Positions 1 through 64,000 of a DNA stretch of 64,000 nt are shown here, one piece after another. Source of the DNA: Dyella amyloliquefaciens. Its GTDB lineage: Bacteria > Pseudomonadota > Gammaproteobacteria > Xanthomonadales > Rhodanobacteraceae. The DNA is taken from NCBI RefSeq assembly GCF_004296575.1, contig NZ_SAYT01000003.1:310001-374000 (forward strand), given 5' to 3'. Position numbers and translations under genes: made by a program. Numbering within the stretch: the stretch's first letter is position 1; each line of letters begins with the position of its first letter. The notes below the pieces were generated by a model. That model saw only the letters and a list, made by a program, of their open reading frames with translations. It made no database searches and had not been told where the DNA came from.

Positions 1-18
1 GCGAGAGGACGCGACAGC

Positions 19-711
19 ATGACCAGCCAGCCACTCCTGCCGACCATCCTGAGCGTCAACGCGGGATACGTCGACACGGCGGGCTTCATGGCGCTGCATG
101 GCCTGTTCACGGCGCACGTGACGGGAAACTTCGTCACCATCGGTGCCGCCCTGGTGTTGGGTACCTCCGGCATCATCGCCAAGCTGCTTGCGCTGCCGGT
201 GTTCTGCGTAGCGGTTGTGGTGGCGCGCCTGCTGCATTTCTGGTTGGCCGGGCGCGGGCTTCCGGTGGTGCGCACGCTGCTGCTGATCAAGCTCGCCCTG
301 TTCGTGATAGCGGCCTTGCTCGCGCTGCGCTACGGGCCGTTCGGTGCGGGCGACAGCTGGTCCGCCACGTTGCTGGGCATGACGATGGTGGCGGCCATGG
401 CCATCCAGAACGCATTGCACCGCGTCCACCTGGGCAGCAGTCCGCCTTCGACGCTGATGACCGGCACCACGACCCAGATCATGCTGGACATTGCCGATCG
501 CATTCACGGCGTGCCGGCGGACCAGCGAGCCGTGGTGGACGCGCGGCTCGCTCGCATGAGTCTGGCCGTGCTGGCCTTTGCGGCGGGCTGTGCCGCCGCG
601 GCGCTGTTGTACGCCTATGCGGGTATGTGGTGTTTCGTGGCGCCGCCCTTGCTTGCACTGGCTGCCTACGTCCGCCACCGGGATGCCCCCGAAACCGCGG
701 CCGCCAAATGA
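19..711 (+). CDS. DUF1275 (YoaK-family) membrane protein
   Basis: This 230-aa protein is almost entirely hydrophobic, with about six predicted membrane segments. The N-terminal NAGYVDTAGFMAL and ANVTGNFV-like (here AHVTGNFVT) segments match the DUF1275/YoaK family of inner-membrane proteins, whose biochemical role is not established. Length is normal for the family (about 220-240 aa). An AGAGGA-type ribosome-binding site precedes the ATG at 19. The stop lies 47 bp before dps on the same strand, so the two may be co-transcribed, although dps has its own ribosome-binding site. The upstream side is cut by the window edge, so any operon partner there is invisible. Family assignment is confident; function is not known. 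Confidence 0.85.
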   Translation: MTSQPLLPTILSVNAGYVDTAGFMALHGLFTAHVTGNFVTIGAALVLGTSGIIAKLLALPVFCVAVVVARLLHFWLAGRGLPVVRTLLLIKLALFVIAALLALRYGPFGAGDSWSATLLGMTMVAAMAIQNALHRVHLGSSPPSTLMTGTTTQIMLDIADRIHGVPADQRAVVDARLARMSLAVLAFAAGCAAAALLYAYAGMWCFVAPPLLALAAYVRHRDAPETAAAK

Positions 712-758
712 ATTCGCGACGTTCGTTTCACCACACACCCGTCCCCGGAGAGCACACC

Positions 759-1277
759 ATGAGCGATACAGGCAAAGCCAAGACCCGCCAGAAGGCGGCC
801 CTCAATACGCCATCGACACTGGGAGAGAAAGCGACACGGGATCTTTCCGGCGAGCTCAATGCACTGCTGGCGGATGTGCTGGCCCTGTACCTGAAGACCA
901 AGAACTTCCACTGGCACATGTCGGGTCCTTATTTTCGCGACTATCACCTGCTGCTCGACGAGCAGTCGGACGAGATCTACGCAACCGTCGATCCCATTGC
1001 CGAGCGTGTGCGTAAGCTGGGCGGCACCACCCTGCGTTCGCTGGGGCACGCTTCACGCCTGAAGCGCCTGCTCGACAACGATGCCGACTTCGTCACGCCC
1101 GACGACATGCTGGCGGAGCTGCGCGAGGACAACGGTAGCCTGATCGGCTACATGCGCAAGACGCACGAGCTGTGTGACGAGTACGGTGACGTGGCAACCG
1201 CCAGCCTGCTGGAAAACTGGATCGACGAGGCCGAGCGCCGCGTGTGGTTCCTGTTCGAGACCAGTCGTCACTCCTGA
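759..1277 (+). CDS. dps: Dps DNA-binding ferritin-like protein
   Basis: A 172-aa mini-ferritin that oxidises and stores Fe(II) with hydrogen peroxide and coats DNA during stress or stationary phase. The ferroxidase residues fall at H51, H63, D67, D78 and E82, the positions known for Escherichia coli Dps, within the motifs KTKNFHWHMSG, LLLDEQSDE and DPIAER. The N-terminus is Lys/Arg-rich (residues 6-25), as in Dps proteins that bind DNA through the tail. The ATG at 759 is chosen over upstream starts because CCGGAG lies 9 bases before it and the protein then has normal Dps length. A 13-bp perfect stem-loop follows the stop. Known role in peroxide resistance fits the ahpC-ahpF operon 9 kb away. 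Confidence 0.96.
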   Translation: MSDTGKAKTRQKAALNTPSTLGEKATRDLSGELNALLADVLALYLKTKNFHWHMSGPYFRDYHLLLDEQSDEIYATVDPIAERVRKLGGTTLRSLGHASRLKRLLDNDADFVTPDDMLAELREDNGSLIGYMRKTHELCDEYGDVATASLLENWIDEAERRVWFLFETSRHS

Positions 1278-1295
1278 TCGCGTGCGCGAAACAGG

Positions 1296-1326
1296 CAACG
1301 GATCGGCGGTCATCGCCGATCCGTTG
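1296..1326 (+). terminator. 13-bp hairpin after dps
   Basis: CAACGGATCGGCG (1296-1308), loop GTCAT, then the exact reverse complement (1314-1326), starting 19 bp past the dps stop. There is no T-tract, so intrinsic termination is plausible but not canonical; it could also protect the 3' end of the dps mRNA. Confidence 0.5.
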
Positions 1327-1331
1327 GCTGA

Positions 1332-1628
<297 letters not shown>

Positions 1629-1670
1629 TATCGGAACGATGATTCTGGAAGAGGAGGTCGACACGCCCTC

Positions 1671-2792
1671 GTGGGTTTCCAGGTGCGCGACATGCAGGTG
1701 ATTGCGCATCTGTGGAACAGCAGCCCCTGGGCCCGGCTTGGCATGGCCCTGGTGGCCGCGCTGCTGCTTTCGCTGGTACTGCGCGCGCTCGCCTATGTGG
1801 TGCTGGGGCGGCTGGCACGGCGCCATCCGGTGGTGGCCAACATGCTGGGCAGGGCCAGTGCGCCGATGGAGTGGCTGATTCCGCTGCTGATGCTGGTGGC
1901 TGCGCTGCGCGTGGTGCCGGATACGGATGCGCTGCCGTCGTTTGCGTTGATCGAGCATGTGCTGGTCATCGCGTTGATGATCAGCGTGACATGGCTGATC
2001 CTGCGTTGCCTGCGCACGCTGGAACTCGTCGCCATCCGCCGTTATCCGTTGGACGTGAGCGACAACCTCTCCGCGCGCCGGATGTTGACCCAGGTACGCG
2101 TGCTGCGGCGGACGGCCGAGGTCGTCGTGGTGATGCTGGGCGCCAGTGCGGTCCTGCTCACCATTCCCGGCGTGCGCCAGTTGGGAACCAGTCTGCTGGC
2201 ATCCGCAGGCCTGGCGGGTCTTGCGCTGGGCCTGGCCGCCAAGCCGGTGCTGGGCAATCTCATTGCCGGCCTGCAGATTGCATTGACGCAGCCGATTCGT
2301 CTGGACGACGTGGTGATCATCCAGGGGGAATGGGGGCGCATCGACGAGATCACCGGCACCTATGTGGTCGTGCGCATCTGGGACGAGCGGCGGCTGGTGG
2401 TGCCGCTCAACTGGTTCATGGAAAACCCGTTCCAGAACTGGACGCGCTCAAGCTCTCAGCTGATTGGCAGCGTGTTCCTGTGGCTGGATTACCGCGTGCC
2501 CATGGCGCCGCTACGCGATGAGCTGATGCGGTTGTGCAAGGGGGCGCCGGAGTGGGATGGCCGCGTTTCGGTGCTCCAGCTGACCGATGCCAACGAACGT
2601 GCCGTGCAACTGCGCGCCCTGGTGAGTTCGATCGATTCGGGGCGCAACTGGGATCTGCGCTGCCGCGTGCGCGAGGGTCTGATTGCCTACGTGCAGGAGC
2701 ACTATCCGCAATCGTTGCCACGAGTGCGGGGTGAGATCGAGGGTGACTCGCCTGCGGCTTCGCAAGGGCCGCAGGCAGCATCCGAAGGATGA
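1671..2792 (+). CDS. MscS-family mechanosensitive ion channel
   Basis: A 373-aa inner-membrane channel that should open on membrane tension to release solutes during hypo-osmotic shock. About four or five membrane segments occupy residues 15-190. The pore helix and beta domain are clear: GLALGLAAKPVLGNLIAG is the glycine/alanine-rich pore-lining TM3, followed by the MscS beta-barrel stretch DDVVIIQGEWGRIDEI and VVPLNWFMENPFQNW. The GTG at 1671 is preferred because GAGGAGGT lies 12 bases upstream; ATG at 1692 is an alternative. The C-terminus overlaps a hairpin and ends one base before the convergent hydroxylase gene. Which MscS subfamily it belongs to is uncertain. Confidence 0.9.
   Translation: MGFQVRDMQVIAHLWNSSPWARLGMALVAALLLSLVLRALAYVVLGRLARRHPVVANMLGRASAPMEWLIPLLMLVAALRVVPDTDALPSFALIEHVLVIALMISVTWLILRCLRTLELVAIRRYPLDVSDNLSARRMLTQVRVLRRTAEVVVVMLGASAVLLTIPGVRQLGTSLLASAGLAGLALGLAAKPVLGNLIAGLQIALTQPIRLDDVVIIQGEWGRIDEITGTYVVVRIWDERRLVVPLNWFMENPFQNWTRSSSQLIGSVFLWLDYRVPMAPLRDELMRLCKGAPEWDGRVSVLQLTDANERAVQLRALVSSIDSGRNWDLRCRVREGLIAYVQEHYPQSLPRVRGEIEGDSPAASQGPQAASEG
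2750..2776. terminator. Hairpin at convergent mscS/hydroxylase ends
   Basis: GCCTGCGGC (2750-2758) and GCCGCAGGC (2768-2776) form a 9-bp stem inside the last codons of the MscS gene, immediately beside the stop of the convergent gene. Likely works in both directions; no T-tract. Confidence 0.4.
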
Positions 2793-2793
2793 C

Positions 2794-3477
2794 TCAGGCG
2801 AAGCCGCGCAGGCGGGCCACCATGCCGACGCCGGTGGTGATCGTGCGCGAGAGCAGGCGAAGGTCCAGTGGCATTTCGGGGCGGTGGACGTCGAGCAGCA
2901 GGGCGATGCGCGTGCGCTCGCCGCGGTTCCACACTTCGTGCGGATAAGTGTCGTCCCACAGCAGGGACTGGCCGTCGCCCAGGCGGTGCTCCTGGCCGGC
3001 CAGCCATAGCACGGCGCCGGGCCGGCCCTCGTCGTCGGGTGGCACGTCGAGGTTGAGCTGGTAGCGCAGGATGCCGCGGAAGGGGCCGCGGTGCTGGGGA
3101 ATGTGCTTGTGCGGCGCCAGGAAGGACAGCGTGGCGGAGAGAGCCTGCGGAGTGGCGGCCAGCAGCTCGCCCAGCGTGGGGCACTGCAGGAGATGGGTGC
3201 GGATCTCCTGCCCATAGACCTTGAGCAGGAACATGCGCCAGTCCTTGCCATCCGTCGCCGAGATCTCAGCCTGAGTCGGCATGATCTCGTGGAAGCGGGG
3301 AATGGATGGGACGGAGCGCCATACCGCCAATGCCTCCTCCCGAAGCTGCGGCCAGGCCGATTCGAACCGGCGCGCGGCGGGAAAGCAACTGTCGATGTCC
3401 AGCACGGGCGGCGTATCGATGCGCGAGTCATAGATGCGCCGGATCGCACGCGACGAGAGCTCATAGAGCGAGTCCAT
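2794..3477 (-). CDS. Aspartyl/asparaginyl beta-hydroxylase family dioxygenase
   Basis: A 227-aa Fe(II)/2-oxoglutarate-dependent oxygenase of the Asp/Asn beta-hydroxylase family, which also includes LpxO-type lipid A hydroxylases. Visible motifs are HIPQHRGPFRGILRYQL, where the first His is an expected iron ligand and the Arg contributes to 2-oxoglutarate binding, and WDDTYPHEVWN, with the distal His. There is no clear membrane segment, so a cytosolic or membrane-associated enzyme is likely. The ATG at 3477 is chosen because GGAGGAG lies 5 bases before it; 25 in-frame codons upstream are Arg/Ala-rich and probably not translated. It converges on the MscS gene with a 1-bp gap. The substrate (protein side chain or lipid A acyl chain) cannot be read from sequence. 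Confidence 0.85.
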   Translation of the reverse strand: MDSLYELSSRAIRRIYDSRIDTPPVLDIDSCFPAARRFESAWPQLREEALAVWRSVPSIPRFHEIMPTQAEISATDGKDWRMFLLKVYGQEIRTHLLQCPTLGELLAATPQALSATLSFLAPHKHIPQHRGPFRGILRYQLNLDVPPDDEGRPGAVLWLAGQEHRLGDGQSLLWDDTYPHEVWNRGERTRIALLLDVHRPEMPLDLRLLSRTITTGVGMVARLRGFA

Positions 3478-3678
3478 CTTTCTCCTCCGGGCGGCAAGGA
3501 CGGGTGCCCCTGCGGCCCCGCGCCTGACTTTTCGCGTGACAGCGGAACGCACGGTAGTGGCCGGCGTCTCCTTGATACGTGAACGCCTGAGACGGTCTGC
3601 GGTTGGCTGCGACGTCCCCTTATTTCAGATGAGAAACCTGCCTTGAGTGGCTGATTTTCCGGAGTATTCTGTTTGATC

Positions 3679-3700
3679 TTTTACGTGACGTAACGTAAAA
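3679..3700. promoter_or_regulatory. Perfect inverted repeat TTTTACGT-N6-ACGTAAAA
   Basis: Two exact 8-bp arms (3679-3686 and 3693-3700) flank GACGTA, 26 bp before the ATG of the small AT-hook-like gene at 3727. A symmetric, AT-ended site in GC-rich surroundings looks like an operator for a dimeric repressor, possibly autoregulatory. Confidence 0.5.
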
Positions 3701-3726
3701 TAGCGGAAATTGACGGAGGATGCGCC

Positions 3727-3984
3727 ATGGTTGACCCGCAAGATCCCGGCACGCTTGCCTTGCCGCTGACGTTCAGGCGCGCACGCGGCCGCCCACGCAA
3801 GCCGAACGCGCTGACGCCGGCCGAGCGTGCACGGCGCTATCGCGCCAGGCAGAAAACCTTGTCGATGCATGTCGTGCCGCTGGCGGTACATCACGAGGCC
3901 GTCCAGGCACGTGATGCTGCGCAGGCAGAGGTGGCGCGGCTGCGTGGCGAGCTGGAGCAGGTGCTGCAACAACTGCGGCACTGA
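3727..3984 (+). CDS. Small AT-hook-like, coiled-coil protein (85 aa)
   Basis: An 85-aa basic protein. Residues 17-44 are Arg-rich and contain RARGRPRKP, a GRP core flanked by basic residues as in AT-hooks that contact the minor groove; PAERARRYRARQK follows. Residues 52-84 (EAVQARDAAQAEVARLRGEL) have heptad-like spacing consistent with a coiled coil. I infer a small DNA-binding protein that dimerises through its C-terminus; I do not recognise a named family. AGGA (3717-3720) lies 6 bases before the ATG. The gene stands alone, with a perfect inverted repeat just upstream and a GC-rich hairpin shared with the convergent thioredoxin-like gene downstream. A phage- or plasmid-derived origin is possible. 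Confidence 0.6.
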   Translation: MVDPQDPGTLALPLTFRRARGRPRKPNALTPAERARRYRARQKTLSMHVVPLAVHHEAVQARDAAQAEVARLRGELEQVLQQLRH

Positions 3985-4090
3985 TCCGGGCGGTCAGTGC
4001 GGTCGCGGGCACACTTTGCGTGTCCGCCTCATGCGCGACGACCTTGCGTCGGTCGCGCTACGGTTACTGGCGCATCGGGCGCGCCAGTGC

Positions 4091-4116
4091 GGGCGGCCGC
4101 CACATGGCGACCGCCC
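4091..4116. terminator. GC-rich hairpin between convergent genes
   Basis: GGGCGGCCGCCA (4091-4102) pairs with TGGCGACCGCCC (4105-4116) with one mismatch, 10 bp past the stop of the thioredoxin-like gene. No T-tract on either strand; probably a shared terminator. Confidence 0.45.
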
Positions 4117-4125
4117 GTCTGTGTC

Positions 4126-5448
4126 TCAAGCGCTGAGTTCGGCCTTCAACGCAGCGGCCTGTTTCGGAAACCATGGACCGTTGGTTTCCAGCACTTCCGA
4201 GACGACTTTTTTCGCCTCGTCATCGCGATGCAGCGCCTTCAGTGCCTTCACGCGCTGCTGTGCCACCGCCAGGCGATTGGCGCCATAGGCTTTGTCCGCG
4301 GCCTGTGCGAGATAGGGCAGCGCATCCGCCGGCTTGCCGGCATCCAGCAGACTGCGGCCGTAGCGATACGCGTAGACGTAATCATCGGGGTAGGCCGCAA
4401 TCAGCTTGTGCTGGTAGTCGTCGAGTTCCGCGGTGCGCTTGGCGCGCAGCAGATAGACGCGCAGGTTGTCCGCCAGGTTGCGGTCGCTGGCCAGGTTGCT
4501 GCCCAGCCGCTGCTGGGTGAGCTTGATGGCGCGATCGAGCACGGCCGTTGCGCCGGCATGATCGCCCAGGGCTTCATCGAGGTCCGCGCTGGACAGCACG
4601 GCGCTGCGCTGATCGGCGCAGGCGGGCTGGTTCACCAGTACCTGGGTGTCGACGTAGTGATCCAGGGGCGCGCGCTGTGCCGCCAGTGTGGATTTACGCT
4701 GCGCCGGTGACAGCTTGGCGCTTGCCTCCAGCAGATTGTCCAGCACGTAGGGGCGCTGGCAGCCGATGTCCTGGGCCAGCACTTTCTGGGCGCTGCCGAT
4801 GATGGCGGCCTGGTTGTCCGAATTATTGGCGCGTGCGAGTGCCAGTTGATCGAGCCCCAGCGTCACGCGGGCATCCTTGCCCGCCTTCTGCTGCAGCGAT
4901 GCAGGAAGGCTGGCGAACCAGGCAGAGCCGGCGTCGCCTTCACCGCGTGCCTGGTAGGCGTCCAGTACGCCAGCCACTGCGTCGATCGAACCCTTGGCGG
5001 CCTTGTCCTTGAGGCCGTCCAGCGTGTTGCCGGAGGCAAGGATCCTGTCCAGCTGCGGATAGAACTTTTCGCGAGGCTGTTCGGCGGTAATGCGGCCGAG
5101 TTCGTTGCCGTGCTCGTCCACCACGACATAGGTGGGCAGGAACGAGGTCTTGAGCTTCTTCATCCACGTCTGCGCTTCGGGTGAATCGGCATCGGCCTCC
5201 ACCACAATCGCCTTGCGTTGCGCAGCGTCCCATTCGGGGCCGTTCAGCACGTGGCTTGCCATGTAGTAGCACGAGTAGCACCACACAGCCTGGAAATCGA
5301 GCAGTACCGGCCGATGCTGGGCGGCTGCCGCCTGGAGTGCATCGGCAATGGTGGTCGGCGACTTGTGATCGGCGGCAGCAGCCTGCAGCGATGCCAGCAG
5401 CAATGCCGCCGCCAAGGGGGCCGTGGTACGACGGATCAGGTTCGACAT
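4126..5448 (-). CDS. Periplasmic thioredoxin-fold protein with TPR-like tail
   Basis: A 440-aa exported protein. Residues 1-26 form a Sec signal peptide (Arg-Arg, then an Ala/Leu core ending AAAAD). Residues 30-150 are a thioredoxin-like domain with the redox motif WCYSC (C57, C60) and the cis-Pro region SFLPTYVVVDEHG. The remaining residues (150-440) are Ala/Leu-rich helices with TPR-like periodicity (YAYRYGRSLLDAGKPADALPY). The fold resembles DsbD C-terminal-type thioredoxins that reduce or oxidise periplasmic disulfides. It lies 109 bp downstream of the TonB receptor gene on the same strand with a stem-loop between, suggesting linked but differential expression. A role in maturing or servicing that receptor is inference only. 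The ATG at 5448 is fixed by the signal peptide. Confidence 0.85.
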   Translation of the reverse strand: MSNLIRRTTAPLAAALLLASLQAAAADHKSPTTIADALQAAAAQHRPVLLDFQAVWCYSCYYMASHVLNGPEWDAAQRKAIVVEADADSPEAQTWMKKLKTSFLPTYVVVDEHGNELGRITAEQPREKFYPQLDRILASGNTLDGLKDKAAKGSIDAVAGVLDAYQARGEGDAGSAWFASLPASLQQKAGKDARVTLGLDQLALARANNSDNQAAIIGSAQKVLAQDIGCQRPYVLDNLLEASAKLSPAQRKSTLAAQRAPLDHYVDTQVLVNQPACADQRSAVLSSADLDEALGDHAGATAVLDRAIKLTQQRLGSNLASDRNLADNLRVYLLRAKRTAELDDYQHKLIAAYPDDYVYAYRYGRSLLDAGKPADALPYLAQAADKAYGANRLAVAQQRVKALKALHRDDEAKKVVSEVLETNGPWFPKQAAALKAELSA

Positions 5449-5486
5449 GGTGGCGTGCCTCGGGTTTCGTGCCGATGGAAGAAGGT

Positions 5487-5516
5487 GGGCGGGATGGCCC
5501 CAAGACCATCCCGCCC
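5487..5516 (-). terminator. 11-bp stem-loop after the TonB receptor gene
   Basis: GGGCGGGATGG (5487-5497) and its exact complement CCATCCCGCCC (5506-5516) lie between the receptor stop and the downstream thioredoxin-like start. It lacks a T-run, so partial termination or mRNA stabilisation is likely. Confidence 0.45.
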
Positions 5517-5557
5517 GATGCATGCATGGAGGGGCTGCACGCATCATTACCACGTGA

Positions 5558-8500
5558 TCAGTAGTCGTAGGTGGCGGCCAGTCGCAGGTAACGCGGCTGC
5601 TGGCGAACCACGGCCGAGCCATACAGCGGATCAGGCGTGCCCGGCGAGATCTGGTAGTACGGGTAGGCGTTGAGGATGGCCTGCGAGTTGAACACGTTGA
5701 ACACGTTGAGCGAGAAGCCCAGCTTGCCCTCGGCGAAGGCCGGCCGGTACGTGGCACCGAGATCCAGCTGCTTGTTCCACGGCAGGCGATGCGTGCCCGG
5801 AGGCGAGGGCTGGCCACCGCACCAGTGGTAGTAGCTGCCGTAGCCATCCGGATCGGTCTGGTTCGGGCCGTAGTAACCCAGGCAGTTGCGCGGGTTGCCC
5901 GAGACGATCGAGAGGTTGCCCGACACCTGCCATTCCGGCGTGATCTGGTAGTAGCCGAACAGCTTGATCTGGTGCGCGTGGTCATTGCTCTGCGCGCCGT
6001 TCGAGTAGGACATCAGGGCCGGGAAATCCCAGTCGATGCTGGTGGATGCCGCGGTCTGCTGGATGTCCGAACGCAGCTGGCCTTCCGTGTCGCCGTAACT
6101 GCGCGAGAACACATAGTCGATCTTGCCGTACCAGTGGCCATCGAACGGATGCTCCAGGTAGGTCTCCAGCGCGTAGTACTTGCGCTTGAGCGGGGGAAAG
6201 CCCATCTCCGCGTTGCTCAGCGAGACGCTGCGATAGGCGCCGCCGTCGTCGACCACGGTGAATGTGTTGGCGCGCCCCGGGTTGATCAGGTAGCAGCTGT
6301 TGGTGGCGCTCACGGTGTAGCCGAGTTGCGCGGCCTTGTTCTCGATGGCCGGCACGTCGCAGTAATCGTCGATCCCCGTGCGCAGGATGCGCTGGGTGAG
6401 CTTGGCGCCATAGGTCCAGTTGGAGCCCAGCGTCTTGTCGAAGCCCAGGATGAACTCGTCCTGGTATTCCGGCTTGATGTCCTGCGCGGTCACTGTCTTC
6501 GGATCGGGCAGTACGCCGTAGGTGTTGTTGGGCGACACAGGGTTGGAGAACGGCACCAGTCCGATCGGCGTGCCGTCCGCGGCAATGCCGCTATAGGTGA
6601 AGTACTGCTGCGTGGCGACGTAGGCGCCGGCGGCATTCAGTGCCGGGTTGAGCGGCAGGCCGAGGTAATAACGCCCGGCGTTGCCGTACACCTTGAAGCT
6701 GGAATCGCCGTTCACGTCCCAGGTGAAGCCCAGGCGCGGCGCCCACTGCGCGCTGCGCTGGCGGATATACGCCTCGCCGTTGGCGTTGTAGTCGGTGAAC
6801 TGGTCGTTGCGCAGGCCCAGCGACAGCAGCCAGCGATCGGTCACCTGCCACTTGTCTTCGATGTACTGCGCGCGTTGTGCCGAGCGCACGCTGGCAATCG
6901 AGCTGTTGACGTACTGGATGGCGTAGTAGCCGTTCGCGCCATTGGGATAGTTCGCCGGTGCGCCCACGCCCAGGTTCGGAATCAGCGCCACGTTCGGCGT
7001 GGTGGTATAGGCGTACTGCCAGTAATAGCCCGGGCCCGAATTCTGGCTGCCCTGGTCGATCGCGCGCGCGTTCTGGTTGTCGATGCCGGCCGACAGGGTG
7101 TGCGAGCCGAGCTGATAGGACAGGTCGATGCGCAGGTTGTTGCTGTCGTTGTGGCGATTGGGATTGAACAGCGACTGGGTGACCTGGCTGTTGCCGATCG
7201 GATTGCCGCCGTTGAACGCCGGGTTCTGGTTCTGGATATCGGTGAGGTAGGTGAGGCTGCCGTCGTAGTTGCCCGGCACGTCGTAGTTCACCGTCTTCAT
7301 CTTGCCGTACAGCGCCGAGAACGTCAGGCGGTCGGTGATGTAGCTGGTGAACTTGGCCGTGTAGAGGTCGCCACCGGTCTTGGTGTTGTCGTTGGCGTTG
7401 ATGTAGGCGTCGCGCGACAGCGCGCTGTAGTCGTAGTCGTAGATCGAGCCCGAGGTGGAGCGCTTGCTCGACGCACCGGTGACTTCGAGGATGTTGCTGT
7501 CGGTGATGTTCCAGTCGAGCTTCGCGTACCACTTGGGTGTGGTGTAGCGGTAATCGACATAGGGCTTGGCGCTGGACACGTTGTTAACCGCGTCGCCTTC
7601 CTGGCGCTCGGCCTCGGCGGCGACGAACAGGAACAGCTTGTCCTTGATCAGCGGGCCGCCGACATAGGCGTCCACCGTGGTAGTCCACTGCCGGTTGCGG
7701 CTGTTGGGATCGTACAGGCCGCCGGCAATGGGCGAGGCGGGCAGGCCGTTGGTGTAGTACGTGTCACGCGCATCGGCCTGCGCAAACGCCGGCTCCCACA
7801 GCACCTGGCCACCGAAGTGCCATTCGTTGGTGCCGCGCTTGCCGACCATGTTGATCACGCCGCCATCGGAGCGTCCGTACTGGGCGCTGTAGCCGCCGGT
7901 GTAGATTTCCTGCTGCTCGATGGCGCCGTAGGGCAGGGTGAGGCCACCCAGGCCGCGCTGGCTTTCGGTGGTGTTGAAGCCGTTGATGTAGTACGCGTTC
8001 TCGCTCGCTGCGGAGCCGCCGAAAGTGACCAGGGACTGCCCGGTCGGGCCCGTGTAGCCACCGCTGTTGCCGGTGACGCCGGGCGCGAGCAGTGCAATCG
8101 CTTCGGCCGAGCGAGCCAGCGGCAGGCGGGCGAGCTCCTGTGCAGTGATGACCGTGCGCGAGTCCACGCTGGTGACGTCGATCTGCGGTGTAGTGCTGGC
8201 GGAAACACTTACCGCGCCCAGCTCCTTGGCCGCCGCGGCTTCGAAGGACACCTCGGTGCCCGCGCCGACGCGCAGGCTGATGTCATTGCGCGTATCGACC
8301 ACGTTGCCATCGCGCAGCAGCGATACCGTGTAGGTGCCCAGCGGAAGTTCGGAGGCGACATAGCGACGACGATCGTCCACCGCGACCGTGCGCGTGATGC
8401 CCGTGGCGCTCTTGATCTGCACCGTCTCGCCGTTGGCGGCGGGAACCTGGCCGAAAATGCTGCCGGTGGTGGACTGCGCGAACGCGGGTGCGGCGCCCAG

Positions 8501-8563
8501 CGCAAACAGGGTGGCAAGCGCTGCCGAGAGGGCGCGCGGAGATAACGCAATCTGCTTGTTCAA
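5558..8563 (-). CDS. Oar-like TonB-dependent outer-membrane receptor
   Basis: About 1001 aa. A signal peptide (MNKQIALSPRALSAALATLF, cleaved near AFAQ) is followed by a carboxypeptidase-regulatory-like beta-sandwich (about residues 33-110), a TonB plug (TVITAQELARLPLARSAEAI, then GGSAASENAYYINGFN) and a long beta-barrel ending in an aromatic-rich strand (LAATYDY). This is the Oar/OmpA-related TonB-dependent transporter type common in Xanthomonadales, used for import of large or complex substrates, in some cases peptides or oligosaccharides. The start is taken as the TTG at 8563 because it gives a clean signal peptide; the in-frame ATG at 8617 adds a hydrophilic stretch and lies beside a strong hairpin. 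A thioredoxin-fold gene follows. Substrate unknown. Confidence 0.88.
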   Translation of the reverse strand: MNKQIALSPRALSAALATLFALGAAPAFAQSTTGSIFGQVPAANGETVQIKSATGITRTVAVDDRRRYVASELPLGTYTVSLLRDGNVVDTRNDISLRVGAGTEVSFEAAAAKELGAVSVSASTTPQIDVTSVDSRTVITAQELARLPLARSAEAIALLAPGVTGNSGGYTGPTGQSLVTFGGSAASENAYYINGFNTTESQRGLGGLTLPYGAIEQQEIYTGGYSAQYGRSDGGVINMVGKRGTNEWHFGGQVLWEPAFAQADARDTYYTNGLPASPIAGGLYDPNSRNRQWTTTVDAYVGGPLIKDKLFLFVAAEAERQEGDAVNNVSSAKPYVDYRYTTPKWYAKLDWNITDSNILEVTGASSKRSTSGSIYDYDYSALSRDAYINANDNTKTGGDLYTAKFTSYITDRLTFSALYGKMKTVNYDVPGNYDGSLTYLTDIQNQNPAFNGGNPIGNSQVTQSLFNPNRHNDSNNLRIDLSYQLGSHTLSAGIDNQNARAIDQGSQNSGPGYYWQYAYTTTPNVALIPNLGVGAPANYPNGANGYYAIQYVNSSIASVRSAQRAQYIEDKWQVTDRWLLSLGLRNDQFTDYNANGEAYIRQRSAQWAPRLGFTWDVNGDSSFKVYGNAGRYYLGLPLNPALNAAGAYVATQQYFTYSGIAADGTPIGLVPFSNPVSPNNTYGVLPDPKTVTAQDIKPEYQDEFILGFDKTLGSNWTYGAKLTQRILRTGIDDYCDVPAIENKAAQLGYTVSATNSCYLINPGRANTFTVVDDGGAYRSVSLSNAEMGFPPLKRKYYALETYLEHPFDGHWYGKIDYVFSRSYGDTEGQLRSDIQQTAASTSIDWDFPALMSYSNGAQSNDHAHQIKLFGYYQITPEWQVSGNLSIVSGNPRNCLGYYGPNQTDPDGYGSYYHWCGGQPSPPGTHRLPWNKQLDLGATYRPAFAEGKLGFSLNVFNVFNSQAILNAYPYYQISPGTPDPLYGSAVVRQQPRYLRLAATYDY

Positions 8564-8864
8564 AATCCTGGTTCTCTGGTCGCAACGGAGAAGTTGCTGC
8601 CGCTGGTGTGCGTCCATGCACGTGCGGGCATCGGCGATGCCCGCGCCAGTGACAGCGTTCGGAGAAACGAAACCCCTGTGCCGGCATGGGGATGCCGGCG
8701 CCGCGATGCATGCCGGGCGGAAATGCTCCGGCGTCGTGGGTTGCGTCTATGAAAACCCGGGATTAGATCGATGAAAAGGGTTACGCAGATGAGTGTTTCT
8801 CATCTGGATAGAACCCATGGTTATAAGCCGCGCCACAGCTGGGCTGCGGGGCTATTTCGACCGA
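8564..8864 (-). promoter_or_regulatory. Structured leader upstream of the TonB receptor gene
   Basis: No gene is apparent here. On the receptor strand the region holds three perfect stem-loops: CAGATGAG/CTCATCTG (8786-8806, 5-nt loop), GCCGGCAT/ATGCCGGC (8680-8699, 4-nt loop) and GCGGGCATC/GATGCCCGC (8624-8644, 3-nt loop). The promoter must lie here, probably upstream of or between the hairpins. I recognise no known riboswitch class. Confidence 0.45.
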
Positions 8865-8917
8865 TAAAAAAGCCCGGCCCCGCGAGCCGTGAGGGGAGCG
8901 GCTGCGCGGGACCGGGC
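8865..8917 (-). terminator. Rho-independent terminator of ahpF
   Basis: On the minus strand GCCCGGTCCCGCG (8917-8905) pairs with CGCGGGGCCGGGC (8884-8872), a 13-bp stem with one mismatch, followed at once by seven T-strand residues (8871-8865). It starts 15 bp past the ahpF stop. It is the only canonical stem plus T-tract terminator I found in the window. Confidence 0.9.
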
Positions 8918-8931
8918 GGTGGAACGGGCCG

Positions 8932-10521
8932 TCAGGCGACGGCGCTTTCCTTCTCGGTCTCTTCCACCGGCAGGCGGATGAGGTAGTCAAAAGCACTCAA
9001 CGATGCCTTGGAGCCTTCGCCCATGGCGATCACGATCTGCTTGTACGGGACGGTGGTCACGTCGCCTGCGGCGAACACGCCAGGCACCGAGGTTTCACCG
9101 CGCGCGTCCACTTCGATCTCGCCGCGCGGCGAAAGTTGCACCGTGCCCTTCAGCCAGTCGGTGTTGGGCAGCAGGCCGATCTGCACGAATACGCCTTCGA
9201 GCGCCACGTGGCGGCTTTCGCCGCTGGTGCGGTCGGTGTAGGCCAGGCCGATGACCTTCTGGCCGTCGCCCTGTACTTCGGTGGTCTGCGCGCTGACGAT
9301 CACATCCACATTCGGCAGGCTGCGCAGCTTGCGCTGCAACACCTCGTCCGCACGCAACTTGCCGTCGAACTCGATCAGCGTGACATGGCCCACGATGCCG
9401 GCCAGGTCGATGGCCGCCTCGACGCCAGAGTTGCCGCCGCCAATCACCGCCACGCGCTTGCCCTTGAACAGGGGGCCGTCGCAGTGCGGGCAATAGGTGA
9501 CGCCCTTGTTGCGGTATTCCTGCTCGCCCGGCACATTCATGTTGCGCCAGCGGGCACCGGTGGAGAGGATCAGCGCCTTCGCTTTCAGCGTGGCGCCGTT
9601 GGCGAGCACGACTTGATGCAGGCCGCCTTCGGTCGTTGCCGGGATCAACTTTTCAGCGCGCTGCAGGTTCATCACGTCCACGTCGTATTCGTGCACGTGC
9701 TGCTCCAGCGAGGCCGCAAGCTGCGGGCCTTCGGTGTACGGCGCGGAGATGAAGTTCTCGATGGCCATGGTGTCCAGCACCTGGCCGCCGAAACGCTCGG
9801 CCGCAACACCTGTGCGGATGCCCTTGCGTGCCGCATAGATGGCTGCGGAAGCACCGGCCGGGCCGCCGCCGACCACGAGCACATCGAACGGTGCCTTTTT
9901 GTTCAGGCGTCCGGCGGCGCGTTCACCGGCATTCGTGTCCAGCCGCGCGGCAATCTGTTCGATCGCCATGCGGCCGGTGTCGAAGAATTCCCCGTTGAGG
10001 AAGACGGTCGGCACGGCCATCACCTGGCGTTCGTTCACTTCGTCCTGGAACAGCGCGCCGTCGACCGCCACATGCTTGATGTTGGGGTTGAGCACGCTCA
10101 TCAGGTTCAGTGCCTGCACCGTGTCCGGGCAGCTGTGGCAGGAGAGCGACATGAAGGTCTCGAAGCGGAACTCGCCCTCGAGGTTGCGTACCTGCTCGAT
10201 CACTTCCTGAGTGGCCTTGGACGGGTGGCCGCCGACCTGCAGCAGGGCGAGCACCAGCGAGGTGAACTCGTGGCCCATCGGAATGCCGGCGAAACTCACA
10301 CCCACGTCGGTGCCGGTGCGGTTGATCGCAAATGACGGCCTGCGCGCGTCATTGCCGTCCAGGCGCAGCGTGATCTTGTCGGACAGCGGGGCGATGTCTT
10401 CCAGCAGGGCCTTGAGCTCCTGCGACTTCTCGCTGTTGTCGAGGGAGGCCAGAAGCTCGATCGGGTGTACGACCTTCTCGAGGTAGGCCTGCAGTTGGGT
10501 CTTCAGATCGGCATCCAGCAT
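8932..10521 (-). CDS. ahpF: Alkyl hydroperoxide reductase subunit F (AhpF)
   Basis: A 529-aa flavoprotein disulfide reductase that passes electrons from NADH through FAD and two CxxC centres to AhpC. The N-terminal double thioredoxin-like domain carries CHSC (C128, C131); the thioredoxin-reductase-like part has the FAD motif [12 protein letters not shown] (near 218), the redox pair CPHC (near 347) and the NAD motif [12 protein letters not shown] (near 360), then the second FAD motif [11 protein letters not shown]. Length matches the family (about 520-530 aa). The ATG at 10521 fits the family N-terminus [10 protein letters not shown]; the 75 codons upstream in frame are spurious. It is the second gene of the ahpC-ahpF operon, 155 bp after ahpC, and ends in a strong intrinsic terminator. 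Confidence 0.97.
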
Positions 10522-10632
10522 GGTGACTCCGTCGTTTATTCGGGGTGAGCGCTGCCAGCACCCATGGCTAAGCCGGGCGTCGTGCGCGCTTTGGAATTCG
10601 GTAGGAGGACCCGGCAGGACGCCGGGTCCGGT

Positions 10633-10654
10633 GCGGCCCGATGCAGCGGGCCGC
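10633..10654 (-). other. Hairpin in the ahpC-ahpF intergenic region
   Basis: GCGGCCCG (10633-10640), loop ATGCAG, CGGGCCGC (10647-10654): a perfect 8-bp GC stem 22 bp after the ahpC stop and without a T-tract. It could stabilise ahpC mRNA or partly attenuate ahpF, consistent with the greater need for AhpC than AhpF. Confidence 0.45.
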
Positions 10655-10676
10655 AAGACAGTAATGCAGGGGGAGC

Positions 10677-11240
10677 TTAGATCTTGCCGACAAGGCTGAG
10701 CGACGGCTTCAGCGTCTTGTCGCCTTCCTGCCACTTGGCCGGGCACACTTCACCCGGGTGAGCAGCAACGTACTGCGCGGCCTTGACCTTGCGCAGCAGC
10801 TCGGAAGCCGAACGGCCGATGCCGTTGTCGTGGATCTCGCACAGCTTGATCTGGCCTTCCGGGTTGATCAGGAAGGTGCCGCGCAGGGCCAGGCCCTCTT
10901 CTTCGATCATCACGTCGAAGTTGCGGGTGATGGCACCGGTCGGATCGCCGATCAGGGTGTACTTCACCTTGCCGATCGCGTCGGACGTGTCGTGCCATGC
11001 CTTGTGGGCGAAATGCGTGTCGGTGGACACGCCATAGACTTCGACGCCCAGCTTCTGGAACTGCTCGTAATGATCGGCAAGGTCTTCCAGTTCGGTCGGG
11101 CAGACGAAGGTGAAATCGGCGGGGTAGAACACCACCACGGACCACTTGCCCTTCAGGGAGGCGTCGGTCACTTCGATGAACTGGCCATCCTTGAAAGCAT
11201 TGGCCTTGAACGCTTTGATTTCGGTGTTGATCAACGACAT
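10677..11240 (-). CDS. ahpC: Alkyl hydroperoxide reductase subunit C (AhpC, 2-Cys peroxiredoxin)
   Basis: A 187-aa typical 2-Cys peroxiredoxin that reduces hydrogen peroxide, organic hydroperoxides and peroxynitrite in the cytosol and is recycled by AhpF. The peroxidatic cysteine is C47 in [13 protein letters not shown]; the resolving cysteine is in [10 protein letters not shown] near residue 166. Length equals that of the E. coli protein, and the N-terminus [16 protein letters not shown] is the family start, fixing the ATG at 11240. First gene of an operon with ahpF. A sigma-70-like promoter (11278-11307) and an inverted repeat resembling an OxyR-type site lie upstream, as expected for a peroxide-induced gene. 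Confidence 0.98.
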
Positions 11241-11277
11241 CGTTGTTTTCCCGTTGGTTGTGGTTGGTAGAAGCTCA

Positions 11278-11307
11278 AGAATAGAGATTTTTGATCAATT
11301 GATCCAA
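11278..11307 (-). promoter_or_regulatory. Candidate ahpC promoter
   Basis: On the minus strand TTGGAT (11307-11302) and TATTCT (11283-11278) are separated by 18 bp, about 40 bp before the ahpC ATG. The spacer includes the perfect 12-bp palindrome GATCAATTGATC (11293-11304). Hexamers are near but not at consensus. Confidence 0.45.
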
Positions 11308-11320
11308 TTGATTGTTGGGA

Positions 11321-11345
11321 TGATAGCTATTGACATTGACTATCA
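11321..11345. promoter_or_regulatory. Candidate OxyR-like inverted repeat upstream of ahpC
   Basis: TGATAG (11321-11326) and CTATCA (11340-11345) are exact reverse complements 13 bp apart, located just upstream of the candidate -35 element. OxyR half-sites are ATAG/CTAT, and OxyR commonly controls ahpC, but the spacing here does not match the published tetramer pattern, so this is tentative. Confidence 0.3.
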
Positions 11346-11473
11346 CGGGGCTGGTGCCCGCGTGCGCCGGCCGCGCGATCCCATCGGCGCTGCCTCGAGG
11401 CCACGGGAAAAGAAGTAGGGGCGTGAAGTGGCGACCCAAGGGAACCGCGACCTTTCGCCGTCACGAGGGCCGG

Positions 11474-12640
11474 TTACTTGCCGGTGGCCTCGGAAATCGC
11501 GCCGCTCAGGGTCGCGTTCGTGAAGATATCGCTTCCGAAGGTCCGCAACTGGGGCTGGCCGGCATAGCCGAGATAGCTCAAGCCGAACCAGGTTTCCATG
11601 CTGCGCAGTGTGGCGTAGTGGTTGTAAGGCGTGTCCGACACCGTACCCGGCTTGATGTATGGCGAGAGCATTACCGCGCCGATGCGTCCGCCACCGGGAC
11701 CGAACTGCCCCGGCAGAGGGCCGCCGCGCAAGGGCTGCTCGCCACAGCACGCCTTGGCATCGGTGCCTTCATCGAATGTGATGATGAGTACGCCGTCCTG
11801 CTTGAAGGCAGGGGAGTCGGTGATGCGCGGGACCCAGTCGCGGAGAAAGGCATCCGCCGACACCATGCCGCCCTGCTCGCCGTTCAGGCAGGGAGCGTCG
11901 TGCCCGTCATGGCACAGGTCGGGCGTGATGAACACGAGGTTCGGCGTGGTGCTCACCTGCTCCAGGTCGTTGCGCAGGGCATCCAGGGGCACGATGTGCT
12001 GGCCGCAGTACGTCTCGTCGTCGATGATCGAGTGAAAGTAGACGAATGGATTGTGTTTGTCCGCGTAACGATCGGTCAGCGTCTCACGATAGGTCTGATC
12101 GGTCGAGCCGATGGCGGCGTGGCCGCAATGCGGCGCTTCACGCCTGGGGTTGTTACCCATCCCTTCCATATAGCCTTTCCAGGAGAGGCCGGCCCGGCGC
12201 ATCTGGTCTGTCACCGTCTTCACCGAGGAGGGATAGATGCAGCCCTGTCCCATGAGCTGGCCATTGCTGTCCAGCTGTCTGGCGGTTGCGTGGAAGTTGA
12301 CGAAGTTCAGGCAGTCCTTCTGGGTCGCGGGATTTGGCCCCTGGCCGCTGACCAGCGCAACGTAGTTGTCCAGGCTGTTGTGCCCGATGGCGTAGTACTC
12401 CCTAAGAAGTGCGCCGCGCGAGGCAAGCTCGTGGCTGAGGTACGGTGCGTTCGTCTGCGGGCCGAAGGTCACTTCAAAAGGTTCGTTCTCCAGCACGATC
12501 AGGAAGACGTGGTGAACGGGAGCCGTGATCGGAATCGATCGGCCATCCGCCAGCAGAGGCATGCTCATCAACAACGTGACTGCGAAGACGAGTGCGATGA
12601 GCGAATGTTTCAGTTTTGTCATCGAGTGAAGCCACATCAT
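11474..12640 (-). CDS. Secreted phosphoesterase (phospholipase C/acid phosphatase family)
   Basis: About 388 aa. A hydrophobic signal segment (KLKHSLIALVFAVTLLMSMP) is followed by a phosphoesterase-family domain (the AcpA/phospholipase C group). Motifs include HHVFLIVLENEPFE, where the Glu-Asn pair is the metal and nucleophile region, IGHNSLDNYVALVSGQ, and the C-terminal VLIITFDEGTD followed by GGGRIGAVMLSPYIKPG and PYNHYATLRSME. It should hydrolyse phosphate esters or phospholipids outside the cytoplasm. The ATG at 12640 is chosen because GGAG lies 8 bases before it; ATG at 12622 also leaves a good signal peptide. It is a single-gene unit, transcribed towards ahpC and away from the polysaccharide cluster. 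Confidence 0.85.
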   Translation of the reverse strand: MMWLHSMTKLKHSLIALVFAVTLLMSMPLLADGRSIPITAPVHHVFLIVLENEPFEVTFGPQTNAPYLSHELASRGALLREYYAIGHNSLDNYVALVSGQGPNPATQKDCLNFVNFHATARQLDSNGQLMGQGCIYPSSVKTVTDQMRRAGLSWKGYMEGMGNNPRREAPHCGHAAIGSTDQTYRETLTDRYADKHNPFVYFHSIIDDETYCGQHIVPLDALRNDLEQVSTTPNLVFITPDLCHDGHDAPCLNGEQGGMVSADAFLRDWVPRITDSPAFKQDGVLIITFDEGTDAKACCGEQPLRGGPLPGQFGPGGGRIGAVMLSPYIKPGTVSDTPYNHYATLRSMETWFGLSYLGYAGQPQLRTFGSDIFTNATLSGAISEATGK

Positions 12641-13393
12641 CAAAACTGCTCCACGATGGTCAATGCGCTGGCGACGAAGTGAAACGTCGGCGCGGTCGCA
12701 TGGTTCGCCAGGATCACCGGCATGCGCGCCGGTCGTACGTGTTGACCGCGAGCACTTCACGAAGAAGCGTCAGGCCGCGAGCCTGGCATCAAGCGCAGCG
12801 GCGACCCGCAGCTTCGTGGGTGTGCCGGTCGCCAGCCCACGGGGAGGCTAAAGCAAAAGGGCTTTCGAAAGGCTGTCTGAAACTTCGCTCGAAGGATCGC
12901 GTGGTCGAAACCGTTCATGTTCATGAGGACGCATCAAAGGTGCGCCTATGCGCTATTCAGTGTGGTAGTCAACGCATGCTTTTGCGAAGTGCATCGCATG
13001 ATGGGCGTCTCGCTTTCGTGCGAGGCGATGCAGGTTTTGTGAAGAGACGTGCCGCGAATTCAGCCGCCTAAATCATTTCGCTACGGTTCACTGTGAAGTA
13101 ATAACAGCGTGCAATGATTGCTGAGTACTGAGTGTCTTGCAGTGATGATTGCAAGTCCGACGACAGCAAGGATCGTTGACATCAAGCGATCCACGATGCG
13201 ATGAGCGGGTGTTGCTGAGTCGGATGTTTCGTGCTTCGTAGGCGTGCATTCATCACTGTCGTGTTACTTGGTTTTTGGCAGCTGAAACCGGAAGCCTCAC
13301 CTCGGTGTGGTTTCCGGATCGGACAGGGGGCTGATGAACGGCTGGCGTCGATGTTTGACGCCGGTGGGCCTGAATCCGGGAGTATGCCAATAC
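12641..13393 (+). promoter_or_regulatory. Long gene-free region leading the polysaccharide cluster
   Basis: About 750 bp without a convincing gene; open frames present have no family resemblance and poor codon structure. Base composition drops after about 13070. There are operator-like elements: the palindrome TTCACTGTGAA (13087-13097) and two related symmetric elements, TGCAATGATTGC (13110-13121) and TGCAGTGATGATTGCA (13138-13153). The wzb promoter probably lies between 13080 and 13390. Confidence 0.4.
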
Positions 13394-13828
13394 GTGTTTA
13401 AGCGGATATTGATCGTCTGCATGGGCAATATCTGCCGTAGTCCGGCTGCCGAATACTTGTTTCGGCAGCGAGTGAACGGGCGCGGCATCGAATTGCATAG
13501 TGCTGGGCTGAGCGCAGTCGTCGGCGACCCGATGGATGCCACGGTGGCGCGACTGCTCAACGAAAGCGGCATCGATGGATCGCCGCATCGTGCCCATCAG
13601 CTCACACCACCCATGCTGCTCCAGGCTGACCTGGTGCTCGGCATGGAAAAGAGCCATGTCGACGCCATGGTCGAGCTCGCGCCTGCGGCGCGGGGCAAGG
13701 TATTTCTCCTCGATAAATGGGTGGACGGACGGGATATCCCCGATCCGTACCGACAACATCACACTGCATTCGTGCGCGCCTACGAAATGATTCGGCGTGC
13801 TGTCGACAGTTGGGTTGACTATCTATGA
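13394..13828 (+). CDS. wzb: Low-molecular-weight protein tyrosine phosphatase (Wzb-like)
   Basis: A 144-aa cytosolic phosphatase that should dephosphorylate the C-terminal tyrosines of the adjacent Wzc kinase. The P-loop CMGNICRS (CX5R, C9 and R15) sits at the N-terminus, and the general acid is in the DP pair of DIPDPYRQHH near residue 113. The start is set at GTG 13394 because it produces MFKRILIVCMGNICRS, aligning with Wzb proteins (about 147 aa), with GGGAG 11 bases upstream; an earlier in-frame GTG at 13307 adds 29 residues with no family counterpart. The stop precedes wzc by 37 bp. The phosphatase-kinase pair controls assembly of high-molecular-weight capsule or exopolysaccharide. Confidence 0.92.
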   Translation: MFKRILIVCMGNICRSPAAEYLFRQRVNGRGIELHSAGLSAVVGDPMDATVARLLNESGIDGSPHRAHQLTPPMLLQADLVLGMEKSHVDAMVELAPAARGKVFLLDKWVDGRDIPDPYRQHHTAFVRAYEMIRRAVDSWVDYL

Positions 13829-13865
13829 AGTCCTGCCCGCATCGCGCAATGGGAAGACCGTCGCT

Positions 13866-16067
13866 ATGACCATTATCCAATATCCACCCATGCAGCCGGA
13901 CGGCGAAATTGACCTGAGCGAAGTGGTAGGTACGCTCAAGGATCACAAGTGGAAGATCGTCGGCATCACCTGCGTTTTCATCGTGCTTGCGATCGTCTAT
14001 TCGCTGGTGGCCACACCGATTTACCAGGCCAGCGCCATGGTGCAGGTCGAGCAGCAGGTGCCGAACCTTCCTCAGCTGAGTGCGCTCAGCCAGACGCTGG
14101 CAGCGGCGAGTCCCGAGGCGACCACGGAGACAAACCTCATCACCTCGCGCATGGTGATTGGCGAGGCGGTCGACAAGCTCAACCTTACGGTGGAAGCGTC
14201 GCCAAAGCGTTTCCCTCTCATCGGTTCGTTCTTTGCCGGTCGCTTCGCGAAGAAGAACCCTGGGCAGGTCGCTTCACCCATGCTCGGCATGAGCGATTAC
14301 GACTGGGGCGGCTCCAAGCTCAACATCTTCCGCCTCGAAGTGCCTGACGATCTTCTGGACAAGCCGCTGCGCTTTATTGCGGGCGAGGGCGGGCTCTATG
14401 TGCTGCAGGACGATGACGGAAACATCCTGGTCATCGGCCGCGTGGGCCAGGAAGCCAAGGCCCATGGCGTAACCATGGAAGTCAAATCGCTGGCAGCCAA
14501 CCCGGGTACCCGCTTCCGCGTCTTCAAGCGTCGCGAACTCACCGTCATCAACAAGCTGCAGCGACAGATCAATGTCACGGAGCAGGGCAAGGAGTCGGGC
14601 ATCCTGGGCATGACGTACAACAACGTCAGTCCTGCGATGGCGACGAACGTGCTCCAGGAAGTGGCTGAGTTCTACGTGCGTCAGAACGTGGAGCGCAATT
14701 CGGCGGAGGCTGCCAACAGCCTGAAGTTCGTGCGCGATCAGTTGCCCAACGTCCGGCACGAGCTGGAGCGTGCAACGGCGGCCTTGAACGAATTCCAGAA
14801 CAAGGCCCAATCCGTCGACATCAATATGCAGACGCAGGCGCTGCTTAACCAGTCGGTGACGATCGAGACGAACCTTGAGCAACTTCGCCTGCAGCAGGCG
14901 GACGTGGCGCGCCAGTTCACTCCGGCTCATCCCCAGTATCAGTCCCTGATGAGGCAGATCGGCCAGCTGGAGGCGCAGAAGGCCGCCATCGACAAGAAGG
15001 TCGGTGGTCTGCCCGACACTCAGCAGCAGTTGCTTAAGCTGACGCGTGACGTGCAGGTGAGCAACGATACCTATACCGGTCTGTTGAACCAGGCCCAGCA
15101 GCTGGATATCGCTCGCGCCGGCACTATCGGCAACGTGCGCATCATTGACCGGGCGGCCGTGGATGTCACCGACCCGGTGTGGCCGCGGACCCTTCTCATC
15201 CTGGTGGGCGCGGCCATGTTCGGTGGCTTCGTCGCACTCCTCTATGTATTCGTTCGCCAGATGCTCAATCGCGGCATCGAAGATCCTGCCGTGGTCGAAA
15301 AACTCGGCCTGCCGGTGTACGCGACCATCCCTGTCAGTCCCCGCGAAAAAGTGCTGGCGAGCAAGCGCGTGCGTTCGGACGGCAGGGAACGCCTGCTGGT
15401 CGAGGACTCGCCCAAGGATCTGGCGGCGGAAGCCTTGCGCAGCCTGCGCACCAGCCTGCACTTCGCGCGGCTGGAGGCAAAGAACAATGTGCTGATGATT
15501 TCGGGCGCCAGTCCGGATGCCGGCAAGACCTTTGTGTCCGCCAACCTTGCGGCCGTGGTGGCGCAGACCGGTCAGCGCGTGCTGCTGATCGACGGCGACA
15601 TGCGTATCGGTGTGGTGCACAAGGTGCTGGGCGGCCGGGCCGAGATCGGTCTGTCCGAACTCATATCGGGTCAGGTCGACATGGCTGGCGCGATTCGCCA
15701 GGCGGAGTCGCCGAGCACGCTGCACTACATCACCCGCGGCAAGATTCCGCCCAACCCGTCCGAGTTGTTGATGAATGCCAGGTTCTCGGCGTTGCTCGAT
15801 CACCTGAAGCCGAAGTATGACCTGATCATCATCGACACGCCGCCGATCCTGGCGGCTACCGATGCGGCCGTCATTGGCCACCACGCCGGTACCGGACTGA
15901 TCGTGGCGAGGTTCGGCCTCAGCCAGTCGCGCGAGCTCGCGCTGGCCAAGCAGCGTTTCGAACAGAACGGCGTGTCCATCAAGGGCGCGATCTTCAATGC
16001 GGTAGAGAAGCGCAGTCGCGGCTATTACGCGTACGCGTACTACCAGGTCGACAGGGCGGTGTCGTGA
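13866..16067 (+). CDS. wzc: Polysaccharide co-polymerase/tyrosine autokinase (Wzc)
   Basis: A 733-aa inner-membrane bacterial tyrosine kinase. The N-terminal Wzz/chain-length domain begins at IDLSEVVGTLKDHKWK with a first membrane helix near residues 32-54; the periplasmic coiled-coil region follows; a second helix lies near 440-465 (TLLILVGAAMFGGFVALLYV). The cytosolic kinase has Walker A SGASPDAGKTFVSANLA (near 548), Walker A' VLLIDGDMR and Walker B YDLIIIDTPP. The tail ends in a tyrosine cluster (GYYAYAYYQVD) that is autophosphorylated in this family. The ATG at 13866 has GGGAAG 9 bases upstream. With Wzb and Wza it forms the group 1-type export control system. A 221-bp gap follows before the sugar genes. 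Confidence 0.95.
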   Translation: MTIIQYPPMQPDGEIDLSEVVGTLKDHKWKIVGITCVFIVLAIVYSLVATPIYQASAMVQVEQQVPNLPQLSALSQTLAAASPEATTETNLITSRMVIGEAVDKLNLTVEASPKRFPLIGSFFAGRFAKKNPGQVASPMLGMSDYDWGGSKLNIFRLEVPDDLLDKPLRFIAGEGGLYVLQDDDGNILVIGRVGQEAKAHGVTMEVKSLAANPGTRFRVFKRRELTVINKLQRQINVTEQGKESGILGMTYNNVSPAMATNVLQEVAEFYVRQNVERNSAEAANSLKFVRDQLPNVRHELERATAALNEFQNKAQSVDINMQTQALLNQSVTIETNLEQLRLQQADVARQFTPAHPQYQSLMRQIGQLEAQKAAIDKKVGGLPDTQQQLLKLTRDVQVSNDTYTGLLNQAQQLDIARAGTIGNVRIIDRAAVDVTDPVWPRTLLILVGAAMFGGFVALLYVFVRQMLNRGIEDPAVVEKLGLPVYATIPVSPREKVLASKRVRSDGRERLLVEDSPKDLAAEALRSLRTSLHFARLEAKNNVLMISGASPDAGKTFVSANLAAVVAQTGQRVLLIDGDMRIGVVHKVLGGRAEIGLSELISGQVDMAGAIRQAESPSTLHYITRGKIPPNPSELLMNARFSALLDHLKPKYDLIIIDTPPILAATDAAVIGHHAGTGLIVARFGLSQSRELALAKQRFEQNGVSIKGAIFNAVEKRSRGYYAYAYYQVDRAVS

Positions 16068-16168
16068 TCGTCGCCCTGCCGAGAGGTGTCATTGACAAGG
16101 AGCGCCATGACCTCACGACGGCCCGCGCCGGGCCCTCGTAGCAAGCCATGACGCTCCGAATGGAATGA

Positions 16169-17245
<1,077 letters not shown>

Positions 17246-17252
17246 GCATCAC

Positions 17253-17840
17253 ATGGACTATTACATGCATTCTTCGGCCATCGTCGACGAGGGCGCCATC
17301 ATCGGTGAGGGCTCGCGCGTCTGGCATTTCACCCATGTGTGCGCGGGCGCCCGGATCGGCAAGGGCGTCTCGCTCGGGCAGAACGTGTTCGTCGGCAACA
17401 AGGTGGTGATCGGCGATCACTGCAAGATCCAGAACAACGTCTCTGTCTACGACAACGTGACCCTGGAGGATGGCGTCTTCTGTGGTCCGAGCATGGTCTT
17501 CACGAACGTCTATAACCCGCGCGCGCTGGTGGAGCGTAAGAACGAATATCGCGACACCCTGGTCCGTCGCGGTGCCACGCTCGGCGCCAACTGCACGGTC
17601 GTCTGCGGCGTCACCATCGGCGAGTTCGCCTTCGTCGGCGCGGGGGCCGTCATCAATGAGGACGTGCCGGCCTATGCGCTGATGGTGGGCGTTCCGGCGC
17701 GGCAGGTCGGATGGATGAGCGAGTTCGGCGAGCGCCTTGACCTGCCGCTGACGGGAAGCGCCGAGACGGCATGCGCCAACACCGGTGCGCGCTATGTATT
17801 GAAGGGCGGCAAGCTGCACAAGCAGGAGCCTGTTACATGA
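17253..17840 (+). CDS. wbpD: UDP-2-acetamido-3-amino-uronate N-acetyltransferase (WbpD/WlbB-type)
   Basis: A 195-aa left-handed beta-helix acetyltransferase. Hexapeptide repeats run through residues 10-160 ([42 protein letters not shown]). The C-terminus ([15 protein letters not shown]) matches the WbpD ending I recall. It acetylates the 3-amino group made by WbpE using acetyl-CoA in the cytosol. The ATG at 17253 ([15 protein letters not shown]) is preferred over ATG 17265 because the family begins with this YY-H-SAIV pattern. It starts 7 bp after wbpB and overlaps wbpE by the ATGA at 17837, indicating translational coupling. Confidence 0.93.
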
Positions 17841-18931
17841 TCGACTTCATCGACCTCAAGTCCCAGCAAAACCGCATTCGGGCTGCCATCGACGCGGGCA
17901 TCGCGCGGGTGCTCGACCATGGCCAGTACATCCTCGGCCCCGAGGTGGTCGAGCTGGAAACGCGGCTCGCGGAATACACCGGCGCAGCCCATTGCATTTC
18001 GGTGGCCAATGGCACGGACGCGCTGCAGATCGCCTTGATGTCGCTCGGTGTTGGTGTGGGCGACGAGGTGATCTCGCCGGGCTTCAGTCATATTTCCACA
18101 GCCGAGTCGATTGCGGTGCTCGGTGCGCGCCCGGTTTACGTCGACATCGATCCTGCGACCTGCAACATCGACGCGGATCTACTGGATGCGGCCATTACTC
18201 CGCGCACGAAGGCGATCATCGTGGTCTCGCTCTACGGCCAGTGTCCAGACTTTGATGCCATCAACACGATTGCTTCCAGGTATGGCATTCCGGTCATTGA
18301 GGATGGAGCCCAGAGCTTCGGTGCAACTTACAAGGGTCGCAAGAGCTGTAACCTGAGCACCATCGCCTGCACCAGTTTCTTTCCCAGCAAGCCGCTGGGT
18401 TGCTATGGCGACGGCGGGGCGATCTTCACCAGTGACGAGGCGCTGGCAAGATCGCTGAAGCTGATTGCGCGCCATGGGCAGGATCGCCGCTATCACCATG
18501 TGTGCGTCGGAGTTAACAGCCGGCTGGATACCCTTCAGGCGGCGATACTGCTGGTGAAACTCTCGGTCTTCGACGAGGAAATGCTGCTCCGCCAGCGCGT
18601 CGCCAAGGTCTATGACCACCTGCTGGCAGACCTCGATCAGGTCAAGCTGCCAGTCGTCGAGAGTCACAACATGAGCGCCTGGGCTCAGTACACCGTCCGG
18701 GTGGCCGATCGCGAAGCGCTGCGCTCCCGGCTTCAGGAGGCTGGCGTTCCGACAGCCGTGCACTACCCGTTGCCGCTCTACCGTCAGCCTGCCTTGGCGG
18801 ACGAGGATACGCGCCTGCCGGTTTGCGACCTGGCCGCGGAGCAGGTCATGAGCCTTCCCATGTCGCCGTATCTGGACGAGAAGCAGCAGGAACACGTGGC
18901 CGCCTCGTTGGCGGCGAGAGCCTTCGCCTGA
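17837..18931 (+). CDS. wbpE: UDP-2-acetamido-3-keto-uronate aminotransferase (WbpE/WlbC-type)
   Basis: A 364-aa PLP-dependent DegT/DnrJ/EryC1 (sugar nucleotide) aminotransferase. The N-terminus [11 protein letters not shown], the substrate loop [31 protein letters not shown] and the PLP lysine in [16 protein letters not shown] are diagnostic. It transfers an amino group from glutamate to the 3-keto sugar formed by WbpB. The ATG overlaps the wbpD stop (ATGA). Together the three enzymes make the 2,3-diacetamido-uronic acid precursor; neither WbpI (2-epimerase) nor WbpA is seen nearby, so those steps must be encoded elsewhere or the gluco form is used directly. Confidence 0.93.
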
Positions 18932-18952
18932 CATGCCGGGAGATCCGTCGGT

Positions 18953-20059
18953 ATGAAGAAGATCATCTTTGGGAAATGCTACGCGTTTTCTGGCGATGCG
19001 ATGTATCAGGCATGGCTGATGGAGAGTCTGGCGCTCTATGCGGACGCCGGGGATATCCCGTCCGATGTGGATATCCATATCGTCAACGAAATATCCGGTC
19101 GCGCGCTCGTTGCCATGAACCCCAAAGCGCATCGGACCTTCGATCACGGCATGCTGACCTCGTTTCCGGCGGCTGACGTGTATTGGGGATGGTCAGATCG
19201 CGGCTCGTTGGAAGTGGAGGTGACGCTCAGGTCGCGTCGTGGCGTCAAGCGCAACGTGCAGCGGCTGCTGTCGGTCGAATATGCCAGTGACCTGGAGTCA
19301 TTCGAGCAGATCCTGCACGAGTTCGTGCTGGTGCCATCGACCTACTTCTTCAGCGACATGGTGCCCATCCATGCCGCCTGCCTGACCGTGAACGGGCAGG
19401 CGTGCCTGTTGGCAGGCACCGGCGGCGTGGGCAAGTCGGCGGCGATGCTTGCGCTCAGGCAGCACGACGGCGTCGGTTTCGTCAGTGACGATATCTCCCT
19501 CATGTCCTATGGGTCGTCACTGGTGTACGCCAACATGGCGTGGCCGAAGATCTATGGCTACAACTGCAGCGATCCCGCGCTGAAAGGCGAATTGCTCGCC
19601 GGGCGCGGCTGGGTCGACCGCACGCACTTCAACGTCAAGGCCTGGATCAACGTGGCCAGCACGCGGCGAAAGCTGCGGCCGGACAGGGTCTACCGCAAGG
19701 TCGAATCGTCACCGTCACCGCTTTCGCGACTGTATTACCTAGTCCGCGAAGATGTGCCCAAGTTTCAAGTGGCCGGCCTCGAGGCATCGGTTGCCGTCGA
19801 GATGACGATTGCCGTGATAAGCGCGGAATACAGCATTTTCCATGACCAGCTCTACTGGGAGCAGTACAACGCCTTGGCCACGTCGCGTACCGCGATGTTG
19901 ACCATGGAGCAGGTGGTCGCCAACTGGCGGCGACTGCTTGCCGAGTGCCTGGCGACCGTGGCCTGCTTCAAGATCAGCGTCCCCCTGAACATGGACCACG
20001 TTGCATATCGGGACTGCATGATCGATACGCTCATGACAGGAGTGGCAGAGCACGCATGA
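18953..20059 (+). CDS. HPr-kinase-like P-loop protein in polysaccharide cluster
   Basis: A 368-aa soluble protein. Residues about 140-175 carry HAACLTVNGQACLLAG followed by the P-loop GTGGVGKSA and FVSDDISLM, the arrangement of HPr kinase/phosphorylase and its relatives, where a capping Asp-Asp follows the Walker A loop. It lacks other obvious HPr-kinase signatures and no HPr gene is nearby, so the target is probably not HPr. Related HprK-like proteins are known from exopolysaccharide and exosortase clusters without a settled role. It starts 21 bp after wbpE and its TGA overlaps the next gene's ATG (ATGA at 20056), so it belongs to the operon. Regulatory kinase or sugar kinase are both possible. 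Confidence 0.7.
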   Translation: MKKIIFGKCYAFSGDAMYQAWLMESLALYADAGDIPSDVDIHIVNEISGRALVAMNPKAHRTFDHGMLTSFPAADVYWGWSDRGSLEVEVTLRSRRGVKRNVQRLLSVEYASDLESFEQILHEFVLVPSTYFFSDMVPIHAACLTVNGQACLLAGTGGVGKSAAMLALRQHDGVGFVSDDISLMSYGSSLVYANMAWPKIYGYNCSDPALKGELLAGRGWVDRTHFNVKAWINVASTRRKLRPDRVYRKVESSPSPLSRLYYLVREDVPKFQVAGLEASVAVEMTIAVISAEYSIFHDQLYWEQYNALATSRTAMLTMEQVVANWRRLLAECLATVACFKISVPLNMDHVAYRDCMIDTLMTGVAEHA

Positions 20060-21294
20060 GAATCGTCATCCTCACCAACGCATTCCCGTATCACCCCGGC
20101 GAACAGTTCCTCGAAGACGAGATCGGTTACTGGGCGCGGCACCCCGATGCCAGGGCCACCGTGTTGCCGGCGGTGGCCGAGGGCACGCCAAGGCCATTGC
20201 CACCCGGTGTGTCGATGGACCTGAGCATGGTACAGCCCGGCGTGCTGCGTCGCTTGCCTTATATCGTGCAGGCGGCGTTCTCCGGCATGTTCCGCAAGGA
20301 AATCTCCTATCTGCGGCGCTCCGGGAAACTGCAGCGGCCAACAGCGATCCGGGCGCTGCTGCATGTTTCAAAGGTGATGCAACAGGCGGCGTCGCTCGTG
20401 CGTTACGCCAGGCGCAACGGGGTCATCGATGTCGCCTACAGCTACTGGAACGACACACAGGCCTATGCCGCGATTCGCGCGAGGGAGAAGGGGGCTGTTC
20501 GCAGGGTAGTGACGCGGGCCCACGGCATCGATCTCTACCAGGAGCGGCGGATGCTCGACTACATGCCGCTCAAGCGTCAATTCATCGGATCGTTCGACCG
20601 GATCTTCGCGCTGTCGACCGAGGCGCGGGGATATCTGGAGCACACCTACGGCGCACCGCTGGAGAAGATAACCATCATTCCTCTCGGCGTTCCCTTGACC
20701 GCCGGCATCTCCAAGCCGAGCCCGGAAGGCAACCTGCACATCGTTTCGGTGTCGTTCTGCCTGCCCGTGAAACGCATGGACCGGATCATCGAAGGCCTGC
20801 GTTTGTTTGCAACCAAGCACGCGGAATACAGCGTGCGATGGACGCATATCGGCGCCGGTCCGCTGCTGGATGAGATGCGTGAGTTGGCCCAGGTCAGACT
20901 GGGTGCACTCGAGAACATGAAGTTCACGTTCATCGGCGAGTTGCCCAACGATGCCGTGAAAAAGTACTACCTGAACATGCCAGTGGACATCTTCATGAAC
21001 ACGAGCGAGTCGGAAGCCATTCCTGTCTCCATCATGGAGGCGATGAGCACCGGCGTGCTCGCGATCGCTCCCAACGTGGGTGGTGTATCCAACCTTGTCT
21101 CGGCGACCTGTGGCGTACTTCTGAGCAGGAGTCCGAGCTACAAGGAGATCGCGGACGCGATCGCTGTGCTCGCCTACGACCAGGCGCGAAATGATCTTCG
21201 CGTGAATGCAAGAAAGGCCGTCGAGGATCACTTCGACGCATCGAAGAATTACCCGTCGTTCATCAGTGATGTGTTGTCTATTGGCACTTCATGA
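20056..21294 (+). CDS. Glycosyltransferase family 4 protein
   Basis: A 412-aa GT-B fold glycosyltransferase. The N-terminus MRIVILTNAFPYHPGEQFLEDE resembles exopolysaccharide transferases of the WcaL/AmsK type; the middle has RAHGIDLYQERR; the C-terminal nucleotide-sugar domain has the E-X7-E motif in ESEAIPVSIMEAMSTG, followed by APNVGGVSNLV. It should add one sugar to the undecaprenyl-linked repeat unit at the cytosolic face of the inner membrane. ATG at 20056 overlaps the previous stop, which shows coupling and fixes the start. Donor and linkage cannot be read from sequence. Confidence 0.88.
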   Translation: MRIVILTNAFPYHPGEQFLEDEIGYWARHPDARATVLPAVAEGTPRPLPPGVSMDLSMVQPGVLRRLPYIVQAAFSGMFRKEISYLRRSGKLQRPTAIRALLHVSKVMQQAASLVRYARRNGVIDVAYSYWNDTQAYAAIRAREKGAVRRVVTRAHGIDLYQERRMLDYMPLKRQFIGSFDRIFALSTEARGYLEHTYGAPLEKITIIPLGVPLTAGISKPSPEGNLHIVSVSFCLPVKRMDRIIEGLRLFATKHAEYSVRWTHIGAGPLLDEMRELAQVRLGALENMKFTFIGELPNDAVKKYYLNMPVDIFMNTSESEAIPVSIMEAMSTGVLAIAPNVGGVSNLVSATCGVLLSRSPSYKEIADAIAVLAYDQARNDLRVNARKAVEDHFDASKNYPSFISDVLSIGTS

Positions 21295-21399
21295 GACGTG
21301 TTGCAGGGAACGTCATGGTCAATCCCATGTAAGAAGGGAAGCGCATCATGTGCGACATAGTTCGAGTCCGAAAAATCGTGAAATCTGAAAGGTCGGCTT

Positions 21400-22857
21400 G
21401 TGAACTTACGAACGATCGCTGCATTTGCATTTGGGCCCATCGCCACTGCCGGACTGGGCCTCATTACGGTGCCGGCCATCACGTGGATCTTTGCGCCGGC
21501 TGACGTTGGACGTCTAAACGTTATTCAGATCGCAGTGTCGTTTGGGGTACTACTATTCAATCTCGGCCTTGATCGGGCTTATGTGCGCGAATATCACGAA
21601 TGGCCGGATCGCGGTGCTCTTTTGAAAGCCTGCTTTGCACCGGGTTTCCTGCTGCTTCTTCTGGCTATGGTGCTCACCATTCCATTCAGTGAGCGCATAG
21701 CGGTGTTGCTGTTTGGACTGGATAAGGTCGTTTACTACTGGATGCTGGTCGCCTGTGTCGTAGTGAGCTTCATATCAAGATTCCTTTCGCTGATCTTGCG
21801 AATGCAGGACCGAGGAATGGCTTTTTCCATGAGTCAAGTTCTGCCGAAAGTGGCCTTCCTCCTGGTCGTTGGTCTCATGGCGTTGCCGCAGTTCTCGAAG
21901 TCCTTCTGGCAGCTCGAGCTGGCCTATCTGATTTCGTTGCTGTCGGTCCTGTTCGCATTCAGCTGGAATACCCGGCGCGACTGGCGGCCGGCGCTGAGCG
22001 CCTCCTGCTCGAACGAACAGGTCCGCGGCCTGATCAGTTACGGTCTACCGCTCATTTTTGCAGGCGTCGCCTACTGGGGACTCGATGCCACCAGCACGCT
22101 GACGTTGCGCTCGCTGTCGACGCTCACCGAACTGGCGTTCTATTCGGTCTCCATGAGCTTCGCTGGCGTGGGGATCGTGTTTCAGACCATCTTTACCGTG
22201 CTGTGGGCACCGATGGTCTACAAGTGGGTCGCTCATGGTGCAGACATGAAGCGCGTGGATCATGTAGCCCATCAGGCGCTTGCCGTGGTCTGCGCGATCT
22301 GGGTGCTCAGCGGAACATTTTCATGGGTGATCGATTTTCTGCTGCCGGAGAACTACCGTCAGGTGAAATACCTCATGTTGTGCAGCATCGGGCAGCCGCT
22401 GCTGTACACCCTTTCGGAAGTGACCTGTGTGGGCATCGGCATTACGCGCCGCTCGATGTTGTCGCTGTGGTCGACGCTGGTGGCGCTGGTGGTCAACGTA
22501 TTGGGCAGCGTGTGGTTGGTTCCCGCGCATGGCGCGGCGGGCGCCGTCGTTGCCAACGCTGTTGCGTTCCTGGTGTTCTTCATCGCGCGCACCGAGGCCT
22601 CGGCCTATGTGTGGCGCCCGATTCCGCGCACCAAGCTCTACGTGTCGGTGATCGTCGCCGTGGCCTTGTCCATCGCGACGCTCTCCTTCGATGCCGATCA
22701 AGCGGCCTACGTCAGCCTGATCTGGCTGGCGATGGTGCCGGTGGTGTTCTTGACCTTCAGGTCGGAGTGGTCCGACATGTATCGGGCACTTCGTTCGGCC
22801 ATTCGCCCGCATGGATGGCCTGAGGAGGCACGACGAGAACGTGATGCTGTTCCCTAG
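21400..22857 (+). CDS. Polysaccharide repeat-unit flippase (Wzx-like)
   Basis: A 485-aa polytopic protein with about 12 to 14 membrane segments spread evenly through its length and the fold pattern of the MOP exporter superfamily (polysaccharide biosynthesis proteins). It should flip the undecaprenyl-diphosphate-linked repeat unit to the periplasm for the polymerase. The GTG start at 21400 follows AAAGGT; the family-like N-terminus MNLRTIAAFAFGPIATAGLG supports it. The first 500 bp are visibly less GC-rich than neighbouring housekeeping genes, which is common for flippase genes acquired by exchange between polysaccharide loci. It is separated by 105 bp from the upstream glycosyltransferase. 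Confidence 0.87.
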   Translation: MNLRTIAAFAFGPIATAGLGLITVPAITWIFAPADVGRLNVIQIAVSFGVLLFNLGLDRAYVREYHEWPDRGALLKACFAPGFLLLLLAMVLTIPFSERIAVLLFGLDKVVYYWMLVACVVVSFISRFLSLILRMQDRGMAFSMSQVLPKVAFLLVVGLMALPQFSKSFWQLELAYLISLLSVLFAFSWNTRRDWRPALSASCSNEQVRGLISYGLPLIFAGVAYWGLDATSTLTLRSLSTLTELAFYSVSMSFAGVGIVFQTIFTVLWAPMVYKWVAHGADMKRVDHVAHQALAVVCAIWVLSGTFSWVIDFLLPENYRQVKYLMLCSIGQPLLYTLSEVTCVGIGITRRSMLSLWSTLVALVVNVLGSVWLVPAHGAAGAVVANAVAFLVFFIARTEASAYVWRPIPRTKLYVSVIVAVALSIATLSFDADQAAYVSLIWLAMVPVVFLTFRSEWSDMYRALRSAIRPHGWPEEARRERDAVP

Positions 22858-22992
22858 TCGTTGCAGTTGTCGAGGCTTCGGCCCCGTGTAAGGAGAGACA
22901 CAGGGCTGTCGAGATACAGGAAGCAGTTTCGCGAGACTTCACCAGGTTGACGAATCAGGGGGCAACGCTGCAGGCCGAGTGAGGGTCAGGCG

Positions 22993-24270
22993 ATGCCAAG
23001 AATAAATTTGTTCGTGTTTGCGGCGCATCATTTGTCCAGCAATGTTGCTGCCGAGCGTTTCAAGGGTCTGCTGAAATACATGGACCCGGAAAAATATCGA
23101 ATCTTTGTTTTTGCCAGGCAGGCCTCCGCTGCTGCGCCGGTCGAGCACCTGGCCTCTTCGCCGGGCATGCGCATCATTGCGTTGCCCGGGCATTGTGTAG
23201 GCAGCGAGTCGTCCGCCCGTTCTTCGCTGCTCACGCTGGCGAGTGCGTTCGCCCGCTCTTTGCCGTTTCGCGAGCGCGATGACAGTGCGCAGGCGACATC
23301 CTGGCTGGTGCAGGCGTTGGCCGAGGCTGATCGTCTCTGCCGCGAAAGGGTGGCCGCCGGGGAGCACTGTGTAGCCATCGGCACTTATTCACCGGTTGAC
23401 TCCCTGATTGCCGCATCGAACCTCGCCAGTCGTTACGGCATCGGTTGCATGCAGGATTTTCGCGATGGCCTGGTGTTCGAGGCCCTGGGAAAGCCCGGCA
23501 AGCTTCGAAATTTGCTCCGCACGCTGATCGAAAGGCGGGTGGTCGAAAACTGCGACCTGATTACCTCAGTGAGTGGGCCGCTGGTCGACGACTTCCGTCG
23601 CCGGTACCCGCACAAGACAGCCAAGGTACTTCCCAACGGATTTGACCCGGCGGACTTTGAGAGGCTGGCCGGTGATGCGGACGGTGTGAGGCGTGCGAAC
23701 GCGATACTGGCCGAACATGTGCCGGCGGGTTCGACGCTGATCGGGCACTTCGGTCGCATCGGTGCCAGCGATGGCTCTGCCTCGCTGAGTCTCGATTACC
23801 TGGTGGATGCGTTGAATCGTTCGGGGGCATCCGCCACTGGAAAGCATCTGATGTTCGTAGGTGAACTCACCGAGGGTGAGCGTGGCTCGATCGGTCGTGC
23901 AACGTTTCCGGTCACGGTCATTCCACCCGTCGAGCGCAGCGTCGCGCTTCAGCTCATGAAGCATTGCGACAAGCTGCTGCTTCTCACGGGGTCGCGCGTG
24001 AGCTGCGCGACGGGAAAATTGTTCGACTACCTGGCAACCGGTGCCGATGTGGTTTGCGTCACGCGGGTCTGGAACGCAGCGACGGTCATTCTCAAGGAAA
24101 CGGGGGCTGGATGCGCGCTGCTCACCGATGACGGCGACGCAGGCATTCAGGCCTTGCGCGAAGCGCTGTTCGGTCCGGGTGCTGGCGCGCAGCACGACAT
24201 AAGCGCTTACAACCGGATCGTCCAGGCCGGTCTGCTTGATAACTGGATTTCACGGATGGTGACGGCATGA
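22993..24270 (+). CDS. Glycosyltransferase (GT-B fold)
   Basis: A 425-aa protein with a GT-B layout: an N-terminal acceptor domain (LFVFAAHHLSSNVAAERFKGLLKY), a linker with CDLITSVSGPLVDDFRRRYP and VLPNGFDPADFE, typical of GT4-type enzymes, and a C-terminal domain with GKLFDYLATGADVVCV in place of the usual E-X7-E motif. The divergent donor motif makes the exact family uncertain. GAGG lies about 10 bases before the ATG. The stop overlaps the next gene by ATGA (24267), starting a run of three coupled genes through the asnB-like gene. It probably adds a sugar to the repeat unit. Confidence 0.82.
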   Translation: MPRINLFVFAAHHLSSNVAAERFKGLLKYMDPEKYRIFVFARQASAAAPVEHLASSPGMRIIALPGHCVGSESSARSSLLTLASAFARSLPFRERDDSAQATSWLVQALAEADRLCRERVAAGEHCVAIGTYSPVDSLIAASNLASRYGIGCMQDFRDGLVFEALGKPGKLRNLLRTLIERRVVENCDLITSVSGPLVDDFRRRYPHKTAKVLPNGFDPADFERLAGDADGVRRANAILAEHVPAGSTLIGHFGRIGASDGSASLSLDYLVDALNRSGASATGKHLMFVGELTEGERGSIGRATFPVTVIPPVERSVALQLMKHCDKLLLLTGSRVSCATGKLFDYLATGADVVCVTRVWNAATVILKETGAGCALLTDDGDAGIQALREALFGPGAGAQHDISAYNRIVQAGLLDNWISRMVTA

Positions 24271-25574
24271 ATTCGATCAACGATCCAACGCCGGTGATGC
24301 CACCGGTGCCCACGGGACTGCCGGACACGGATGCGCCGAGGCTGACGGTGCGGCACCTGTTCCTTGGAGTAGCGTTCCTGTTGCTGCTTCTTACGGTCGT
24401 GGTGCCCAACTCGCTGCCGATTCCGACCGCGATTGTCATGGGGCTGGCCTTCCTGCTCGCGCTGCCAGGGCTGCGCCTGAGCCTTGGCCTGAGAAACCTG
24501 CTTGCGCTGTACGCGTGCTCTGCGATGGTTACGGTCGTCTATCTCATCGTTGGTGGCATGCATGGCGCGCCATTCATCGGTCTCGTGCAGGTGGCGGCGG
24601 TTTATATCGTGTCGCCCTTCATCTGGATCATCGTGGCCGACGGTCTGCGCAGGGCCATAGGCATCGAGCGTCTCGTCGAATGGCTTGTCGTGCTGAGCCT
24701 GCTGTGCGTTTTCAGTGTGGCTCTGTTCTTCTACCTGTACCTGACCCGCGGTGCGGCGGCCGTGGCGTTCTTCTTCCAGGGAGCCAACCTCAATCTCAAC
24801 GAGGGTTTTGCCGGCGCAACGATGCACGTGTACGGATCGATGATCTTCCTTTGTGGCGGCTTCTTCAGTTCGCCGGAGCTGATCAAGCGACGTACCCTGC
24901 GCTTCGCCCTGCTAGCCATGTTGCTGGTGAGTGCGCTCACGTCGGGACGTTCGGCGCTGATCCTGTCCATTCCGATGGGTGCATGCATCGGCTGGATTCT
25001 GGCGTCGCGAACCACCGAGCATCACGGAAAACCGGCCATCGTTCGCTTCATGCAATACGGCGTGCCATCCCTGGTCGCCATCATGGTCACGCTATATGTG
25101 CTCGAAGCCTATACGCAGGTCAGGATTTCCGCCGTTCTTGACATCGTATTCAACAAGGTGGCGGCAGGTGGCGGCGTAGAGCGCACGGAGATGTCAAGAT
25201 CGTTGTACAACGGCATTCTCAACGATGGAGGGTTGGGCGCCGGGCAGGCCGTTGGCGTCAACTATGTCAGTGATCCGATCCATCCCTGGCGATACGAGGT
25301 GGTCTGGCTGGCCAGCGTTTTCCGCGTTGGCTTGCTTGGCGCATTCATCTACGCGTTGCCTTTCCTGATCTACATGTTCGGCGTGGCGAAGCTTGCACTC
25401 GACCGACGTCTTCCGGTCCACCACAAGTTCATGTTCTCAGGCTTCGTATGCGCCTTCCTGGCGACGAATACCAATCCGTACATCGAAGCATTTTCGCTGC
25501 AGTGGATGTACACGATCCCGTTGGTGTTCTGGTTCGTTGAGCACTCTCTTGCGTTGGTCAGGGTGAGGCGATGA
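24267..25574 (+). CDS. O-antigen/exopolysaccharide polymerase-like membrane protein (Wzy-type)
   Basis: A 435-aa protein with about 10 to 12 membrane helices and a large extracytoplasmic loop near residues 280-350 (YTQVRISAVLDIVFNKVAAG and following), the topology of Wzy polymerases and O-antigen ligases. Sequence conservation in this class is low, so the call rests on topology and location between glycosyltransferase genes and a flippase. It would join repeat units in the periplasm. Coupled by ATGA overlaps to the genes on both sides (24267 and 25571). An O-antigen ligase is the main alternative. Confidence 0.75.
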   Translation: MNSINDPTPVMPPVPTGLPDTDAPRLTVRHLFLGVAFLLLLLTVVVPNSLPIPTAIVMGLAFLLALPGLRLSLGLRNLLALYACSAMVTVVYLIVGGMHGAPFIGLVQVAAVYIVSPFIWIIVADGLRRAIGIERLVEWLVVLSLLCVFSVALFFYLYLTRGAAAVAFFFQGANLNLNEGFAGATMHVYGSMIFLCGGFFSSPELIKRRTLRFALLAMLLVSALTSGRSALILSIPMGACIGWILASRTTEHHGKPAIVRFMQYGVPSLVAIMVTLYVLEAYTQVRISAVLDIVFNKVAAGGGVERTEMSRSLYNGILNDGGLGAGQAVGVNYVSDPIHPWRYEVVWLASVFRVGLLGAFIYALPFLIYMFGVAKLALDRRLPVHHKFMFSGFVCAFLATNTNPYIEAFSLQWMYTIPLVFWFVEHSLALVRVRR

Positions 25575-26668
25575 GCCGGATACGGGTGCTGTTGTTCTCC
25601 AAGTATTCGAGGCGTGGAGCGAGCTCGCGGCTGCGCAGCCTGCAATACCTGCCGCTGCTTCGCGGCTATGGCATCGATGTGGAGGTGCATCCGCTGTTCT
25701 CCGACGAGTACCTCGATGCGATCTATGGCGGCAATTCCAGGGCCGCCATGGTCAATGCATGGCGTCGTGGCATGCAGCGCTTCATGGACCTGCTGAGAAG
25801 CGGCGACCATGACGTTGCGTGGATCGAAGGCGAGCTGTTCCCCTACCTTCCGTCCATGGTCGAGTCACTGCTCGTGCGGTCGGTCCGGCCCTACGTGGTC
25901 GATTACGACGATGCACTGTTTCATCGGTACGACCTGTCTTCCAATCGTTTGGTGCGCGGCTTTCTTGGTCGAAAGATTGACCGCGTGATGCGGGATGCTG
26001 CGTGCGTGGTCGCCGGCAACGGGTACCTCGCGGATCGCGCTGCACTGGCCGGGGCGAGCCGCATCGAAATCATCCCCACCGTGGTGGACGATGGCCGCTA
26101 CGAGACGGTGGCGCACGATGTTGACGAACGCCCCGTCATCGGGTGGGTGGGTTCGCCCCTTACCGAGGACTACCTGCTGGAGGGTCGGGAGGTGCTCGAG
26201 AAGGTTTGCGTCGAGCATGGTGCCCGTCTGCTGCTGGTCGGTGCGCGCGAGAACATCGTCGATCGATTCAACGGGTTCGAGCCTGAGGTGGTTGCGTGGT
26301 CCGAGGAAAGCGAGGCGGCCATGATTGCCCGCATGGACATCGGCATCATGCCGCTGCGCGACGGTCCCTGGGAACGCGGCAAGTGCGGCTACAAGATCAT
26401 CCAGTACATGGCGTGCGGGCTGCCCGTGGTGGCGTCGAACGTTGGGGCGAATATCGACATCGTCAACCACGGTAAAACCGGCTTCCTCGCCGGTGACCCG
26501 GCAAGCTGGGAGAAAAGTTTGGTGCAATTGATCACGGATCGCGCCATGCGCCTTCGCATGGGGCAGGCTGGCCGCGCATCGGTCGAGCGCACTTACTGCC
26601 TGAAGACACAGGCGCCAAGGCTTGCAGACGTGCTGCGCAGCGTGGGGCAGGGCCGATGTGCGGCATAA
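25571..26668 (+). CDS. Glycosyltransferase family 4-like protein
   Basis: A 365-aa GT-B enzyme. N-terminal LLFSKYSRRGASSRLRSLQYL and VVDYDDALFHRYD are seen in GT4-like polysaccharide transferases; the C-terminal domain has IGWVGSPLTEDYL, IGIMPLRDGPWERGKCGYK and QYMACGLPVVASNVGAN. It probably builds the lipid-linked repeat unit. The start overlaps the polymerase stop (ATGA) and its own 3' end overlaps the asnB-like gene by 13 bp, so all are on one transcript. Confidence 0.88.
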   Translation: MSRIRVLLFSKYSRRGASSRLRSLQYLPLLRGYGIDVEVHPLFSDEYLDAIYGGNSRAAMVNAWRRGMQRFMDLLRSGDHDVAWIEGELFPYLPSMVESLLVRSVRPYVVDYDDALFHRYDLSSNRLVRGFLGRKIDRVMRDAACVVAGNGYLADRAALAGASRIEIIPTVVDDGRYETVAHDVDERPVIGWVGSPLTEDYLLEGREVLEKVCVEHGARLLLVGARENIVDRFNGFEPEVVAWSEESEAAMIARMDIGIMPLRDGPWERGKCGYKIIQYMACGLPVVASNVGANIDIVNHGKTGFLAGDPASWEKSLVQLITDRAMRLRMGQAGRASVERTYCLKTQAPRLADVLRSVGQGRCAA

Positions 26669-28623
26669 CCGGGTTCTGGCAGCTTCAGCAGGGCGACCGC
26701 CAGGCCTTGCTTGATCGGGCGGTGGCCATGTCGCGCCAGCTCACTCATCGCGGCCCCGACGACGGTGGCGTGTGGTGCGATGAGTTCGCAGGCATTGCGC
26801 TGGCACATCGCAGGCTGTCGATCCTCGACCTGTCCGACGCCGGCCACCAGCCCATGCCATCGGCATGCGGGCGCTACGTCGTCGTGTTCAACGGCGAGAT
26901 CTACAACCACCTTGAATTGCGCGATCGCCTGGAGCAGGAAGGACGTGCCCCGGCGTGGCGAGGTCATTCGGACACCGAGACTCTGCTGGCCTGCATGGTG
27001 GCGTGGGGTATCGAGCAGACGCTGAAAGCCAGCGTCGGGATGTTTGCTTTCGCGGTGTGGGACAGGCAGGAACGTGCGTTTACCCTGGCCAGGGACCGCA
27101 TGGGCGAGAAGCCGCTGTACTACGCATGGCAAGGGCAGACCTTCCTGTTCGGCTCGGAGTTGAAAGCACTGAAAGCGCACCCGGTGTTCCGGGCGGAAGT
27201 GGATCGCGATGCACTTGCCTTGCTGCTGGCCTACGACTGCATTCCGGCGCCGCACTCCATCTATCGCCATGTATTCAAGTTGCCGCCGGGGCATTTGCTG
27301 TGCATTTGCGCCGAGGCTCCGGGCGAGGCGCAAGCGGTGCCGTACTGGCGTTGCAATGACATCGTCAGTGCGGGGCTGCGCGATCCCCTGGACTGCAGTG
27401 ACGAAGAGGCGATCGATGCCCTGGAGAAGCAACTGGGGGCCAGCGTCGGCGGGCAGATGATTTCGGATGTGCCGCTTGGGGCGTTCCTCAGTGGCGGCAT
27501 CGACAGCAGTACGGTGGCGGCGCTGATGGCGGCGTCCAGTCGAAGCCAGGTACGGACCTTCACCATCGGTTTCGACGAGAGCGACTACGACGAGGCCGTG
27601 CATGCCAAGGCCGTGGCGCGGCATCTGGGGACGGAGCACACCGAACTGTATGTTCGTCCCGAGGATACGCTCGCCGTCATCCCGAAACTTCCGTCCATCT
27701 ATTGCGAACCCTTCGGCGACTGTTCGCAGATTCCGACCTTCCTGATCAGCGAACTGACCCGCCGCGAAGTCACCGTGGCGCTCAGCGGCGATGGTGGCGA
27801 TGAATTGTTTGGCGGCTACAACCGCTATCTCGCGGCGCGCACGACCTGGGAGCGCATGCAACGCACGCCGCCGTTGGTGCGTCGCGCGATGGCAGCTACT
27901 TTGCAGGCGCTTCCGGCAGGCGGTTGGGACACCTTGGCGGCCATGGCCAGCCCGGTGCTCCCCAAGAGCATGCGCATGAGCAATCCCGGCGACAAGGCGC
28001 ACAAGCTGGCAGAAGTACTGACCCAGTCCGACGGTCGGGCGTTCTTCCTCAGCCTGGTGAGCAACTGGCGCGATCCCGCCAGCATCGTGGTGGGTGCGCG
28101 CCGGACCACGACACTGCTTACCGACGCCCGGTCCTGGCCCAAGGCCGACGATCTGGCGGAGTGGATGATGGCGATGGATGCGCAGAACTATCTGCCGGAC
28201 GACATCCTGGTGAAGGTGGATCGCGCCGCCATGGCCAACAGCTTGGAAACGCGCGCGCCCTTGCTCGATCACCGCGTGGTGGAGCTCGCCTGGCGCGTAC
28301 CGCTGCACCAGAAGATTCGTCACGGACAGGGCAAGTGGCTGATGCGCCAGTTGCTCTACCGGCATGTGCCGAAGGAGTTGATCGAGAGGCCCAAGATGGG
28401 CTTCGGCATTCCGCTGGGAAGTTGGTTGCGAGGCCCCCTGCGCGACTGGGCCGAGGCGTTGCTGAGCGAAAGCCGACTGCGCAGTGAGGGTTATCTGGAA
28501 CCTGCGCCGATCCGGAAGCGCTGGGCGGAGCATCTTGCCGGCAAGCGCAATTGGCAGCAGTCACTGTGGACGGTGCTGATGTTCCAGGCATGGCTGGAGA
28601 AGACGGAGGGAACCCTGTCATGA
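26656..28623 (+). CDS. asnB: Asparagine synthase-like glutamine amidotransferase
   Basis: A 655-aa class II amidotransferase. MCGITGFWQL exposes the N-terminal nucleophile C2 of the glutaminase domain, followed by RGPDDGGVW and the ammonia-channel region; the C-terminal synthetase domain has the PP-loop SGGIDSSTVAALM (near 278) and LSGDGGDELFGGYNRY. The enzyme activates a carboxylate with ATP and transfers ammonia from glutamine. Inside polysaccharide clusters such proteins often amidate uronic acids rather than make asparagine, which fits the wbpB-D-E uronic acid genes upstream. True asparagine synthetase cannot be excluded. Overlaps the preceding glycosyltransferase by 13 bp. Confidence 0.9.
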   Translation: MCGITGFWQLQQGDRQALLDRAVAMSRQLTHRGPDDGGVWCDEFAGIALAHRRLSILDLSDAGHQPMPSACGRYVVVFNGEIYNHLELRDRLEQEGRAPAWRGHSDTETLLACMVAWGIEQTLKASVGMFAFAVWDRQERAFTLARDRMGEKPLYYAWQGQTFLFGSELKALKAHPVFRAEVDRDALALLLAYDCIPAPHSIYRHVFKLPPGHLLCICAEAPGEAQAVPYWRCNDIVSAGLRDPLDCSDEEAIDALEKQLGASVGGQMISDVPLGAFLSGGIDSSTVAALMAASSRSQVRTFTIGFDESDYDEAVHAKAVARHLGTEHTELYVRPEDTLAVIPKLPSIYCEPFGDCSQIPTFLISELTRREVTVALSGDGGDELFGGYNRYLAARTTWERMQRTPPLVRRAMAATLQALPAGGWDTLAAMASPVLPKSMRMSNPGDKAHKLAEVLTQSDGRAFFLSLVSNWRDPASIVVGARRTTTLLTDARSWPKADDLAEWMMAMDAQNYLPDDILVKVDRAAMANSLETRAPLLDHRVVELAWRVPLHQKIRHGQGKWLMRQLLYRHVPKELIERPKMGFGIPLGSWLRGPLRDWAEALLSESRLRSEGYLEPAPIRKRWAEHLAGKRNWQQSLWTVLMFQAWLEKTEGTLS

Positions 28624-28639
28624 CGACTTCCTGAAGAAA

Positions 28640-28669
28640 ACGCCCGGCTCGTCGCGCAACGACGGGCGT
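28640..28669 (+). other. Stem-loop between asnB and glycosyltransferase
   Basis: ACGCCCG (28640-28646) pairs with CGGGCGT (28663-28669), with TCGT/ACGA able to extend the stem inside. It begins 17 bp after the asnB stop and lacks a T-tract; partial attenuation of the last two genes is possible. Confidence 0.35.
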
Positions 28670-28695
28670 AAGAAGGGCATGCGCGAGGTGCACGA

Positions 28696-29850
28696 ATGAA
28701 AGTCATATTGTTCGCCAACACCGATTGGTATCTGTACAACTTCAGGCGCTCATTGGCGCTCGCTCTCAGTCACGCAGGTTGTGACGTCCTCCTGATATCT
28801 CCCCCTGGACCCTACGGCGAAAAGCTCCGCGGTCTGGGCCTGCGTTGGGAGGCCTTGCCCATGGAGCGGCGCAGCCTCAATCCGCTGCGCGAACTTTCGT
28901 TGCTGTGGTATCTCGTGCGGCTGATCCGGCGTGAGCAGCCGACACTGGTGCATGGCTTCACCATCAAGTGCGCGGTGTATGGCTCGCTTGCGGCACGCCT
29001 GGCGGGTGTTCCGGTGCGTGTGAACGCGGTGGCGGGGATGGGGTACGTATTCACCAGCCAGCAGCTCAAGGCACGCCTGCTGCGTCCCGTGGTACGTGGC
29101 CTGATGCGACTGGCGCTGGGTGGCGAGCAGGCGCGGCTCATTCTGCAGAACACCGATGACGTGGAGCTGTTCCGGAGCGCGGGTCTGGTGGATCCGGAGC
29201 ATATCCGGCTGATTCGCGGCTCAGGTGTCGATTGCGCTCGATTTGCGGATGTTCCCGCGGCAGCGCCGGACGATGGCAGCCTGCGCGTGCTTCTGGCAAG
29301 TCGCCTGCTCTGGGACAAGGGCATCGAGGAGTTCGTCGATGCGCTTCGACAATTGCGCGACGAGGGGCGGCCGATTGATGCGTTGCTCGCCGGCATGCCC
29401 GACCCTGGCAATCCCGCCGCCGTCCCTGAAGAGACGATTCGTGGCTGGGTGGAAGAGGGGTTGGTCACGTGGCTGGGGCATGTCGACGACATGATCCGCC
29501 TGCTTGGCAGCGTGCATGTGGTGGTGCTTCCGAGTTATCGCGAAGGGCTGCCGAGAACCCTGGTGGAAGCGGCCGCTTGCGGGCTGCCGTTGATCACCAC
29601 CGATGTACCGGGGTGTCGTGAGGTGGTTCTCGACGGCGTGGATGGATTGCTGGTCCCGGTGAAAGACAGCCAGGCACTGGCTGGAGCCATTCGACGCCTG
29701 CAGGACCAGCCGGAGTTCGCTCGCCAGTTGGGACTGGCGGCACGCCGGAAGGCCCGCGCCGAATTCGACGAGCGCATCGTCATACGACGCACCATGGAAG
29801 TCTACGCGGAGCTGTGCCAACCCGTCGGCGCTGCGCTCCTTCGTCAGTGA
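28696..29850 (+). CDS. Glycosyltransferase family 4 (PglA/WbpU-like)
   Basis: A 384-aa GT-B enzyme. The N-terminus KVILFANTDWYLYNFRRSLA, the segments VHGFTIKCAVYGSLAARLAGV and AVAGMGYVF, and the C-terminal E-X7-E motif in YREGLPRTLVEAAACGLPL with DVPGCREVV match GT4 enzymes such as PglA-type N-acetylhexosaminyltransferases that act early on undecaprenyl-diphosphate sugars. The early-acting role is inferred. It follows asnB by 72 bp with a hairpin between and precedes the beta-helix gene by 27 bp. Confidence 0.88.
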   Translation: MKVILFANTDWYLYNFRRSLALALSHAGCDVLLISPPGPYGEKLRGLGLRWEALPMERRSLNPLRELSLLWYLVRLIRREQPTLVHGFTIKCAVYGSLAARLAGVPVRVNAVAGMGYVFTSQQLKARLLRPVVRGLMRLALGGEQARLILQNTDDVELFRSAGLVDPEHIRLIRGSGVDCARFADVPAAAPDDGSLRVLLASRLLWDKGIEEFVDALRQLRDEGRPIDALLAGMPDPGNPAAVPEETIRGWVEEGLVTWLGHVDDMIRLLGSVHVVVLPSYREGLPRTLVEAAACGLPLITTDVPGCREVVLDGVDGLLVPVKDSQALAGAIRRLQDQPEFARQLGLAARRKARAEFDERIVIRRTMEVYAELCQPVGAALLRQ

Positions 29851-29877
29851 TTCCGTCCCATTGCCGGAGAAACAGCC

Positions 29878-31314
29878 ATGTCAACCACAAGCCAGGCAGT
29901 CAATGTCCTCAATCTGCTGCCTGAGAAGGAACGCGCCGCCATTCGTGCGGGCACCAGTACGTACGACTGCACGATGGTCATCCAACAGGCGATAGACAGC
30001 TCAAGCAAGGTCTATGTGCCGGCCGGGGTGTACCTGGTGAAGCAGCTGACCCTGAAGTCGGGCATCGAATTCTATGGTGACGGATCGTCCAGCCAGTTGA
30101 AGGCCTACGACAATTCGCTGCAATGCGAATTCATGATGGTTACCCATATTCGCGATGGGGGCACCTCGCAGGTGGCCGACAACATGCGGAACATCCACTT
30201 GCATGACGTGCTGCTCAACGGGCGCGTGGACGAGTACGGCTACATGCAGTACTTCTACCTGCTGGCCGTCAATGCCACCTCGGACATGCTGGTGGAGCGC
30301 GTGACGTTCCATGGCTTTCGCGGTGACGGGATGTACCTAGGCTCGGGCACCTTGCGCAACACGGAGCGGCACAACCAGCGCATCGTCGTTCGCAATTGCC
30401 TGTTCGACGGCCTGGTCAAGGCGAATCGTAATGGCCTTTCCGTGATCGATTGCGACACGTTGACGGTGGACAGCTGCACCTTCCAGAACATCGGCAACGC
30501 GAAACTGTCGTCCTCTGTGGGTGCCATCGATTTCGAGCCCGATCACAACTGGGGCATCTACCGGAATATCCGCATCACCCATTGCAAGTTCATCGATATC
30601 AACTCGGTGAACACGGCGGGCATCACCTTCTTCAATGGCCACCAGACCGGCGACAACATCCATGGCTGGACGGTGTCGGACTGCGAGTTCGTGAACTGCT
30701 ACTGGGGGATCTACGGTGCAACCAAGCCAAAGACCGAGGCGGATCCACACGATGACCTCACCATCGTCAACTGCAGCTTCCTCAACTCGATCCGCTTCGA
30801 TATCCAGATTGCCGGCCTGAGTCATACGCAGATCAGCGGGTGTACGTTCCAGCGGTCGCCACCGGGATCGGGCCCGGGCGGCGATGCGGTGCGCCTGGGT
30901 ACCATCGTGTGGAATGCCAGCGACAACGCCATTCGTGCGGTGGTAACCGGCAACACCTTTGTCGGTATACGCCCCCAGATGGGAGCGGTCGGCGTATTCG
31001 GCGCGAACAACGCGGTGTGCGCCGGCAATACCTTCGTCGATATCCGCGGAAGCTGCTTCTGCTTTTCGATGGACAAGTCACCCGACAACGCCAGGCGCAT
31101 CGAAAACATCATCATTTCCGGGAACACTGTCAGGCATGCGCCGCAGACACCGCACGCGCTTGCCGGCGTCATGTCGTTCCTGAGCACCAGCAACGAAATG
31201 CGCACCGTGAAGGCGTCGCTGGATCTGAAGGGATCCTACGAGTACGACAACAATATCGAGGATGGCCTGACCAGGATGGCCAACGGCTCAGTGATCCGCT
31301 TTCTGGGATCCTGA
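29878..31314 (+). CDS. Right-handed parallel beta-helix protein (pectate-lyase-like fold)
   Basis: A 478-aa protein. Residues 50-90 carry the pectate_lyase_3-type opening CTMVIQQAIDSSSKVYVPAGVYLV followed by SGIEFYGDGSSSQL; many irregular N/D-rich turns (VRNCLFDGL, VDSCTFQNIG, VSDCEFVNCYWG, ISGNTVRH) mark coils of a right-handed beta-helix to about residue 440. Such folds occur in polysaccharide lyases, epimerases and phage tailspikes. There is no signal peptide or membrane segment, so it is either cytosolic or exported by an unrecognised route. A GGAGA site precedes the ATG. Last plus-strand gene of the main cluster; a role in trimming or modifying the polymer is inferred from position only. 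Confidence 0.75.
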   Translation: MSTTSQAVNVLNLLPEKERAAIRAGTSTYDCTMVIQQAIDSSSKVYVPAGVYLVKQLTLKSGIEFYGDGSSSQLKAYDNSLQCEFMMVTHIRDGGTSQVADNMRNIHLHDVLLNGRVDEYGYMQYFYLLAVNATSDMLVERVTFHGFRGDGMYLGSGTLRNTERHNQRIVVRNCLFDGLVKANRNGLSVIDCDTLTVDSCTFQNIGNAKLSSSVGAIDFEPDHNWGIYRNIRITHCKFIDINSVNTAGITFFNGHQTGDNIHGWTVSDCEFVNCYWGIYGATKPKTEADPHDDLTIVNCSFLNSIRFDIQIAGLSHTQISGCTFQRSPPGSGPGGDAVRLGTIVWNASDNAIRAVVTGNTFVGIRPQMGAVGVFGANNAVCAGNTFVDIRGSCFCFSMDKSPDNARRIENIIISGNTVRHAPQTPHALAGVMSFLSTSNEMRTVKASLDLKGSYEYDNNIEDGLTRMANGSVIRFLGS

Positions 31315-31330
31315 GCCATCGGTGGGGCGT

Positions 31331-31361
31331 CAGCAGCCGCGGATGACTACCGCGGCGGCTG
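31331..31361. terminator. Bidirectional hairpin between beta-helix and wecA-like genes
   Basis: CAGC-A-GCCGCGG (31331-31342) faces CCGCGGC-G-GCTG (31350-31361), an 11-bp stem with one A/G mismatch and a 7-nt loop. It overlaps the last codons of the minus-strand gene. No T-tract. Confidence 0.45.
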
Positions 31362-32555
31362 GCGTAACGCCGATCGCAGTGAGCTGTTGCCCACGCTCGA
31401 CTTGAGGCCGGCTCCGCCGTACTGCGAAGACGGTCTGGCGGCAGTAGAGGGGTCCCGCGTGCGAACCACCGAGGATGCGTTATGCGTCCGCAATGCCCAG
31501 TGCGCGGCGGAGGCGCGTTGGCGATGCGCTTCCTGGCGGGACCACACGCGGGTGGTCGTGCCGATGTAGAAGACCATGGTGACGCAGAAGATCAGCAGGT
31601 TCACGCCTGCGGAGGCGATGCCATGGCTGGTTGCCGCGCCGAGGATGGCGAAGCCGGAGGCGAGGGCGATGAGCGATAGCAGGGCAGTGCGGGGGCCCAT
31701 GCCGGCGCCAAGGAGGATGTGATGGATATGCCCGCGGTCCGGCTTGAATGGTGACTTGCCCTTGGCCATGCGCCTCAGCATCACGGCGAGCGTGTCGAAC
31801 ACGGGCAGGGCGACACACCACAGTACGTTGACCGGAGACAGGTGCGCCTCTGGCACCTGACTCATGCGTATCAGCGTCCAGGCAAGCAGGTAGCCGATGA
31901 GTGTGCTTCCGGCATCACCAAGGAAAATCTTCTTCCCCGCCAGGCCCAGGTTGGCCGCCAGGTAAGGCAGCGATGCCGTGGCGAGCAGGGCAAGCAGAAC
32001 AATCGCATCGTGGAATGTGCTCAGTCCGACGAACAGCGTGATGGCGGCGATGCTTATCATCTCCAGGCTGCCGGCGAGGCCGTCGATGCCATCCATCATG
32101 TTGAACGCATTCACCAGGCCGATGACGGCGAGGACGGTGAACGGAGGTCCAAGCCAGCCCAGCTCGATATCGTGGTTGAACAGCGTGCCAAGCGTATGGA
32201 TGTATACGCCAGTGGTCGCGATGACCGTCGAGATCGCGATGGTCTGGATGGCCAGGCGTTCACGCACACTGAGATCAAAGCGATCGTCCAGCGCGCCAAG
32301 CAAGGTCAGCAGCATGGTGGTGTCGATCAGAATCTTGGTGAACCAGTGGAAGTCGCCGTAGCACGCTGCACCGGCGGTGACGCCCATGAAGATCGCGAGG
32401 CCGCCCACCAGTGGCACCTTTCCTACATGCTGCTTGCGCTGGTTGGGGCGGTCGATGAGGCCCAGTACCAACGCATATCTGCGGAGCATGAAAATGGCTA
32501 TCGCCGAAGTGCATGCGCCCACAAGACAGGCCAATACCACATGAGGTTCTTGCAT
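31347..32555 (-). CDS. wecA: Undecaprenyl-phosphate sugar-1-phosphate transferase (WecA/MraY family)
   Basis: A 402-aa inner-membrane enzyme with about 10 to 11 membrane segments. Family motifs are clear: LTLLGALDDRFDLSVRERL (Asp-Asp metal site), NAFNMMDGIDGLAG, LGDAGSTLIGYLL and KPDRGHIHHILLGAG (the His loop). It transfers a sugar-1-phosphate, usually GlcNAc-1-P, from UDP-sugar to undecaprenyl phosphate, the priming step for the repeat unit. No other priming transferase is present, so it is the likely initiator of this polymer. The C-terminal 70 residues after the last helix are polar and longer than in E. coli WecA. It is downstream of wza on the minus strand with a 399-bp gap. Confidence 0.9.
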   Translation of the reverse strand: MQEPHVVLACLVGACTSAIAIFMLRRYALVLGLIDRPNQRKQHVGKVPLVGGLAIFMGVTAGAACYGDFHWFTKILIDTTMLLTLLGALDDRFDLSVRERLAIQTIAISTVIATTGVYIHTLGTLFNHDIELGWLGPPFTVLAVIGLVNAFNMMDGIDGLAGSLEMISIAAITLFVGLSTFHDAIVLLALLATASLPYLAANLGLAGKKIFLGDAGSTLIGYLLAWTLIRMSQVPEAHLSPVNVLWCVALPVFDTLAVMLRRMAKGKSPFKPDRGHIHHILLGAGMGPRTALLSLIALASGFAILGAATSHGIASAGVNLLIFCVTMVFYIGTTTRVWSRQEAHRQRASAAHWALRTHNASSVVRTRDPSTAARPSSQYGGAGLKSSVGNSSLRSALRQPPR

Positions 32556-32954
32556 AGCACGTTACCCGCCGCTCTCAAGCTCACCCCCCTGTAATCCCTG
32601 CGAGCCGGATGGTAAGTGGTGCAGGCTTCGAGCAACGTTGCCCTGATGGCCTGTTTGGAAGGCCGATCACGGGAAGAATCGTTGCTGCTCCTGCTGGAAA
32701 CGAAACGAGTCCAGCAACCTGCGCGTCAGGACTGGCATCGCCGCCAGACCATTTGAAACTATCATCTTTGCATTGCAAATTTGTGCATCATGGAATGACC
32801 TGTTCAGACAAAGTCGATCAAGTTGTATGTGACGTCAATGGCGGATGCGTAGCACTGAATATCCTGCTTTTGATCGGGAAAGTTCAGGGTTTTGTGGTCC
32901 CGCTTTCAGGAGCGATACATCACGACAGGTGATGTATCGCTCCTGAGGTCAAAC
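32556..32954 (-). promoter_or_regulatory. Gap between wza and wecA-like genes
   Basis: About 400 bp with no convincing gene. It contains the long perfect hairpin at 32907-32945 next to the wza stop and a small palindrome TTTGCATTGCAAA (32767-32779) in a locally AT-richer stretch that could hold a promoter for the wecA-like gene. Nothing else recognised. Confidence 0.4.
32907..32945 (-). terminator. 17-bp perfect stem-loop after wza
   Basis: CAGGAGCGATACATCAC (32907-32923), loop GACAG, and its exact complement (32929-32945) begin 10 bp past the wza stop. This is the longest perfect hairpin in the window. No T-tract follows on either strand, so it may block readthrough by another mechanism or stabilise wza mRNA. 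Confidence 0.55.
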
Positions 32955-34061
32955 TCAGTGACCGATGCTGTAGTTGGTGTAAGCGGCAGAGCTGATCACG
33001 CTAAGCGAGGGCAGCAGCTGGCTGATGACGCGGTTCCAACGGGTGATGCCGGCAGGGCCAACGAAGACGACGTCGCCCGGCTTCATCCAGAACTGATCGC
33101 CGAGCGCAAACGCGGCCGGGGAACGTGCATCGAGCTGGAAGACCTTGGCAGGCGTGTTGTCAAAGTTGTTCGCGCCGCGAATGACGTAAACCTCCTTGCC
33201 ACTTGCGGTCAGCGGGTTCAGTCCGCCGACGCGACCCAGCGCCTGGGTAAGGTTGATGGTCGCGACCGTGCGGAAGTTGACCGCCTGCGGGCGAATGACC
33301 TCGCCCATGACGTACACCTCTTTGGTGTCGTTGTACGGAAGGAAGATGCGGTCACCAGGCTTGAGATAGACATCCTGCGCCGGACTGTGGCGCGTATTGC
33401 TGCTGGTTCCGGACAAGTCGAGGTGATAGTCCTTGCCGTCGCGAACAAGGATGAGGTCGCCAAGGTTGGCCTGGTCTGCATTGATGGTGGCGGTGCCGAT
33501 GGCCTGACCCAGCGTGAGCGGTACGGCGGTGATCGGCTGCGGATCGGTCTTCATGAAGGCGCCCTGCAACAGGACGCGTTGACTGTTGTAGCCGACTACA
33601 TTTACGTCAACCTGCGGTTTCTCCACGAACTTGGCCAGTTTGCTCGCAAGTTGCGCACGCAACTCTTCAAGCGTCATCCCTTCGACCTTGATCGAGCCGA
33701 TATAGGGATAGAAGAGCGTGCCGTCGGAGCGGACCAGGCGGCCGTTGGCAACGGTCTGTTGCTGCACGCCTGCGGGTGATGTCAATTCCGCGTGATCCCA
33801 CACGGTGATGTAGAGCGTATCGCCAGGGCCTATGCGGTATGGCTCAGGCCGGTAGTCGAGCAATGGTTGCGGAACGGACGCGTTGAGATCCCCCGAAGGG
33901 TTTTGTGCAAGGAGCTGGGGCGTGATGGTCAACAGCTGGATCTGGGTGTTGTCCGTCGGTGTTCCCTGGGTGAGTCCTTCCTTGGTCATGTACTGTCCTG
34001 GCACGCATCCTTGCAAGCAAAGCAAGAGTCCGGCAATCAACAAGGCGGATAGCGTTTTCAC
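32955..34061 (-). CDS. wza: Polysaccharide export outer-membrane lipoprotein (Wza-like)
   Basis: A 368-aa lipoprotein. The signal peptide MKTLSALLIAGLLLCLQGC ends in a lipobox (LQGC, lipidated C19). A polysaccharide-export domain (YRIGPGDTLYITVWDHAEL) and SLBB-type ligand-binding domains (residues about 170-330, containing PGDRIFLPYNDTKEVYVMGEV) follow, and the C-terminal segment would form the membrane-spanning helix. It is the export channel that docks on Wzc. GTG at 34061 is chosen because AAGGAG lies 9 bases before it and the lipoprotein signal starts there; in-frame codons up to 34148 are not needed. Transcribed divergently from galE across a 574-bp region, unusually opposite in direction to wzb-wzc. 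Confidence 0.94.
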   Translation of the reverse strand: MKTLSALLIAGLLLCLQGCVPGQYMTKEGLTQGTPTDNTQIQLLTITPQLLAQNPSGDLNASVPQPLLDYRPEPYRIGPGDTLYITVWDHAELTSPAGVQQQTVANGRLVRSDGTLFYPYIGSIKVEGMTLEELRAQLASKLAKFVEKPQVDVNVVGYNSQRVLLQGAFMKTDPQPITAVPLTLGQAIGTATINADQANLGDLILVRDGKDYHLDLSGTSSNTRHSPAQDVYLKPGDRIFLPYNDTKEVYVMGEVIRPQAVNFRTVATINLTQALGRVGGLNPLTASGKEVYVIRGANNFDNTPAKVFQLDARSPAAFALGDQFWMKPGDVVFVGPAGITRWNRVISQLLPSLSVISSAAYTNYSIGH

Positions 34062-34635
34062 GGTCACTGGCTCCTTATTCAGAAGGCCTGCCGCGAGCAA
34101 CAATGTGCCATGGGCGCCGCCATACGTCGGCACACCTGGAGCTCGCAATGAGGTTCAGCTTGGCTGAACGGTCGAAGCAAGGCCTGGGGCTCAGATGAGT
34201 ACAGAAGCACTCTTCAGAGTATGGCCTTCCACGTACATAACCCTGGCTTTGCAGGTTATTTAGAGGGGCGACATGTGATGCCATAAAAAGCATGAACACA
34301 GCATTACAAATCGCAGGGCTGCCTGAATCATTGCCGCATGCCGATTCATCATCATGGGCGCTATGTAGCGTGAAGAAGACGACATTGCCTTCGTTAGCAT
34401 GACGATACGAATGCTTCTTTAAGTTCGTACACATGCCTGAGTCGAAGCTTGCGTTCTTCACGTGCAAACAAAGTGCCTCAAGCATCGATCTGATGTGCCT
34501 GTGTTCAGCTGACTCGCGATATCAGGTAAGGCGTATATACGTCCAACGTAGCTCGACGTATAGAAGACATAACAAGAAGTTTGGCGGTGATGGACGACGT
34601 CGGTTATGGAATGAAGCAGCAGACGGAGACTTCGT
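34062..34635. promoter_or_regulatory. Divergent wza-galE regulatory region
   Basis: About 570 bp, noticeably AT-richer than the genes, with no credible coding sequence. It holds three perfect inverted repeats with 11-12 bp spacers: ATAACC/GGTTAT (34237-34259), TACGAA/TTCGTA (34406-34429) and TATACGTC/GACGTATA (34536-34562). The layout suggests several regulator-binding sites controlling wza and galE. Confidence 0.5.
34536..34562. promoter_or_regulatory. Inverted repeat TATACGTC-N11-GACGTATA
   Basis: Two exact 8-bp arms (34536-34543, 34555-34562), ending 73 bp before the galE ATG. The arm-to-arm centre distance is 19 bp, near two helical turns, as expected for a dimeric regulator reading one DNA face. 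Confidence 0.45.
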
Positions 34636-35682
34636 ATGAAAGTGCTTGTTTGTGGCGGGGCTGGCTACATCGGTAGCCATACGTGCGTGGCCCTGATCGA
34701 GCAAGGTCAGGAGGTGGTGATCTACGACAATCTCTGTCGCGGCACGCTTGCTGCCGTCGACCATGTCCGCCAGTTGAGCGGTGCGCAGGTTCGCTTTGTG
34801 CAGGGTGACGTGCGCGATCGCGGGACGCTGGAGACGCTGCTTGCCACCGGCTTCCATGCCGTCATTCATTTTGCCGCTCTGAAGATCATGAGCGAGAGTT
34901 GCCAGTATCCGTTGGCCTACTTCGACAACAACGTCACCGGCACGGTTGCGCTCCTTCAGGCCATGCGGGCGACCGGTGTTCAGCAATTGGTGTTCAGTTC
35001 CTCTGCGGCCGTCTACGGCGATCCCGAGACAGTGCCGATTACGGAGGAGGCTCCGCTGCGTGCGTCCAATCCCTATAGCCATACCAAGCTGGTGATGGAG
35101 CAGTTGATCGGCGAGGTATGCGATGCGCGACCGTCGTTCAGTGCAGCCATCCTGCGTTACTTCAATCCTGCAGGCGCGCATCCGAGTGGCTTGATGGGTG
35201 AGGATCCTTGCGGTTTACCGACCAACCTCATGCCTTATGTTTCACAGGTGGCTGCGGGCATGCACCCTCGACTGAGTGTCTTTGGCGGCGACTATCCCAC
35301 GCGCGACGGTACCGGCGTGCGCGACTATATTCATGTGATGGATCTGGCCGACGCCCATGTGAGGGCGCTCGACGTCCTCCAGCATGGCGGTTGTCATGTG
35401 CTGAACCTGGGTACGGGGCGCGGCTACAGCGTGCTGGAGGTGATCGCCGCCTTCGAGCGCGTTTCCGGTTGCCGCATACCCTATGAGATTGTTGCGCGTC
35501 GTGTCGGCGACGTGGCTGAAGTATGGGCGGATACTTCCCGTGCCGAGAAGGCGTTGGGATGGCATGCGCAATACGATCTGCTGCGCATGTGTGCGGACGC
35601 ATGGCGATGGCAGTCGATGCATCCGCAGGGTTGCCAGTCATCCCAGCCGATCGAGGCGCAGCGTCAGGCGAGTATCGGTTGA
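34636..35682 (+). CDS. galE: UDP-glucose 4-epimerase
   Basis: A 348-aa short-chain dehydrogenase/reductase-type epimerase interconverting UDP-glucose and UDP-galactose (or their N-acetyl forms). The NAD-binding motif GGAGYIGSH (residues 7-15), FSSSAAVYGDPE (catalytic Ser region) and the YxxxK pair in NPYSHTKLVMEQ near 148 are all present; LRYFNPAGAHPSG and RDYIHVMDLADAH are typical GalE segments. CGGAGAC precedes the ATG. It is likely to supply a galacto-configured sugar donor to the adjacent cluster. It stands alone on its strand, diverging from wza. Confidence 0.95.
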   Translation: MKVLVCGGAGYIGSHTCVALIEQGQEVVIYDNLCRGTLAAVDHVRQLSGAQVRFVQGDVRDRGTLETLLATGFHAVIHFAALKIMSESCQYPLAYFDNNVTGTVALLQAMRATGVQQLVFSSSAAVYGDPETVPITEEAPLRASNPYSHTKLVMEQLIGEVCDARPSFSAAILRYFNPAGAHPSGLMGEDPCGLPTNLMPYVSQVAAGMHPRLSVFGGDYPTRDGTGVRDYIHVMDLADAHVRALDVLQHGGCHVLNLGTGRGYSVLEVIAAFERVSGCRIPYEIVARRVGDVAEVWADTSRAEKALGWHAQYDLLRMCADAWRWQSMHPQGCQSSQPIEAQRQASIG

Positions 35683-35757
35683 CCGACGACGACCTTCCTC
35701 ATGAAGTGGGTGAGACGTTGATGATGGGGTGGCGCCTGTCGCTCGTCAGTCTGTATC

Positions 35758-35786
35758 GCGACGAGCGGCACGGTACCTCTCGTCGC
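35758..35786 (+). terminator. Hairpin downstream of galE
   Basis: GCGACGAG (35758-35765) and CTCGTCGC (35779-35786), a perfect 8-bp stem with a 13-nt loop, 75 bp past the galE stop. The flank is A-rich rather than T-rich, so evidence for termination is modest. Confidence 0.35.
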
Positions 35787-35953
35787 TAAAGGAAAAGCGA
35801 TTGGGCGCAGTGAACGCCCGGATGAAGCCTGCCAGTTGATCGAGGGCTTTCCGCAGCGCAGCAAGCCTCGTGGCGCGGAATCGGGTTAGAGTGGGACGTG
35901 GCATCAGTTTCGTGGGTTCTTTCCACCAGGCTCATTGCCTTTTTTTAGGTGAT

Positions 35954-35975
35954 CGATTTAAATCGATTTAAATCG
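35954..35975. promoter_or_regulatory. Overlapping CGATTTAAATCG palindromes (LacI-type operator candidate)
   Basis: CGATTTAAATCG occurs at 35954-35965 and again at 35964-35975, a 10-bp repeat period (one helical turn). The centre TTTAAATCGATTTAAA (35957-35972) is a 16-bp perfect palindrome with a central CG, the usual design of LacI-family operators. It lies just upstream of the GH92 genes; no LacI gene is in the window. Confidence 0.55.
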
Positions 35976-36019
35976 GCAAATTCTGCGGATCGGTGGGACG
36001 GGGAAAGGGGTTGGACCAA

Positions 36020-38437
36020 ATGAGGCAAGGGCAGTCGATCCGTGTGCTCGTCCGCCGTCGCGCAGGCGTGGCATTGCTGTGTGGCGCAGCGTGGATGCTT
36101 GCAGGTTCGGTATGTGCGAGCGGCGCAGCTGCGCCGGCCGACGAGGTCAATCCGCTGATCGGCAGCCGCCATGGCGGCAACACCTTTCCCGGAGCGGTGA
36201 TGCCATTTGGCATGCTGCAATGGAGCCCGGAGAACACGAAGGGCACGCATACGCATACCGCGTCGCCAAGCGGCTACCAGTACGATGCGACGCGCGTCCG
36301 CGGTTTCAGCCTGACGCACCTGTCGGGTGCGGGGTGTCGTGGCGCGGGTGGCGATATTCCCTTCATGCCGGTCACCGTGCCGGTGAAGAGTTCGCCATCG
36401 GCGGATCTCGACGACAGCATCTACGCCAGTGATCTTTCCCACGCGAATGAACAGGCCACGCCCGGTGACTACCGCGTGCGGCTTGCCAATGGCGTGCAGG
36501 TCGAGTTGGCCGCCGCGACGCACAGCGGCCTGGCGCGCTTCGCGTTTCCCGCCGGACAGCCGGCCAATCTGCTGATTCGCGCTTCCGATTCCGAAGTGGG
36601 CAGCAGCAACGCGAGCGTCTCGGTGAATCAGGATGAGCGCGAGGTCGTCGGTTCCGTCACCAGCGGCAATTTCTGCGGCTATCTGGCCAAGGCGGATCAG
36701 CGCAGTTACTACACGCTCTACTTCGTCGCTGAGTTCGATCAGCCGATTGCGAGCGTGGGCGCCTGGCAGAACGGGGATGTGAAGTCCGCGGAAACCATGG
36801 CCACCGGCGGCACGGGCTACGGCGACAAGGGATTCCCCGAGTCGGGCAAGGGCTCCGGTCTGTGGCTGGGCTTCCCGACCAAGGGCAAGCCCGTGCAGGT
36901 TCGCGTGGGCATTTCCTATGTGAGTCTCGCCAATGCACGCGCCAACCTGAAGGCGGAGATCGCGCAGGACGCCTCGTTGGAGCAGGTGCAAGCCGCGGCA
37001 CGCGAGGCGTGGAATGGAGCACTTGAACGCATCGATATCCAGGGTGGGAGCAACGAGCAGCGCACCACCTTCTATACGGCGCTCTACCACTCCCTGCTGC
37101 ATCCGAATGTGTTCAGCGATGTCAACGGCGAATATCGCGGCTTCGACCAGCAGGTGCATCGGGTGGAGGGTGCGCAGCATGCGCAGTACGCCACCTTCTC
37201 CGGTTGGGATGTGTATCGGTCGCAGCTTCAGTTGCTGACCTGGCTTTACCCGGACGTGGGCAGCGACATCGCCCAGTCGCTCTATAACCAGGCGAAGCAG
37301 AACCACGGCGAATGGGATCGCTGGACGCACAACAACGGCGGCACGCACGTGATGAGTGGCGATCCGGCGGTGCCATCGCTGTCTGCCATCGATGCATTCG
37401 GTGGACACGACTTCGATCTGCATGGCGCCTACGCATCCCTGGTGAGGGCGGCCACGGAGCCGACGGCACACGACCTGTCCGACGATGGCTGCAATGTGGA
37501 ATGTGTCGGCCAGCGCCCGTCGCTCGACCAGTGGTTGTCGCTGCATTACATCGCCACCACGTCGCACGCGTGGGGTGGTGCGGCTGAAACCCTGGAAGAC
37601 GCTACGGCGGATTTCGCGCTGTCCCAGTTGGCGTCGCGTGCCGGCGATCGCGAGGGCGAGCAGCGCTTCCTGACGCGCGCCGGTTACTGGCGCAATCTGT
37701 TCAATCCCAAGGCGACGCCCGACGCTGGCTATATCCAGAACCGTAATGCGGACGGAAGCTGGCCGGCCTTCTCGCCGGACACCGAAGATGGCTTCGTCGA
37801 AGGCAGCGCATCCGTCTATCTGTGGATGGTGCCGTTCGACGTGCAGGGTCTGTTCGATGCCATGGGCGGGCGCGCCAAGGCCGCCGAGCGGCTGGACCGC
37901 TTCTTCCATGACGACAAGGGACAGTGGGCACTCACCGGTGCCGGTCCGCTGCATGCGGAGCTGGACAACGAGCCGTCCGTGGGTGCGCCCTGGCTGTATG
38001 CGTTTGCCGGCCAGCCGTACAAGACCCAGGAGGCGGTTCGCATCGTGGTGAACACGTTGTGGAAGAACGCGCCGGAAGGCATCCCGGGCAATGACGACCT
38101 GGGCGAGATGTCCTCCTGGTACGTGTGGTCGGCACTGGGGCTGTACCCGGCCATTCCGGGGCGTGCGGAGCTGGTGATCGGCAGTCCGCTGTTCCCGAGC
38201 GCCGTGGTTCACCGCGCCGGTGGTGATGTGATCATCGACGCGCCCGCCGCATCGGCCGAAACGCCGTTCGTGCATGCGCTGACGGTCGATGGCAAGCCGC
38301 ACGAGAGTCCGTGGCTACCCGAGAGTTTTGCCACGTACGGCGGGCATCTTCATTTTGACCTGCGCGCCCAGGCGGACAAGCAGTGGGGCAGCGATCCGGA
38401 CAAGGCGCCGCCCTCGTTCCCGCCGCCGCGCGGTTGA
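36020..38437 (+). CDS. Secreted GH92 alpha-mannosidase (1)
   Basis: An 805-aa exported glycoside hydrolase. The signal peptide (about residues 1-35, VLVRRRAGVALLCGAAWMLAGSVCASG) is followed by the GH92 N-terminal beta-sandwich (ADEVNPLIGSRHGGNTFPGAVMPFGM) and the (alpha/alpha)6 catalytic domain with GWDVYRSQ and GNDDLGEMSSWYVWSALG, the acidic cluster of this calcium-dependent inverting family. GH92 enzymes release alpha-1,2-, 1,3- or 1,6-linked mannose, for example from fungal or plant glycans. ATG at 36020 has GGGAAAGGGG 9 bases upstream; GTG 35993 is less likely. It precedes a second GH92 gene by 57 bp, evidently one operon. Confidence 0.92.
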   Translation: MRQGQSIRVLVRRRAGVALLCGAAWMLAGSVCASGAAAPADEVNPLIGSRHGGNTFPGAVMPFGMLQWSPENTKGTHTHTASPSGYQYDATRVRGFSLTHLSGAGCRGAGGDIPFMPVTVPVKSSPSADLDDSIYASDLSHANEQATPGDYRVRLANGVQVELAAATHSGLARFAFPAGQPANLLIRASDSEVGSSNASVSVNQDEREVVGSVTSGNFCGYLAKADQRSYYTLYFVAEFDQPIASVGAWQNGDVKSAETMATGGTGYGDKGFPESGKGSGLWLGFPTKGKPVQVRVGISYVSLANARANLKAEIAQDASLEQVQAAAREAWNGALERIDIQGGSNEQRTTFYTALYHSLLHPNVFSDVNGEYRGFDQQVHRVEGAQHAQYATFSGWDVYRSQLQLLTWLYPDVGSDIAQSLYNQAKQNHGEWDRWTHNNGGTHVMSGDPAVPSLSAIDAFGGHDFDLHGAYASLVRAATEPTAHDLSDDGCNVECVGQRPSLDQWLSLHYIATTSHAWGGAAETLEDATADFALSQLASRAGDREGEQRFLTRAGYWRNLFNPKATPDAGYIQNRNADGSWPAFSPDTEDGFVEGSASVYLWMVPFDVQGLFDAMGGRAKAAERLDRFFHDDKGQWALTGAGPLHAELDNEPSVGAPWLYAFAGQPYKTQEAVRIVVNTLWKNAPEGIPGNDDLGEMSSWYVWSALGLYPAIPGRAELVIGSPLFPSAVVHRAGGDVIIDAPAASAETPFVHALTVDGKPHESPWLPESFATYGGHLHFDLRAQADKQWGSDPDKAPPSFPPPRG

Positions 38438-38494
38438 AGTGGCGGCAACCGGGTCTTTCTTATCAAGGCTGATCGAGAGCGAGGGGAGTGCGAC

Positions 38495-41400
38495 ATGAGT
38501 GATGCAACGACAGGAACGCGCCGTCCGCGCGGCAAGCAGGAAATGCGCCCTTGGCGCCACGTCGCCTGTGTCGCCGTGGGCACACTCTCGCTGGCGAGCC
38601 TGTCCGCTCTTGGAGCAACCGATACCCGCGCGTTCGCGACATCGTTCGAGACGGGGGATGCTGCACCGGTATCCAGCCGCGCTGAGGCTTGGCGTACCCG
38701 GATCGTGTCTGGTCCTGCCAAGGAAGAAGTACTCACCGCTCCGCCGGAGATGGGGTTCAGCGGAACCCATGCGTTGCGCTATGACGCCGATGCGACGCGC
38801 GAGCGTGCCGGGCGGCGCACGACCTTGTTCAAGGTGAAGCAGCCGATCACGGCGCAGACACACCTCTCCTATGTGCTGTTCCCGGTGCGTCCTGCGGATG
38901 GCCCGGGCGATGTTGCCCAGTACGTCGCGGTGGATCTGCTGTTCGACGATGGTTCGCGACTGTCCGCGCTCAACGCCCTGGATCACCATCGCGTGCCCGC
39001 CAATGCGTATGCCCAGGGCAGTTCGCGTGTGCTGCACGACAACCAGTGGAACGCACTCGACATCGACCTGGGCAAGGTCGCTGCCGGCAAGACCGTGAAG
39101 GCGATCGAACTGGTCGCCGACGCGCCGGCGGGTAGTGTGGCCTTCCATGGCTACCTGGACGATCTGTGCCTTGGCGACGTTGCGACGGTCGATGCGACGG
39201 CGGCGCCGCACAACTATGTGGATACGCGACGCGGCAGCAACGCGAATCCGCATTTCTCGCGCGGCAACAATTTCCCTGCGGTGGCCATGCCGCACGGCTT
39301 CAACTTCTGGACACCGACCACCAACGCGGGCTCCAACTGGATCTACCAGTACCAGGAGCGCAACGACGCGAACAATCATCCGCGCATCGAAGCGTTTGCA
39401 CTGAGCCACGAGCCCAGCCCGTGGATGGGTGACCGCCAGACTTTCCAGGTGATGCCTGCCGCCGTGGCCAAGGGCGCGCCGCCGCTGGATCGCACGCAGC
39501 GCGCGCTGCCTTTCACGCACGACCACGAAGTGGCACGTGCGGATCTCTACCAGGTGACCTTCGACAACGGCCTCGTCGCCGCGATGACGGCCGCCGATCA
39601 TGCAGCCATGCTGCGCTTCACGTTTGCGGGCGATCGCTCGCAACTGGTTTTTGACAACCGCGATGATCTGGGTAGCGTTGTGCTCGACTCCCCCTCGGCG
39701 AGCATCAGTGGCTACTCCGACGTTGCCAGCCGCCTCTCCACTGGCGCGACGCGGTTGTTTTTTTATGCGACCTTCGACCGCCCGGTGACGGAAAGCGGTC
39801 GACTTGAAGGGCAGGGACGTGATCACGTCGCTGCCTGGTACGGGTTCGACACCAGCAAGCAGAAGACGGTGACGATGCGCATCGCCACCTCGCTGATCAG
39901 CCTCGAGCAGGCCAAGCGCAACCTGGCGCTGGAGATCGCGCCGGGCGATACCTTCGACAGCGTGCAGTCCCGCGCGGCCGCGAGTTGGGACGAACTGCTC
40001 GGACGCGTGGAGTTGCCGGGTGCCAGCGCGTCCGACAAGCGCCAGCTCTATTCGAACCTGTATCGCGTGTTCCTCTATCCGAACGAAGCGTTCGAGAACA
40101 CCGGGACGGCCGAGCATCCCGAGTACCGTTACGCGAGTCCGTTCTCCGCCAGGGCCAGTGCGGATACGCCCACGCAGACCGGTGCGCGCGTGCTTGCCGG
40201 CAAGCCTTACGTCAACAATGGCCTGTGGGATACCTATCGCACCGCCTGGCCGGCCTACGTGCTGCTTACCCCGCAACGCGCCGGCGAGATGATCGACGGC
40301 TTCGTGCAGCAGTACCGCGACGGCGGCTGGATTGCGCGCTGGTCTTCGCCGGGCTATGCCGACCTCATGGTGGGCACCAGTGCGGACCTGGCCTTTGCCG
40401 ATGCTTGGAACAAGGGCGTGCGCAACTTCGACGTGCACTCGTTCTACGAGGCAGCCTTGAAGGACGCGACCGTGCTGAGCGACGTGCCGGGCGCTGGTCG
40501 CAAGGGCATCGCGCGCTCCGTCTTCCACGGCTATGTCGACAATGGCACCGACGAGGGCCTGTCGTGGTCGATGGCGGGATATCTCAATGACTTCGGCATC
40601 AGCGAACTGGCCCGGACGCTGGCCGGTTCGCACGATGCGCATGACCCCTACGCCAGCCACTACGCGGATGACGCGAATTATTTCCGTGGCCGCTCGCTGG
40701 GCTACGCCAACCTGTTCAATCCGGAAGCCGGCTTCTTCATCGGGCGCAAGCCGGATGGTACGTGGCGTACCGATGCCGCCCAGTTCGATCCGCTCGCCTG
40801 GGGCGGCGACTACACGGAAACGAATGCCTGGAACATGGCCTTCGAAGGCGTGCAGGACGTGCAGGGTCTGGCGAATCTGTACGGCGGTCGCGATGGCCTG
40901 ATCAAGAAACTCGACGCCTTCTTCGCTGCCGGCACCGACTTCCATGTGGGCGCCTACGGTGACGTGATCCACGAAATGCTGGAGGCGCGCGATGTGCGCA
41001 TGGGCCAGTACGGTCACAGCAACCAGCCTTCGCACCACATCCTTTACATGTACGACCTGGCCGGCCAGCCATGGAAGACGCAGGACAAGGTGCGCGACGC
41101 GCTGTCCCGCCTCTACGTGGGCGACGAGATCGGCCAGGGCTATCCGGGTGACGAGGACAACGGCGAAATGTCGGGCTGGTGGCTGTTCAGTGCGGCCGGC
41201 TTCTATCCGCTGCGCATGGGAACGCCCACCTATGCGATCGGCGCGCCGTATTTCCCGCACATGATCATCCACCTGGAGAACGGCAAGACGATCGACATCC
41301 AGGCGCCGGAAGTGAGCGACCGCAATCGCTACATCCAGGGCGTGACGCTCAACGGCAAGCCGTACGACAAGAACTGGCTCAATCACGCCGACCTCGCTGG

Positions 41401-41920
41401 TGGCGCCCAGCTGGTGTTCCAGATGGGTGCGCAGCCTTCGCATTGGGGTGAGGGTGCCGATGCCGGGTTGCCTTCGGTAACGACGGGCACCAAGCCGCCC
41501 GCGCCGTGGGTCGACCTGGCGGATGTCGCCAAGGGCAGCGTTACCGTCGAAGGTGATCCCGATGCCGCTCGTGCTCTCAGCGACAACACCTCCGACACCG
41601 AAGCCACGCTGCATGGCAAGCAGCCCGCCGTGCAGGTCAAGTTCGATCAGGCGCATCGCGTGGCGATGTACACGCTGACCTCGGCATCGAAGGCCGGCAT
41701 GGATCCGCGTGAGTGGACGCTGGAAGCTTCGTCCGATGGCGTGCACTGGAAAACGCTGGACCACCGCCGTGGCGAAACCTTTCCGTGGCGGCGCCAGACG
41801 CGTGCCTTCAGCGTGGCACATCCGGGTGACTACGCCTATTACCGCTGGCGTGCCTCCACTGGCGGCAAGGACATCACGTTGTCCGAGATCGAGTGGCTGG
41901 GCACGGCGCAGGCTGATTGA
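38495..41920 (+). CDS. Secreted multidomain GH92 alpha-mannosidase (2)
   Basis: A 1141-aa exported enzyme. After a signal segment (WRHVACVAVGTLSLASLSALGA) comes an extra N-terminal jelly-roll-like domain (about 45-225) not present in the first GH92 protein, then the GH92 core (NYVDTRRGSNANPHFSRGNNFPAVAMPHG; NNGLWDTYRTAWPAY; GDEDNGEMSGWWLFSAAGFYP) and a C-terminal F5/8 type C (discoidin-like) domain of about 130 residues (SKAGMDPREWTLEASSDGVHWK). Extra carbohydrate-binding modules suggest a bulkier or surface-bound mannan or glycoprotein substrate. GAGGGGAG precedes the ATG. The two enzymes probably act in series on one glycan. Confidence 0.9.
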   Translation: MSDATTGTRRPRGKQEMRPWRHVACVAVGTLSLASLSALGATDTRAFATSFETGDAAPVSSRAEAWRTRIVSGPAKEEVLTAPPEMGFSGTHALRYDADATRERAGRRTTLFKVKQPITAQTHLSYVLFPVRPADGPGDVAQYVAVDLLFDDGSRLSALNALDHHRVPANAYAQGSSRVLHDNQWNALDIDLGKVAAGKTVKAIELVADAPAGSVAFHGYLDDLCLGDVATVDATAAPHNYVDTRRGSNANPHFSRGNNFPAVAMPHGFNFWTPTTNAGSNWIYQYQERNDANNHPRIEAFALSHEPSPWMGDRQTFQVMPAAVAKGAPPLDRTQRALPFTHDHEVARADLYQVTFDNGLVAAMTAADHAAMLRFTFAGDRSQLVFDNRDDLGSVVLDSPSASISGYSDVASRLSTGATRLFFYATFDRPVTESGRLEGQGRDHVAAWYGFDTSKQKTVTMRIATSLISLEQAKRNLALEIAPGDTFDSVQSRAAASWDELLGRVELPGASASDKRQLYSNLYRVFLYPNEAFENTGTAEHPEYRYASPFSARASADTPTQTGARVLAGKPYVNNGLWDTYRTAWPAYVLLTPQRAGEMIDGFVQQYRDGGWIARWSSPGYADLMVGTSADLAFADAWNKGVRNFDVHSFYEAALKDATVLSDVPGAGRKGIARSVFHGYVDNGTDEGLSWSMAGYLNDFGISELARTLAGSHDAHDPYASHYADDANYFRGRSLGYANLFNPEAGFFIGRKPDGTWRTDAAQFDPLAWGGDYTETNAWNMAFEGVQDVQGLANLYGGRDGLIKKLDAFFAAGTDFHVGAYGDVIHEMLEARDVRMGQYGHSNQPSHHILYMYDLAGQPWKTQDKVRDALSRLYVGDEIGQGYPGDEDNGEMSGWWLFSAAGFYPLRMGTPTYAIGAPYFPHMIIHLENGKTIDIQAPEVSDRNRYIQGVTLNGKPYDKNWLNHADLAGGAQLVFQMGAQPSHWGEGADAGLPSVTTGTKPPAPWVDLADVAKGSVTVEGDPDAARALSDNTSDTEATLHGKQPAVQVKFDQAHRVAMYTLTSASKAGMDPREWTLEASSDGVHWKTLDHRRGETFPWRRQTRAFSVAHPGDYAYYRWRASTGGKDITLSEIEWLGTAQAD

Positions 41921-41928
41921 TGGAGCGT

Positions 41929-41959
41929 GCGCATCCCGTCGTTACATGGCGGGATGCGC
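41929..41959. terminator. 10-bp hairpin between convergent GH92 and FTR1 genes
   Basis: GCGCATCCCG (41929-41938) and CGGGATGCGC (41950-41959) are exact complements around an 11-nt loop, midway between two convergent stops. No T-tract; probably serves both genes. Confidence 0.5.
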
Positions 41960-41980
41960 GATGCGCGGTAAGTGCGCGGC

Positions 41981-43912
41981 TCAGGCCGTGCGTGCCCGCC
42001 ACCGATTGATGGCAAATCCGGCTGCCAGCATCAGCGTCACGGCGAGCTGCGCCAGCAAGGACTGCCAGGTGGGATAGATACCCAGCCAGTCGATTGACGG
42101 AGCGGGCGCCACGGTGACCGCCGTCCATCCCGCTTCCTGCAGTGCGGCGACGCCCTTGCCGGTGAGCACCACCGCCAGCACGGCGATCACTGCCGAACTG
42201 ATCGAGAAGAAGGTTCCCAGCGGAAGGCGCCGACTGCTGCGCAACAGCAGCCACGCGATGATGCCAAGCATGACGGCGCCGGTGAGCAGTCCCGCGAGCA
42301 GCCACACGCCCTGGCCTTCGTTCCACAGTGCCGTATAGAACAGGATGGTCTCGAACACCTCGCGGTACACCGAGATGAAGGTGAGGCCGAACACGAACCA
42401 CGCGGATTTGCGATCCAGTGCCGTGGTCATCTTTGCCTTGAGATAGGCCTGCCAGCGTCCGCCAAAGCTCTTCTGGTGCATCCACAGTCCGACGCCGAGC
42501 AACACCGCGGCGGCGAACAGCGAGGACAAGCCTTCCGTCAGTTCGCGACTGGCGCCGCTGATGCTGATGGCGTAGCTGGCGATGCCCCAGGTGATGGCAC
42601 CGGCGAGCAGGGCCAGGATCCAGCCGGCGTGCACGTAACGCGTCGCATCGTGGCGATCCGCCCGGCGTAGGAAGGCCAGCAGCGCGACTACCACCAGCAG
42701 AGCTTCCAGGCCTTCGCGCACGAGGATGGTCAGCGCACCGATGAAGGTAGCCGCAGGGCTGGCGGATGCGGCCGCCAGCATGTGTTCGGCCTGCTGCAGC
42801 ATCGTATCGACCGCGTGTGCCTGGGCCGCGACGGCATCGTCGTTGCCGGTCTTCGACAGCGAGGTCCGATAAGCGCCCATCGCCGTCTCGATACGCGCGC
42901 GCAGTGCGCTGTCACGCGCGTCGAGGCGTGCCTCGACCGGTTCGATGCCATCGAGGTAGGAGGAAAGGGCGAGTTGCTGGGCTTCCTCGGCGGAGCCGCG
43001 GCGATAGGCGTCCAGGCTGGCCGAGAGTCGCGCGCGCGCCAGCGGCACGCCTTCGAGCGCCTGGTGCACGGCATCGGGATGGGCGCGCAGATAGCCGATG
43101 ATCCGGCGCGCCTGTTCGGCGCCCACCGTTTCGGCAAGCTCGCTGACGCGAGCCCTCGCCAGTTCGCTGGGCGATGCAATGGCGCCACGGGCCTGCGTGC
43201 TGTGCGCCCATGCCTGGCTGCCATCCGCGGATGCCTGGGGATAGGCCAGCGTTCCTACGTAGTAGGCGAGCGCCCAGCGATCGTCGTCGGAGAGCGATGC
43301 CTTGTAGCTGGTCATCGGCGTATCGGCGACGCCCTGCGTGATCACTTCGTACAGCGAAAGCACGCTGCGTTGGTCGGCACGCGACTGATCGGTGAAGTCG
43401 ATCGGGCGTGGCGTGAGCTTCACGCCAGCCGGGCCGTCACCGTGTCCGCTGGCACCGTGGCAGGCAGCGCATTGCTGCTGGTACAGCGTGGCGCCGCGTG
43501 CCAGGTCTGGCGCACGGGCAGGCGCGGTCGGCACGGGGTAGGCCTGCAGCAGGGCATCGGCCAGTGCGTGCGCCTGTCGGGCCACATCGGCTTCGGTTGC
43601 CTTGGCGTCGATCAGGGCGACCAGCTGGTCAGCCTGGGTGCGCAGGGTCGGCGAGGCGGGCGAGGGAGGAAGCGCCTCCACCTTGTCGCGCGCGTGGCGG
43701 GCAAACTCCCGCATCTCCTCGTACTCGGAGGCGCTAACGACGTTGCCCTGCCGGACGGCGCCGGCGTAGTCCACGGCGAGATAGTCGAGCATCTGCCAGG
43801 TCTGGCTGACATCGGGCTGGGTCGCTTCGTTGGCGTGGACGGGGAGCAGCACGGCCAGGAGCCCGAACAGCAGGATAGCGGCCGCCCGAGCGCAGATGCG
43901 ATTCATTCTCAT
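41981..43912 (-). CDS. FTR1-family iron permease with cytochrome c domain
   Basis: A 643-aa (641 if starting at ATG 43906) membrane protein. A signal peptide precedes a periplasmic region with the haem motif CAACH (residues 148-152) and the class I cytochrome c context HGDGPAGVKLTPRP. The C-terminal half has seven membrane helices of the FTR1/EfeU type with both iron-binding motifs, REGLEALLVV and REVFETILFY. FTR1 permeases import iron after oxidation of Fe(II); the fused cytochrome could take the electron. This fused form is known in proteobacteria. There is no good ribosome-binding site; a Fur-box-like sequence overlaps the start. Alone on its strand between convergent GH92 and the acyl-CoA ligase. 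Confidence 0.9.
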   Translation of the reverse strand: MRMNRICARAAAILLFGLLAVLLPVHANEATQPDVSQTWQMLDYLAVDYAGAVRQGNVVSASEYEEMREFARHARDKVEALPPSPASPTLRTQADQLVALIDAKATEADVARQAHALADALLQAYPVPTAPARAPDLARGATLYQQQCAACHGASGHGDGPAGVKLTPRPIDFTDQSRADQRSVLSLYEVITQGVADTPMTSYKASLSDDDRWALAYYVGTLAYPQASADGSQAWAHSTQARGAIASPSELARARVSELAETVGAEQARRIIGYLRAHPDAVHQALEGVPLARARLSASLDAYRRGSAEEAQQLALSSYLDGIEPVEARLDARDSALRARIETAMGAYRTSLSKTGNDDAVAAQAHAVDTMLQQAEHMLAAASASPAATFIGALTILVREGLEALLVVVALLAFLRRADRHDATRYVHAGWILALLAGAITWGIASYAISISGASRELTEGLSSLFAAAVLLGVGLWMHQKSFGGRWQAYLKAKMTTALDRKSAWFVFGLTFISVYREVFETILFYTALWNEGQGVWLLAGLLTGAVMLGIIAWLLLRSSRRLPLGTFFSISSAVIAVLAVVLTGKGVAALQEAGWTAVTVAPAPSIDWLGIYPTWQSLLAQLAVTLMLAAGFAINRWRARTA

Positions 43913-43916
43913 TAAG
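43898..43916 (-). promoter_or_regulatory. Possible Fur box at the FTR1 gene start
   Basis: On the minus strand TTAATGAGAATGAATCGCA resembles the AATGAGAAT half of known Fur boxes: TGAGAAT matches 6 of 7 positions of the TGATAAT half-site, the second half only about 4 of 7. Overlap with the start codon would allow repression by iron. Tentative. Confidence 0.3.
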
Positions 43917-44012
43917 TGAGTTTACACCCGCCTTGATCCATTCGCGAGACGCGAGGCGTTACGCCACAGGCAAGCGTTGGGGCAGCGTTTGGCGGGTGGC
44001 GACGCGGACCGC

Positions 44013-45650
44013 TCAGGCCTGCTTTGGCGCGCCGGAGCTGCCGTAGTGGTCGCCGTACTGTTCCCTCAGCTTCGCCTTGAGCACCTTGCCGGTGGCGCCG
44101 AGCGGAAAGCTGTCGAGGAAGAGCACATCGTCCGGCTTCCACCAGCGCGCGAGCTTGCCGTCGAGGAAGGCGAGCAATTCGTCCTTCTCCAGCGTGCTTC
44201 CCGATGTCCTGGTGATGAGCAGCAGCGGGCGTTCGTCCCATTTGGGGTGGCGCACGCCGATGCATGTAGCGCTTGCCACGCCGGGATGAAGACAGGCGAT
44301 GTTCTCGATGTCGATGGAGCTGATCCATTCGCCGCCGGACTTGATGACGTCCTTGCTGCGGTCGGTGATCTGCATGAAGCCGTCGCGATCGATTTTGGCC
44401 ATGTCCCCGGTGGGGAACCAGCCATCGCGAAGCGGCTGGCTGGACGCGTCGCCGAAATAGGCGCTGGCCACCCACGGGCCGCGCACGAGCAGGTCGCCCA
44501 CGGCTTCGCCGTCCCATGACAGCGACTTGCCGTTGGGGTCGACGATCTTCATGTCGATGCCGAACACGGCGCGTCCCTGCTTGGCCTGGACGGCGTAGCG
44601 GGCGTCTTCGGGGAGTGCCAGTTGGTGTGGCTTGAGGTTGCAGACGGTGCCCAGCGGGCTCAGTTCGGTCATGCCCCAGGCATGCAGTACATCGACCTCG
44701 TGCACCTTCTGGAACTGCGCAGCCATGGCCGTGGGGCACGGCGCGCCACCGATCACCGTGCGCTTCATCGACGAGAAGGCGCGGCTCTGTCCGGATACGT
44801 GCGAGAGCAGGCCTTGCCAGATCGTGGGTACGCCGGCCGACATCGTTACCTGTTCGGCTTCGATCAGCTCGTACAGCGACTTGCCATCCAGCGCCGGTCC
44901 CGGCAGCACCAGCTTCGCACCGACCATGCACGCGATGAACGGCAGGCCCCATGCGTTGACGTGGAACATCGGCACCACCGGGAGGATGGCGTCGCGTGCG
45001 GAGCAGTTGAACGTATCGGGCAGGGCGCCGGCATAGGAATGCAGTACCGTCGAGCGATGGCTGTAAAGCACGCCCTTCGGGTTGCCCGTCGTTCCCGAGG
45101 TATAGCAGAGCGACGAGGCCGTGTTCTCGTCCATCAATGGCCACTCGAAGTCACTGCTGTGACTGTCGATCAGGCTTTCGTAACACAGCAGCGAATCGTT
45201 GCCGGCCGGCATGTGCGAGGCATCGCACATCGCCACGAACAGGCGAGGCGTGGTCAGTCGTGCCTGCAGCGCCTCGATGATGGGAAGGAAGGTCAGATCG
45301 AAGAAGATCGCGCGGTCGTCAGCGTGTTCGACGATGTAGGCGATATGGTCGAGATGCAGTCGCGGGTTGATGGTGTGGAGCACCGCGCCGGAACCCGATA
45401 CGGCGAAGTTGAGTTCCAGGTGGCGATAGCCGTTCCACGCGAGTGTGGCCACGCGGTCGCCGGGCTGGATGCCCAGGGCGGCGAGCGCGTTGGCCATGCG
45501 GCGCGAACGCACGCCGAGGTCGACGAAACGATAGCGATGAATGTCGCCCTCGACGCGGCGCGACACGATCTCCTGGTCGGCATGGTGTCGGGCAGCGTGC
45601 GTCAGCAGGGACGCGACAAGCAGCGGCTGCTGCATCATCAAGCCAATCAT
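44013..45650 (-). CDS. Medium/long-chain acyl-CoA ligase (AMP-binding)
   Basis: A 545-aa ATP-dependent acyl-activating enzyme. The AMP-binding signature [20 protein letters not shown], the adenylate motif [12 protein letters not shown], the hinge [19 protein letters not shown] and the C-terminal catalytic lysine in [16 protein letters not shown] are all present. It converts a free carboxylic acid to its CoA thioester. The start is placed at ATG 45650 because the family begins near [19 protein letters not shown] 45665 is an alternative five codons upstream. It is the last gene of the minus-strand group, 186 bp downstream of the DUF1302 gene, and is the likely first catabolic step after uptake. 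Chain type is not readable from sequence. Confidence 0.92.
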
Positions 45651-45792
45651 CGTCGGGTTCCGCATAGCAGGCAGGGGATTTGCGTGTGGCTCATTTCGTA
45701 CGCCGGTATGGCGTATTGGCCCTTTTGATCGAGCGGTACTTCACCGGGTGGTTGCGTGAAGATCCCAAGGGCTTCTTTCATTACTGAAATCG

Positions 45793-45827
45793 CCCGGCAC
45801 CGTCGCGTTTCGCGCGACAGTGCCGGG
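45793..45827 (-). terminator. Long hairpin after the DUF1302 gene
   Basis: CCCGGCAC-C-GTCGCG (45793-45807) pairs with CGCGAC-A-GTGCCGGG (45813-45827): 14 paired bases with one C/A mismatch and a 5-nt loop, starting 9 bp past the DUF1302 stop. Weak T content follows on the minus strand. Confidence 0.55.
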
Positions 45828-45836
45828 TGGGTTTCC

Positions 45837-47648
45837 TTAGAACGTGGTCTGGAACGTGAGGTCGATGTAGTTGCGGTCACGCAGCAACGAGGCCAGGCCT
45901 GCGCTGGAGGTGACCACGTCGGCCTGGTTGACCGCAAGCCGACCCACGTAGCCGATGTACTTCAGGTCGAAGCGGTACTTCTGGCGAACGTCCGCGCCGA
46001 CACCGAAGGAGTAGTTGCCCATGCCCTTGTTGCCACCGAAGGTGACCGCGGAGTTGCCGGACAGGCCCATCGTGTAGGTCATCGGTGCGAGCAGGTCCAC
46101 GCCCGGATAGACCTGGAACCAGGTCGGCGTGAAGCTGAGCTGCGTACCCGTGTAGTTCCTGGTCGGCTTGTCGATGCCGGTATAGCCGGGGCTGGTGCCT
46201 TCGAAGGCGTTGGGGTTCTGGGTGACCTTGTCCCAACGGCTCCACACGAACTCGACCACGTAGTTGGCGGTGTCGAAGACGGGCGTCTTCGGCACGACGC
46301 CGGCGAAGTCGGTGACGGCATGCCAGGTATCACCGCGTGCGCCGGCGACATTGCCGTCCGTCGGCATCGTGCTGATCGCGCCCACCACCTTGCCGGCCAG
46401 CGGCGCCGGCAGCAGCTGCACCGGAATGCTCACCAGCGGCATGTTGTGGCGGTAGTTCACCTCCGCGCTGAAGCTGACGCCGAGAATCTGCTTGGCGAAG
46501 CTTGCGCCGTAGATGTCGATGCCGTCGCCGTAAGTGGCCATGTACTGGCCGACGTTGCCAGCCAGGATCTGCGGCACCGAGGCCATCGCCGGGTTGATGT
46601 AGCAGAGGGTCGGGCTAAGCGCCTTGTAACCGAGCGCCTTGCACGCGGCGGCAGGCACGTTGGGTGCCACGGCCGGGGCCAGCATGAACTGCGGCTGGAT
46701 ATCGGAGGTGTTGCGATAGTAGAGGCCGATGGTGGAGTCGATGGCCTCCGGACTCCAGTGCATCGCCACGCCCCAGTCGCCCGTACCCTTCGGGGTGACG
46801 TCCTGGCCGCGCAGCGCGCGCTGGGTCGCGTTGATGTAGATCGACTGGCCGCCCTGCAGCACCGCGTCGTTCGGATCCATGTAGGAACCCGACTCGGGGT
46901 AGTAGACCTGTTCCCAGCCGAGGTAGTACTGGCCTTCGAACGAGAGCGTGGGCGTTGCCTGGATCTGTGCCGATACCTGCGGACGCGGGCGGAACAGTTC
47001 CTTGGCGGTGGCGCCCGGCACGGTGAGCAGCTTGCCGATATCGAGCGGCGACTGGCCGTAGCTCAGCGAGTGGATCGGGTTGAGCAGCGCCTCGCCCCAG
47101 AACAGGTCGTAGCGGCCGGCCTTGGTGTTGACGTTCACGCCATCGATGTCGAAGTTCGCGAAGGCGAAGGCGTCGAGCAGCTGGGCCGACGGGCCCTCGA
47201 AATAGCGCTCGGTGTAGTTGGGCAGGCCCAGCGCGGGCTGGCCATTGACGATGTGGTTGGACGAGCTGACGTGCGTGTTGTCCAGCGAGCTATAGGCGTT
47301 GTCGTACCAGCCGTCGGCGCTGATGCGGAAGCCGTAGTTCTTCTTGTAGACGAAGTCGAACTCGCTGATTACGTCAACGCGGTTCGTGACGATGGCATGG
47401 TTGCCAAAGTTGCGGTCGCCGTCGTCGTTGTTCGGGCTGTTGAGGATCGACTGTTCCTGGGAGTGCGCGCGCTGTCCGAGGTTGTAGCGGACGGTGTTGT
47501 CCCAGCGAATATCGAGGTCGGGATTGCCCGTATTGAATTCGACCGCGTGTGCCGCACCCACGGACCCGAGCGCCATCGCGACAGCGAGTGCCATCAGGCG
47601 GGTGGCCGGTGCGCCGCGGCGTTCGATCTCCCCATCAAACTTCTTCAT
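45837..47648 (-). CDS. DUF1302 family outer-membrane protein
   Basis: A 603-aa exported protein. The signal peptide (ATRLMALAVAMALGSVGAAHA, cleaved before VEFNTG) leads to a repetitive beta-strand-rich sequence with the DUF1302 opening NPDLDIRWDNTVRYNLGQRA and a C-terminal strand ending in Phe (NYIDLTFQTTF), the usual end of an outer-membrane barrel. DUF1302 proteins commonly accompany DUF1329, a YCF48-like protein and an RND permease, and are thought to take part in traffic of hydrophobic compounds; direct biochemical proof is limited. GGAGGAG lies about 8 bases before the ATG at 47648. A C5-N8-G8 element lies 279 bp upstream of the start. Confidence 0.88.
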   Translation of the reverse strand: MKKFDGEIERRGAPATRLMALAVAMALGSVGAAHAVEFNTGNPDLDIRWDNTVRYNLGQRAHSQEQSILNSPNNDDGDRNFGNHAIVTNRVDVISEFDFVYKKNYGFRISADGWYDNAYSSLDNTHVSSSNHIVNGQPALGLPNYTERYFEGPSAQLLDAFAFANFDIDGVNVNTKAGRYDLFWGEALLNPIHSLSYGQSPLDIGKLLTVPGATAKELFRPRPQVSAQIQATPTLSFEGQYYLGWEQVYYPESGSYMDPNDAVLQGGQSIYINATQRALRGQDVTPKGTGDWGVAMHWSPEAIDSTIGLYYRNTSDIQPQFMLAPAVAPNVPAAACKALGYKALSPTLCYINPAMASVPQILAGNVGQYMATYGDGIDIYGASFAKQILGVSFSAEVNYRHNMPLVSIPVQLLPAPLAGKVVGAISTMPTDGNVAGARGDTWHAVTDFAGVVPKTPVFDTANYVVEFVWSRWDKVTQNPNAFEGTSPGYTGIDKPTRNYTGTQLSFTPTWFQVYPGVDLLAPMTYTMGLSGNSAVTFGGNKGMGNYSFGVGADVRQKYRFDLKYIGYVGRLAVNQADVVTSSAGLASLLRDRNYIDLTFQTTF

Positions 47649-48053
47649 GCAACTCTCCTCCCCCATGTGTTGTGCCGTGTCTGTCTTTCCGTTGCACGTC
47701 AGCACGGGTGGCTGGGATATCGCGCACGGAAATGTCTCGCCAGGCCGCCCCATGAAGTTCTCCCAAGCTGCGCGGCGAAACTGTTTCGGGTGGTTGCCAC
47801 CGCCGGATTCGTGCAGTCGTCGGATGCACACCACATCGTGGTTTGCGCGGGGTGGTGATTCCCCTCCGGCGAAGCCTCCGGTGGTGGCTTCTGGTATGGC
47901 CAGATTCAAGCGGGCGACTGCATAAGGCCCCCCCCAGTCCGGTGGGGGCAGGTGCCGTGCATGAATCGCGCAGCGGCGTTGAGACGGAGGCATGCCTTAC
48001 CTCTCGTCTTGCGACGAGGGAGGAATGCGTTTCGTTGTCGATCAACGCACTCG
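47649..48053 (-). promoter_or_regulatory. Upstream region of the DUF1302 gene
   Basis: About 400 bp without a gene. The main feature is the C8-N8-G5 element at 47928-47948. I cannot pick out a convincing -35/-10 pair between the element and the start codon; a long 5' leader or an alternative sigma promoter is possible. Confidence 0.45.
47928..47948 (-). promoter_or_regulatory. C5-N8-G8 element, copy A (upstream of DUF1302)
   Basis: Plus strand: eight C, AGTCCGGT, five G. Read on the minus strand, towards the DUF1302 gene, it is C5-N8-G8, with the G-run 279 bp before the ATG. It shares exact run lengths and spacing with copies B and C. Plus-strand flanks also resemble copy B (TGCCGTG follows both). 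Confidence 0.6.
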
Positions 48054-48746
48054 TCAGGGCGGCAGCGCAGCGAGCATGGCCCTGGCGAGCGTTTCCGGGG
48101 GCAGGGCGCCGGAGAGCGTCTGACGCCTGCCGAGTACGAATCCGGGTACGCCCGAGATCCTTTCGCGGCGGGCTTCGCTCTGCCAGTGTTCCAGTGGCGC
48201 GTCACGCATGGGTGATTCCATGCGCTCCAGGCTTGCCGCACGCGGCATGTCGTAGATCTCGCCGATATCGGCCAACACCTGCATGTCGCCGATGTTCATG
48301 CCACGGATGAAGTACGCCTGGAAAAGCTCGTCGATCAGCAGTGACTGGATCATCGCCCCGCCCACTTGGCCCGCATGCTCGACGAGGCGATGGGCGGCGG
48401 TCGTGTTGGGCATCCATTCGATGCGTTCGAATTCGAATCGAATGCCGTTGGCACTGCCTGCGTCACGAACCTGTTGGCGGCGGGCCTTGACGGCGTCCGC
48501 GCTGCCGAGCCGGTGAAGATAGAACGCTTCGTACGGCTTGCCTTCGAGCGGCATGTCGGGAAGCAGGGGCAGCGATTTCCAACGGACGTCGATATCGACG
48601 TCCGGATAGCCGATCGCCACCAGCTCGGTGGCGCGCTCGAGCTGGCGCTTGCCGATCATGCACCACGGGCAGATCAGGTCGAAGTAGAAGTCGACCGGAA
48701 TGCGCTTGCGCGAGATCGTGGCGGTGACGTCGGCGAGTTCGCTCAC
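48054..48746 (-). CDS. DsbA-family (FrnE-like) oxidoreductase
   Basis: A 230-aa cytosolic thioredoxin-fold protein of the DsbA family. VDFYFDLICPWCMIGKRQLE carries CPWC (C26, C29), and the C-terminal GVPGFVLGRRQTLSGA has the cis-Pro loop. FrnE-type proteins act in polyketide or aromatic metabolism; related 2-hydroxychromene-2-carboxylate isomerases share the fold but usually lack the CxxC, so a redox or glutathione-linked role is preferred. GTG at 48746 is chosen because it overlaps the upstream hydrolase stop (GTGA), indicating coupling; no good ribosome-binding site is needed then. It belongs to the minus-strand catabolic group. Confidence 0.85.
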   Translation of the reverse strand: MSELADVTATISRKRIPVDFYFDLICPWCMIGKRQLERATELVAIGYPDVDIDVRWKSLPLLPDMPLEGKPYEAFYLHRLGSADAVKARRQQVRDAGSANGIRFEFERIEWMPNTTAAHRLVEHAGQVGGAMIQSLLIDELFQAYFIRGMNIGDMQVLADIGEIYDMPRAASLERMESPMRDAPLEHWQSEARRERISGVPGFVLGRRQTLSGALPPETLARAMLAALPP

Positions 48747-49294
48747 AGGAGCGAATCGATCAACGTTTCGGCAGTCGGCCACGGACCGTAACCGGCGGCC
48801 GGATTGAGATGCCCGACGCTACCCAGTTCGATCAGCAGGCTGCCCCAGTCATTGGCGATATCGGCGGCGCGTGACGCGCTACAGAGCGGATCATTGGCGC
48901 TGGACGCAACGATGGAAGGAAACGGCAGCTTCGCGCACGGGATCGGCAGCCAGCCGTGCTCGCGCAGGGTGTCCATGGTCGGGTAGCCCGCGGGCATCGG
49001 CGACTCCAGGTCGGCCGGTGTCGCAAGCAGTGCACCATGGATGGGGCGGTGATGCGTCTGCGCCCAGTGCGCCGTAATCATCACGCCGGCGCTGTGCGCC
49101 ACGAGAATCACCGGGCCGTCGATCGCGGCAAGCGCTTCATCGAGTGCCGCCACGCGGGCAGCGCGGCTCAGCTTGTCGTGTTCCAGCGGAGGCACGGAGC
49201 GTGCCTTGGGAAGCTTGGCCTCGAGCAGGGTCTGCCAGTGTTCCGCAACATGGTCGCGCAAGCCGGGGACCATGAGGATCGTCGGGGTCGTCAC
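48743..49294 (-). CDS. RBBP9/YdeN-type alpha/beta serine hydrolase
   Basis: A 183-aa small serine hydrolase. ILMVPGLRDHVAEHWQ is the oxyanion-side opening, VILVAHSAGVMITAHWA holds the nucleophile Ser (near 67), ASSANDPLCS the acid region and VGHLNPAAGYGPWP the catalytic His, the standard RBBP9/YdeN layout. The substrate is probably a small ester or thioester. GTG at 49294 gives the family length; the alternative longer N-terminus up to 49747 overlaps the transporter gene and has no family match. Stop overlaps the DsbA-family start by four bases. Distance to the MFS gene upstream is 32 bp, so all three likely share a transcript. Confidence 0.85.
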   Translation of the reverse strand: MTTPTILMVPGLRDHVAEHWQTLLEAKLPKARSVPPLEHDKLSRAARVAALDEALAAIDGPVILVAHSAGVMITAHWAQTHHRPIHGALLATPADLESPMPAGYPTMDTLREHGWLPIPCAKLPFPSIVASSANDPLCSASRAADIANDWGSLLIELGSVGHLNPAAGYGPWPTAETLIDSLL

Positions 49295-49326
49295 GAGGTT
49301 TATCCGTCGAATATGGGTGTGGATGG

Positions 49327-50652
49327 TCAGACTTCGGTCGCCAACGCCTGCTGCTGGACGCGTGCGATGTCCTGGCCGTAATGCGCGCGAGCGATCCAGA
49401 ACGTCAGCGCCGCGAACAGCGCCATCAGTGGGATCACCTTGAACGCATCCAGCAATCCGACGCGATCGGCCAGCACGCCGGTCAGCAGCGGTCCGGGCGC
49501 GAGGCCCAGCAGGTTGTTGGCGAGCGTGAGCGTGGCAAAGGCGGTGGCGTGAATCGGCGTGGGCGTCAGATTGGCGACCATCGCGCCCGCCGGGCCGCAG
49601 GTGCCGGCCACGAGGAACATGCCCAGGCCGATGGCGACGAGCTGGTTGAAACCTGGCTTGAGCTGGAAAGCGACGCCGAGAATGATCGCGGTGGTCAGGC
49701 AATAGGCGATGGCCATCGCGAGCTTTCGCGGTGGCGAGTGGCGGCACACTCGGTCGGTGGCCACGCCACAGACCACCATGCCGATCGCGCCGATCAGCAC
49801 GAATACGGCAGCGGTGACGCCGGCCTTGTCAGGCGTCATCGCGTAATAGCGGTTGAGGTAACTCGGCATCCAGGCGATGACCGCAGCCATGATGAACAGC
49901 TGCAGGCCGCTGCCGATATAGGCGCAGATGACCGAGGTGCTGGAAAACAGGCCGGCGAACAGGTTGCGCAGCGACAGGCTGAAGCCCGGGCGGCTGTCGC
50001 GCAGTTCCTTCGCGGCAGCCGAGCTGCCGCGCAACCGACGCTCGGTGACTGTCAGTGCATAGGTCACGACGAGGGCGGCACCGAAGATCGCCATGACGAC
50101 GAACGCCGAGCGCCAGCCGAACTTTGCGGCGAAGACGCCGCCGAGTGCCATGCCGACCACCGAGCCGAACGCGCCGCCGGCCATGAAGGCGCCAGTCAGC
50201 GTGGAACGCAGATAGGGCGGGAAGATGCTGATGATCAATGCGATACCGACGCTGCCGTAAGCGGCCTCGCCGAGTCCGACGAAGAAGCGCGCGGTCAGCA
50301 TCTGGCCGTAGTTGGTGGCGATGCCGCAGGCGAGCGTGGCGACGCTCCATAGCGTTGCCATCAGCAGGATGCTGCGCACGCGCCCCCAGCGATCCGCCAT
50401 GACGGAAAGCGGGAAGGTGAGCACGCCCACCAGCAGCGCAACGATGCCCGAGAGCGAGCCAAGCTGCGTATCCGAAAGACCCCATTCGGCCTTCAGCAGC
50501 GGGAAGACGGCATTGAGCACCTGGCGTGACATGTAGTCCGACAGCAGCAACCCGAAAGTGAGCGCGAACACCAGCCAGGCGTAGACGCGTGGCTTGGTCA
50601 TCGACGTGACCGTGGTGTCCAGTGTGGTTGCCTCGGCGTAGTTCATTCCCAA
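49327..50652 (-). CDS. MFS transporter
   Basis: A 441-aa major facilitator with 12 membrane helices. The loop 2-3 signature is GIVALLVGVLTFPLSVMADRWGRVRS, followed by RFFVGLGEAAYGSVGIALI; the central cytosolic loop is near residues 200-225. It resembles proton-driven importers of organic acids. A TTG start at 50652 is supported by GAGGAG 7 bases upstream; ATG 50646 is two codons in. It follows the BKACE gene by 110 bp that include a hairpin, and precedes the hydrolase gene. Probable importer of the substrate, or exporter of an intermediate, of the surrounding catabolic genes. Confidence 0.9.
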   Translation of the reverse strand: MGMNYAEATTLDTTVTSMTKPRVYAWLVFALTFGLLLSDYMSRQVLNAVFPLLKAEWGLSDTQLGSLSGIVALLVGVLTFPLSVMADRWGRVRSILLMATLWSVATLACGIATNYGQMLTARFFVGLGEAAYGSVGIALIISIFPPYLRSTLTGAFMAGGAFGSVVGMALGGVFAAKFGWRSAFVVMAIFGAALVVTYALTVTERRLRGSSAAAKELRDSRPGFSLSLRNLFAGLFSSTSVICAYIGSGLQLFIMAAVIAWMPSYLNRYYAMTPDKAGVTAAVFVLIGAIGMVVCGVATDRVCRHSPPRKLAMAIAYCLTTAIILGVAFQLKPGFNQLVAIGLGMFLVAGTCGPAGAMVANLTPTPIHATAFATLTLANNLLGLAPGPLLTGVLADRVGLLDAFKVIPLMALFAALTFWIARAHYGQDIARVQQQALATEV

Positions 50653-50721
50653 AGCGGTCTCCTCGCCGGCCTATGCCGGATGTGATGCCGTGACGGCTCG
50701 CGTCACGCTTTGACCGGCAAG

Positions 50722-50744
50722 GCGGGGAGCCGATGGCACCCCGC
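50722..50744 (-). terminator. Hairpin between BKACE and MFS genes
   Basis: GCGGGG (50722-50727) and CCCCGC (50739-50744) with an 11-nt loop, extendable by flanking A/T pairs, 18 bp past the BKACE stop. Weak internal terminator or processing site. Confidence 0.35.
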
Positions 50745-50762
50745 TTTGTCAGCCGTTACGAC

Positions 50763-51821
50763 TCAGGCAGCAAGGTCGGCGAGACCCAGCTTTCCCGGCT
50801 TGCGGTTCGGCGAAAAGCCGTTGGCGGCCAAGGTCTCATCGATGGTGTCGTAGAACACGCCGATCTTCAGGATCTCGCGCGCTTCCTTGCCGTTGGCGAT
50901 CTCGCGGCCGAATTCGCGCGAAATGCGCACCAGCTGTTCGATCTGCTCCACCGTGGTCATCTTGGCGGTACGCGACTGGTTCCACAGGTTGTCTTCGATG
51001 CCGCAGCGGACGTGCAGGCCCATGGCGATGCCCATCATGTTGATGGGGAGCACGTTGCGCATGCTGCTTTCGACGGTCAGCATCGTGCCGTCAGGAATGG
51101 CGCGCACGAAGTTGGCCAGGCTGTAGATGGTGGGCTGGTCCATGCCGCCGCCGATCGCGACCCAGTTGCACACCAGCGGGCCCTTGTAGATGCCGCGGCG
51201 AATCAGACGCTCTACCGTCTCGTAGCTGTTGATGTTGTAGAACTGGAACGCGCTCTGGATGCCGGCCGCGCTCAGGCGCTTGACGTGCTCCTCGATGAAG
51301 CCCGGGCCCGAGGGCACGATCATCTCGCGATAGGCTTCGTAGGTCTGCGGTTCGGCGATAGAGGTGCCGGCGAGGTCCGCCATCTCCATCTGCTCGACGA
51401 TGTTCATCTGGACCGTATTGACGGTGACCGTCACCTGGTCCGGCTTGGGATCGAGTTCGGCCAGCATGTGGCGGGTGTCGTCTTTCAGCCACTTGGCGCT
51501 CGCGCCCTCGGTCTCCGGCGCGAAGGAGATCGAGCCGCCGACCTGGATGACCATGTCCGGCACCGCTTTGCGTACGCCGGCGATCAACTCATTGAACATG
51601 GAGAGGCGCTTGGAGCCCTTGCCGTCCAGCTCGCGCACGTGAAGGTGCAGCACGCTGGCGCCGGCGTTGTAGCAGTCGACCGCCTTCTGGATCTGCTCTT
51701 CCATAGTGACCGGGATGTCTTCCGGGAAATCCGAAGGAATCCACTCGGGGCCATAAGGCGCAGCGGTGATGACCAGCTTGTCCTGGTACTCGGGAAACAG
51801 CGAACCGTCGAGGAAATTCAT
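50763..51821 (-). CDS. BKACE-family beta-keto acid cleavage enzyme (DUF849)
   Basis: A 352-aa TIM-barrel zinc enzyme of the beta-keto acid cleavage family, first known from 3-keto-5-aminohexanoate cleavage (Kce). LVITAAPYG at the N-terminus, the zinc pair HLHVRE (H59, H61) and VIQVGGSISF are characteristic. The family condenses a beta-keto acid with acetyl-CoA to give acetoacetate and a new CoA thioester. The specific keto acid here is not predictable by eye. It follows the TauD-like gene by 37 bp, consistent with oxidation upstream and C-C cleavage by this enzyme in one pathway. Confidence 0.9.
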   Translation of the reverse strand: MNFLDGSLFPEYQDKLVITAAPYGPEWIPSDFPEDIPVTMEEQIQKAVDCYNAGASVLHLHVRELDGKGSKRLSMFNELIAGVRKAVPDMVIQVGGSISFAPETEGASAKWLKDDTRHMLAELDPKPDQVTVTVNTVQMNIVEQMEMADLAGTSIAEPQTYEAYREMIVPSGPGFIEEHVKRLSAAGIQSAFQFYNINSYETVERLIRRGIYKGPLVCNWVAIGGGMDQPTIYSLANFVRAIPDGTMLTVESSMRNVLPINMMGIAMGLHVRCGIEDNLWNQSRTAKMTTVEQIEQLVRISREFGREIANGKEAREILKIGVFYDTIDETLAANGFSPNRKPGKLGLADLAA

Positions 51822-51858
51822 GGCTTTGTCCTGTTGCTCTGTGGAGTAGGGATTCGGT

Positions 51859-52707
51859 TCAGAACGTGGCGTCGCCGACGATGCCAGCGCGCTCCATCTT
51901 TCGATGGCAGGGCGGGTAGTCCATGACCGCGTAGTGCTGGGTGGAACGGTTGTCCCAGATGGCGATGCTGTTTTTGCTCCAGCGCCAACGCACCTGGTAT
52001 TCGGGGATATAGGCCTGGCTGATCAGGTAGTTCAGCAGGAGGTTCGCGCCAGGGTTGGCGTCCTGGCCGTAGCACACGTTTTCCTTCGTGTGGTAATTGG
52101 TGAAATGGGTGGTGAAGGCGTTGACGAACAGCACCTTCTCACCCGTTTCCGGATGCGTGCGCACCACGGGATGTTCGGCGTCCGGGAACTGCGCCCTCAG
52201 TGCATGGCGGCGCTCGATCGGCATGGCGGCGCCGAACGAGGCTTCGATGCTGTGGCGCGCATACAGGCCGGCAATCTGCTTCTTGGTATGCGCGGGCAGC
52301 ATTTCGTATGCGGCCACCATGTTGACCCACATGGTGTCGCCGCCGACCGGCGGGCATTCCACGCAGCGAAGCACGCAGCCCATTGGCGGAATCTGGCGCC
52401 AGGTGGCGTCGGTGTGCCAGGCGTTTTCGTAGCGGTCCATCGGCGCGTCGGGCGTCTTGTAGATCTGCACCAGTCCCGGCGCATCCGGATGACTGGGTGC
52501 GACCGGATGGTCTTCCAGCTCGCCGAAGCGGCGCGCAAACGCCACGTGATCCTGTCGGCTGATGTCCTGGTCGCGCAAAAACAACACGCGATGCTTGAGC
52601 AACGCGGCCTTGATCTCGCCGAACAGGTCGTCGTTGTGGACGGCATCCGCAAGATTGACGTCGAACAGTTCGGCGCCGATGTTGCAGGTGAGTTGCTCGA
52701 TACGCAT
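51859..52707 (-). CDS. TauD/TfdA-family Fe(II)/2-oxoglutarate dioxygenase
   Basis: A 282-aa alpha-ketoglutarate-dependent dioxygenase. The iron-binding facial triad is visible as H98-x-D100 in ENAWHTDATWRQIPP and a distal His in WDNRSTQHYAVMDY (near 259); the 2-oxoglutarate-binding Arg lies in the C-terminal PPCHRKMERAGI. TauD/TfdA enzymes hydroxylate sulfonates, aryloxyacetates or other small acids, releasing the leaving group. The substrate is unknown; the neighbours (acyl-CoA ligase, BKACE) point to a carboxylic acid. ATG at 52707; it follows the quinone oxidoreductase by 9 bp. Confidence 0.92.
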   Translation of the reverse strand: MRIEQLTCNIGAELFDVNLADAVHNDDLFGEIKAALLKHRVLFLRDQDISRQDHVAFARRFGELEDHPVAPSHPDAPGLVQIYKTPDAPMDRYENAWHTDATWRQIPPMGCVLRCVECPPVGGDTMWVNMVAAYEMLPAHTKKQIAGLYARHSIEASFGAAMPIERRHALRAQFPDAEHPVVRTHPETGEKVLFVNAFTTHFTNYHTKENVCYGQDANPGANLLLNYLISQAYIPEYQVRWRWSKNSIAIWDNRSTQHYAVMDYPPCHRKMERAGIVGDATF

Positions 52708-52716
52708 GGGGTTGCC

Positions 52717-53697
52717 TCAGATGACGAAGATCGACGAGCCGGTGGTCTTGCGCGACTCGAGGTCGCGGTGTGCCTGCACGGCGTCTTCGAGCGCGTAGCG
52801 CTGGTTGATCTCGATCTTGATGCGGCCGGACGACACGTGGTCGAACAGCCTTTGGGCCAGCTCGGCCTTCTCGGCCGGGTCGGCGATGTAGTCGGCCAGG
52901 GCGGGACGCGTCATGTACAGCGAACCCTTCATGGCGAGGATCTGCGGGTCGAACGGCGGGATGGTGCCCGAGGCGGTGCCGACGCAAACCATCAGTCCGC
53001 GGCGGCGCAGCGAATCGAGCGAGGCCATGAACGTGCTCTTGCCCACCGAGTCGAACACGACGGACACGCCCTTGCCATCGGTGAGTTCGCGTGCGCGGGC
53101 CGCGATGTTCTCGTGGCTGTAGTTGATGACTTCGTCGCAGCCATGCGCACGCGCGACGGCGGCCTTCTCGTCGGTCGACACCGTGCCGATCACGCGCAGG
53201 CCAAGCAGCTTGGCCCACTGCGACACGATCAGGCCGACGCCGCCGGCGGCGGCATGCAGCAGGATGGTTTCGCCGGCCTGGAACGGGTAGATGCGGCGCA
53301 TGAGGTAGGCCGCCGTGAGGCCACGCATGGTCATGGCCGCCGCCGTCTCGCAGCTGATGCCTTCCGGCAGGCGGATCAGCGGCGCAGCCGGTACCAGGCG
53401 GGCGGTGCTGTAGGCACCCAGCGTGTTGATGAAGCCGGTGTAGGTCACGCGGTCGCCGACGGCGACGTTGGAGACGTCCGGACCAATGGCCTCGACGACG
53501 CCGGCCGCTTCGACACCGATGCCGTTGGGCAGCGGAATAGGATAGGTGCCGTTGCGGAAATACGTGTCGGCGAAATTGAGCCCCACGGCCTGGTGGCGCA
53601 GACGAACCTCGCCCGGGCCGGGCTCGCCGACCTGGATCGTTTCGTAGCGCAGCACGTCAGGGCTGCCGGCTTCATAAAAACGGATGGCGTGTTCCAA
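52717..53697 (-). CDS. NADPH:quinone oxidoreductase (zinc-free MDR family)
   Basis: A 326-aa medium-chain dehydrogenase/reductase without the structural zinc cysteines. GVEAAGVVEAIGPDVSNVAVGDRV, TAAYLMRRIYPFQAGETILLHAAAGGVG (Rossmann motif AAAGGVG) and DSVGKSTFMASLDSLRRRG are typical of QorA-type quinone reductases. It would reduce quinones or enoyl compounds with NADPH in the cytosol. It is the second gene of the minus-strand operon that begins with the UspA-hemerythrin gene, 69 bp downstream of it. Confidence 0.92.
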   Translation of the reverse strand: MEHAIRFYEAGSPDVLRYETIQVGEPGPGEVRLRHQAVGLNFADTYFRNGTYPIPLPNGIGVEAAGVVEAIGPDVSNVAVGDRVTYTGFINTLGAYSTARLVPAAPLIRLPEGISCETAAAMTMRGLTAAYLMRRIYPFQAGETILLHAAAGGVGLIVSQWAKLLGLRVIGTVSTDEKAAVARAHGCDEVINYSHENIAARARELTDGKGVSVVFDSVGKSTFMASLDSLRRRGLMVCVGTASGTIPPFDPQILAMKGSLYMTRPALADYIADPAEKAELAQRLFDHVSSGRIKIEINQRYALEDAVQAHRDLESRKTTGSSIFVI

Positions 53698-53766
53698 AAC
53701 GGGACTCCTTGGTTCAAAGCGCCGGCGCAGGGCGCCGGGTATTGCTGGTGATGGCGATGTCCGGCT

Positions 53767-54762
53767 TCATGTCGATGCAAGCTGGGCAATGCGCGTAAAC
53801 AGTTGCTGGTAGGCGACCTGCGCCTCGCCATTGGCACGAGGACTGCCAGGGCGCGTGACGGTCGCCTGGATTTCGTTCCAGTCGGCTTCGGAGAGGTAGC
53901 GCTGGGCCGCGGGAAGGACGACGCCTTCGATGCGCCCCATGTGCTCCCACGTGAAATGCGCGTAGGTTTCGACCGCATCGTGAAGCTGCTCGAGGGTCGC
54001 CTGGCCTATCGCGTAGTGTTCGACTTCGTCGCCCAGGGCTTCGGCCATGGCGCGCTCGCGCTCGTGCTGGCGCTCCAGTTCGTCCAGTTCGGCATGGACG
54101 ACCGCGGTGCGGCCGCGCAACACGAAGAACAGGTAGTCGTGCTCGCTCGGCCGGTGCAGCGCCAGGGGAAACTTGACGACGTAATGGGCCATGGCGCGCA
54201 TCAGCTCGGTAGCGACCGTCGGGTGCTGCGGGTGGGCGTGGTTCAGCAGGTGCAGCCACGCGTGCAGCACGGCGGCCAGCGCGCGATGCTCGCGGCGGAT
54301 GATGTCCACCATCGGATGAACCTGCCCACCGTCCTGCACTGAGGAGACGAGCACGGGCATCTCCCCGGCCGCCAGGACGCGGAGGGTCTGAGACCCCAGC
54401 GTCTCGCCACGGATCGCCTTGCGATCGTGCGGAGCCATGACGATGAGATCGCAACCACTCTTGCGCGCCGTGTCCAGGATGACCTCGTGCGGTGCGTTGC
54501 CCTCAAGGACAACGGAGTCGCAGGGGACACCGAGCGCGCGGGCGGCGGCTTCGGCCTTGGTCAGGAGTGCATGGGTGCGCTCGCGATGCGTGGCCCGGTA
54601 CCCGTTCGGCATGCCATCGGTGTCCGGCGGGACGGCGTCGTGATCGTGCACATGCACGAAGCTGACCCGTGCCCCCAGCGTGCGCGCGAGATTCACGGCC
54701 TTGCTGACCGTTTCGATCGAGAGATCGCTGTCATCGAGCGGAACGAGGAGGTGACGGTACAT
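53767..54762 (-). CDS. UspA-hemerythrin fusion protein
   Basis: A 331-aa two-domain protein. Residues 1-145 form a universal stress protein domain (MYRHLLVPLDDSDLSIETVSKAV; DLIVMAPHDRKAIRGETLGSQ; AAGEMPVLVSS). Residues 155-310 form a hemerythrin/HHE domain with the expected iron ligands spread over four helices (DIIRREHRALAAVLHAWLHLL, HRPSEHDYLFF, HAELDELERQHERE, AHFTWEHMGRIEGVVLPAA). Bacterial HHE proteins sense or buffer oxygen, NO or iron; a Usp fusion suggests a redox-sensing or protective role. ATG at 54762 has GGAG 7 bases upstream. First gene of the dioxygenase operon, with a C5-N8-G8 element 271 bp upstream. Confidence 0.88.
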   Translation of the reverse strand: MYRHLLVPLDDSDLSIETVSKAVNLARTLGARVSFVHVHDHDAVPPDTDGMPNGYRATHRERTHALLTKAEAAARALGVPCDSVVLEGNAPHEVILDTARKSGCDLIVMAPHDRKAIRGETLGSQTLRVLAAGEMPVLVSSVQDGGQVHPMVDIIRREHRALAAVLHAWLHLLNHAHPQHPTVATELMRAMAHYVVKFPLALHRPSEHDYLFFVLRGRTAVVHAELDELERQHERERAMAEALGDEVEHYAIGQATLEQLHDAVETYAHFTWEHMGRIEGVVLPAAQRYLSEADWNEIQATVTRPGSPRANGEAQVAYQQLFTRIAQLAST

Positions 54763-55212
54763 GCGGACTCCAGACAGATGTGCGACCCGTGACGCCGGGC
54801 GGCAAACCCACCGCACCTTGCGATGGCCGCCGGAACATGTGTCCTTGCGTAGGTGGCGAGGAGTCCACCGTCGCTGCTTCTTGAGCAATGAGCCTCCGCG
54901 TACGATGGCTCACCTCCGGGACTCCACCCCTGTCGAGCTGGCTTTTCGCCAACTCGACCTCAGCCGCCAAGCGGCTGGAACGCCGGACCTGTTTTGTCAC
55001 GGGACCAAGGCTAGGTACCGCTGGCCGCAGAAGCCCCCCCCGGCATGGAGGGGGAGTGCCGTGAAGGGTGGGTGATGAGTGGTCAGGCCCGATCCGGCGT
55101 GACTACAATGATTTTGAGACGCACGTCGTTGACCGGTATCGCGGGGCGTGTTTCGCCCGGGGTGTCGCATCCAACAACGGGAAAATTGCGTCAGCCTACC
55201 TGGATCAGTTTG
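54763..55212. promoter_or_regulatory. Divergent UspA-hemerythrin/MalT-type regulator region
   Basis: About 450 bp without a gene between divergent transcription units. It holds element B (55034-55054) and, for the plus strand, a possible -10 TACAAT (55104-55109) with a weak -35 at 55081. If that promoter is real, the regulator's upstream in-frame starts at 55045 and 55075 are not used. Confidence 0.45.
55034..55054 (-). promoter_or_regulatory. C5-N8-G8 element, copy B (divergent regulator region)
   Basis: Plus strand: eight C, GGCATGGA, five G, then AG. On the minus strand it reads C5-N8-G8 towards the UspA-hemerythrin operon, 271 bp before its ATG; on the plus strand it is 158 bp before the MalT-type start. 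GGGGGAG also resembles part of a MalT box. Confidence 0.6.
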
Positions 55213-57897
55213 ATGGCACTTACGCCCGGCGGGGCAGCGCCCGCCATCGCCGAACTTGTTCTCAAGACCACGCCGCCCCGGGCGCCGCGCTATCTGTTGG
55301 TGCGGCCACGACTCGGCCTGGACGACGAGCAGTTCCGCGAGCGCTCCTTCATCCTCGTGCAGGCGCCCGCGGGCTTCGGCAAGACTTCGCTGTTGGCGCA
55401 GTGGCGGCACGAGTACCTGGCGCGTGGCTGGGCCGTAGCGTGGATCTCGGCCGATGGAAGCCCCGACCCCCAGCGCATGCTGCACAGCCTAGTGCTGGCG
55501 GTACGCATGGGGTGCGGCCGCCCCCAGTTCGGCGCGACCTTGCTGGAAAGTGCCTCGGTGGCGGTGGGCGAGTACGAAGGCGTCACCGAGTGGCTGAGCG
55601 AAGTAGCCCAGGCGTCGCTGTCGATGGTGTTGATGATCGACGAGGCCGAGCGCCTGCACCCGACCAGCCAGGCCGCCCTCAACTACCTGCTGCACAACGC
55701 ACCGCCGAACCTTCGTGTGGTCGCGGCGGGGCGCGGCGAGCTGGATCCCATGGTGGCGGACCTGCGTGCGTACGGCCTATGCACCTCCGTGGGCGTGGAA
55801 ACCCTGCGTTTTACGCTGGAGGAAACCATCGCCCTCGTGCGCAACCGCATCGGCAGCAAGGCCGATGCGGATACCTGTGCTCGGCTCCATGAGATGACCG
55901 AGGGCTGGCCGCTGGGCCTGCAGCTCGTGCTTGCCGCGATGGAGCGGGGCAGCGATCTGCGCAGCGTGGTGGGCCCGCATTCCCCGGATTCGCGCAATCA
56001 GCTGGTAGAGGCCCTCACGGCCAAGCTGGCGCCGGAGGACGTGACCTTTCTGACCCGCGTTGCGGTGGTGGACCAGCTGCATCCGGATCTTTGCATTGCC
56101 CTCACCGGCGACGAAGAGGCCCCGCAGCGTCTTGCGCGCCTGGCGCGCGAGACGCCGATCTTCGTGGTCGGCGAGGACTCGGACTGGTACCGCCTGCACC
56201 TGCTCGCCTCCGATGCGCTGCGCCTGCGCCTGGCGGAGTTGCCCGAGCAGGAAAGGGCGGACCTGCATGGTCGTGCACAGGACTGGCTGGCGGCGCACGG
56301 CATGCTCACCCAGGCCGCGCGCCATGCGCGCGAGGCTGGCAGGGAGGGGGTTGCCGTCGATCTCGCGCAGAAGGGCCTGTACGAAGCCGTGATCCAGGGC
56401 CACATGGGCACGATGCGCGAGTGGCTCGACGTGCTGCCTGAGTCGGTGCTCGATCAGCATCCGCAATTACGCCTGGCGGCCGCATGGTCGCTGGCGGTGA
56501 GCGAGCGCCATGAAGAAGCCGAGCGCATGGTGGGCCTCATCCTTTCGCGCCCTGACGTCAATGTTGCATTGCGTTACGAGTGCGTGTTGATAGCGAGTGG
56601 AGCGGCCTACTACTCGGATGACCCCGATCGTTGTGTCGGCATGCTGGCGCCGTGGAAAGATTCCGAGTCGGGTGGCGAGCCCAGGTTCCATCGGATGCAC
56701 GTCAACCGGCTGGCGATGATGGCCTTGCTGCAGGGCGATCCCGCGGAGGCCCGGCGCCTGTGCGGTGCGTTGGGCATGGACGCGCCAAGAGAGTCCGACT
56801 ATGCCTCGCGCTGGCGTGAATTCATCACCGGCCTGAGTTTCGTGTGGGAAGGGCAGATCCTGCTCGCGGAGGAAGGACTGCGCGGGGCGCTGGTCTCCGT
56901 CGATGCGAAATTCGGCCGTCGACACCCATTGTCCTGCATGTTCGCCGCCTTGCTTGCCTCGATTGCCTATGAGCGGGATCGACTGGATGAGGCGGTGGCA
57001 CTGCTGGCTAACCGGCTGGATGTGCTTGAGCGCGTGGGTGCGCCTGAGGCGATCCTGGTTGGCTATCGCACCGTGACGCGGGTGGCCGCGGCGCAGGGCG
57101 AAGAACACCGGGCGCTCGATATGCTGGAGGCGTCGTATGCCATCGGCGTGGCGCGACGGCTGCCGCGCCTGTGCATCGCCAGCCTCGGCGAGCAGGTGCG
57201 CATGCACGCAAGCCGCTTCCGTCGAGAAACCTGTAGTGCCTTGATCACCAGGATCGACGAGCTGGTGGCCAGCGAAAGCCCTCGCCGTGGGCCGCTATGG
57301 CGTCGCAATGTGGAGCTGGTGAGCGCCATGGCCCATGCCTATGCCGCCATGGCATCGCAGGACTGGCCGGGCGTGCTCGAATCCGTATCGCGGGCCGCAC
57401 CGATGGCCGAGCAGACCAGGCTGGGGCGCTTCCGCATCGAGTGCATGGCGCTGCGCGCCTTTGCGCTGGACCGCAACGGCGAGGACGGCCGCGCGCTGAT
57501 GGTCGAGGCCATGAGCCTGGCCAAGACCTATGGCTTCATGCGCGTCTTCACCGATACCCATCCGGTGCTTACCGACTGGGCGTATCGCGTGATGGCGGAG
57601 ACGAGCGGTGAGGCGGCGGGCACGGTTTCTCCGTCACGCGTGATTCCGCCACCCGTGGATCAGCGCCAGGGCGGCCCCCGCGTGATGCCGAGCATGGTGC
57701 TCACGCCGAAAGAGCGCGAGGTGCTGGAATACCTCGCGCGCAATCTGTCGAACAAGGAAATCGCCCAGGCCATGGCGGTGGGCGAGGCCACGGTCAAATG
57801 GCATCTCAAGAACCTGTTCGGCAAGCTCGGCGTGGGTACCCGCCGGCATGTGGTTCATCGAGCGCAACTGCTCGGTCTCATCCAGGGCCTGGAATAG
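55213..57897 (+). CDS. MalT/LuxR-family large ATP-dependent transcriptional activator
   Basis: About 894 aa from ATG 55213. LLVRPRLGLDDEQ and the P-loop VQAPAGFGKTSLLAQWR (near 50) open a STAND-type NTPase domain (LSMVLMIDEAERLHPTSQ as Walker B, EGWPLGLQL arm motif), followed by an alpha-helical TPR-like sensor region (about 330-800) and a C-terminal LuxR helix-turn-helix (LTPKEREVLEYLARNLSNKEIAQ). This architecture (MalT, AlkS) activates catabolic operons on binding an inducer and ATP. Starts at 55045 or 55075 would add Ser/Thr/Arg-rich residues with no family match. It lies at the centre of the locus whose promoters carry C5-N8-G8 elements and is the obvious regulator candidate. Confidence 0.9.
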   Translation: MALTPGGAAPAIAELVLKTTPPRAPRYLLVRPRLGLDDEQFRERSFILVQAPAGFGKTSLLAQWRHEYLARGWAVAWISADGSPDPQRMLHSLVLAVRMGCGRPQFGATLLESASVAVGEYEGVTEWLSEVAQASLSMVLMIDEAERLHPTSQAALNYLLHNAPPNLRVVAAGRGELDPMVADLRAYGLCTSVGVETLRFTLEETIALVRNRIGSKADADTCARLHEMTEGWPLGLQLVLAAMERGSDLRSVVGPHSPDSRNQLVEALTAKLAPEDVTFLTRVAVVDQLHPDLCIALTGDEEAPQRLARLARETPIFVVGEDSDWYRLHLLASDALRLRLAELPEQERADLHGRAQDWLAAHGMLTQAARHAREAGREGVAVDLAQKGLYEAVIQGHMGTMREWLDVLPESVLDQHPQLRLAAAWSLAVSERHEEAERMVGLILSRPDVNVALRYECVLIASGAAYYSDDPDRCVGMLAPWKDSESGGEPRFHRMHVNRLAMMALLQGDPAEARRLCGALGMDAPRESDYASRWREFITGLSFVWEGQILLAEEGLRGALVSVDAKFGRRHPLSCMFAALLASIAYERDRLDEAVALLANRLDVLERVGAPEAILVGYRTVTRVAAAQGEEHRALDMLEASYAIGVARRLPRLCIASLGEQVRMHASRFRRETCSALITRIDELVASESPRRGPLWRRNVELVSAMAHAYAAMASQDWPGVLESVSRAAPMAEQTRLGRFRIECMALRAFALDRNGEDGRALMVEAMSLAKTYGFMRVFTDTHPVLTDWAYRVMAETSGEAAGTVSPSRVIPPPVDQRQGGPRVMPSMVLTPKEREVLEYLARNLSNKEIAQAMAVGEATVKWHLKNLFGKLGVGTRRHVVHRAQLLGLIQGLE

Positions 57898-58251
57898 CCC
57901 GGCCAACGGGCGCGAGACCGCTCGCGCCGCTTCACGGACGTGAAGATCCGGCCGAGGCCGGATAGCCACCCTTGGTTACCTATTTGCCCCTCCCCCGACG
58001 TTTTGGGGGGGGTATGGTTTGCGCCGCTCCGAACAATGGGTATCGACCGCTTTCGCGTGTCCATGGTCGCGAGCCCATGGCGCGGATGGCGGCAAAAGAG
58101 AGTGAGGCAGCGTAAAGCGCAGCGGTGCGACGCACCGCGATGCCGGCGGAATGACGCCGGCTGCGGCGAGACGAGGCCTGTGCTTACGCCATGGGGTGGT
58201 GACGAAAAGCCACCCCCGAAATTCGAATCACACATCGTGAGGAGCATGCGC
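57898..58251 (+). promoter_or_regulatory. Upstream region of the DUF1329 operon
   Basis: About 350 bp with no gene. Element C lies at 57992-58012. Several short GC-rich inverted repeats are present near 58120-58170; no convincing -35/-10 pair could be chosen. Confidence 0.45.
57992..58012 (+). promoter_or_regulatory. C5-N8-G8 element, copy C (upstream of DUF1329)
   Basis: Plus strand: five C, GACGTTTT, eight G, then TATGG, ending 239 bp before the DUF1329 ATG. Its reverse complement is C8-N8-G5 followed by AG, as in copy B. Confidence 0.6.
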
Positions 58252-59601
58252 ATGCAATTCCGCAAAGCCCTGATAGCTGGGGCCGTAGCCGTCCTGATCT
58301 CCGGCGTTGGCCACGCCAGCGTTTCGTCCGACGAGGCCAAGAAGCTCGGCACCACGCTTACCGGCGTCGGAGCAGAGACGGCCGGCAGCGCTGACGGCGC
58401 GATCCCCGCCTACAGCGGCGGCCTCACCACTGCGCCCTCCGGATTCAAGCCTGGCAGCGGTGTTCGCCCGGATCCGTTCACTGGCGAAAAGCCGGTGCTC
58501 ACGATCGATGCGAAGAACATGGACAAGTACTCGGCCAACCTGACCGAGGGCACCAAGGCCCTGATGAAGAAGTATCCGGGCTACCACATCGACGTCTATC
58601 CGACGCACCGTTCCGCGGCATTCCCGAAGTTCGTGGTCGAGAACACCGCCAAGTGCGCGACGGAAGCGAAGACGGATGCCGGCGGCCGCTCGATGAGTGG
58701 TTGCCACGCAGGCTTCCCGTTCCCGATCCCGCAGACCGGCTTCGAGGCGATGTGGAACCACCTGGTCCGCTTCAACGGCGTGGCCTATGAAACCAAGTAT
58801 CGCAACTACAACGTCGATGCCTCCGGTCACGCGACGCTATCCACCGAAGGCAACGCGGTCGAGGAATATCCCTACTGGGATACCAACAAGCCGAACGCCG
58901 ATGTGTTCTGGGAGCAGCGCCTGACCTACACCGGTCCGGCACGTCGTGCGGGCGAAGCCATGCAGATCGTCGACCCGCTCAACTACAGCAGCCAGGGCCG
59001 CAAGGCATGGCAGTACCTGCCGGGCCAGCGTCGCGTGAAGGTAGCGCCGGATCTCGCCTTCGATACGCCCAACCCGGGTTCGGGCGGCGCGTCCACCTTC
59101 GACGACGTGTTCCTGTTCAACGGTTCGATGGAACGCTACGACTTCAAGCTCGTGGGCAAGAAGGAAATGTACGTTCCGTACAACGACTACAAGATGGCCT
59201 ACGAGTCGAAGGCGGACGGGCTGCTGACGCCGAGCTTCCTCAACCCAGCCGACGTGCGTTGGGAAATGCATCGCGTGTGGGTGGTCGAGGCCACGCTGGC
59301 TGCCGGCAAGCGCCACATCTACAGCAAGCGCACGTTCTATCTCGACGAGGACAGCTGGGCGGCAGTGGCTTCCGATGCCTATGACGCGCGCGGCCAGTTG
59401 TTCCGTGCGGGCTTTGCCTACATCACCCCGGCGTACGACATGCCGGCACCGGTGGCCGACCTGCATGGCATCTACGACCTGATCGCGGGCTCGTATTCGC
59501 TGACGGGCTTCTCCGGTGAAACCGGTGGCGTCCGTTACGTGAAGCCGATGTCGGAGCGCGACTGGGCGCCGGAATCGCTCGCCGGTTCGGGAGTTCGCTG
59601 A
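58252..59601 (+). CDS. DUF1329 family periplasmic/outer-membrane-associated protein
   Basis: A 449-aa exported protein. The signal peptide MQFRKALIAGAVAVLISGVGHA is followed by the DUF1329 sequence VSSDEAKKLGTTLTGVGAE and DGAIPAYSGGLT, with late motifs VRWEMHRVWVVEATLA and GKRHIYSKRTFYLDEDSW. The fold is related to lipoprotein-carrier (LolB-like) beta structures, so a role in moving hydrophobic molecules across the periplasm is plausible but unproven. ATG at 58252 is preferred, with GAGGAG 7 bases upstream; ATG 58246 is too close. First gene of a four-part transport unit, here separated from its usual DUF1302 partner by about 10 kb. Confidence 0.88.
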   Translation: MQFRKALIAGAVAVLISGVGHASVSSDEAKKLGTTLTGVGAETAGSADGAIPAYSGGLTTAPSGFKPGSGVRPDPFTGEKPVLTIDAKNMDKYSANLTEGTKALMKKYPGYHIDVYPTHRSAAFPKFVVENTAKCATEAKTDAGGRSMSGCHAGFPFPIPQTGFEAMWNHLVRFNGVAYETKYRNYNVDASGHATLSTEGNAVEEYPYWDTNKPNADVFWEQRLTYTGPARRAGEAMQIVDPLNYSSQGRKAWQYLPGQRRVKVAPDLAFDTPNPGSGGASTFDDVFLFNGSMERYDFKLVGKKEMYVPYNDYKMAYESKADGLLTPSFLNPADVRWEMHRVWVVEATLAAGKRHIYSKRTFYLDEDSWAAVASDAYDARGQLFRAGFAYITPAYDMPAPVADLHGIYDLIAGSYSLTGFSGETGGVRYVKPMSERDWAPESLAGSGVR

Positions 59602-59898
59602 TCGGCCGTCAGGCACGGTCTTGAGCATTGTCGCGAGGCGGGAGGCATCCGCTTCGCGACTCACTCGCATGGCAATGGCGGTGGTGAGGCGAATGCCGCA
59701 ACACCGCGGTGACGAAGGACGCCTCTCGGGGGAGGGCTCGCGCACGCCGTCATCCACATGGGTAGCGCCCCACCGCCATTTGCCACGCACTTTGGTTGTC
59801 GGCCTTCCTCCGGCCCTAGCAAGCTTCGACACCGCCGGTTCGCCGGCCGATTGCGAAGACACGGGAATGGAGCAGGCCTTGGATTGTTGGGGCACCTG

Positions 59899-60966
59899 AT
59901 GTTTACGCCATCCATTCGCCGCGCACTGGTAGCGCTTGCACTCGCGCTTCCCTCCGTATCGGTGGCGGGTTTCGCCGATGTGCTGGATACGCCATCCAGC
60001 ACGAGTGCTCTCGCTTCAAAGAGCCTGCTCAATGGCCTGGCGGTAGCGGGCCATCGCGTGATCGCGGTGGGTCAGCGCGGTCATGTCGTCTACTCCGATG
60101 ACAGCGGTACGACCTGGCAGCAGGCGAAAGTGCCGGTGTCTTCCGATCTGGTGGCCGTGAGCTTCCCCACGCCTCAGCAGGGTTGGGCGGTAGGCCACGA
60201 TGGCGTCGTTCTGCATACCGCCGATGGCGGCGCCAGCTGGTCCATCCAGCTCGATGGGCGGCGCGCGGGTGCGCTGTTGCAGCAGCAGCTGCAGGCCAAG
60301 GCATCCAGGGGCGAGCTTGGCAGCCAGGACGATGCAGGCAAGCTGGTGGATGAGGTGGGCCGCATCGCCGCGCAGGGTGCCGAGAATCCTTTCCTCGACG
60401 TGTGGTTCGCCGATGCCCGTCACGGCTTCATCGTGGGCGCATTCAATCTCATCTTCGAGACCACGGACGGCGGCCAGACATGGACGACGTGGTTTGACCG
60501 CACCGAAAACCCGCAGCGCCTCCACCTGTATGCCGTACGCGGCATCGGCACGGATGTCTATATCACCGGCGAGCAGGGCCTCGTGCTCAAGCTTGACCGC
60601 GAAGCGGGCCGTTTCAAGGCGGTGGACACGCCTTACAAGGGCACCTATTTCGGCGTGGTGGGCGACAGCGATGCCGTCGTTGTCTACGGACTGCGCGGCA
60701 ACGCCTATCGCAGTGCCGATGGCGGCGCGCATTGGACGCAGGTCGATACCGGCGTGCAGGAAGGCATCACCGGCGGTGCGAGCTTCGGCGCGCACGGCCT
60801 TGCACTCGTGAGCCAGGCCGGCACCGTGCTGGTCAGCCGCGACAACGGCGAACATTTCGTTACCCATCGACCGGCCAAGCCGGCACCGGCATCGGCAGTG
60901 GCCGTGTCCGGCGACGTGATCGTGACGGCCGGCGCACTTGGCGTGAATGCCAAGGCGCTGCACTGA
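59899..60966 (+). CDS. YCF48-like beta-propeller protein
   Basis: A 355-aa exported protein. After a signal peptide (IRRALVALALALPSVSVAGFA) there are at least five YCF48/BNR-type blades, each with a turn like the Asp-box: VVYSDDSGTTWQ, VLHTADGGASWS, IFETTDGGQTWT, AYRSADGGAHWT and VLVSRDNGEHF. YCF48 was named for photosystem II assembly, but in non-phototrophs such proteins travel with DUF1329 and RND genes, presumably as a periplasmic scaffold for the transporter. ATG at 59899 is set by the signal peptide. It follows DUF1329 by 297 bp and precedes the RND gene by 22 bp. Confidence 0.88.
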   Translation: MFTPSIRRALVALALALPSVSVAGFADVLDTPSSTSALASKSLLNGLAVAGHRVIAVGQRGHVVYSDDSGTTWQQAKVPVSSDLVAVSFPTPQQGWAVGHDGVVLHTADGGASWSIQLDGRRAGALLQQQLQAKASRGELGSQDDAGKLVDEVGRIAAQGAENPFLDVWFADARHGFIVGAFNLIFETTDGGQTWTTWFDRTENPQRLHLYAVRGIGTDVYITGEQGLVLKLDREAGRFKAVDTPYKGTYFGVVGDSDAVVVYGLRGNAYRSADGGAHWTQVDTGVQEGITGGASFGAHGLALVSQAGTVLVSRDNGEHFVTHRPAKPAPASAVAVSGDVIVTAGALGVNAKALH

Positions 60967-60988
60967 AGCTGGCACGAGGAGACACCGC

Positions 60989-63433
60989 ATGAACGTTTCA
61001 ACCGATTCAGTCGATCGCATGCCCGTCGTGCGCTCGGTCGAGGACTTCGACAAGCGCTCCGGCAACCTGCTGGAGCGACTGGTGTTCAATCACCGCTTCA
61101 TCATGGTCCTGGTGTGCGCGCTCGCCACCGTGATCCTGGGTGGGCTGGCGGTGACGCGGCTGAGCTTCAATGCCAGCTTCGAGAAGATGATCCCCAGCCA
61201 CCACCCCTACATCCGCAACTACCTGGAAAACGCGGGCGAATTGCGCGGCCTGGGTAATTCCTTGCGTGTGGTGGTCGAGAACGAGAGCGGCACCATCTTT
61301 GATCCGAAGTACCAGGAGGTACTGAAGAAGATCAACGACGAGTTGTTCCTGACCCCCGGCGTCGATCGCGCGTGGGTCAAGTCGTTGTGGACGCCGTCGG
61401 TCCGCTGGACCGAAGTGACGGAAGAGGGCTTCCGTGGCGGCCCGGTCATGCCGGACAACTACGATGGCTCGCCGCAGAACACCGCGCAGCTCAAACTCAA
61501 TATTGCGCGCTCGGGCATCGTCGGCCGCTTTGTCGGCAACGACTTCAAGTCCAGCATGATCTTCGTGCCTCTGCTCGACAAGAACCCGGACACGGGCAAG
61601 GCGATCGATTATCGCGCACTGTCGCATTCGCTCGATGACATCCGTGCGCGCTACGAGGCCACGCCGGGCGTGAAGGTTCGCCTGCACGTGATCGGTTTCG
61701 CCAAGCTCGTCGGTGACCTGATCGAAGGTCTGGTCAAGGTCATGAGTTTCTTCGGCATCGCCGCGCTGATCGCGACGCTGGTGATCTTTGGTTACACGCG
61801 CTGCCTGCGCAGCACGGGGCTGGTCATCCTGTGCTCCGCCGTGGCGGTGGTATGGCAGCTTGGCCTGGTGGCCGTGCTGGGCTTTTCGCTCGACCCGTTC
61901 TCGATCCTGGTGCCGTTTCTGATCTTTGCGATCGGCGTTTCGCACGGCGCGCAGAAAATGAACGGCATCATGCAGGACATCGGGCGCGGTACGCATCGCC
62001 TGGTGGCTGCACGCTACACCTTCCGTCGCCTGTTCCTGGCGGGTGTCACCGCGTTGCTGGCGGATGCCGTGGGCTTCGGCGTGCTGATGGTCATCGACAT
62101 TCCGGTGATCAAGGACCTCGCGCTGACCGCAAGCATCGGCGTGGCCGTGCTGATCTTCACCAACCTGCTGCTGTTGCCGGTGCTGCTCTCCTTTACCGGC
62201 GTCGATCCGGCTGCTGCCGAGCGCAGCCTGCGCGCCGAGCGCGAGCAGGCCGAAGGGAAGGGCGGTCGCAGCGCGTGGCAGTGGCTGGACCGTTTCACCA
62301 CTCGCCGCTGGGCCATGGCTGCGCTGGGCATCTCGGTGGCGCTCGCTGCCGTGGGCTTCGTGGTCAGCACGCACCTGAAGATCGGCGACCTGGAGTCCGG
62401 TGCGCCCGAGCTGCGTGCGAACTCCCCATACAACCGCGACAACGCCTACATTACCGGCAACTATTCGCTATCGAGCGATGTGTTCGCCGTCGTCGTCAAG
62501 ACGCCACCCGAGGGATGCCTGAAGTATCCGACCCTGGTCGAGGCGGACCGGCTGGCCTGGGCACTGCGGCAAGTGCCTGGCGTGCAGGCGACGACGTTCC
62601 TTGGCGACGCGGTGCGCCAGATCACGGCAGGTTCGTACGAGGGCAACCCCAAGTGGCTGACCATCGCGCGCAACCAGGACGTGCTCAACTACGGCGCGCA
62701 GCAGGCCTCGGTGAACAACCCGGACCTTTTCAATAACGCCTGCTCGATCATGCCGGTGATCGCCTATCTTTCCGATCATCGCGCTGAAACGCTTGATCGC
62801 GTCGTCGCGGCGGCGGCATCGTTCGCGGCGGCGCATGGCACGACGGATCGCCAGTACCTGCTGGCCGCCGGCAGCGCTGGTATCGACGCGGCGACCAATA
62901 TCGTGGTGCGCCAGGCTGACCACACGATGCTGTTCTACGTCTATGGCGCCGTGATCCTGCTCTGCTTCGTGACGTTCCGTTCGTGGCGGGCCGTTGTGGT
63001 GGCCGTCGTGCCGCTGATGCTTACGTCCATTCTTTGCGAGGCGTTGATGGTGGCGCTTGGCATCGGTGTGAAGGTCGCCACCTTGCCGGTCATCGCATTG
63101 GGTGTAGGCATCGGCGTGGACTACGCGCTGTACCTGCTGTCCATCCAGCTCGCCCAGCAGCGTGCGGGCGTGCCGCTCGCGCAGGCCTACCGGAATGCCG
63201 TGCAGTTCACCGGCAAGGTCGTGGCCCTGGTAGGCGTGACGCTGGCTGCGGGCGTGGTGACGTGGGCGTTCTCGCCGATCAAGTTCCAGGGCGACATGGG
63301 CATCCTGCTGACCTTCATGTTCCTGTGGAACATGGTGGGAGCGTTGGTGCTGATCCCTGCGTTGTCGCACTTCCTGCTGCGCGACTCGACCTGGCGTACT
63401 TCCGCGCGCGACACGCTGCAGCACGCAGGCTGA
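60989..63433 (+). CDS. RND/MMPL-family permease
   Basis: An 814-aa inner-membrane transporter with 12 helices in the 1+5, 1+5 pattern of RND proteins: single helices near 35-55 and 445-465 (WAMAALGISVALAAVGFVV), each followed by a large periplasmic loop. LADAVGFGVLMVIDIPVIKDL and LPVIALGVGIGVDYALYLLS are the conserved helix-4 and helix-10 regions. It is related to MMPL/hopanoid-type lipid transporters, which use the proton gradient to move hydrophobic molecules. GAGGAGA precedes the ATG. Operon partner of YCF48-like and DUF1329 genes; direction of transport (uptake or extrusion) is not known. Confidence 0.92.
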   Translation: MNVSTDSVDRMPVVRSVEDFDKRSGNLLERLVFNHRFIMVLVCALATVILGGLAVTRLSFNASFEKMIPSHHPYIRNYLENAGELRGLGNSLRVVVENESGTIFDPKYQEVLKKINDELFLTPGVDRAWVKSLWTPSVRWTEVTEEGFRGGPVMPDNYDGSPQNTAQLKLNIARSGIVGRFVGNDFKSSMIFVPLLDKNPDTGKAIDYRALSHSLDDIRARYEATPGVKVRLHVIGFAKLVGDLIEGLVKVMSFFGIAALIATLVIFGYTRCLRSTGLVILCSAVAVVWQLGLVAVLGFSLDPFSILVPFLIFAIGVSHGAQKMNGIMQDIGRGTHRLVAARYTFRRLFLAGVTALLADAVGFGVLMVIDIPVIKDLALTASIGVAVLIFTNLLLLPVLLSFTGVDPAAAERSLRAEREQAEGKGGRSAWQWLDRFTTRRWAMAALGISVALAAVGFVVSTHLKIGDLESGAPELRANSPYNRDNAYITGNYSLSSDVFAVVVKTPPEGCLKYPTLVEADRLAWALRQVPGVQATTFLGDAVRQITAGSYEGNPKWLTIARNQDVLNYGAQQASVNNPDLFNNACSIMPVIAYLSDHRAETLDRVVAAAASFAAAHGTTDRQYLLAAGSAGIDAATNIVVRQADHTMLFYVYGAVILLCFVTFRSWRAVVVAVVPLMLTSILCEALMVALGIGVKVATLPVIALGVGIGVDYALYLLSIQLAQQRAGVPLAQAYRNAVQFTGKVVALVGVTLAAGVVTWAFSPIKFQGDMGILLTFMFLWNMVGALVLIPALSHFLLRDSTWRTSARDTLQHAG

Positions 63434-63533
63434 CAGGTTGGCGTGGGCCACCACGCCACCTCATTCCTTGAGCTGATGGACCGATCTCGCCATCAGCATT
63501 GACCGATCCACAGTCCGATACCGTTATCAGCCC

Positions 63534-63839
63534 ATGCCAGATGCAGCCAACCTCAGCCACGTGATGCGCGCGCTCGCCGACCCGACGCGGCGGGCGGTCT
63601 ATGAACGGATCGCTGGGGGTGGGGAAATCACTGTCGCCGGCCTCACCCACGGCAGCGGTGTCTCGCAAAGCGCCGTCTCCCAGCATCTGAAGGCATTGAA
63701 GCTGGCTGGCCTGGTTACCCATAGACCGGAAGGGCGTAACGTCTACTACCGCGCCAGGCCGGCCGGACTGGCACCGCTGATGGACTGGATGGCGGATGCG
63801 GCGCACGTCGGCATGATGGTCCCGAAGCAGCCACGGTAA
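63534..63839 (+). CDS. ArsR-family winged-helix regulator
   Basis: A 101-aa transcriptional regulator. The winged helix-turn-helix covers residues 5-85: MRALADPTRRAVYERIAGGG, VSQSAVSQHLKALKLAGLV (recognition helix) and RNVYYRARPAGL (wing). It has no cysteines, so metal sensing of the ArsR/SmtB type is unlikely; it resembles the SdpR-like group often paired with SRPBCC/AHSA1 proteins, but no such gene follows. It starts 100 bp after the RND gene and is read towards a convergent DUF1080 gene. Its target is unknown. Confidence 0.88.
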   Translation: MPDAANLSHVMRALADPTRRAVYERIAGGGEITVAGLTHGSGVSQSAVSQHLKALKLAGLVTHRPEGRNVYYRARPAGLAPLMDWMADAAHVGMMVPKQPR

Positions 63840-63859
63840 CCGGTTGCCGGCTACCGTGG
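63831..63859. terminator. Hairpin overlapping the ArsR gene stop
   Basis: CCACGGTA (63831-63838) and TACCGTGG (63852-63859) form an 8-bp stem that includes the stop codon, with an inner CCGG/CCGG stem. A second hairpin CGAAGC/GCTTCG (63864-63878, 3-nt loop) follows. Together they sit between convergent genes; no T-tract. Confidence 0.45.
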
Positions 63860-63893
63860 CCGACGAAGCATTGCTTCGCTCAAAACGCCGTCC

Positions 63894-64000
63894 TCAGTCC
63901 AGCGAACGCACCCAGATGTTGCGGAAGCTGATGGGCTTCGAGTGGTCTCCGTGCGCCTGCAGCTTGATGGCGGCTTCGTCGTAGGGCTTGTACTTCGGCT
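63894..64000 (-). CDS. DUF1080 (3-keto-disaccharide hydrolase-like) protein, 3' end only
   Basis: The final 34 codons of a minus-strand gene that continues beyond the window. Translated, the fragment ends IKLQAHGDHSKPISFRNIWV followed by RSLD and a stop at 63894. The pattern I-x-L-Q-x-H-G, then F-R-N-I-W-V-R, is the hallmark C-terminus of DUF1080 proteins, a concanavalin-like jelly-roll fold found in secreted glycoside-processing proteins and recently linked to 3-keto-glycoside hydrolysis. The start, signal peptide and most of the domain are outside the window, so activity cannot be judged. It converges with the ArsR gene. Confidence 0.8.
   Translation of the reverse strand, partial: PKYKPYDEAAIKLQAHGDHSKPISFRNIWVRSLD

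Follow-up and report, generated by a model that had tools for sequence, protein, structure and literature searches.

Gene content of the locus

The window, that is, the whole stretch of 64,000 nucleotides that was analyzed, harbors a gene for an 894-aa LAL (MalT-type) LuxR regulator at 55213..57897 on the plus strand, which is the predicted reader of the operators described below. LAL regulators were defined by a length of about 900 aa and the combination of an NTPase domain, a MalT-like TPR region, and a LuxR HTH. The protein contains an N-terminal NTPase domain (AAA_22), a MalT-like TPR region (TPR_MalT), and a C-terminal LuxR HTH (GerE), all above the Pfam cut-offs, and it matches the MalT structure 8bob (E 4e-23). 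Its score of 222 bits falls below the cut-off of 537 for the NCBIfam MalT equivalog NF003420, indicating that it is not MalT proper, the maltose regulator. A sigma-70-like promoter (TGGTCA-18-TACAAT, 55080..55109, plus strand) was identified in front of this gene by a promoter scan, and its TACAAT stretch is conserved in congeners. It was the only promoter-like site in 47500-58400, where shuffled sequences gave a mean of 1.9.

Three transcription units surround or adjoin the regulator gene as predicted targets. The DUF1302 gene (45837..47648, minus strand; PF06980, E 2.6e-107) encodes an outer-membrane barrel according to a prediction for a relative in the available text of PMC10866462. On the same strand, a UspA-hemerythrin gene (53767..54762, Pfam) is the first of a predicted operon that continues from 53697 down to 48054 with Pfam matches to QOR (a zinc-type dehydrogenase), TauD, BKACE, MFS, hydrolase-like, and DsbA-like proteins, its extent being deduced from gene direction and order. 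The DUF1329 gene (58252..59601, plus strand; PF07044, E 9e-141) is the sole one of its family in the genome and is followed on the plus strand by a BNR/YCF48-like gene (59758-60966) and an RND exporter gene (60947-63433), both assigned by NCBIfam. The BKACE and TauD-family genes adjoin each other (window 50763-52707), and in many relatives they remain linked to the regulator. Taken with the MFS gene, they suggest that a keto- or hydroxy-acid is degraded; that the substrate is carnitine-like or a sulfate ester is no more than a guess. Predicted leaders of about 200-250 nt lie between the inferred transcription starts and the start codons of the DUF1302 (47649-47901), UspA-hemerythrin (54763-55007), and DUF1329 (58038-58251) genes.

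Inverted repeats upstream of the predicted targets

Three exact matches to CCCCC-N8-GGGGGGGG were identified in the window, as the earlier note had claimed with the same positions and strands. Copy A (CCCCCACCGGACTGGGGGGGG, 47928-47948, minus strand) is located 5' of the DUF1302 gene, copy B (CCCCCTCCATGCCGGGGGGGG, 55034-55054, minus strand) between the UspA-hemerythrin and regulator genes, and copy C (CCCCCGACGTTTTGGGGGGGG, 57992-58012, plus strand) 5' of the DUF1329 gene. In 100 dinucleotide shuffles of the window, no match was obtained (mean 0.00, largest 0). In the whole genome (4,834,900 bases, 17 contigs), the C5-N8-G8 pattern occurs exactly three times, all inside about 10 kb, and the pattern read backwards has no match in the same 4,834,900 bases. 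Regarding the question raised earlier of whether many unrelated genomic hits exist, the exact form is thus restricted to this locus. A genome scan with up to two mismatches yielded 143 matches (78 + 65) vs 49 (30 + 19) for the reversed pattern; it is enriched, yet too loose, and was rejected as a definition of the regulon.

All three copies are intergenic, with the G-run facing the following gene, and the end of the G-run lies 279 nt (DUF1302), 271 nt (UspA-hemerythrin), and 239 nt (DUF1329) from the start codon, in agreement with the like orientation and the 239-279 bp given in the earlier note. The N8 spacers are unlike among the copies. A better description of the element is the inverted repeat CCCCCnnC-N5-GGGGGGGG, 21 bp long, with a -10-like hexamer 19-20 nt further on. 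The hexamers predicted from position and letters are GAATCT for the DUF1302 promoter (47902..47907, minus strand, 20 nt past the G-run), TAGCCT for the UspA-hemerythrin operon (55008..55013, minus strand, 20 nt), and AACAAT for the DUF1329 promoter (58032..58037, plus strand, 19 nt). Strict TANNNT is found at copy B only, with A and C lacking it.

Conservation among congeners and distant relatives

Among 19 sampled genomes of the same genus, eight contained an orthologue of the regulator (79-92% identity), and the gene cluster was kept in all eight, with the DsbA-like match absent in G011 and the other cluster genes kept there. In the nine genomes consisting of the window genome and these congeners, 25 of 27 expected sites were exact: copies B and C in nine of nine each, and copy A in seven of nine, having a C4 form one base longer in G008 and G013. 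The run columns invariant in the nine-genome alignments numbered 11/13 (A), 13/13 (B), and 13/13 (C), against 46/359, 73/359, and 68/359 of the other upstream columns, respectively. The run columns are therefore far more conserved than their surroundings, which upholds the earlier claim that the spacers differ while the runs are conserved and answers the question of conservation in orthologous upstream regions. The congener data alone do not single out the regulator, because the cluster and the orthologue come and go together. A C5-N8-G7 match was present in four of the 11 congeners without an orthologue (G002, G016, G017, and G018); none of the 12 cluster proteins matched the stretches around it in G002, G017, and G018, and the match in G016 is a long C/G run. 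As a separate observation, the RND gene of G004 (L052, 813-3270) gave two overlapping match pieces in different frames, likely reflecting a frameshift or sequencing error.

More distant relatives of the regulator were collected by scanning named genomes with the regulator alignment, and the best 80 of 522 loci (42-92% identity) were analyzed. These 80 were pre-selected by peptide patterns, including the HTH pattern T[VI]KWHLKN, and contain many near relatives; five appear to be the congener genomes themselves (L073/G008, L074/G004, L076/G013, L077/G011, and L094/G009). They span Beta- and Gammaproteobacteria, including Dyella, a Rhodanobacter MAG, Rhodocyclaceae, Burkholderia, Paraburkholderia, Caballeronia, Trinickia, Cupriavidus, Thiomonas, Ramlibacter, and Pseudomonas. 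C-run/G-run repeats were found 106 times in the 80 loci vs five times in reversed order, and 79 vs four times within 700 bp of the regulator; a repeat within this distance was present in 52/80 loci vs 4/80 for the reversed order. Many Caballeronia loci had no pure runs and contained CCCCTCTC-N5-GGGAGGGG or -GAGAGGGG at like places instead. In 70/80 loci, the general 21-bp form CCCCYCYC-N5-GRGRGGGG, with up to two mismatches of 16, was found no more than 400 bp from the regulator, compared with 6/80 for the reversed form and 0-8/80 in 20 mononucleotide shuffles. A spacer of 5 bp was best (70/80), and spacers of 3 bp (66/80) and 4 bp (65/80) scored close to it because the runs match in several registers. 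Five loci (L081, L092, L124, L139, and L140) had no site near the regulator at up to three mismatches; one of them, L140, has C7-N7-G7 some 700 bp downstream.

As negative controls, we used the regions flanking 12 less closely related LAL matches (26-38% identity), and none contained the motif at up to two mismatches within 500 bp, as measured from match ends that are partly not true gene ends and with partial matches (L016), matches near contig ends (L069 and L070), and one internal stop (L066) among them. Seven of these controls came from a class-wide search of 369 genomes with two candidates scored in each, which gave seven matches besides the window in five genomes (26-30% identity), and the other five were weaker matches of the congener search. 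The predicted operator type is, on this comparative evidence, widespread in Beta- and Gammaproteobacteria together with the regulator subfamily.

Promoter geometry and genes behind the sites

The geometry was analyzed at 111 sites in 70 loci, taking one best site per flank by motif score alone and ignoring the -10 region. For the upstream sites, TANNNT lay on the UspA-hemerythrin side at 19-21 nt in 58/59 cases (51 at exactly 20), the spacing class to which the hexamer of copy B belongs, vs 2/59 on the regulator side; other 3-nt windows on the UspA-hemerythrin side gave an average of 0.7 and at most 7. For sites downstream of the regulator, TANNNT occurred at 19-21 nt towards the next gene in 24/52 vs 1/52 the opposite way, so that 28/52 lack the strict hexamer. 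The looser NANNNT at 19-20 nt, as at copy C, was present in 41/52 vs 1/52 the opposite way; on the regulator side of the upstream sites, NANNNT also peaks elsewhere (26/59 in one other window). With the -10 hexamer at the observed spacing, the operator centre would lie near -43 and a separate -35 hexamer would be absent; the position of the start is deduced from the -10 hexamer. The sites thus predict a -35-less promoter with an operator centred near -43, and the spacing agrees with an operator position over -35.

A composite search for C5-N11-G5-N19..21-TANNNT returned 20 rows representing 19 distinct places in 14/19 genomes, and one match for the reversed pattern. This form replaced a stricter composite, CCCCNNNCNNNNNGRGRGGGG-N18..20-TANNNT, which was rejected with only five matches in 5/19 genomes. 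Fourteen of the 19 places lie beside LAL, DUF1302, TauD, or UspA-hemerythrin genes, including one next to a second LAL gene in Pseudomonas sp. ML96. The other five (L159, L160, L169, L170, and L172) are not beside cluster genes; two of them are in the genome of the window, and L159 lies on the contig of a regulator locus. By-eye reading of the genes behind 12 places identified porins, acyl-CoA synthetases, TauD, thiolase-like, and UspA-hemerythrin proteins, among others. The earlier note had asked whether hits are confined to promoters of DUF1302/DUF1329-type genes; the targets proved wider, including porins, acyl-CoA synthetases, and TauD. The targets vary between taxa, and the regulator is the constant partner.

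The locus of Thiomonas sp. FB-6 (L137) has three near-perfect CCCCCTCC-type palindromes (12666-12685, 14425-14444, and 20745-20765) preceding acyl-CoA-synthetase-like, porin-like, and TauD-like genes, and thereby appears to provide another clear case of a local regulon. In Pseudomonas sp. ML96 (L155), an operator-plus-hexamer module is located just behind this second, distant LAL gene, which has the HTH STTKWHLKN; other LAL branches may therefore use the module too.

Covariation of the recognition helix and the operator

The residue before TVKWHLKN varies among the regulators. With Gly at this position, operator base +/-6 was A in 64/66 half-sites; with Glu, Ala, or Val, it was A in 2/152 and T in 13, the rest being G, in a count that leaves out four half-sites of a regulator with an unread residue and uses a site-picking motif that admits A and G equally at +/-6. 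In a tree of the first 800 residues, built by a quick method with the HTH left out and having some long branches, the residue changed two times and the base three times, with one independent pair of changes on well-supported branches. The covariation of the recognition-helix residue with operator base +/-6 is therefore suggestive and comes from few evolutionary events, which amount to no statistical proof. Separate operators of one genome that differ together are expected from a shared protein reader.

Tentatively, and with rather less than an even chance of being right, we propose that this LAL subfamily reads oligo(dG).oligo(dC) half-sites partly by the shape of the G-tract instead of base by base, with the residue before TVKWHLKN (Glu/Ala vs Gly) setting position +/-6 (G or T vs A). 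If true, the operator and the -35-less promoter would be joined in a single, nearly invariant unit of about 47 bp, and the residue would provide a compact, rewritable recognition switch for LAL activators.

Comparison with known systems

In the available text of PMC7567727, the MalT operator of Actinoplanes sp. SE50/110 is described as TCATCC-N5-GGATGA overlapping the -35 region, with its 3' end 34.4 +/- 1.0 nt from the mapped starts. The elements of the window resemble the operator reported there in being an inverted repeat with a 5-bp spacer at a predicted position over -35, and in having a LAL regulator, here the predicted reader, encoded in the same gene region as a local multi-operon regulon. 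When the two are aligned on their centres, the matching end here falls within the G-run, 2 nt from its edge; the -10 hexamer follows after 22 nt, and the predicted start is about 34-35 nt away. Unlike the GGATGA half-sites in that account of Actinoplanes, those here are G-runs (GRGRGGGG generally); the bacteria and target genes are also other ones, and the starts were mapped there and are predicted here.

The MalT box of E. coli and Klebsiella is quoted in the same text as GGGGA(T/G)GAGG, with its 5' end at -34.5 to -35.5 overlapping -35, and such boxes are arranged as direct repeats in the portion of PMC6099782 that was available. These boxes share with our elements a G-rich half-site and a LAL reader (predicted here), whereas direct repeats there stand against one inverted repeat here, and the core GGA(T/G)GA is not in the window copies, whose half-sites are G-runs, nor in the GRGRGGGG form of relatives. 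The earlier remark that no regulator with such a half-site design had been described consequently needs amendment in view of PMC7567727, as far as its available text goes: the MalT precedent shares the N5-centred geometry and the predicted position of our elements and differs from them in its letters. No description of a C-run/G-run operator was found in the titles and abstract openings of the papers retrieved from the open-licence literature. On this comparison, the predicted operator represents the MalT type in a new sequence variant, and no new principle is involved.

The genes behind operators A and C also have described counterparts. As given in the available part of PMC10866462, the DUF1302 and DUF1329 proteins of P. 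putida belong with PP_2018 and PP_2019 to a proposed transport system needed on Tween 20 (genes PP_0765, PP_0766, PP_2018, and PP_2019), and the corresponding part of PMC6394551 presents AmeA/AmeB of Castellaniella as DUF1302/DUF1329 proteins of monoterpene metabolism. The same families, namely a predicted barrel, a periplasmic protein, a BNR-like protein, and an RND transporter, lie behind operators A and C. The available text of these two papers describes no LAL regulator or operator for the systems.

Interpretation

The sites, their geometry, their conservation, and their association with the regulator subfamily are read directly from the sequences. The C5-N8-G8 elements are very probably class-II operators of the LAL activator encoded at 55213-57897, activating genes for uptake and catabolism. 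Comparative genomics strongly supports the inference of the earlier note, that the neighboring MalT-type activator would bind these sites, through the subfamily association, the nearly fixed -10 spacing, and the 0/12 distant LAL flanks with the motif.

Association is not binding, and since copy B also precedes the regulator gene, the regulator could itself be among the targets. The elements might serve as operators for some other DNA-binding protein whose gene lies elsewhere, the LAL gene being a mere neighbor or co-target. We consider this unlikely, since the regulator stays as partner while other genes near the sites change, the site geometry is of the MalT type, and the recognition-helix residue of the regulator varies in step with the operators on either side of its gene. 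An RNA structure was among the alternatives considered in the earlier note. In such a reading, C5 and G8 would pair in the transcript as a hairpin or intrinsic terminator, acting either in a leader or where the preceding gene ends (3' end). The hairpin folds of all three copies reach about -20 kcal/mol (z-scores -1.17, -1.32, and -2.20), copies A and C each follow the end of a gene in the same orientation, and C has a terminator-like score. Against this, the scan found one terminator-like site vs 6.2 in shuffles, and an Rfam search of the predicted leaders and elements matched no family. The genes on either side of copy B are divergent, as are those flanking its counterparts in relatives, and, with the regulator having its own sigma-70-like promoter, copy B of the window is placed between two divergent predicted promoters and their -10 hexamers and so would be part of neither transcript. 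An RNA structure would also leave the nearly constant distance to a -10-like hexamer unexplained, and we regard it as very improbable.

A dispersed palindromic repeat, a slippage-prone homopolymer run, or non-B DNA, none involving a regulator, appears more improbable still. Palindromes of the CCCCCTGC-NN-GCAGGGGG type elsewhere in the genome and in relatives partly match the pattern, whereas the element itself has only three copies in the genome with unlike spacers, its position is conserved across two classes, and the reversed-order controls are near zero. An intramolecular quadruplex needs four G tracts, and each element has one G-run per strand. The CCCCCTGC-NN-GCAGGGGG palindrome recurs at G000 contig C1:1043332-1043493 (L062:9333-9494), where two copies about 140 bp apart lie just behind a peptidase-like gene, and in L056, L057 (G021), L059, and L060 (G018). 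It resembles a dispersed repeat or an element of the terminator type, and the palindromes of this genome and G021, seen in part, were set aside as a different element.

For operators read by the LAL activator, we infer binding and activation, together with the oligomeric state, start sites, inducer, and substrate, as follows. Two LuxR-type HTH domains would bind two outward-facing G-rich half-sites 5 bp apart (GnnGGGGG in the window and GRGRGGGG in general). The operator would be centred near -43 in place of a -35 element, with the -10 hexamer starting 19-20 nt past the G-run, and transcription would be activator-dependent (class II) because the operator replaces the -35 element. Once an inducer is sensed, the DUF1302 gene, the UspA-hemerythrin/QOR/TauD/BKACE/MFS operon, and the DUF1329/BNR/RND genes would be switched on together, and these may serve the entry, handling, and breakdown of a probably hydrophobic organic acid or ester.

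These results would provide a searchable operator-promoter module for one LAL activator subfamily in Beta- and Gammaproteobacteria, and would tie DUF1302/DUF1329/RND systems and neighboring catabolic operons to a specific regulator gene. In addition, they offer a testable residue-to-base correspondence for LAL activators, whose DNA code is described for few members in the portions of the literature available to us.
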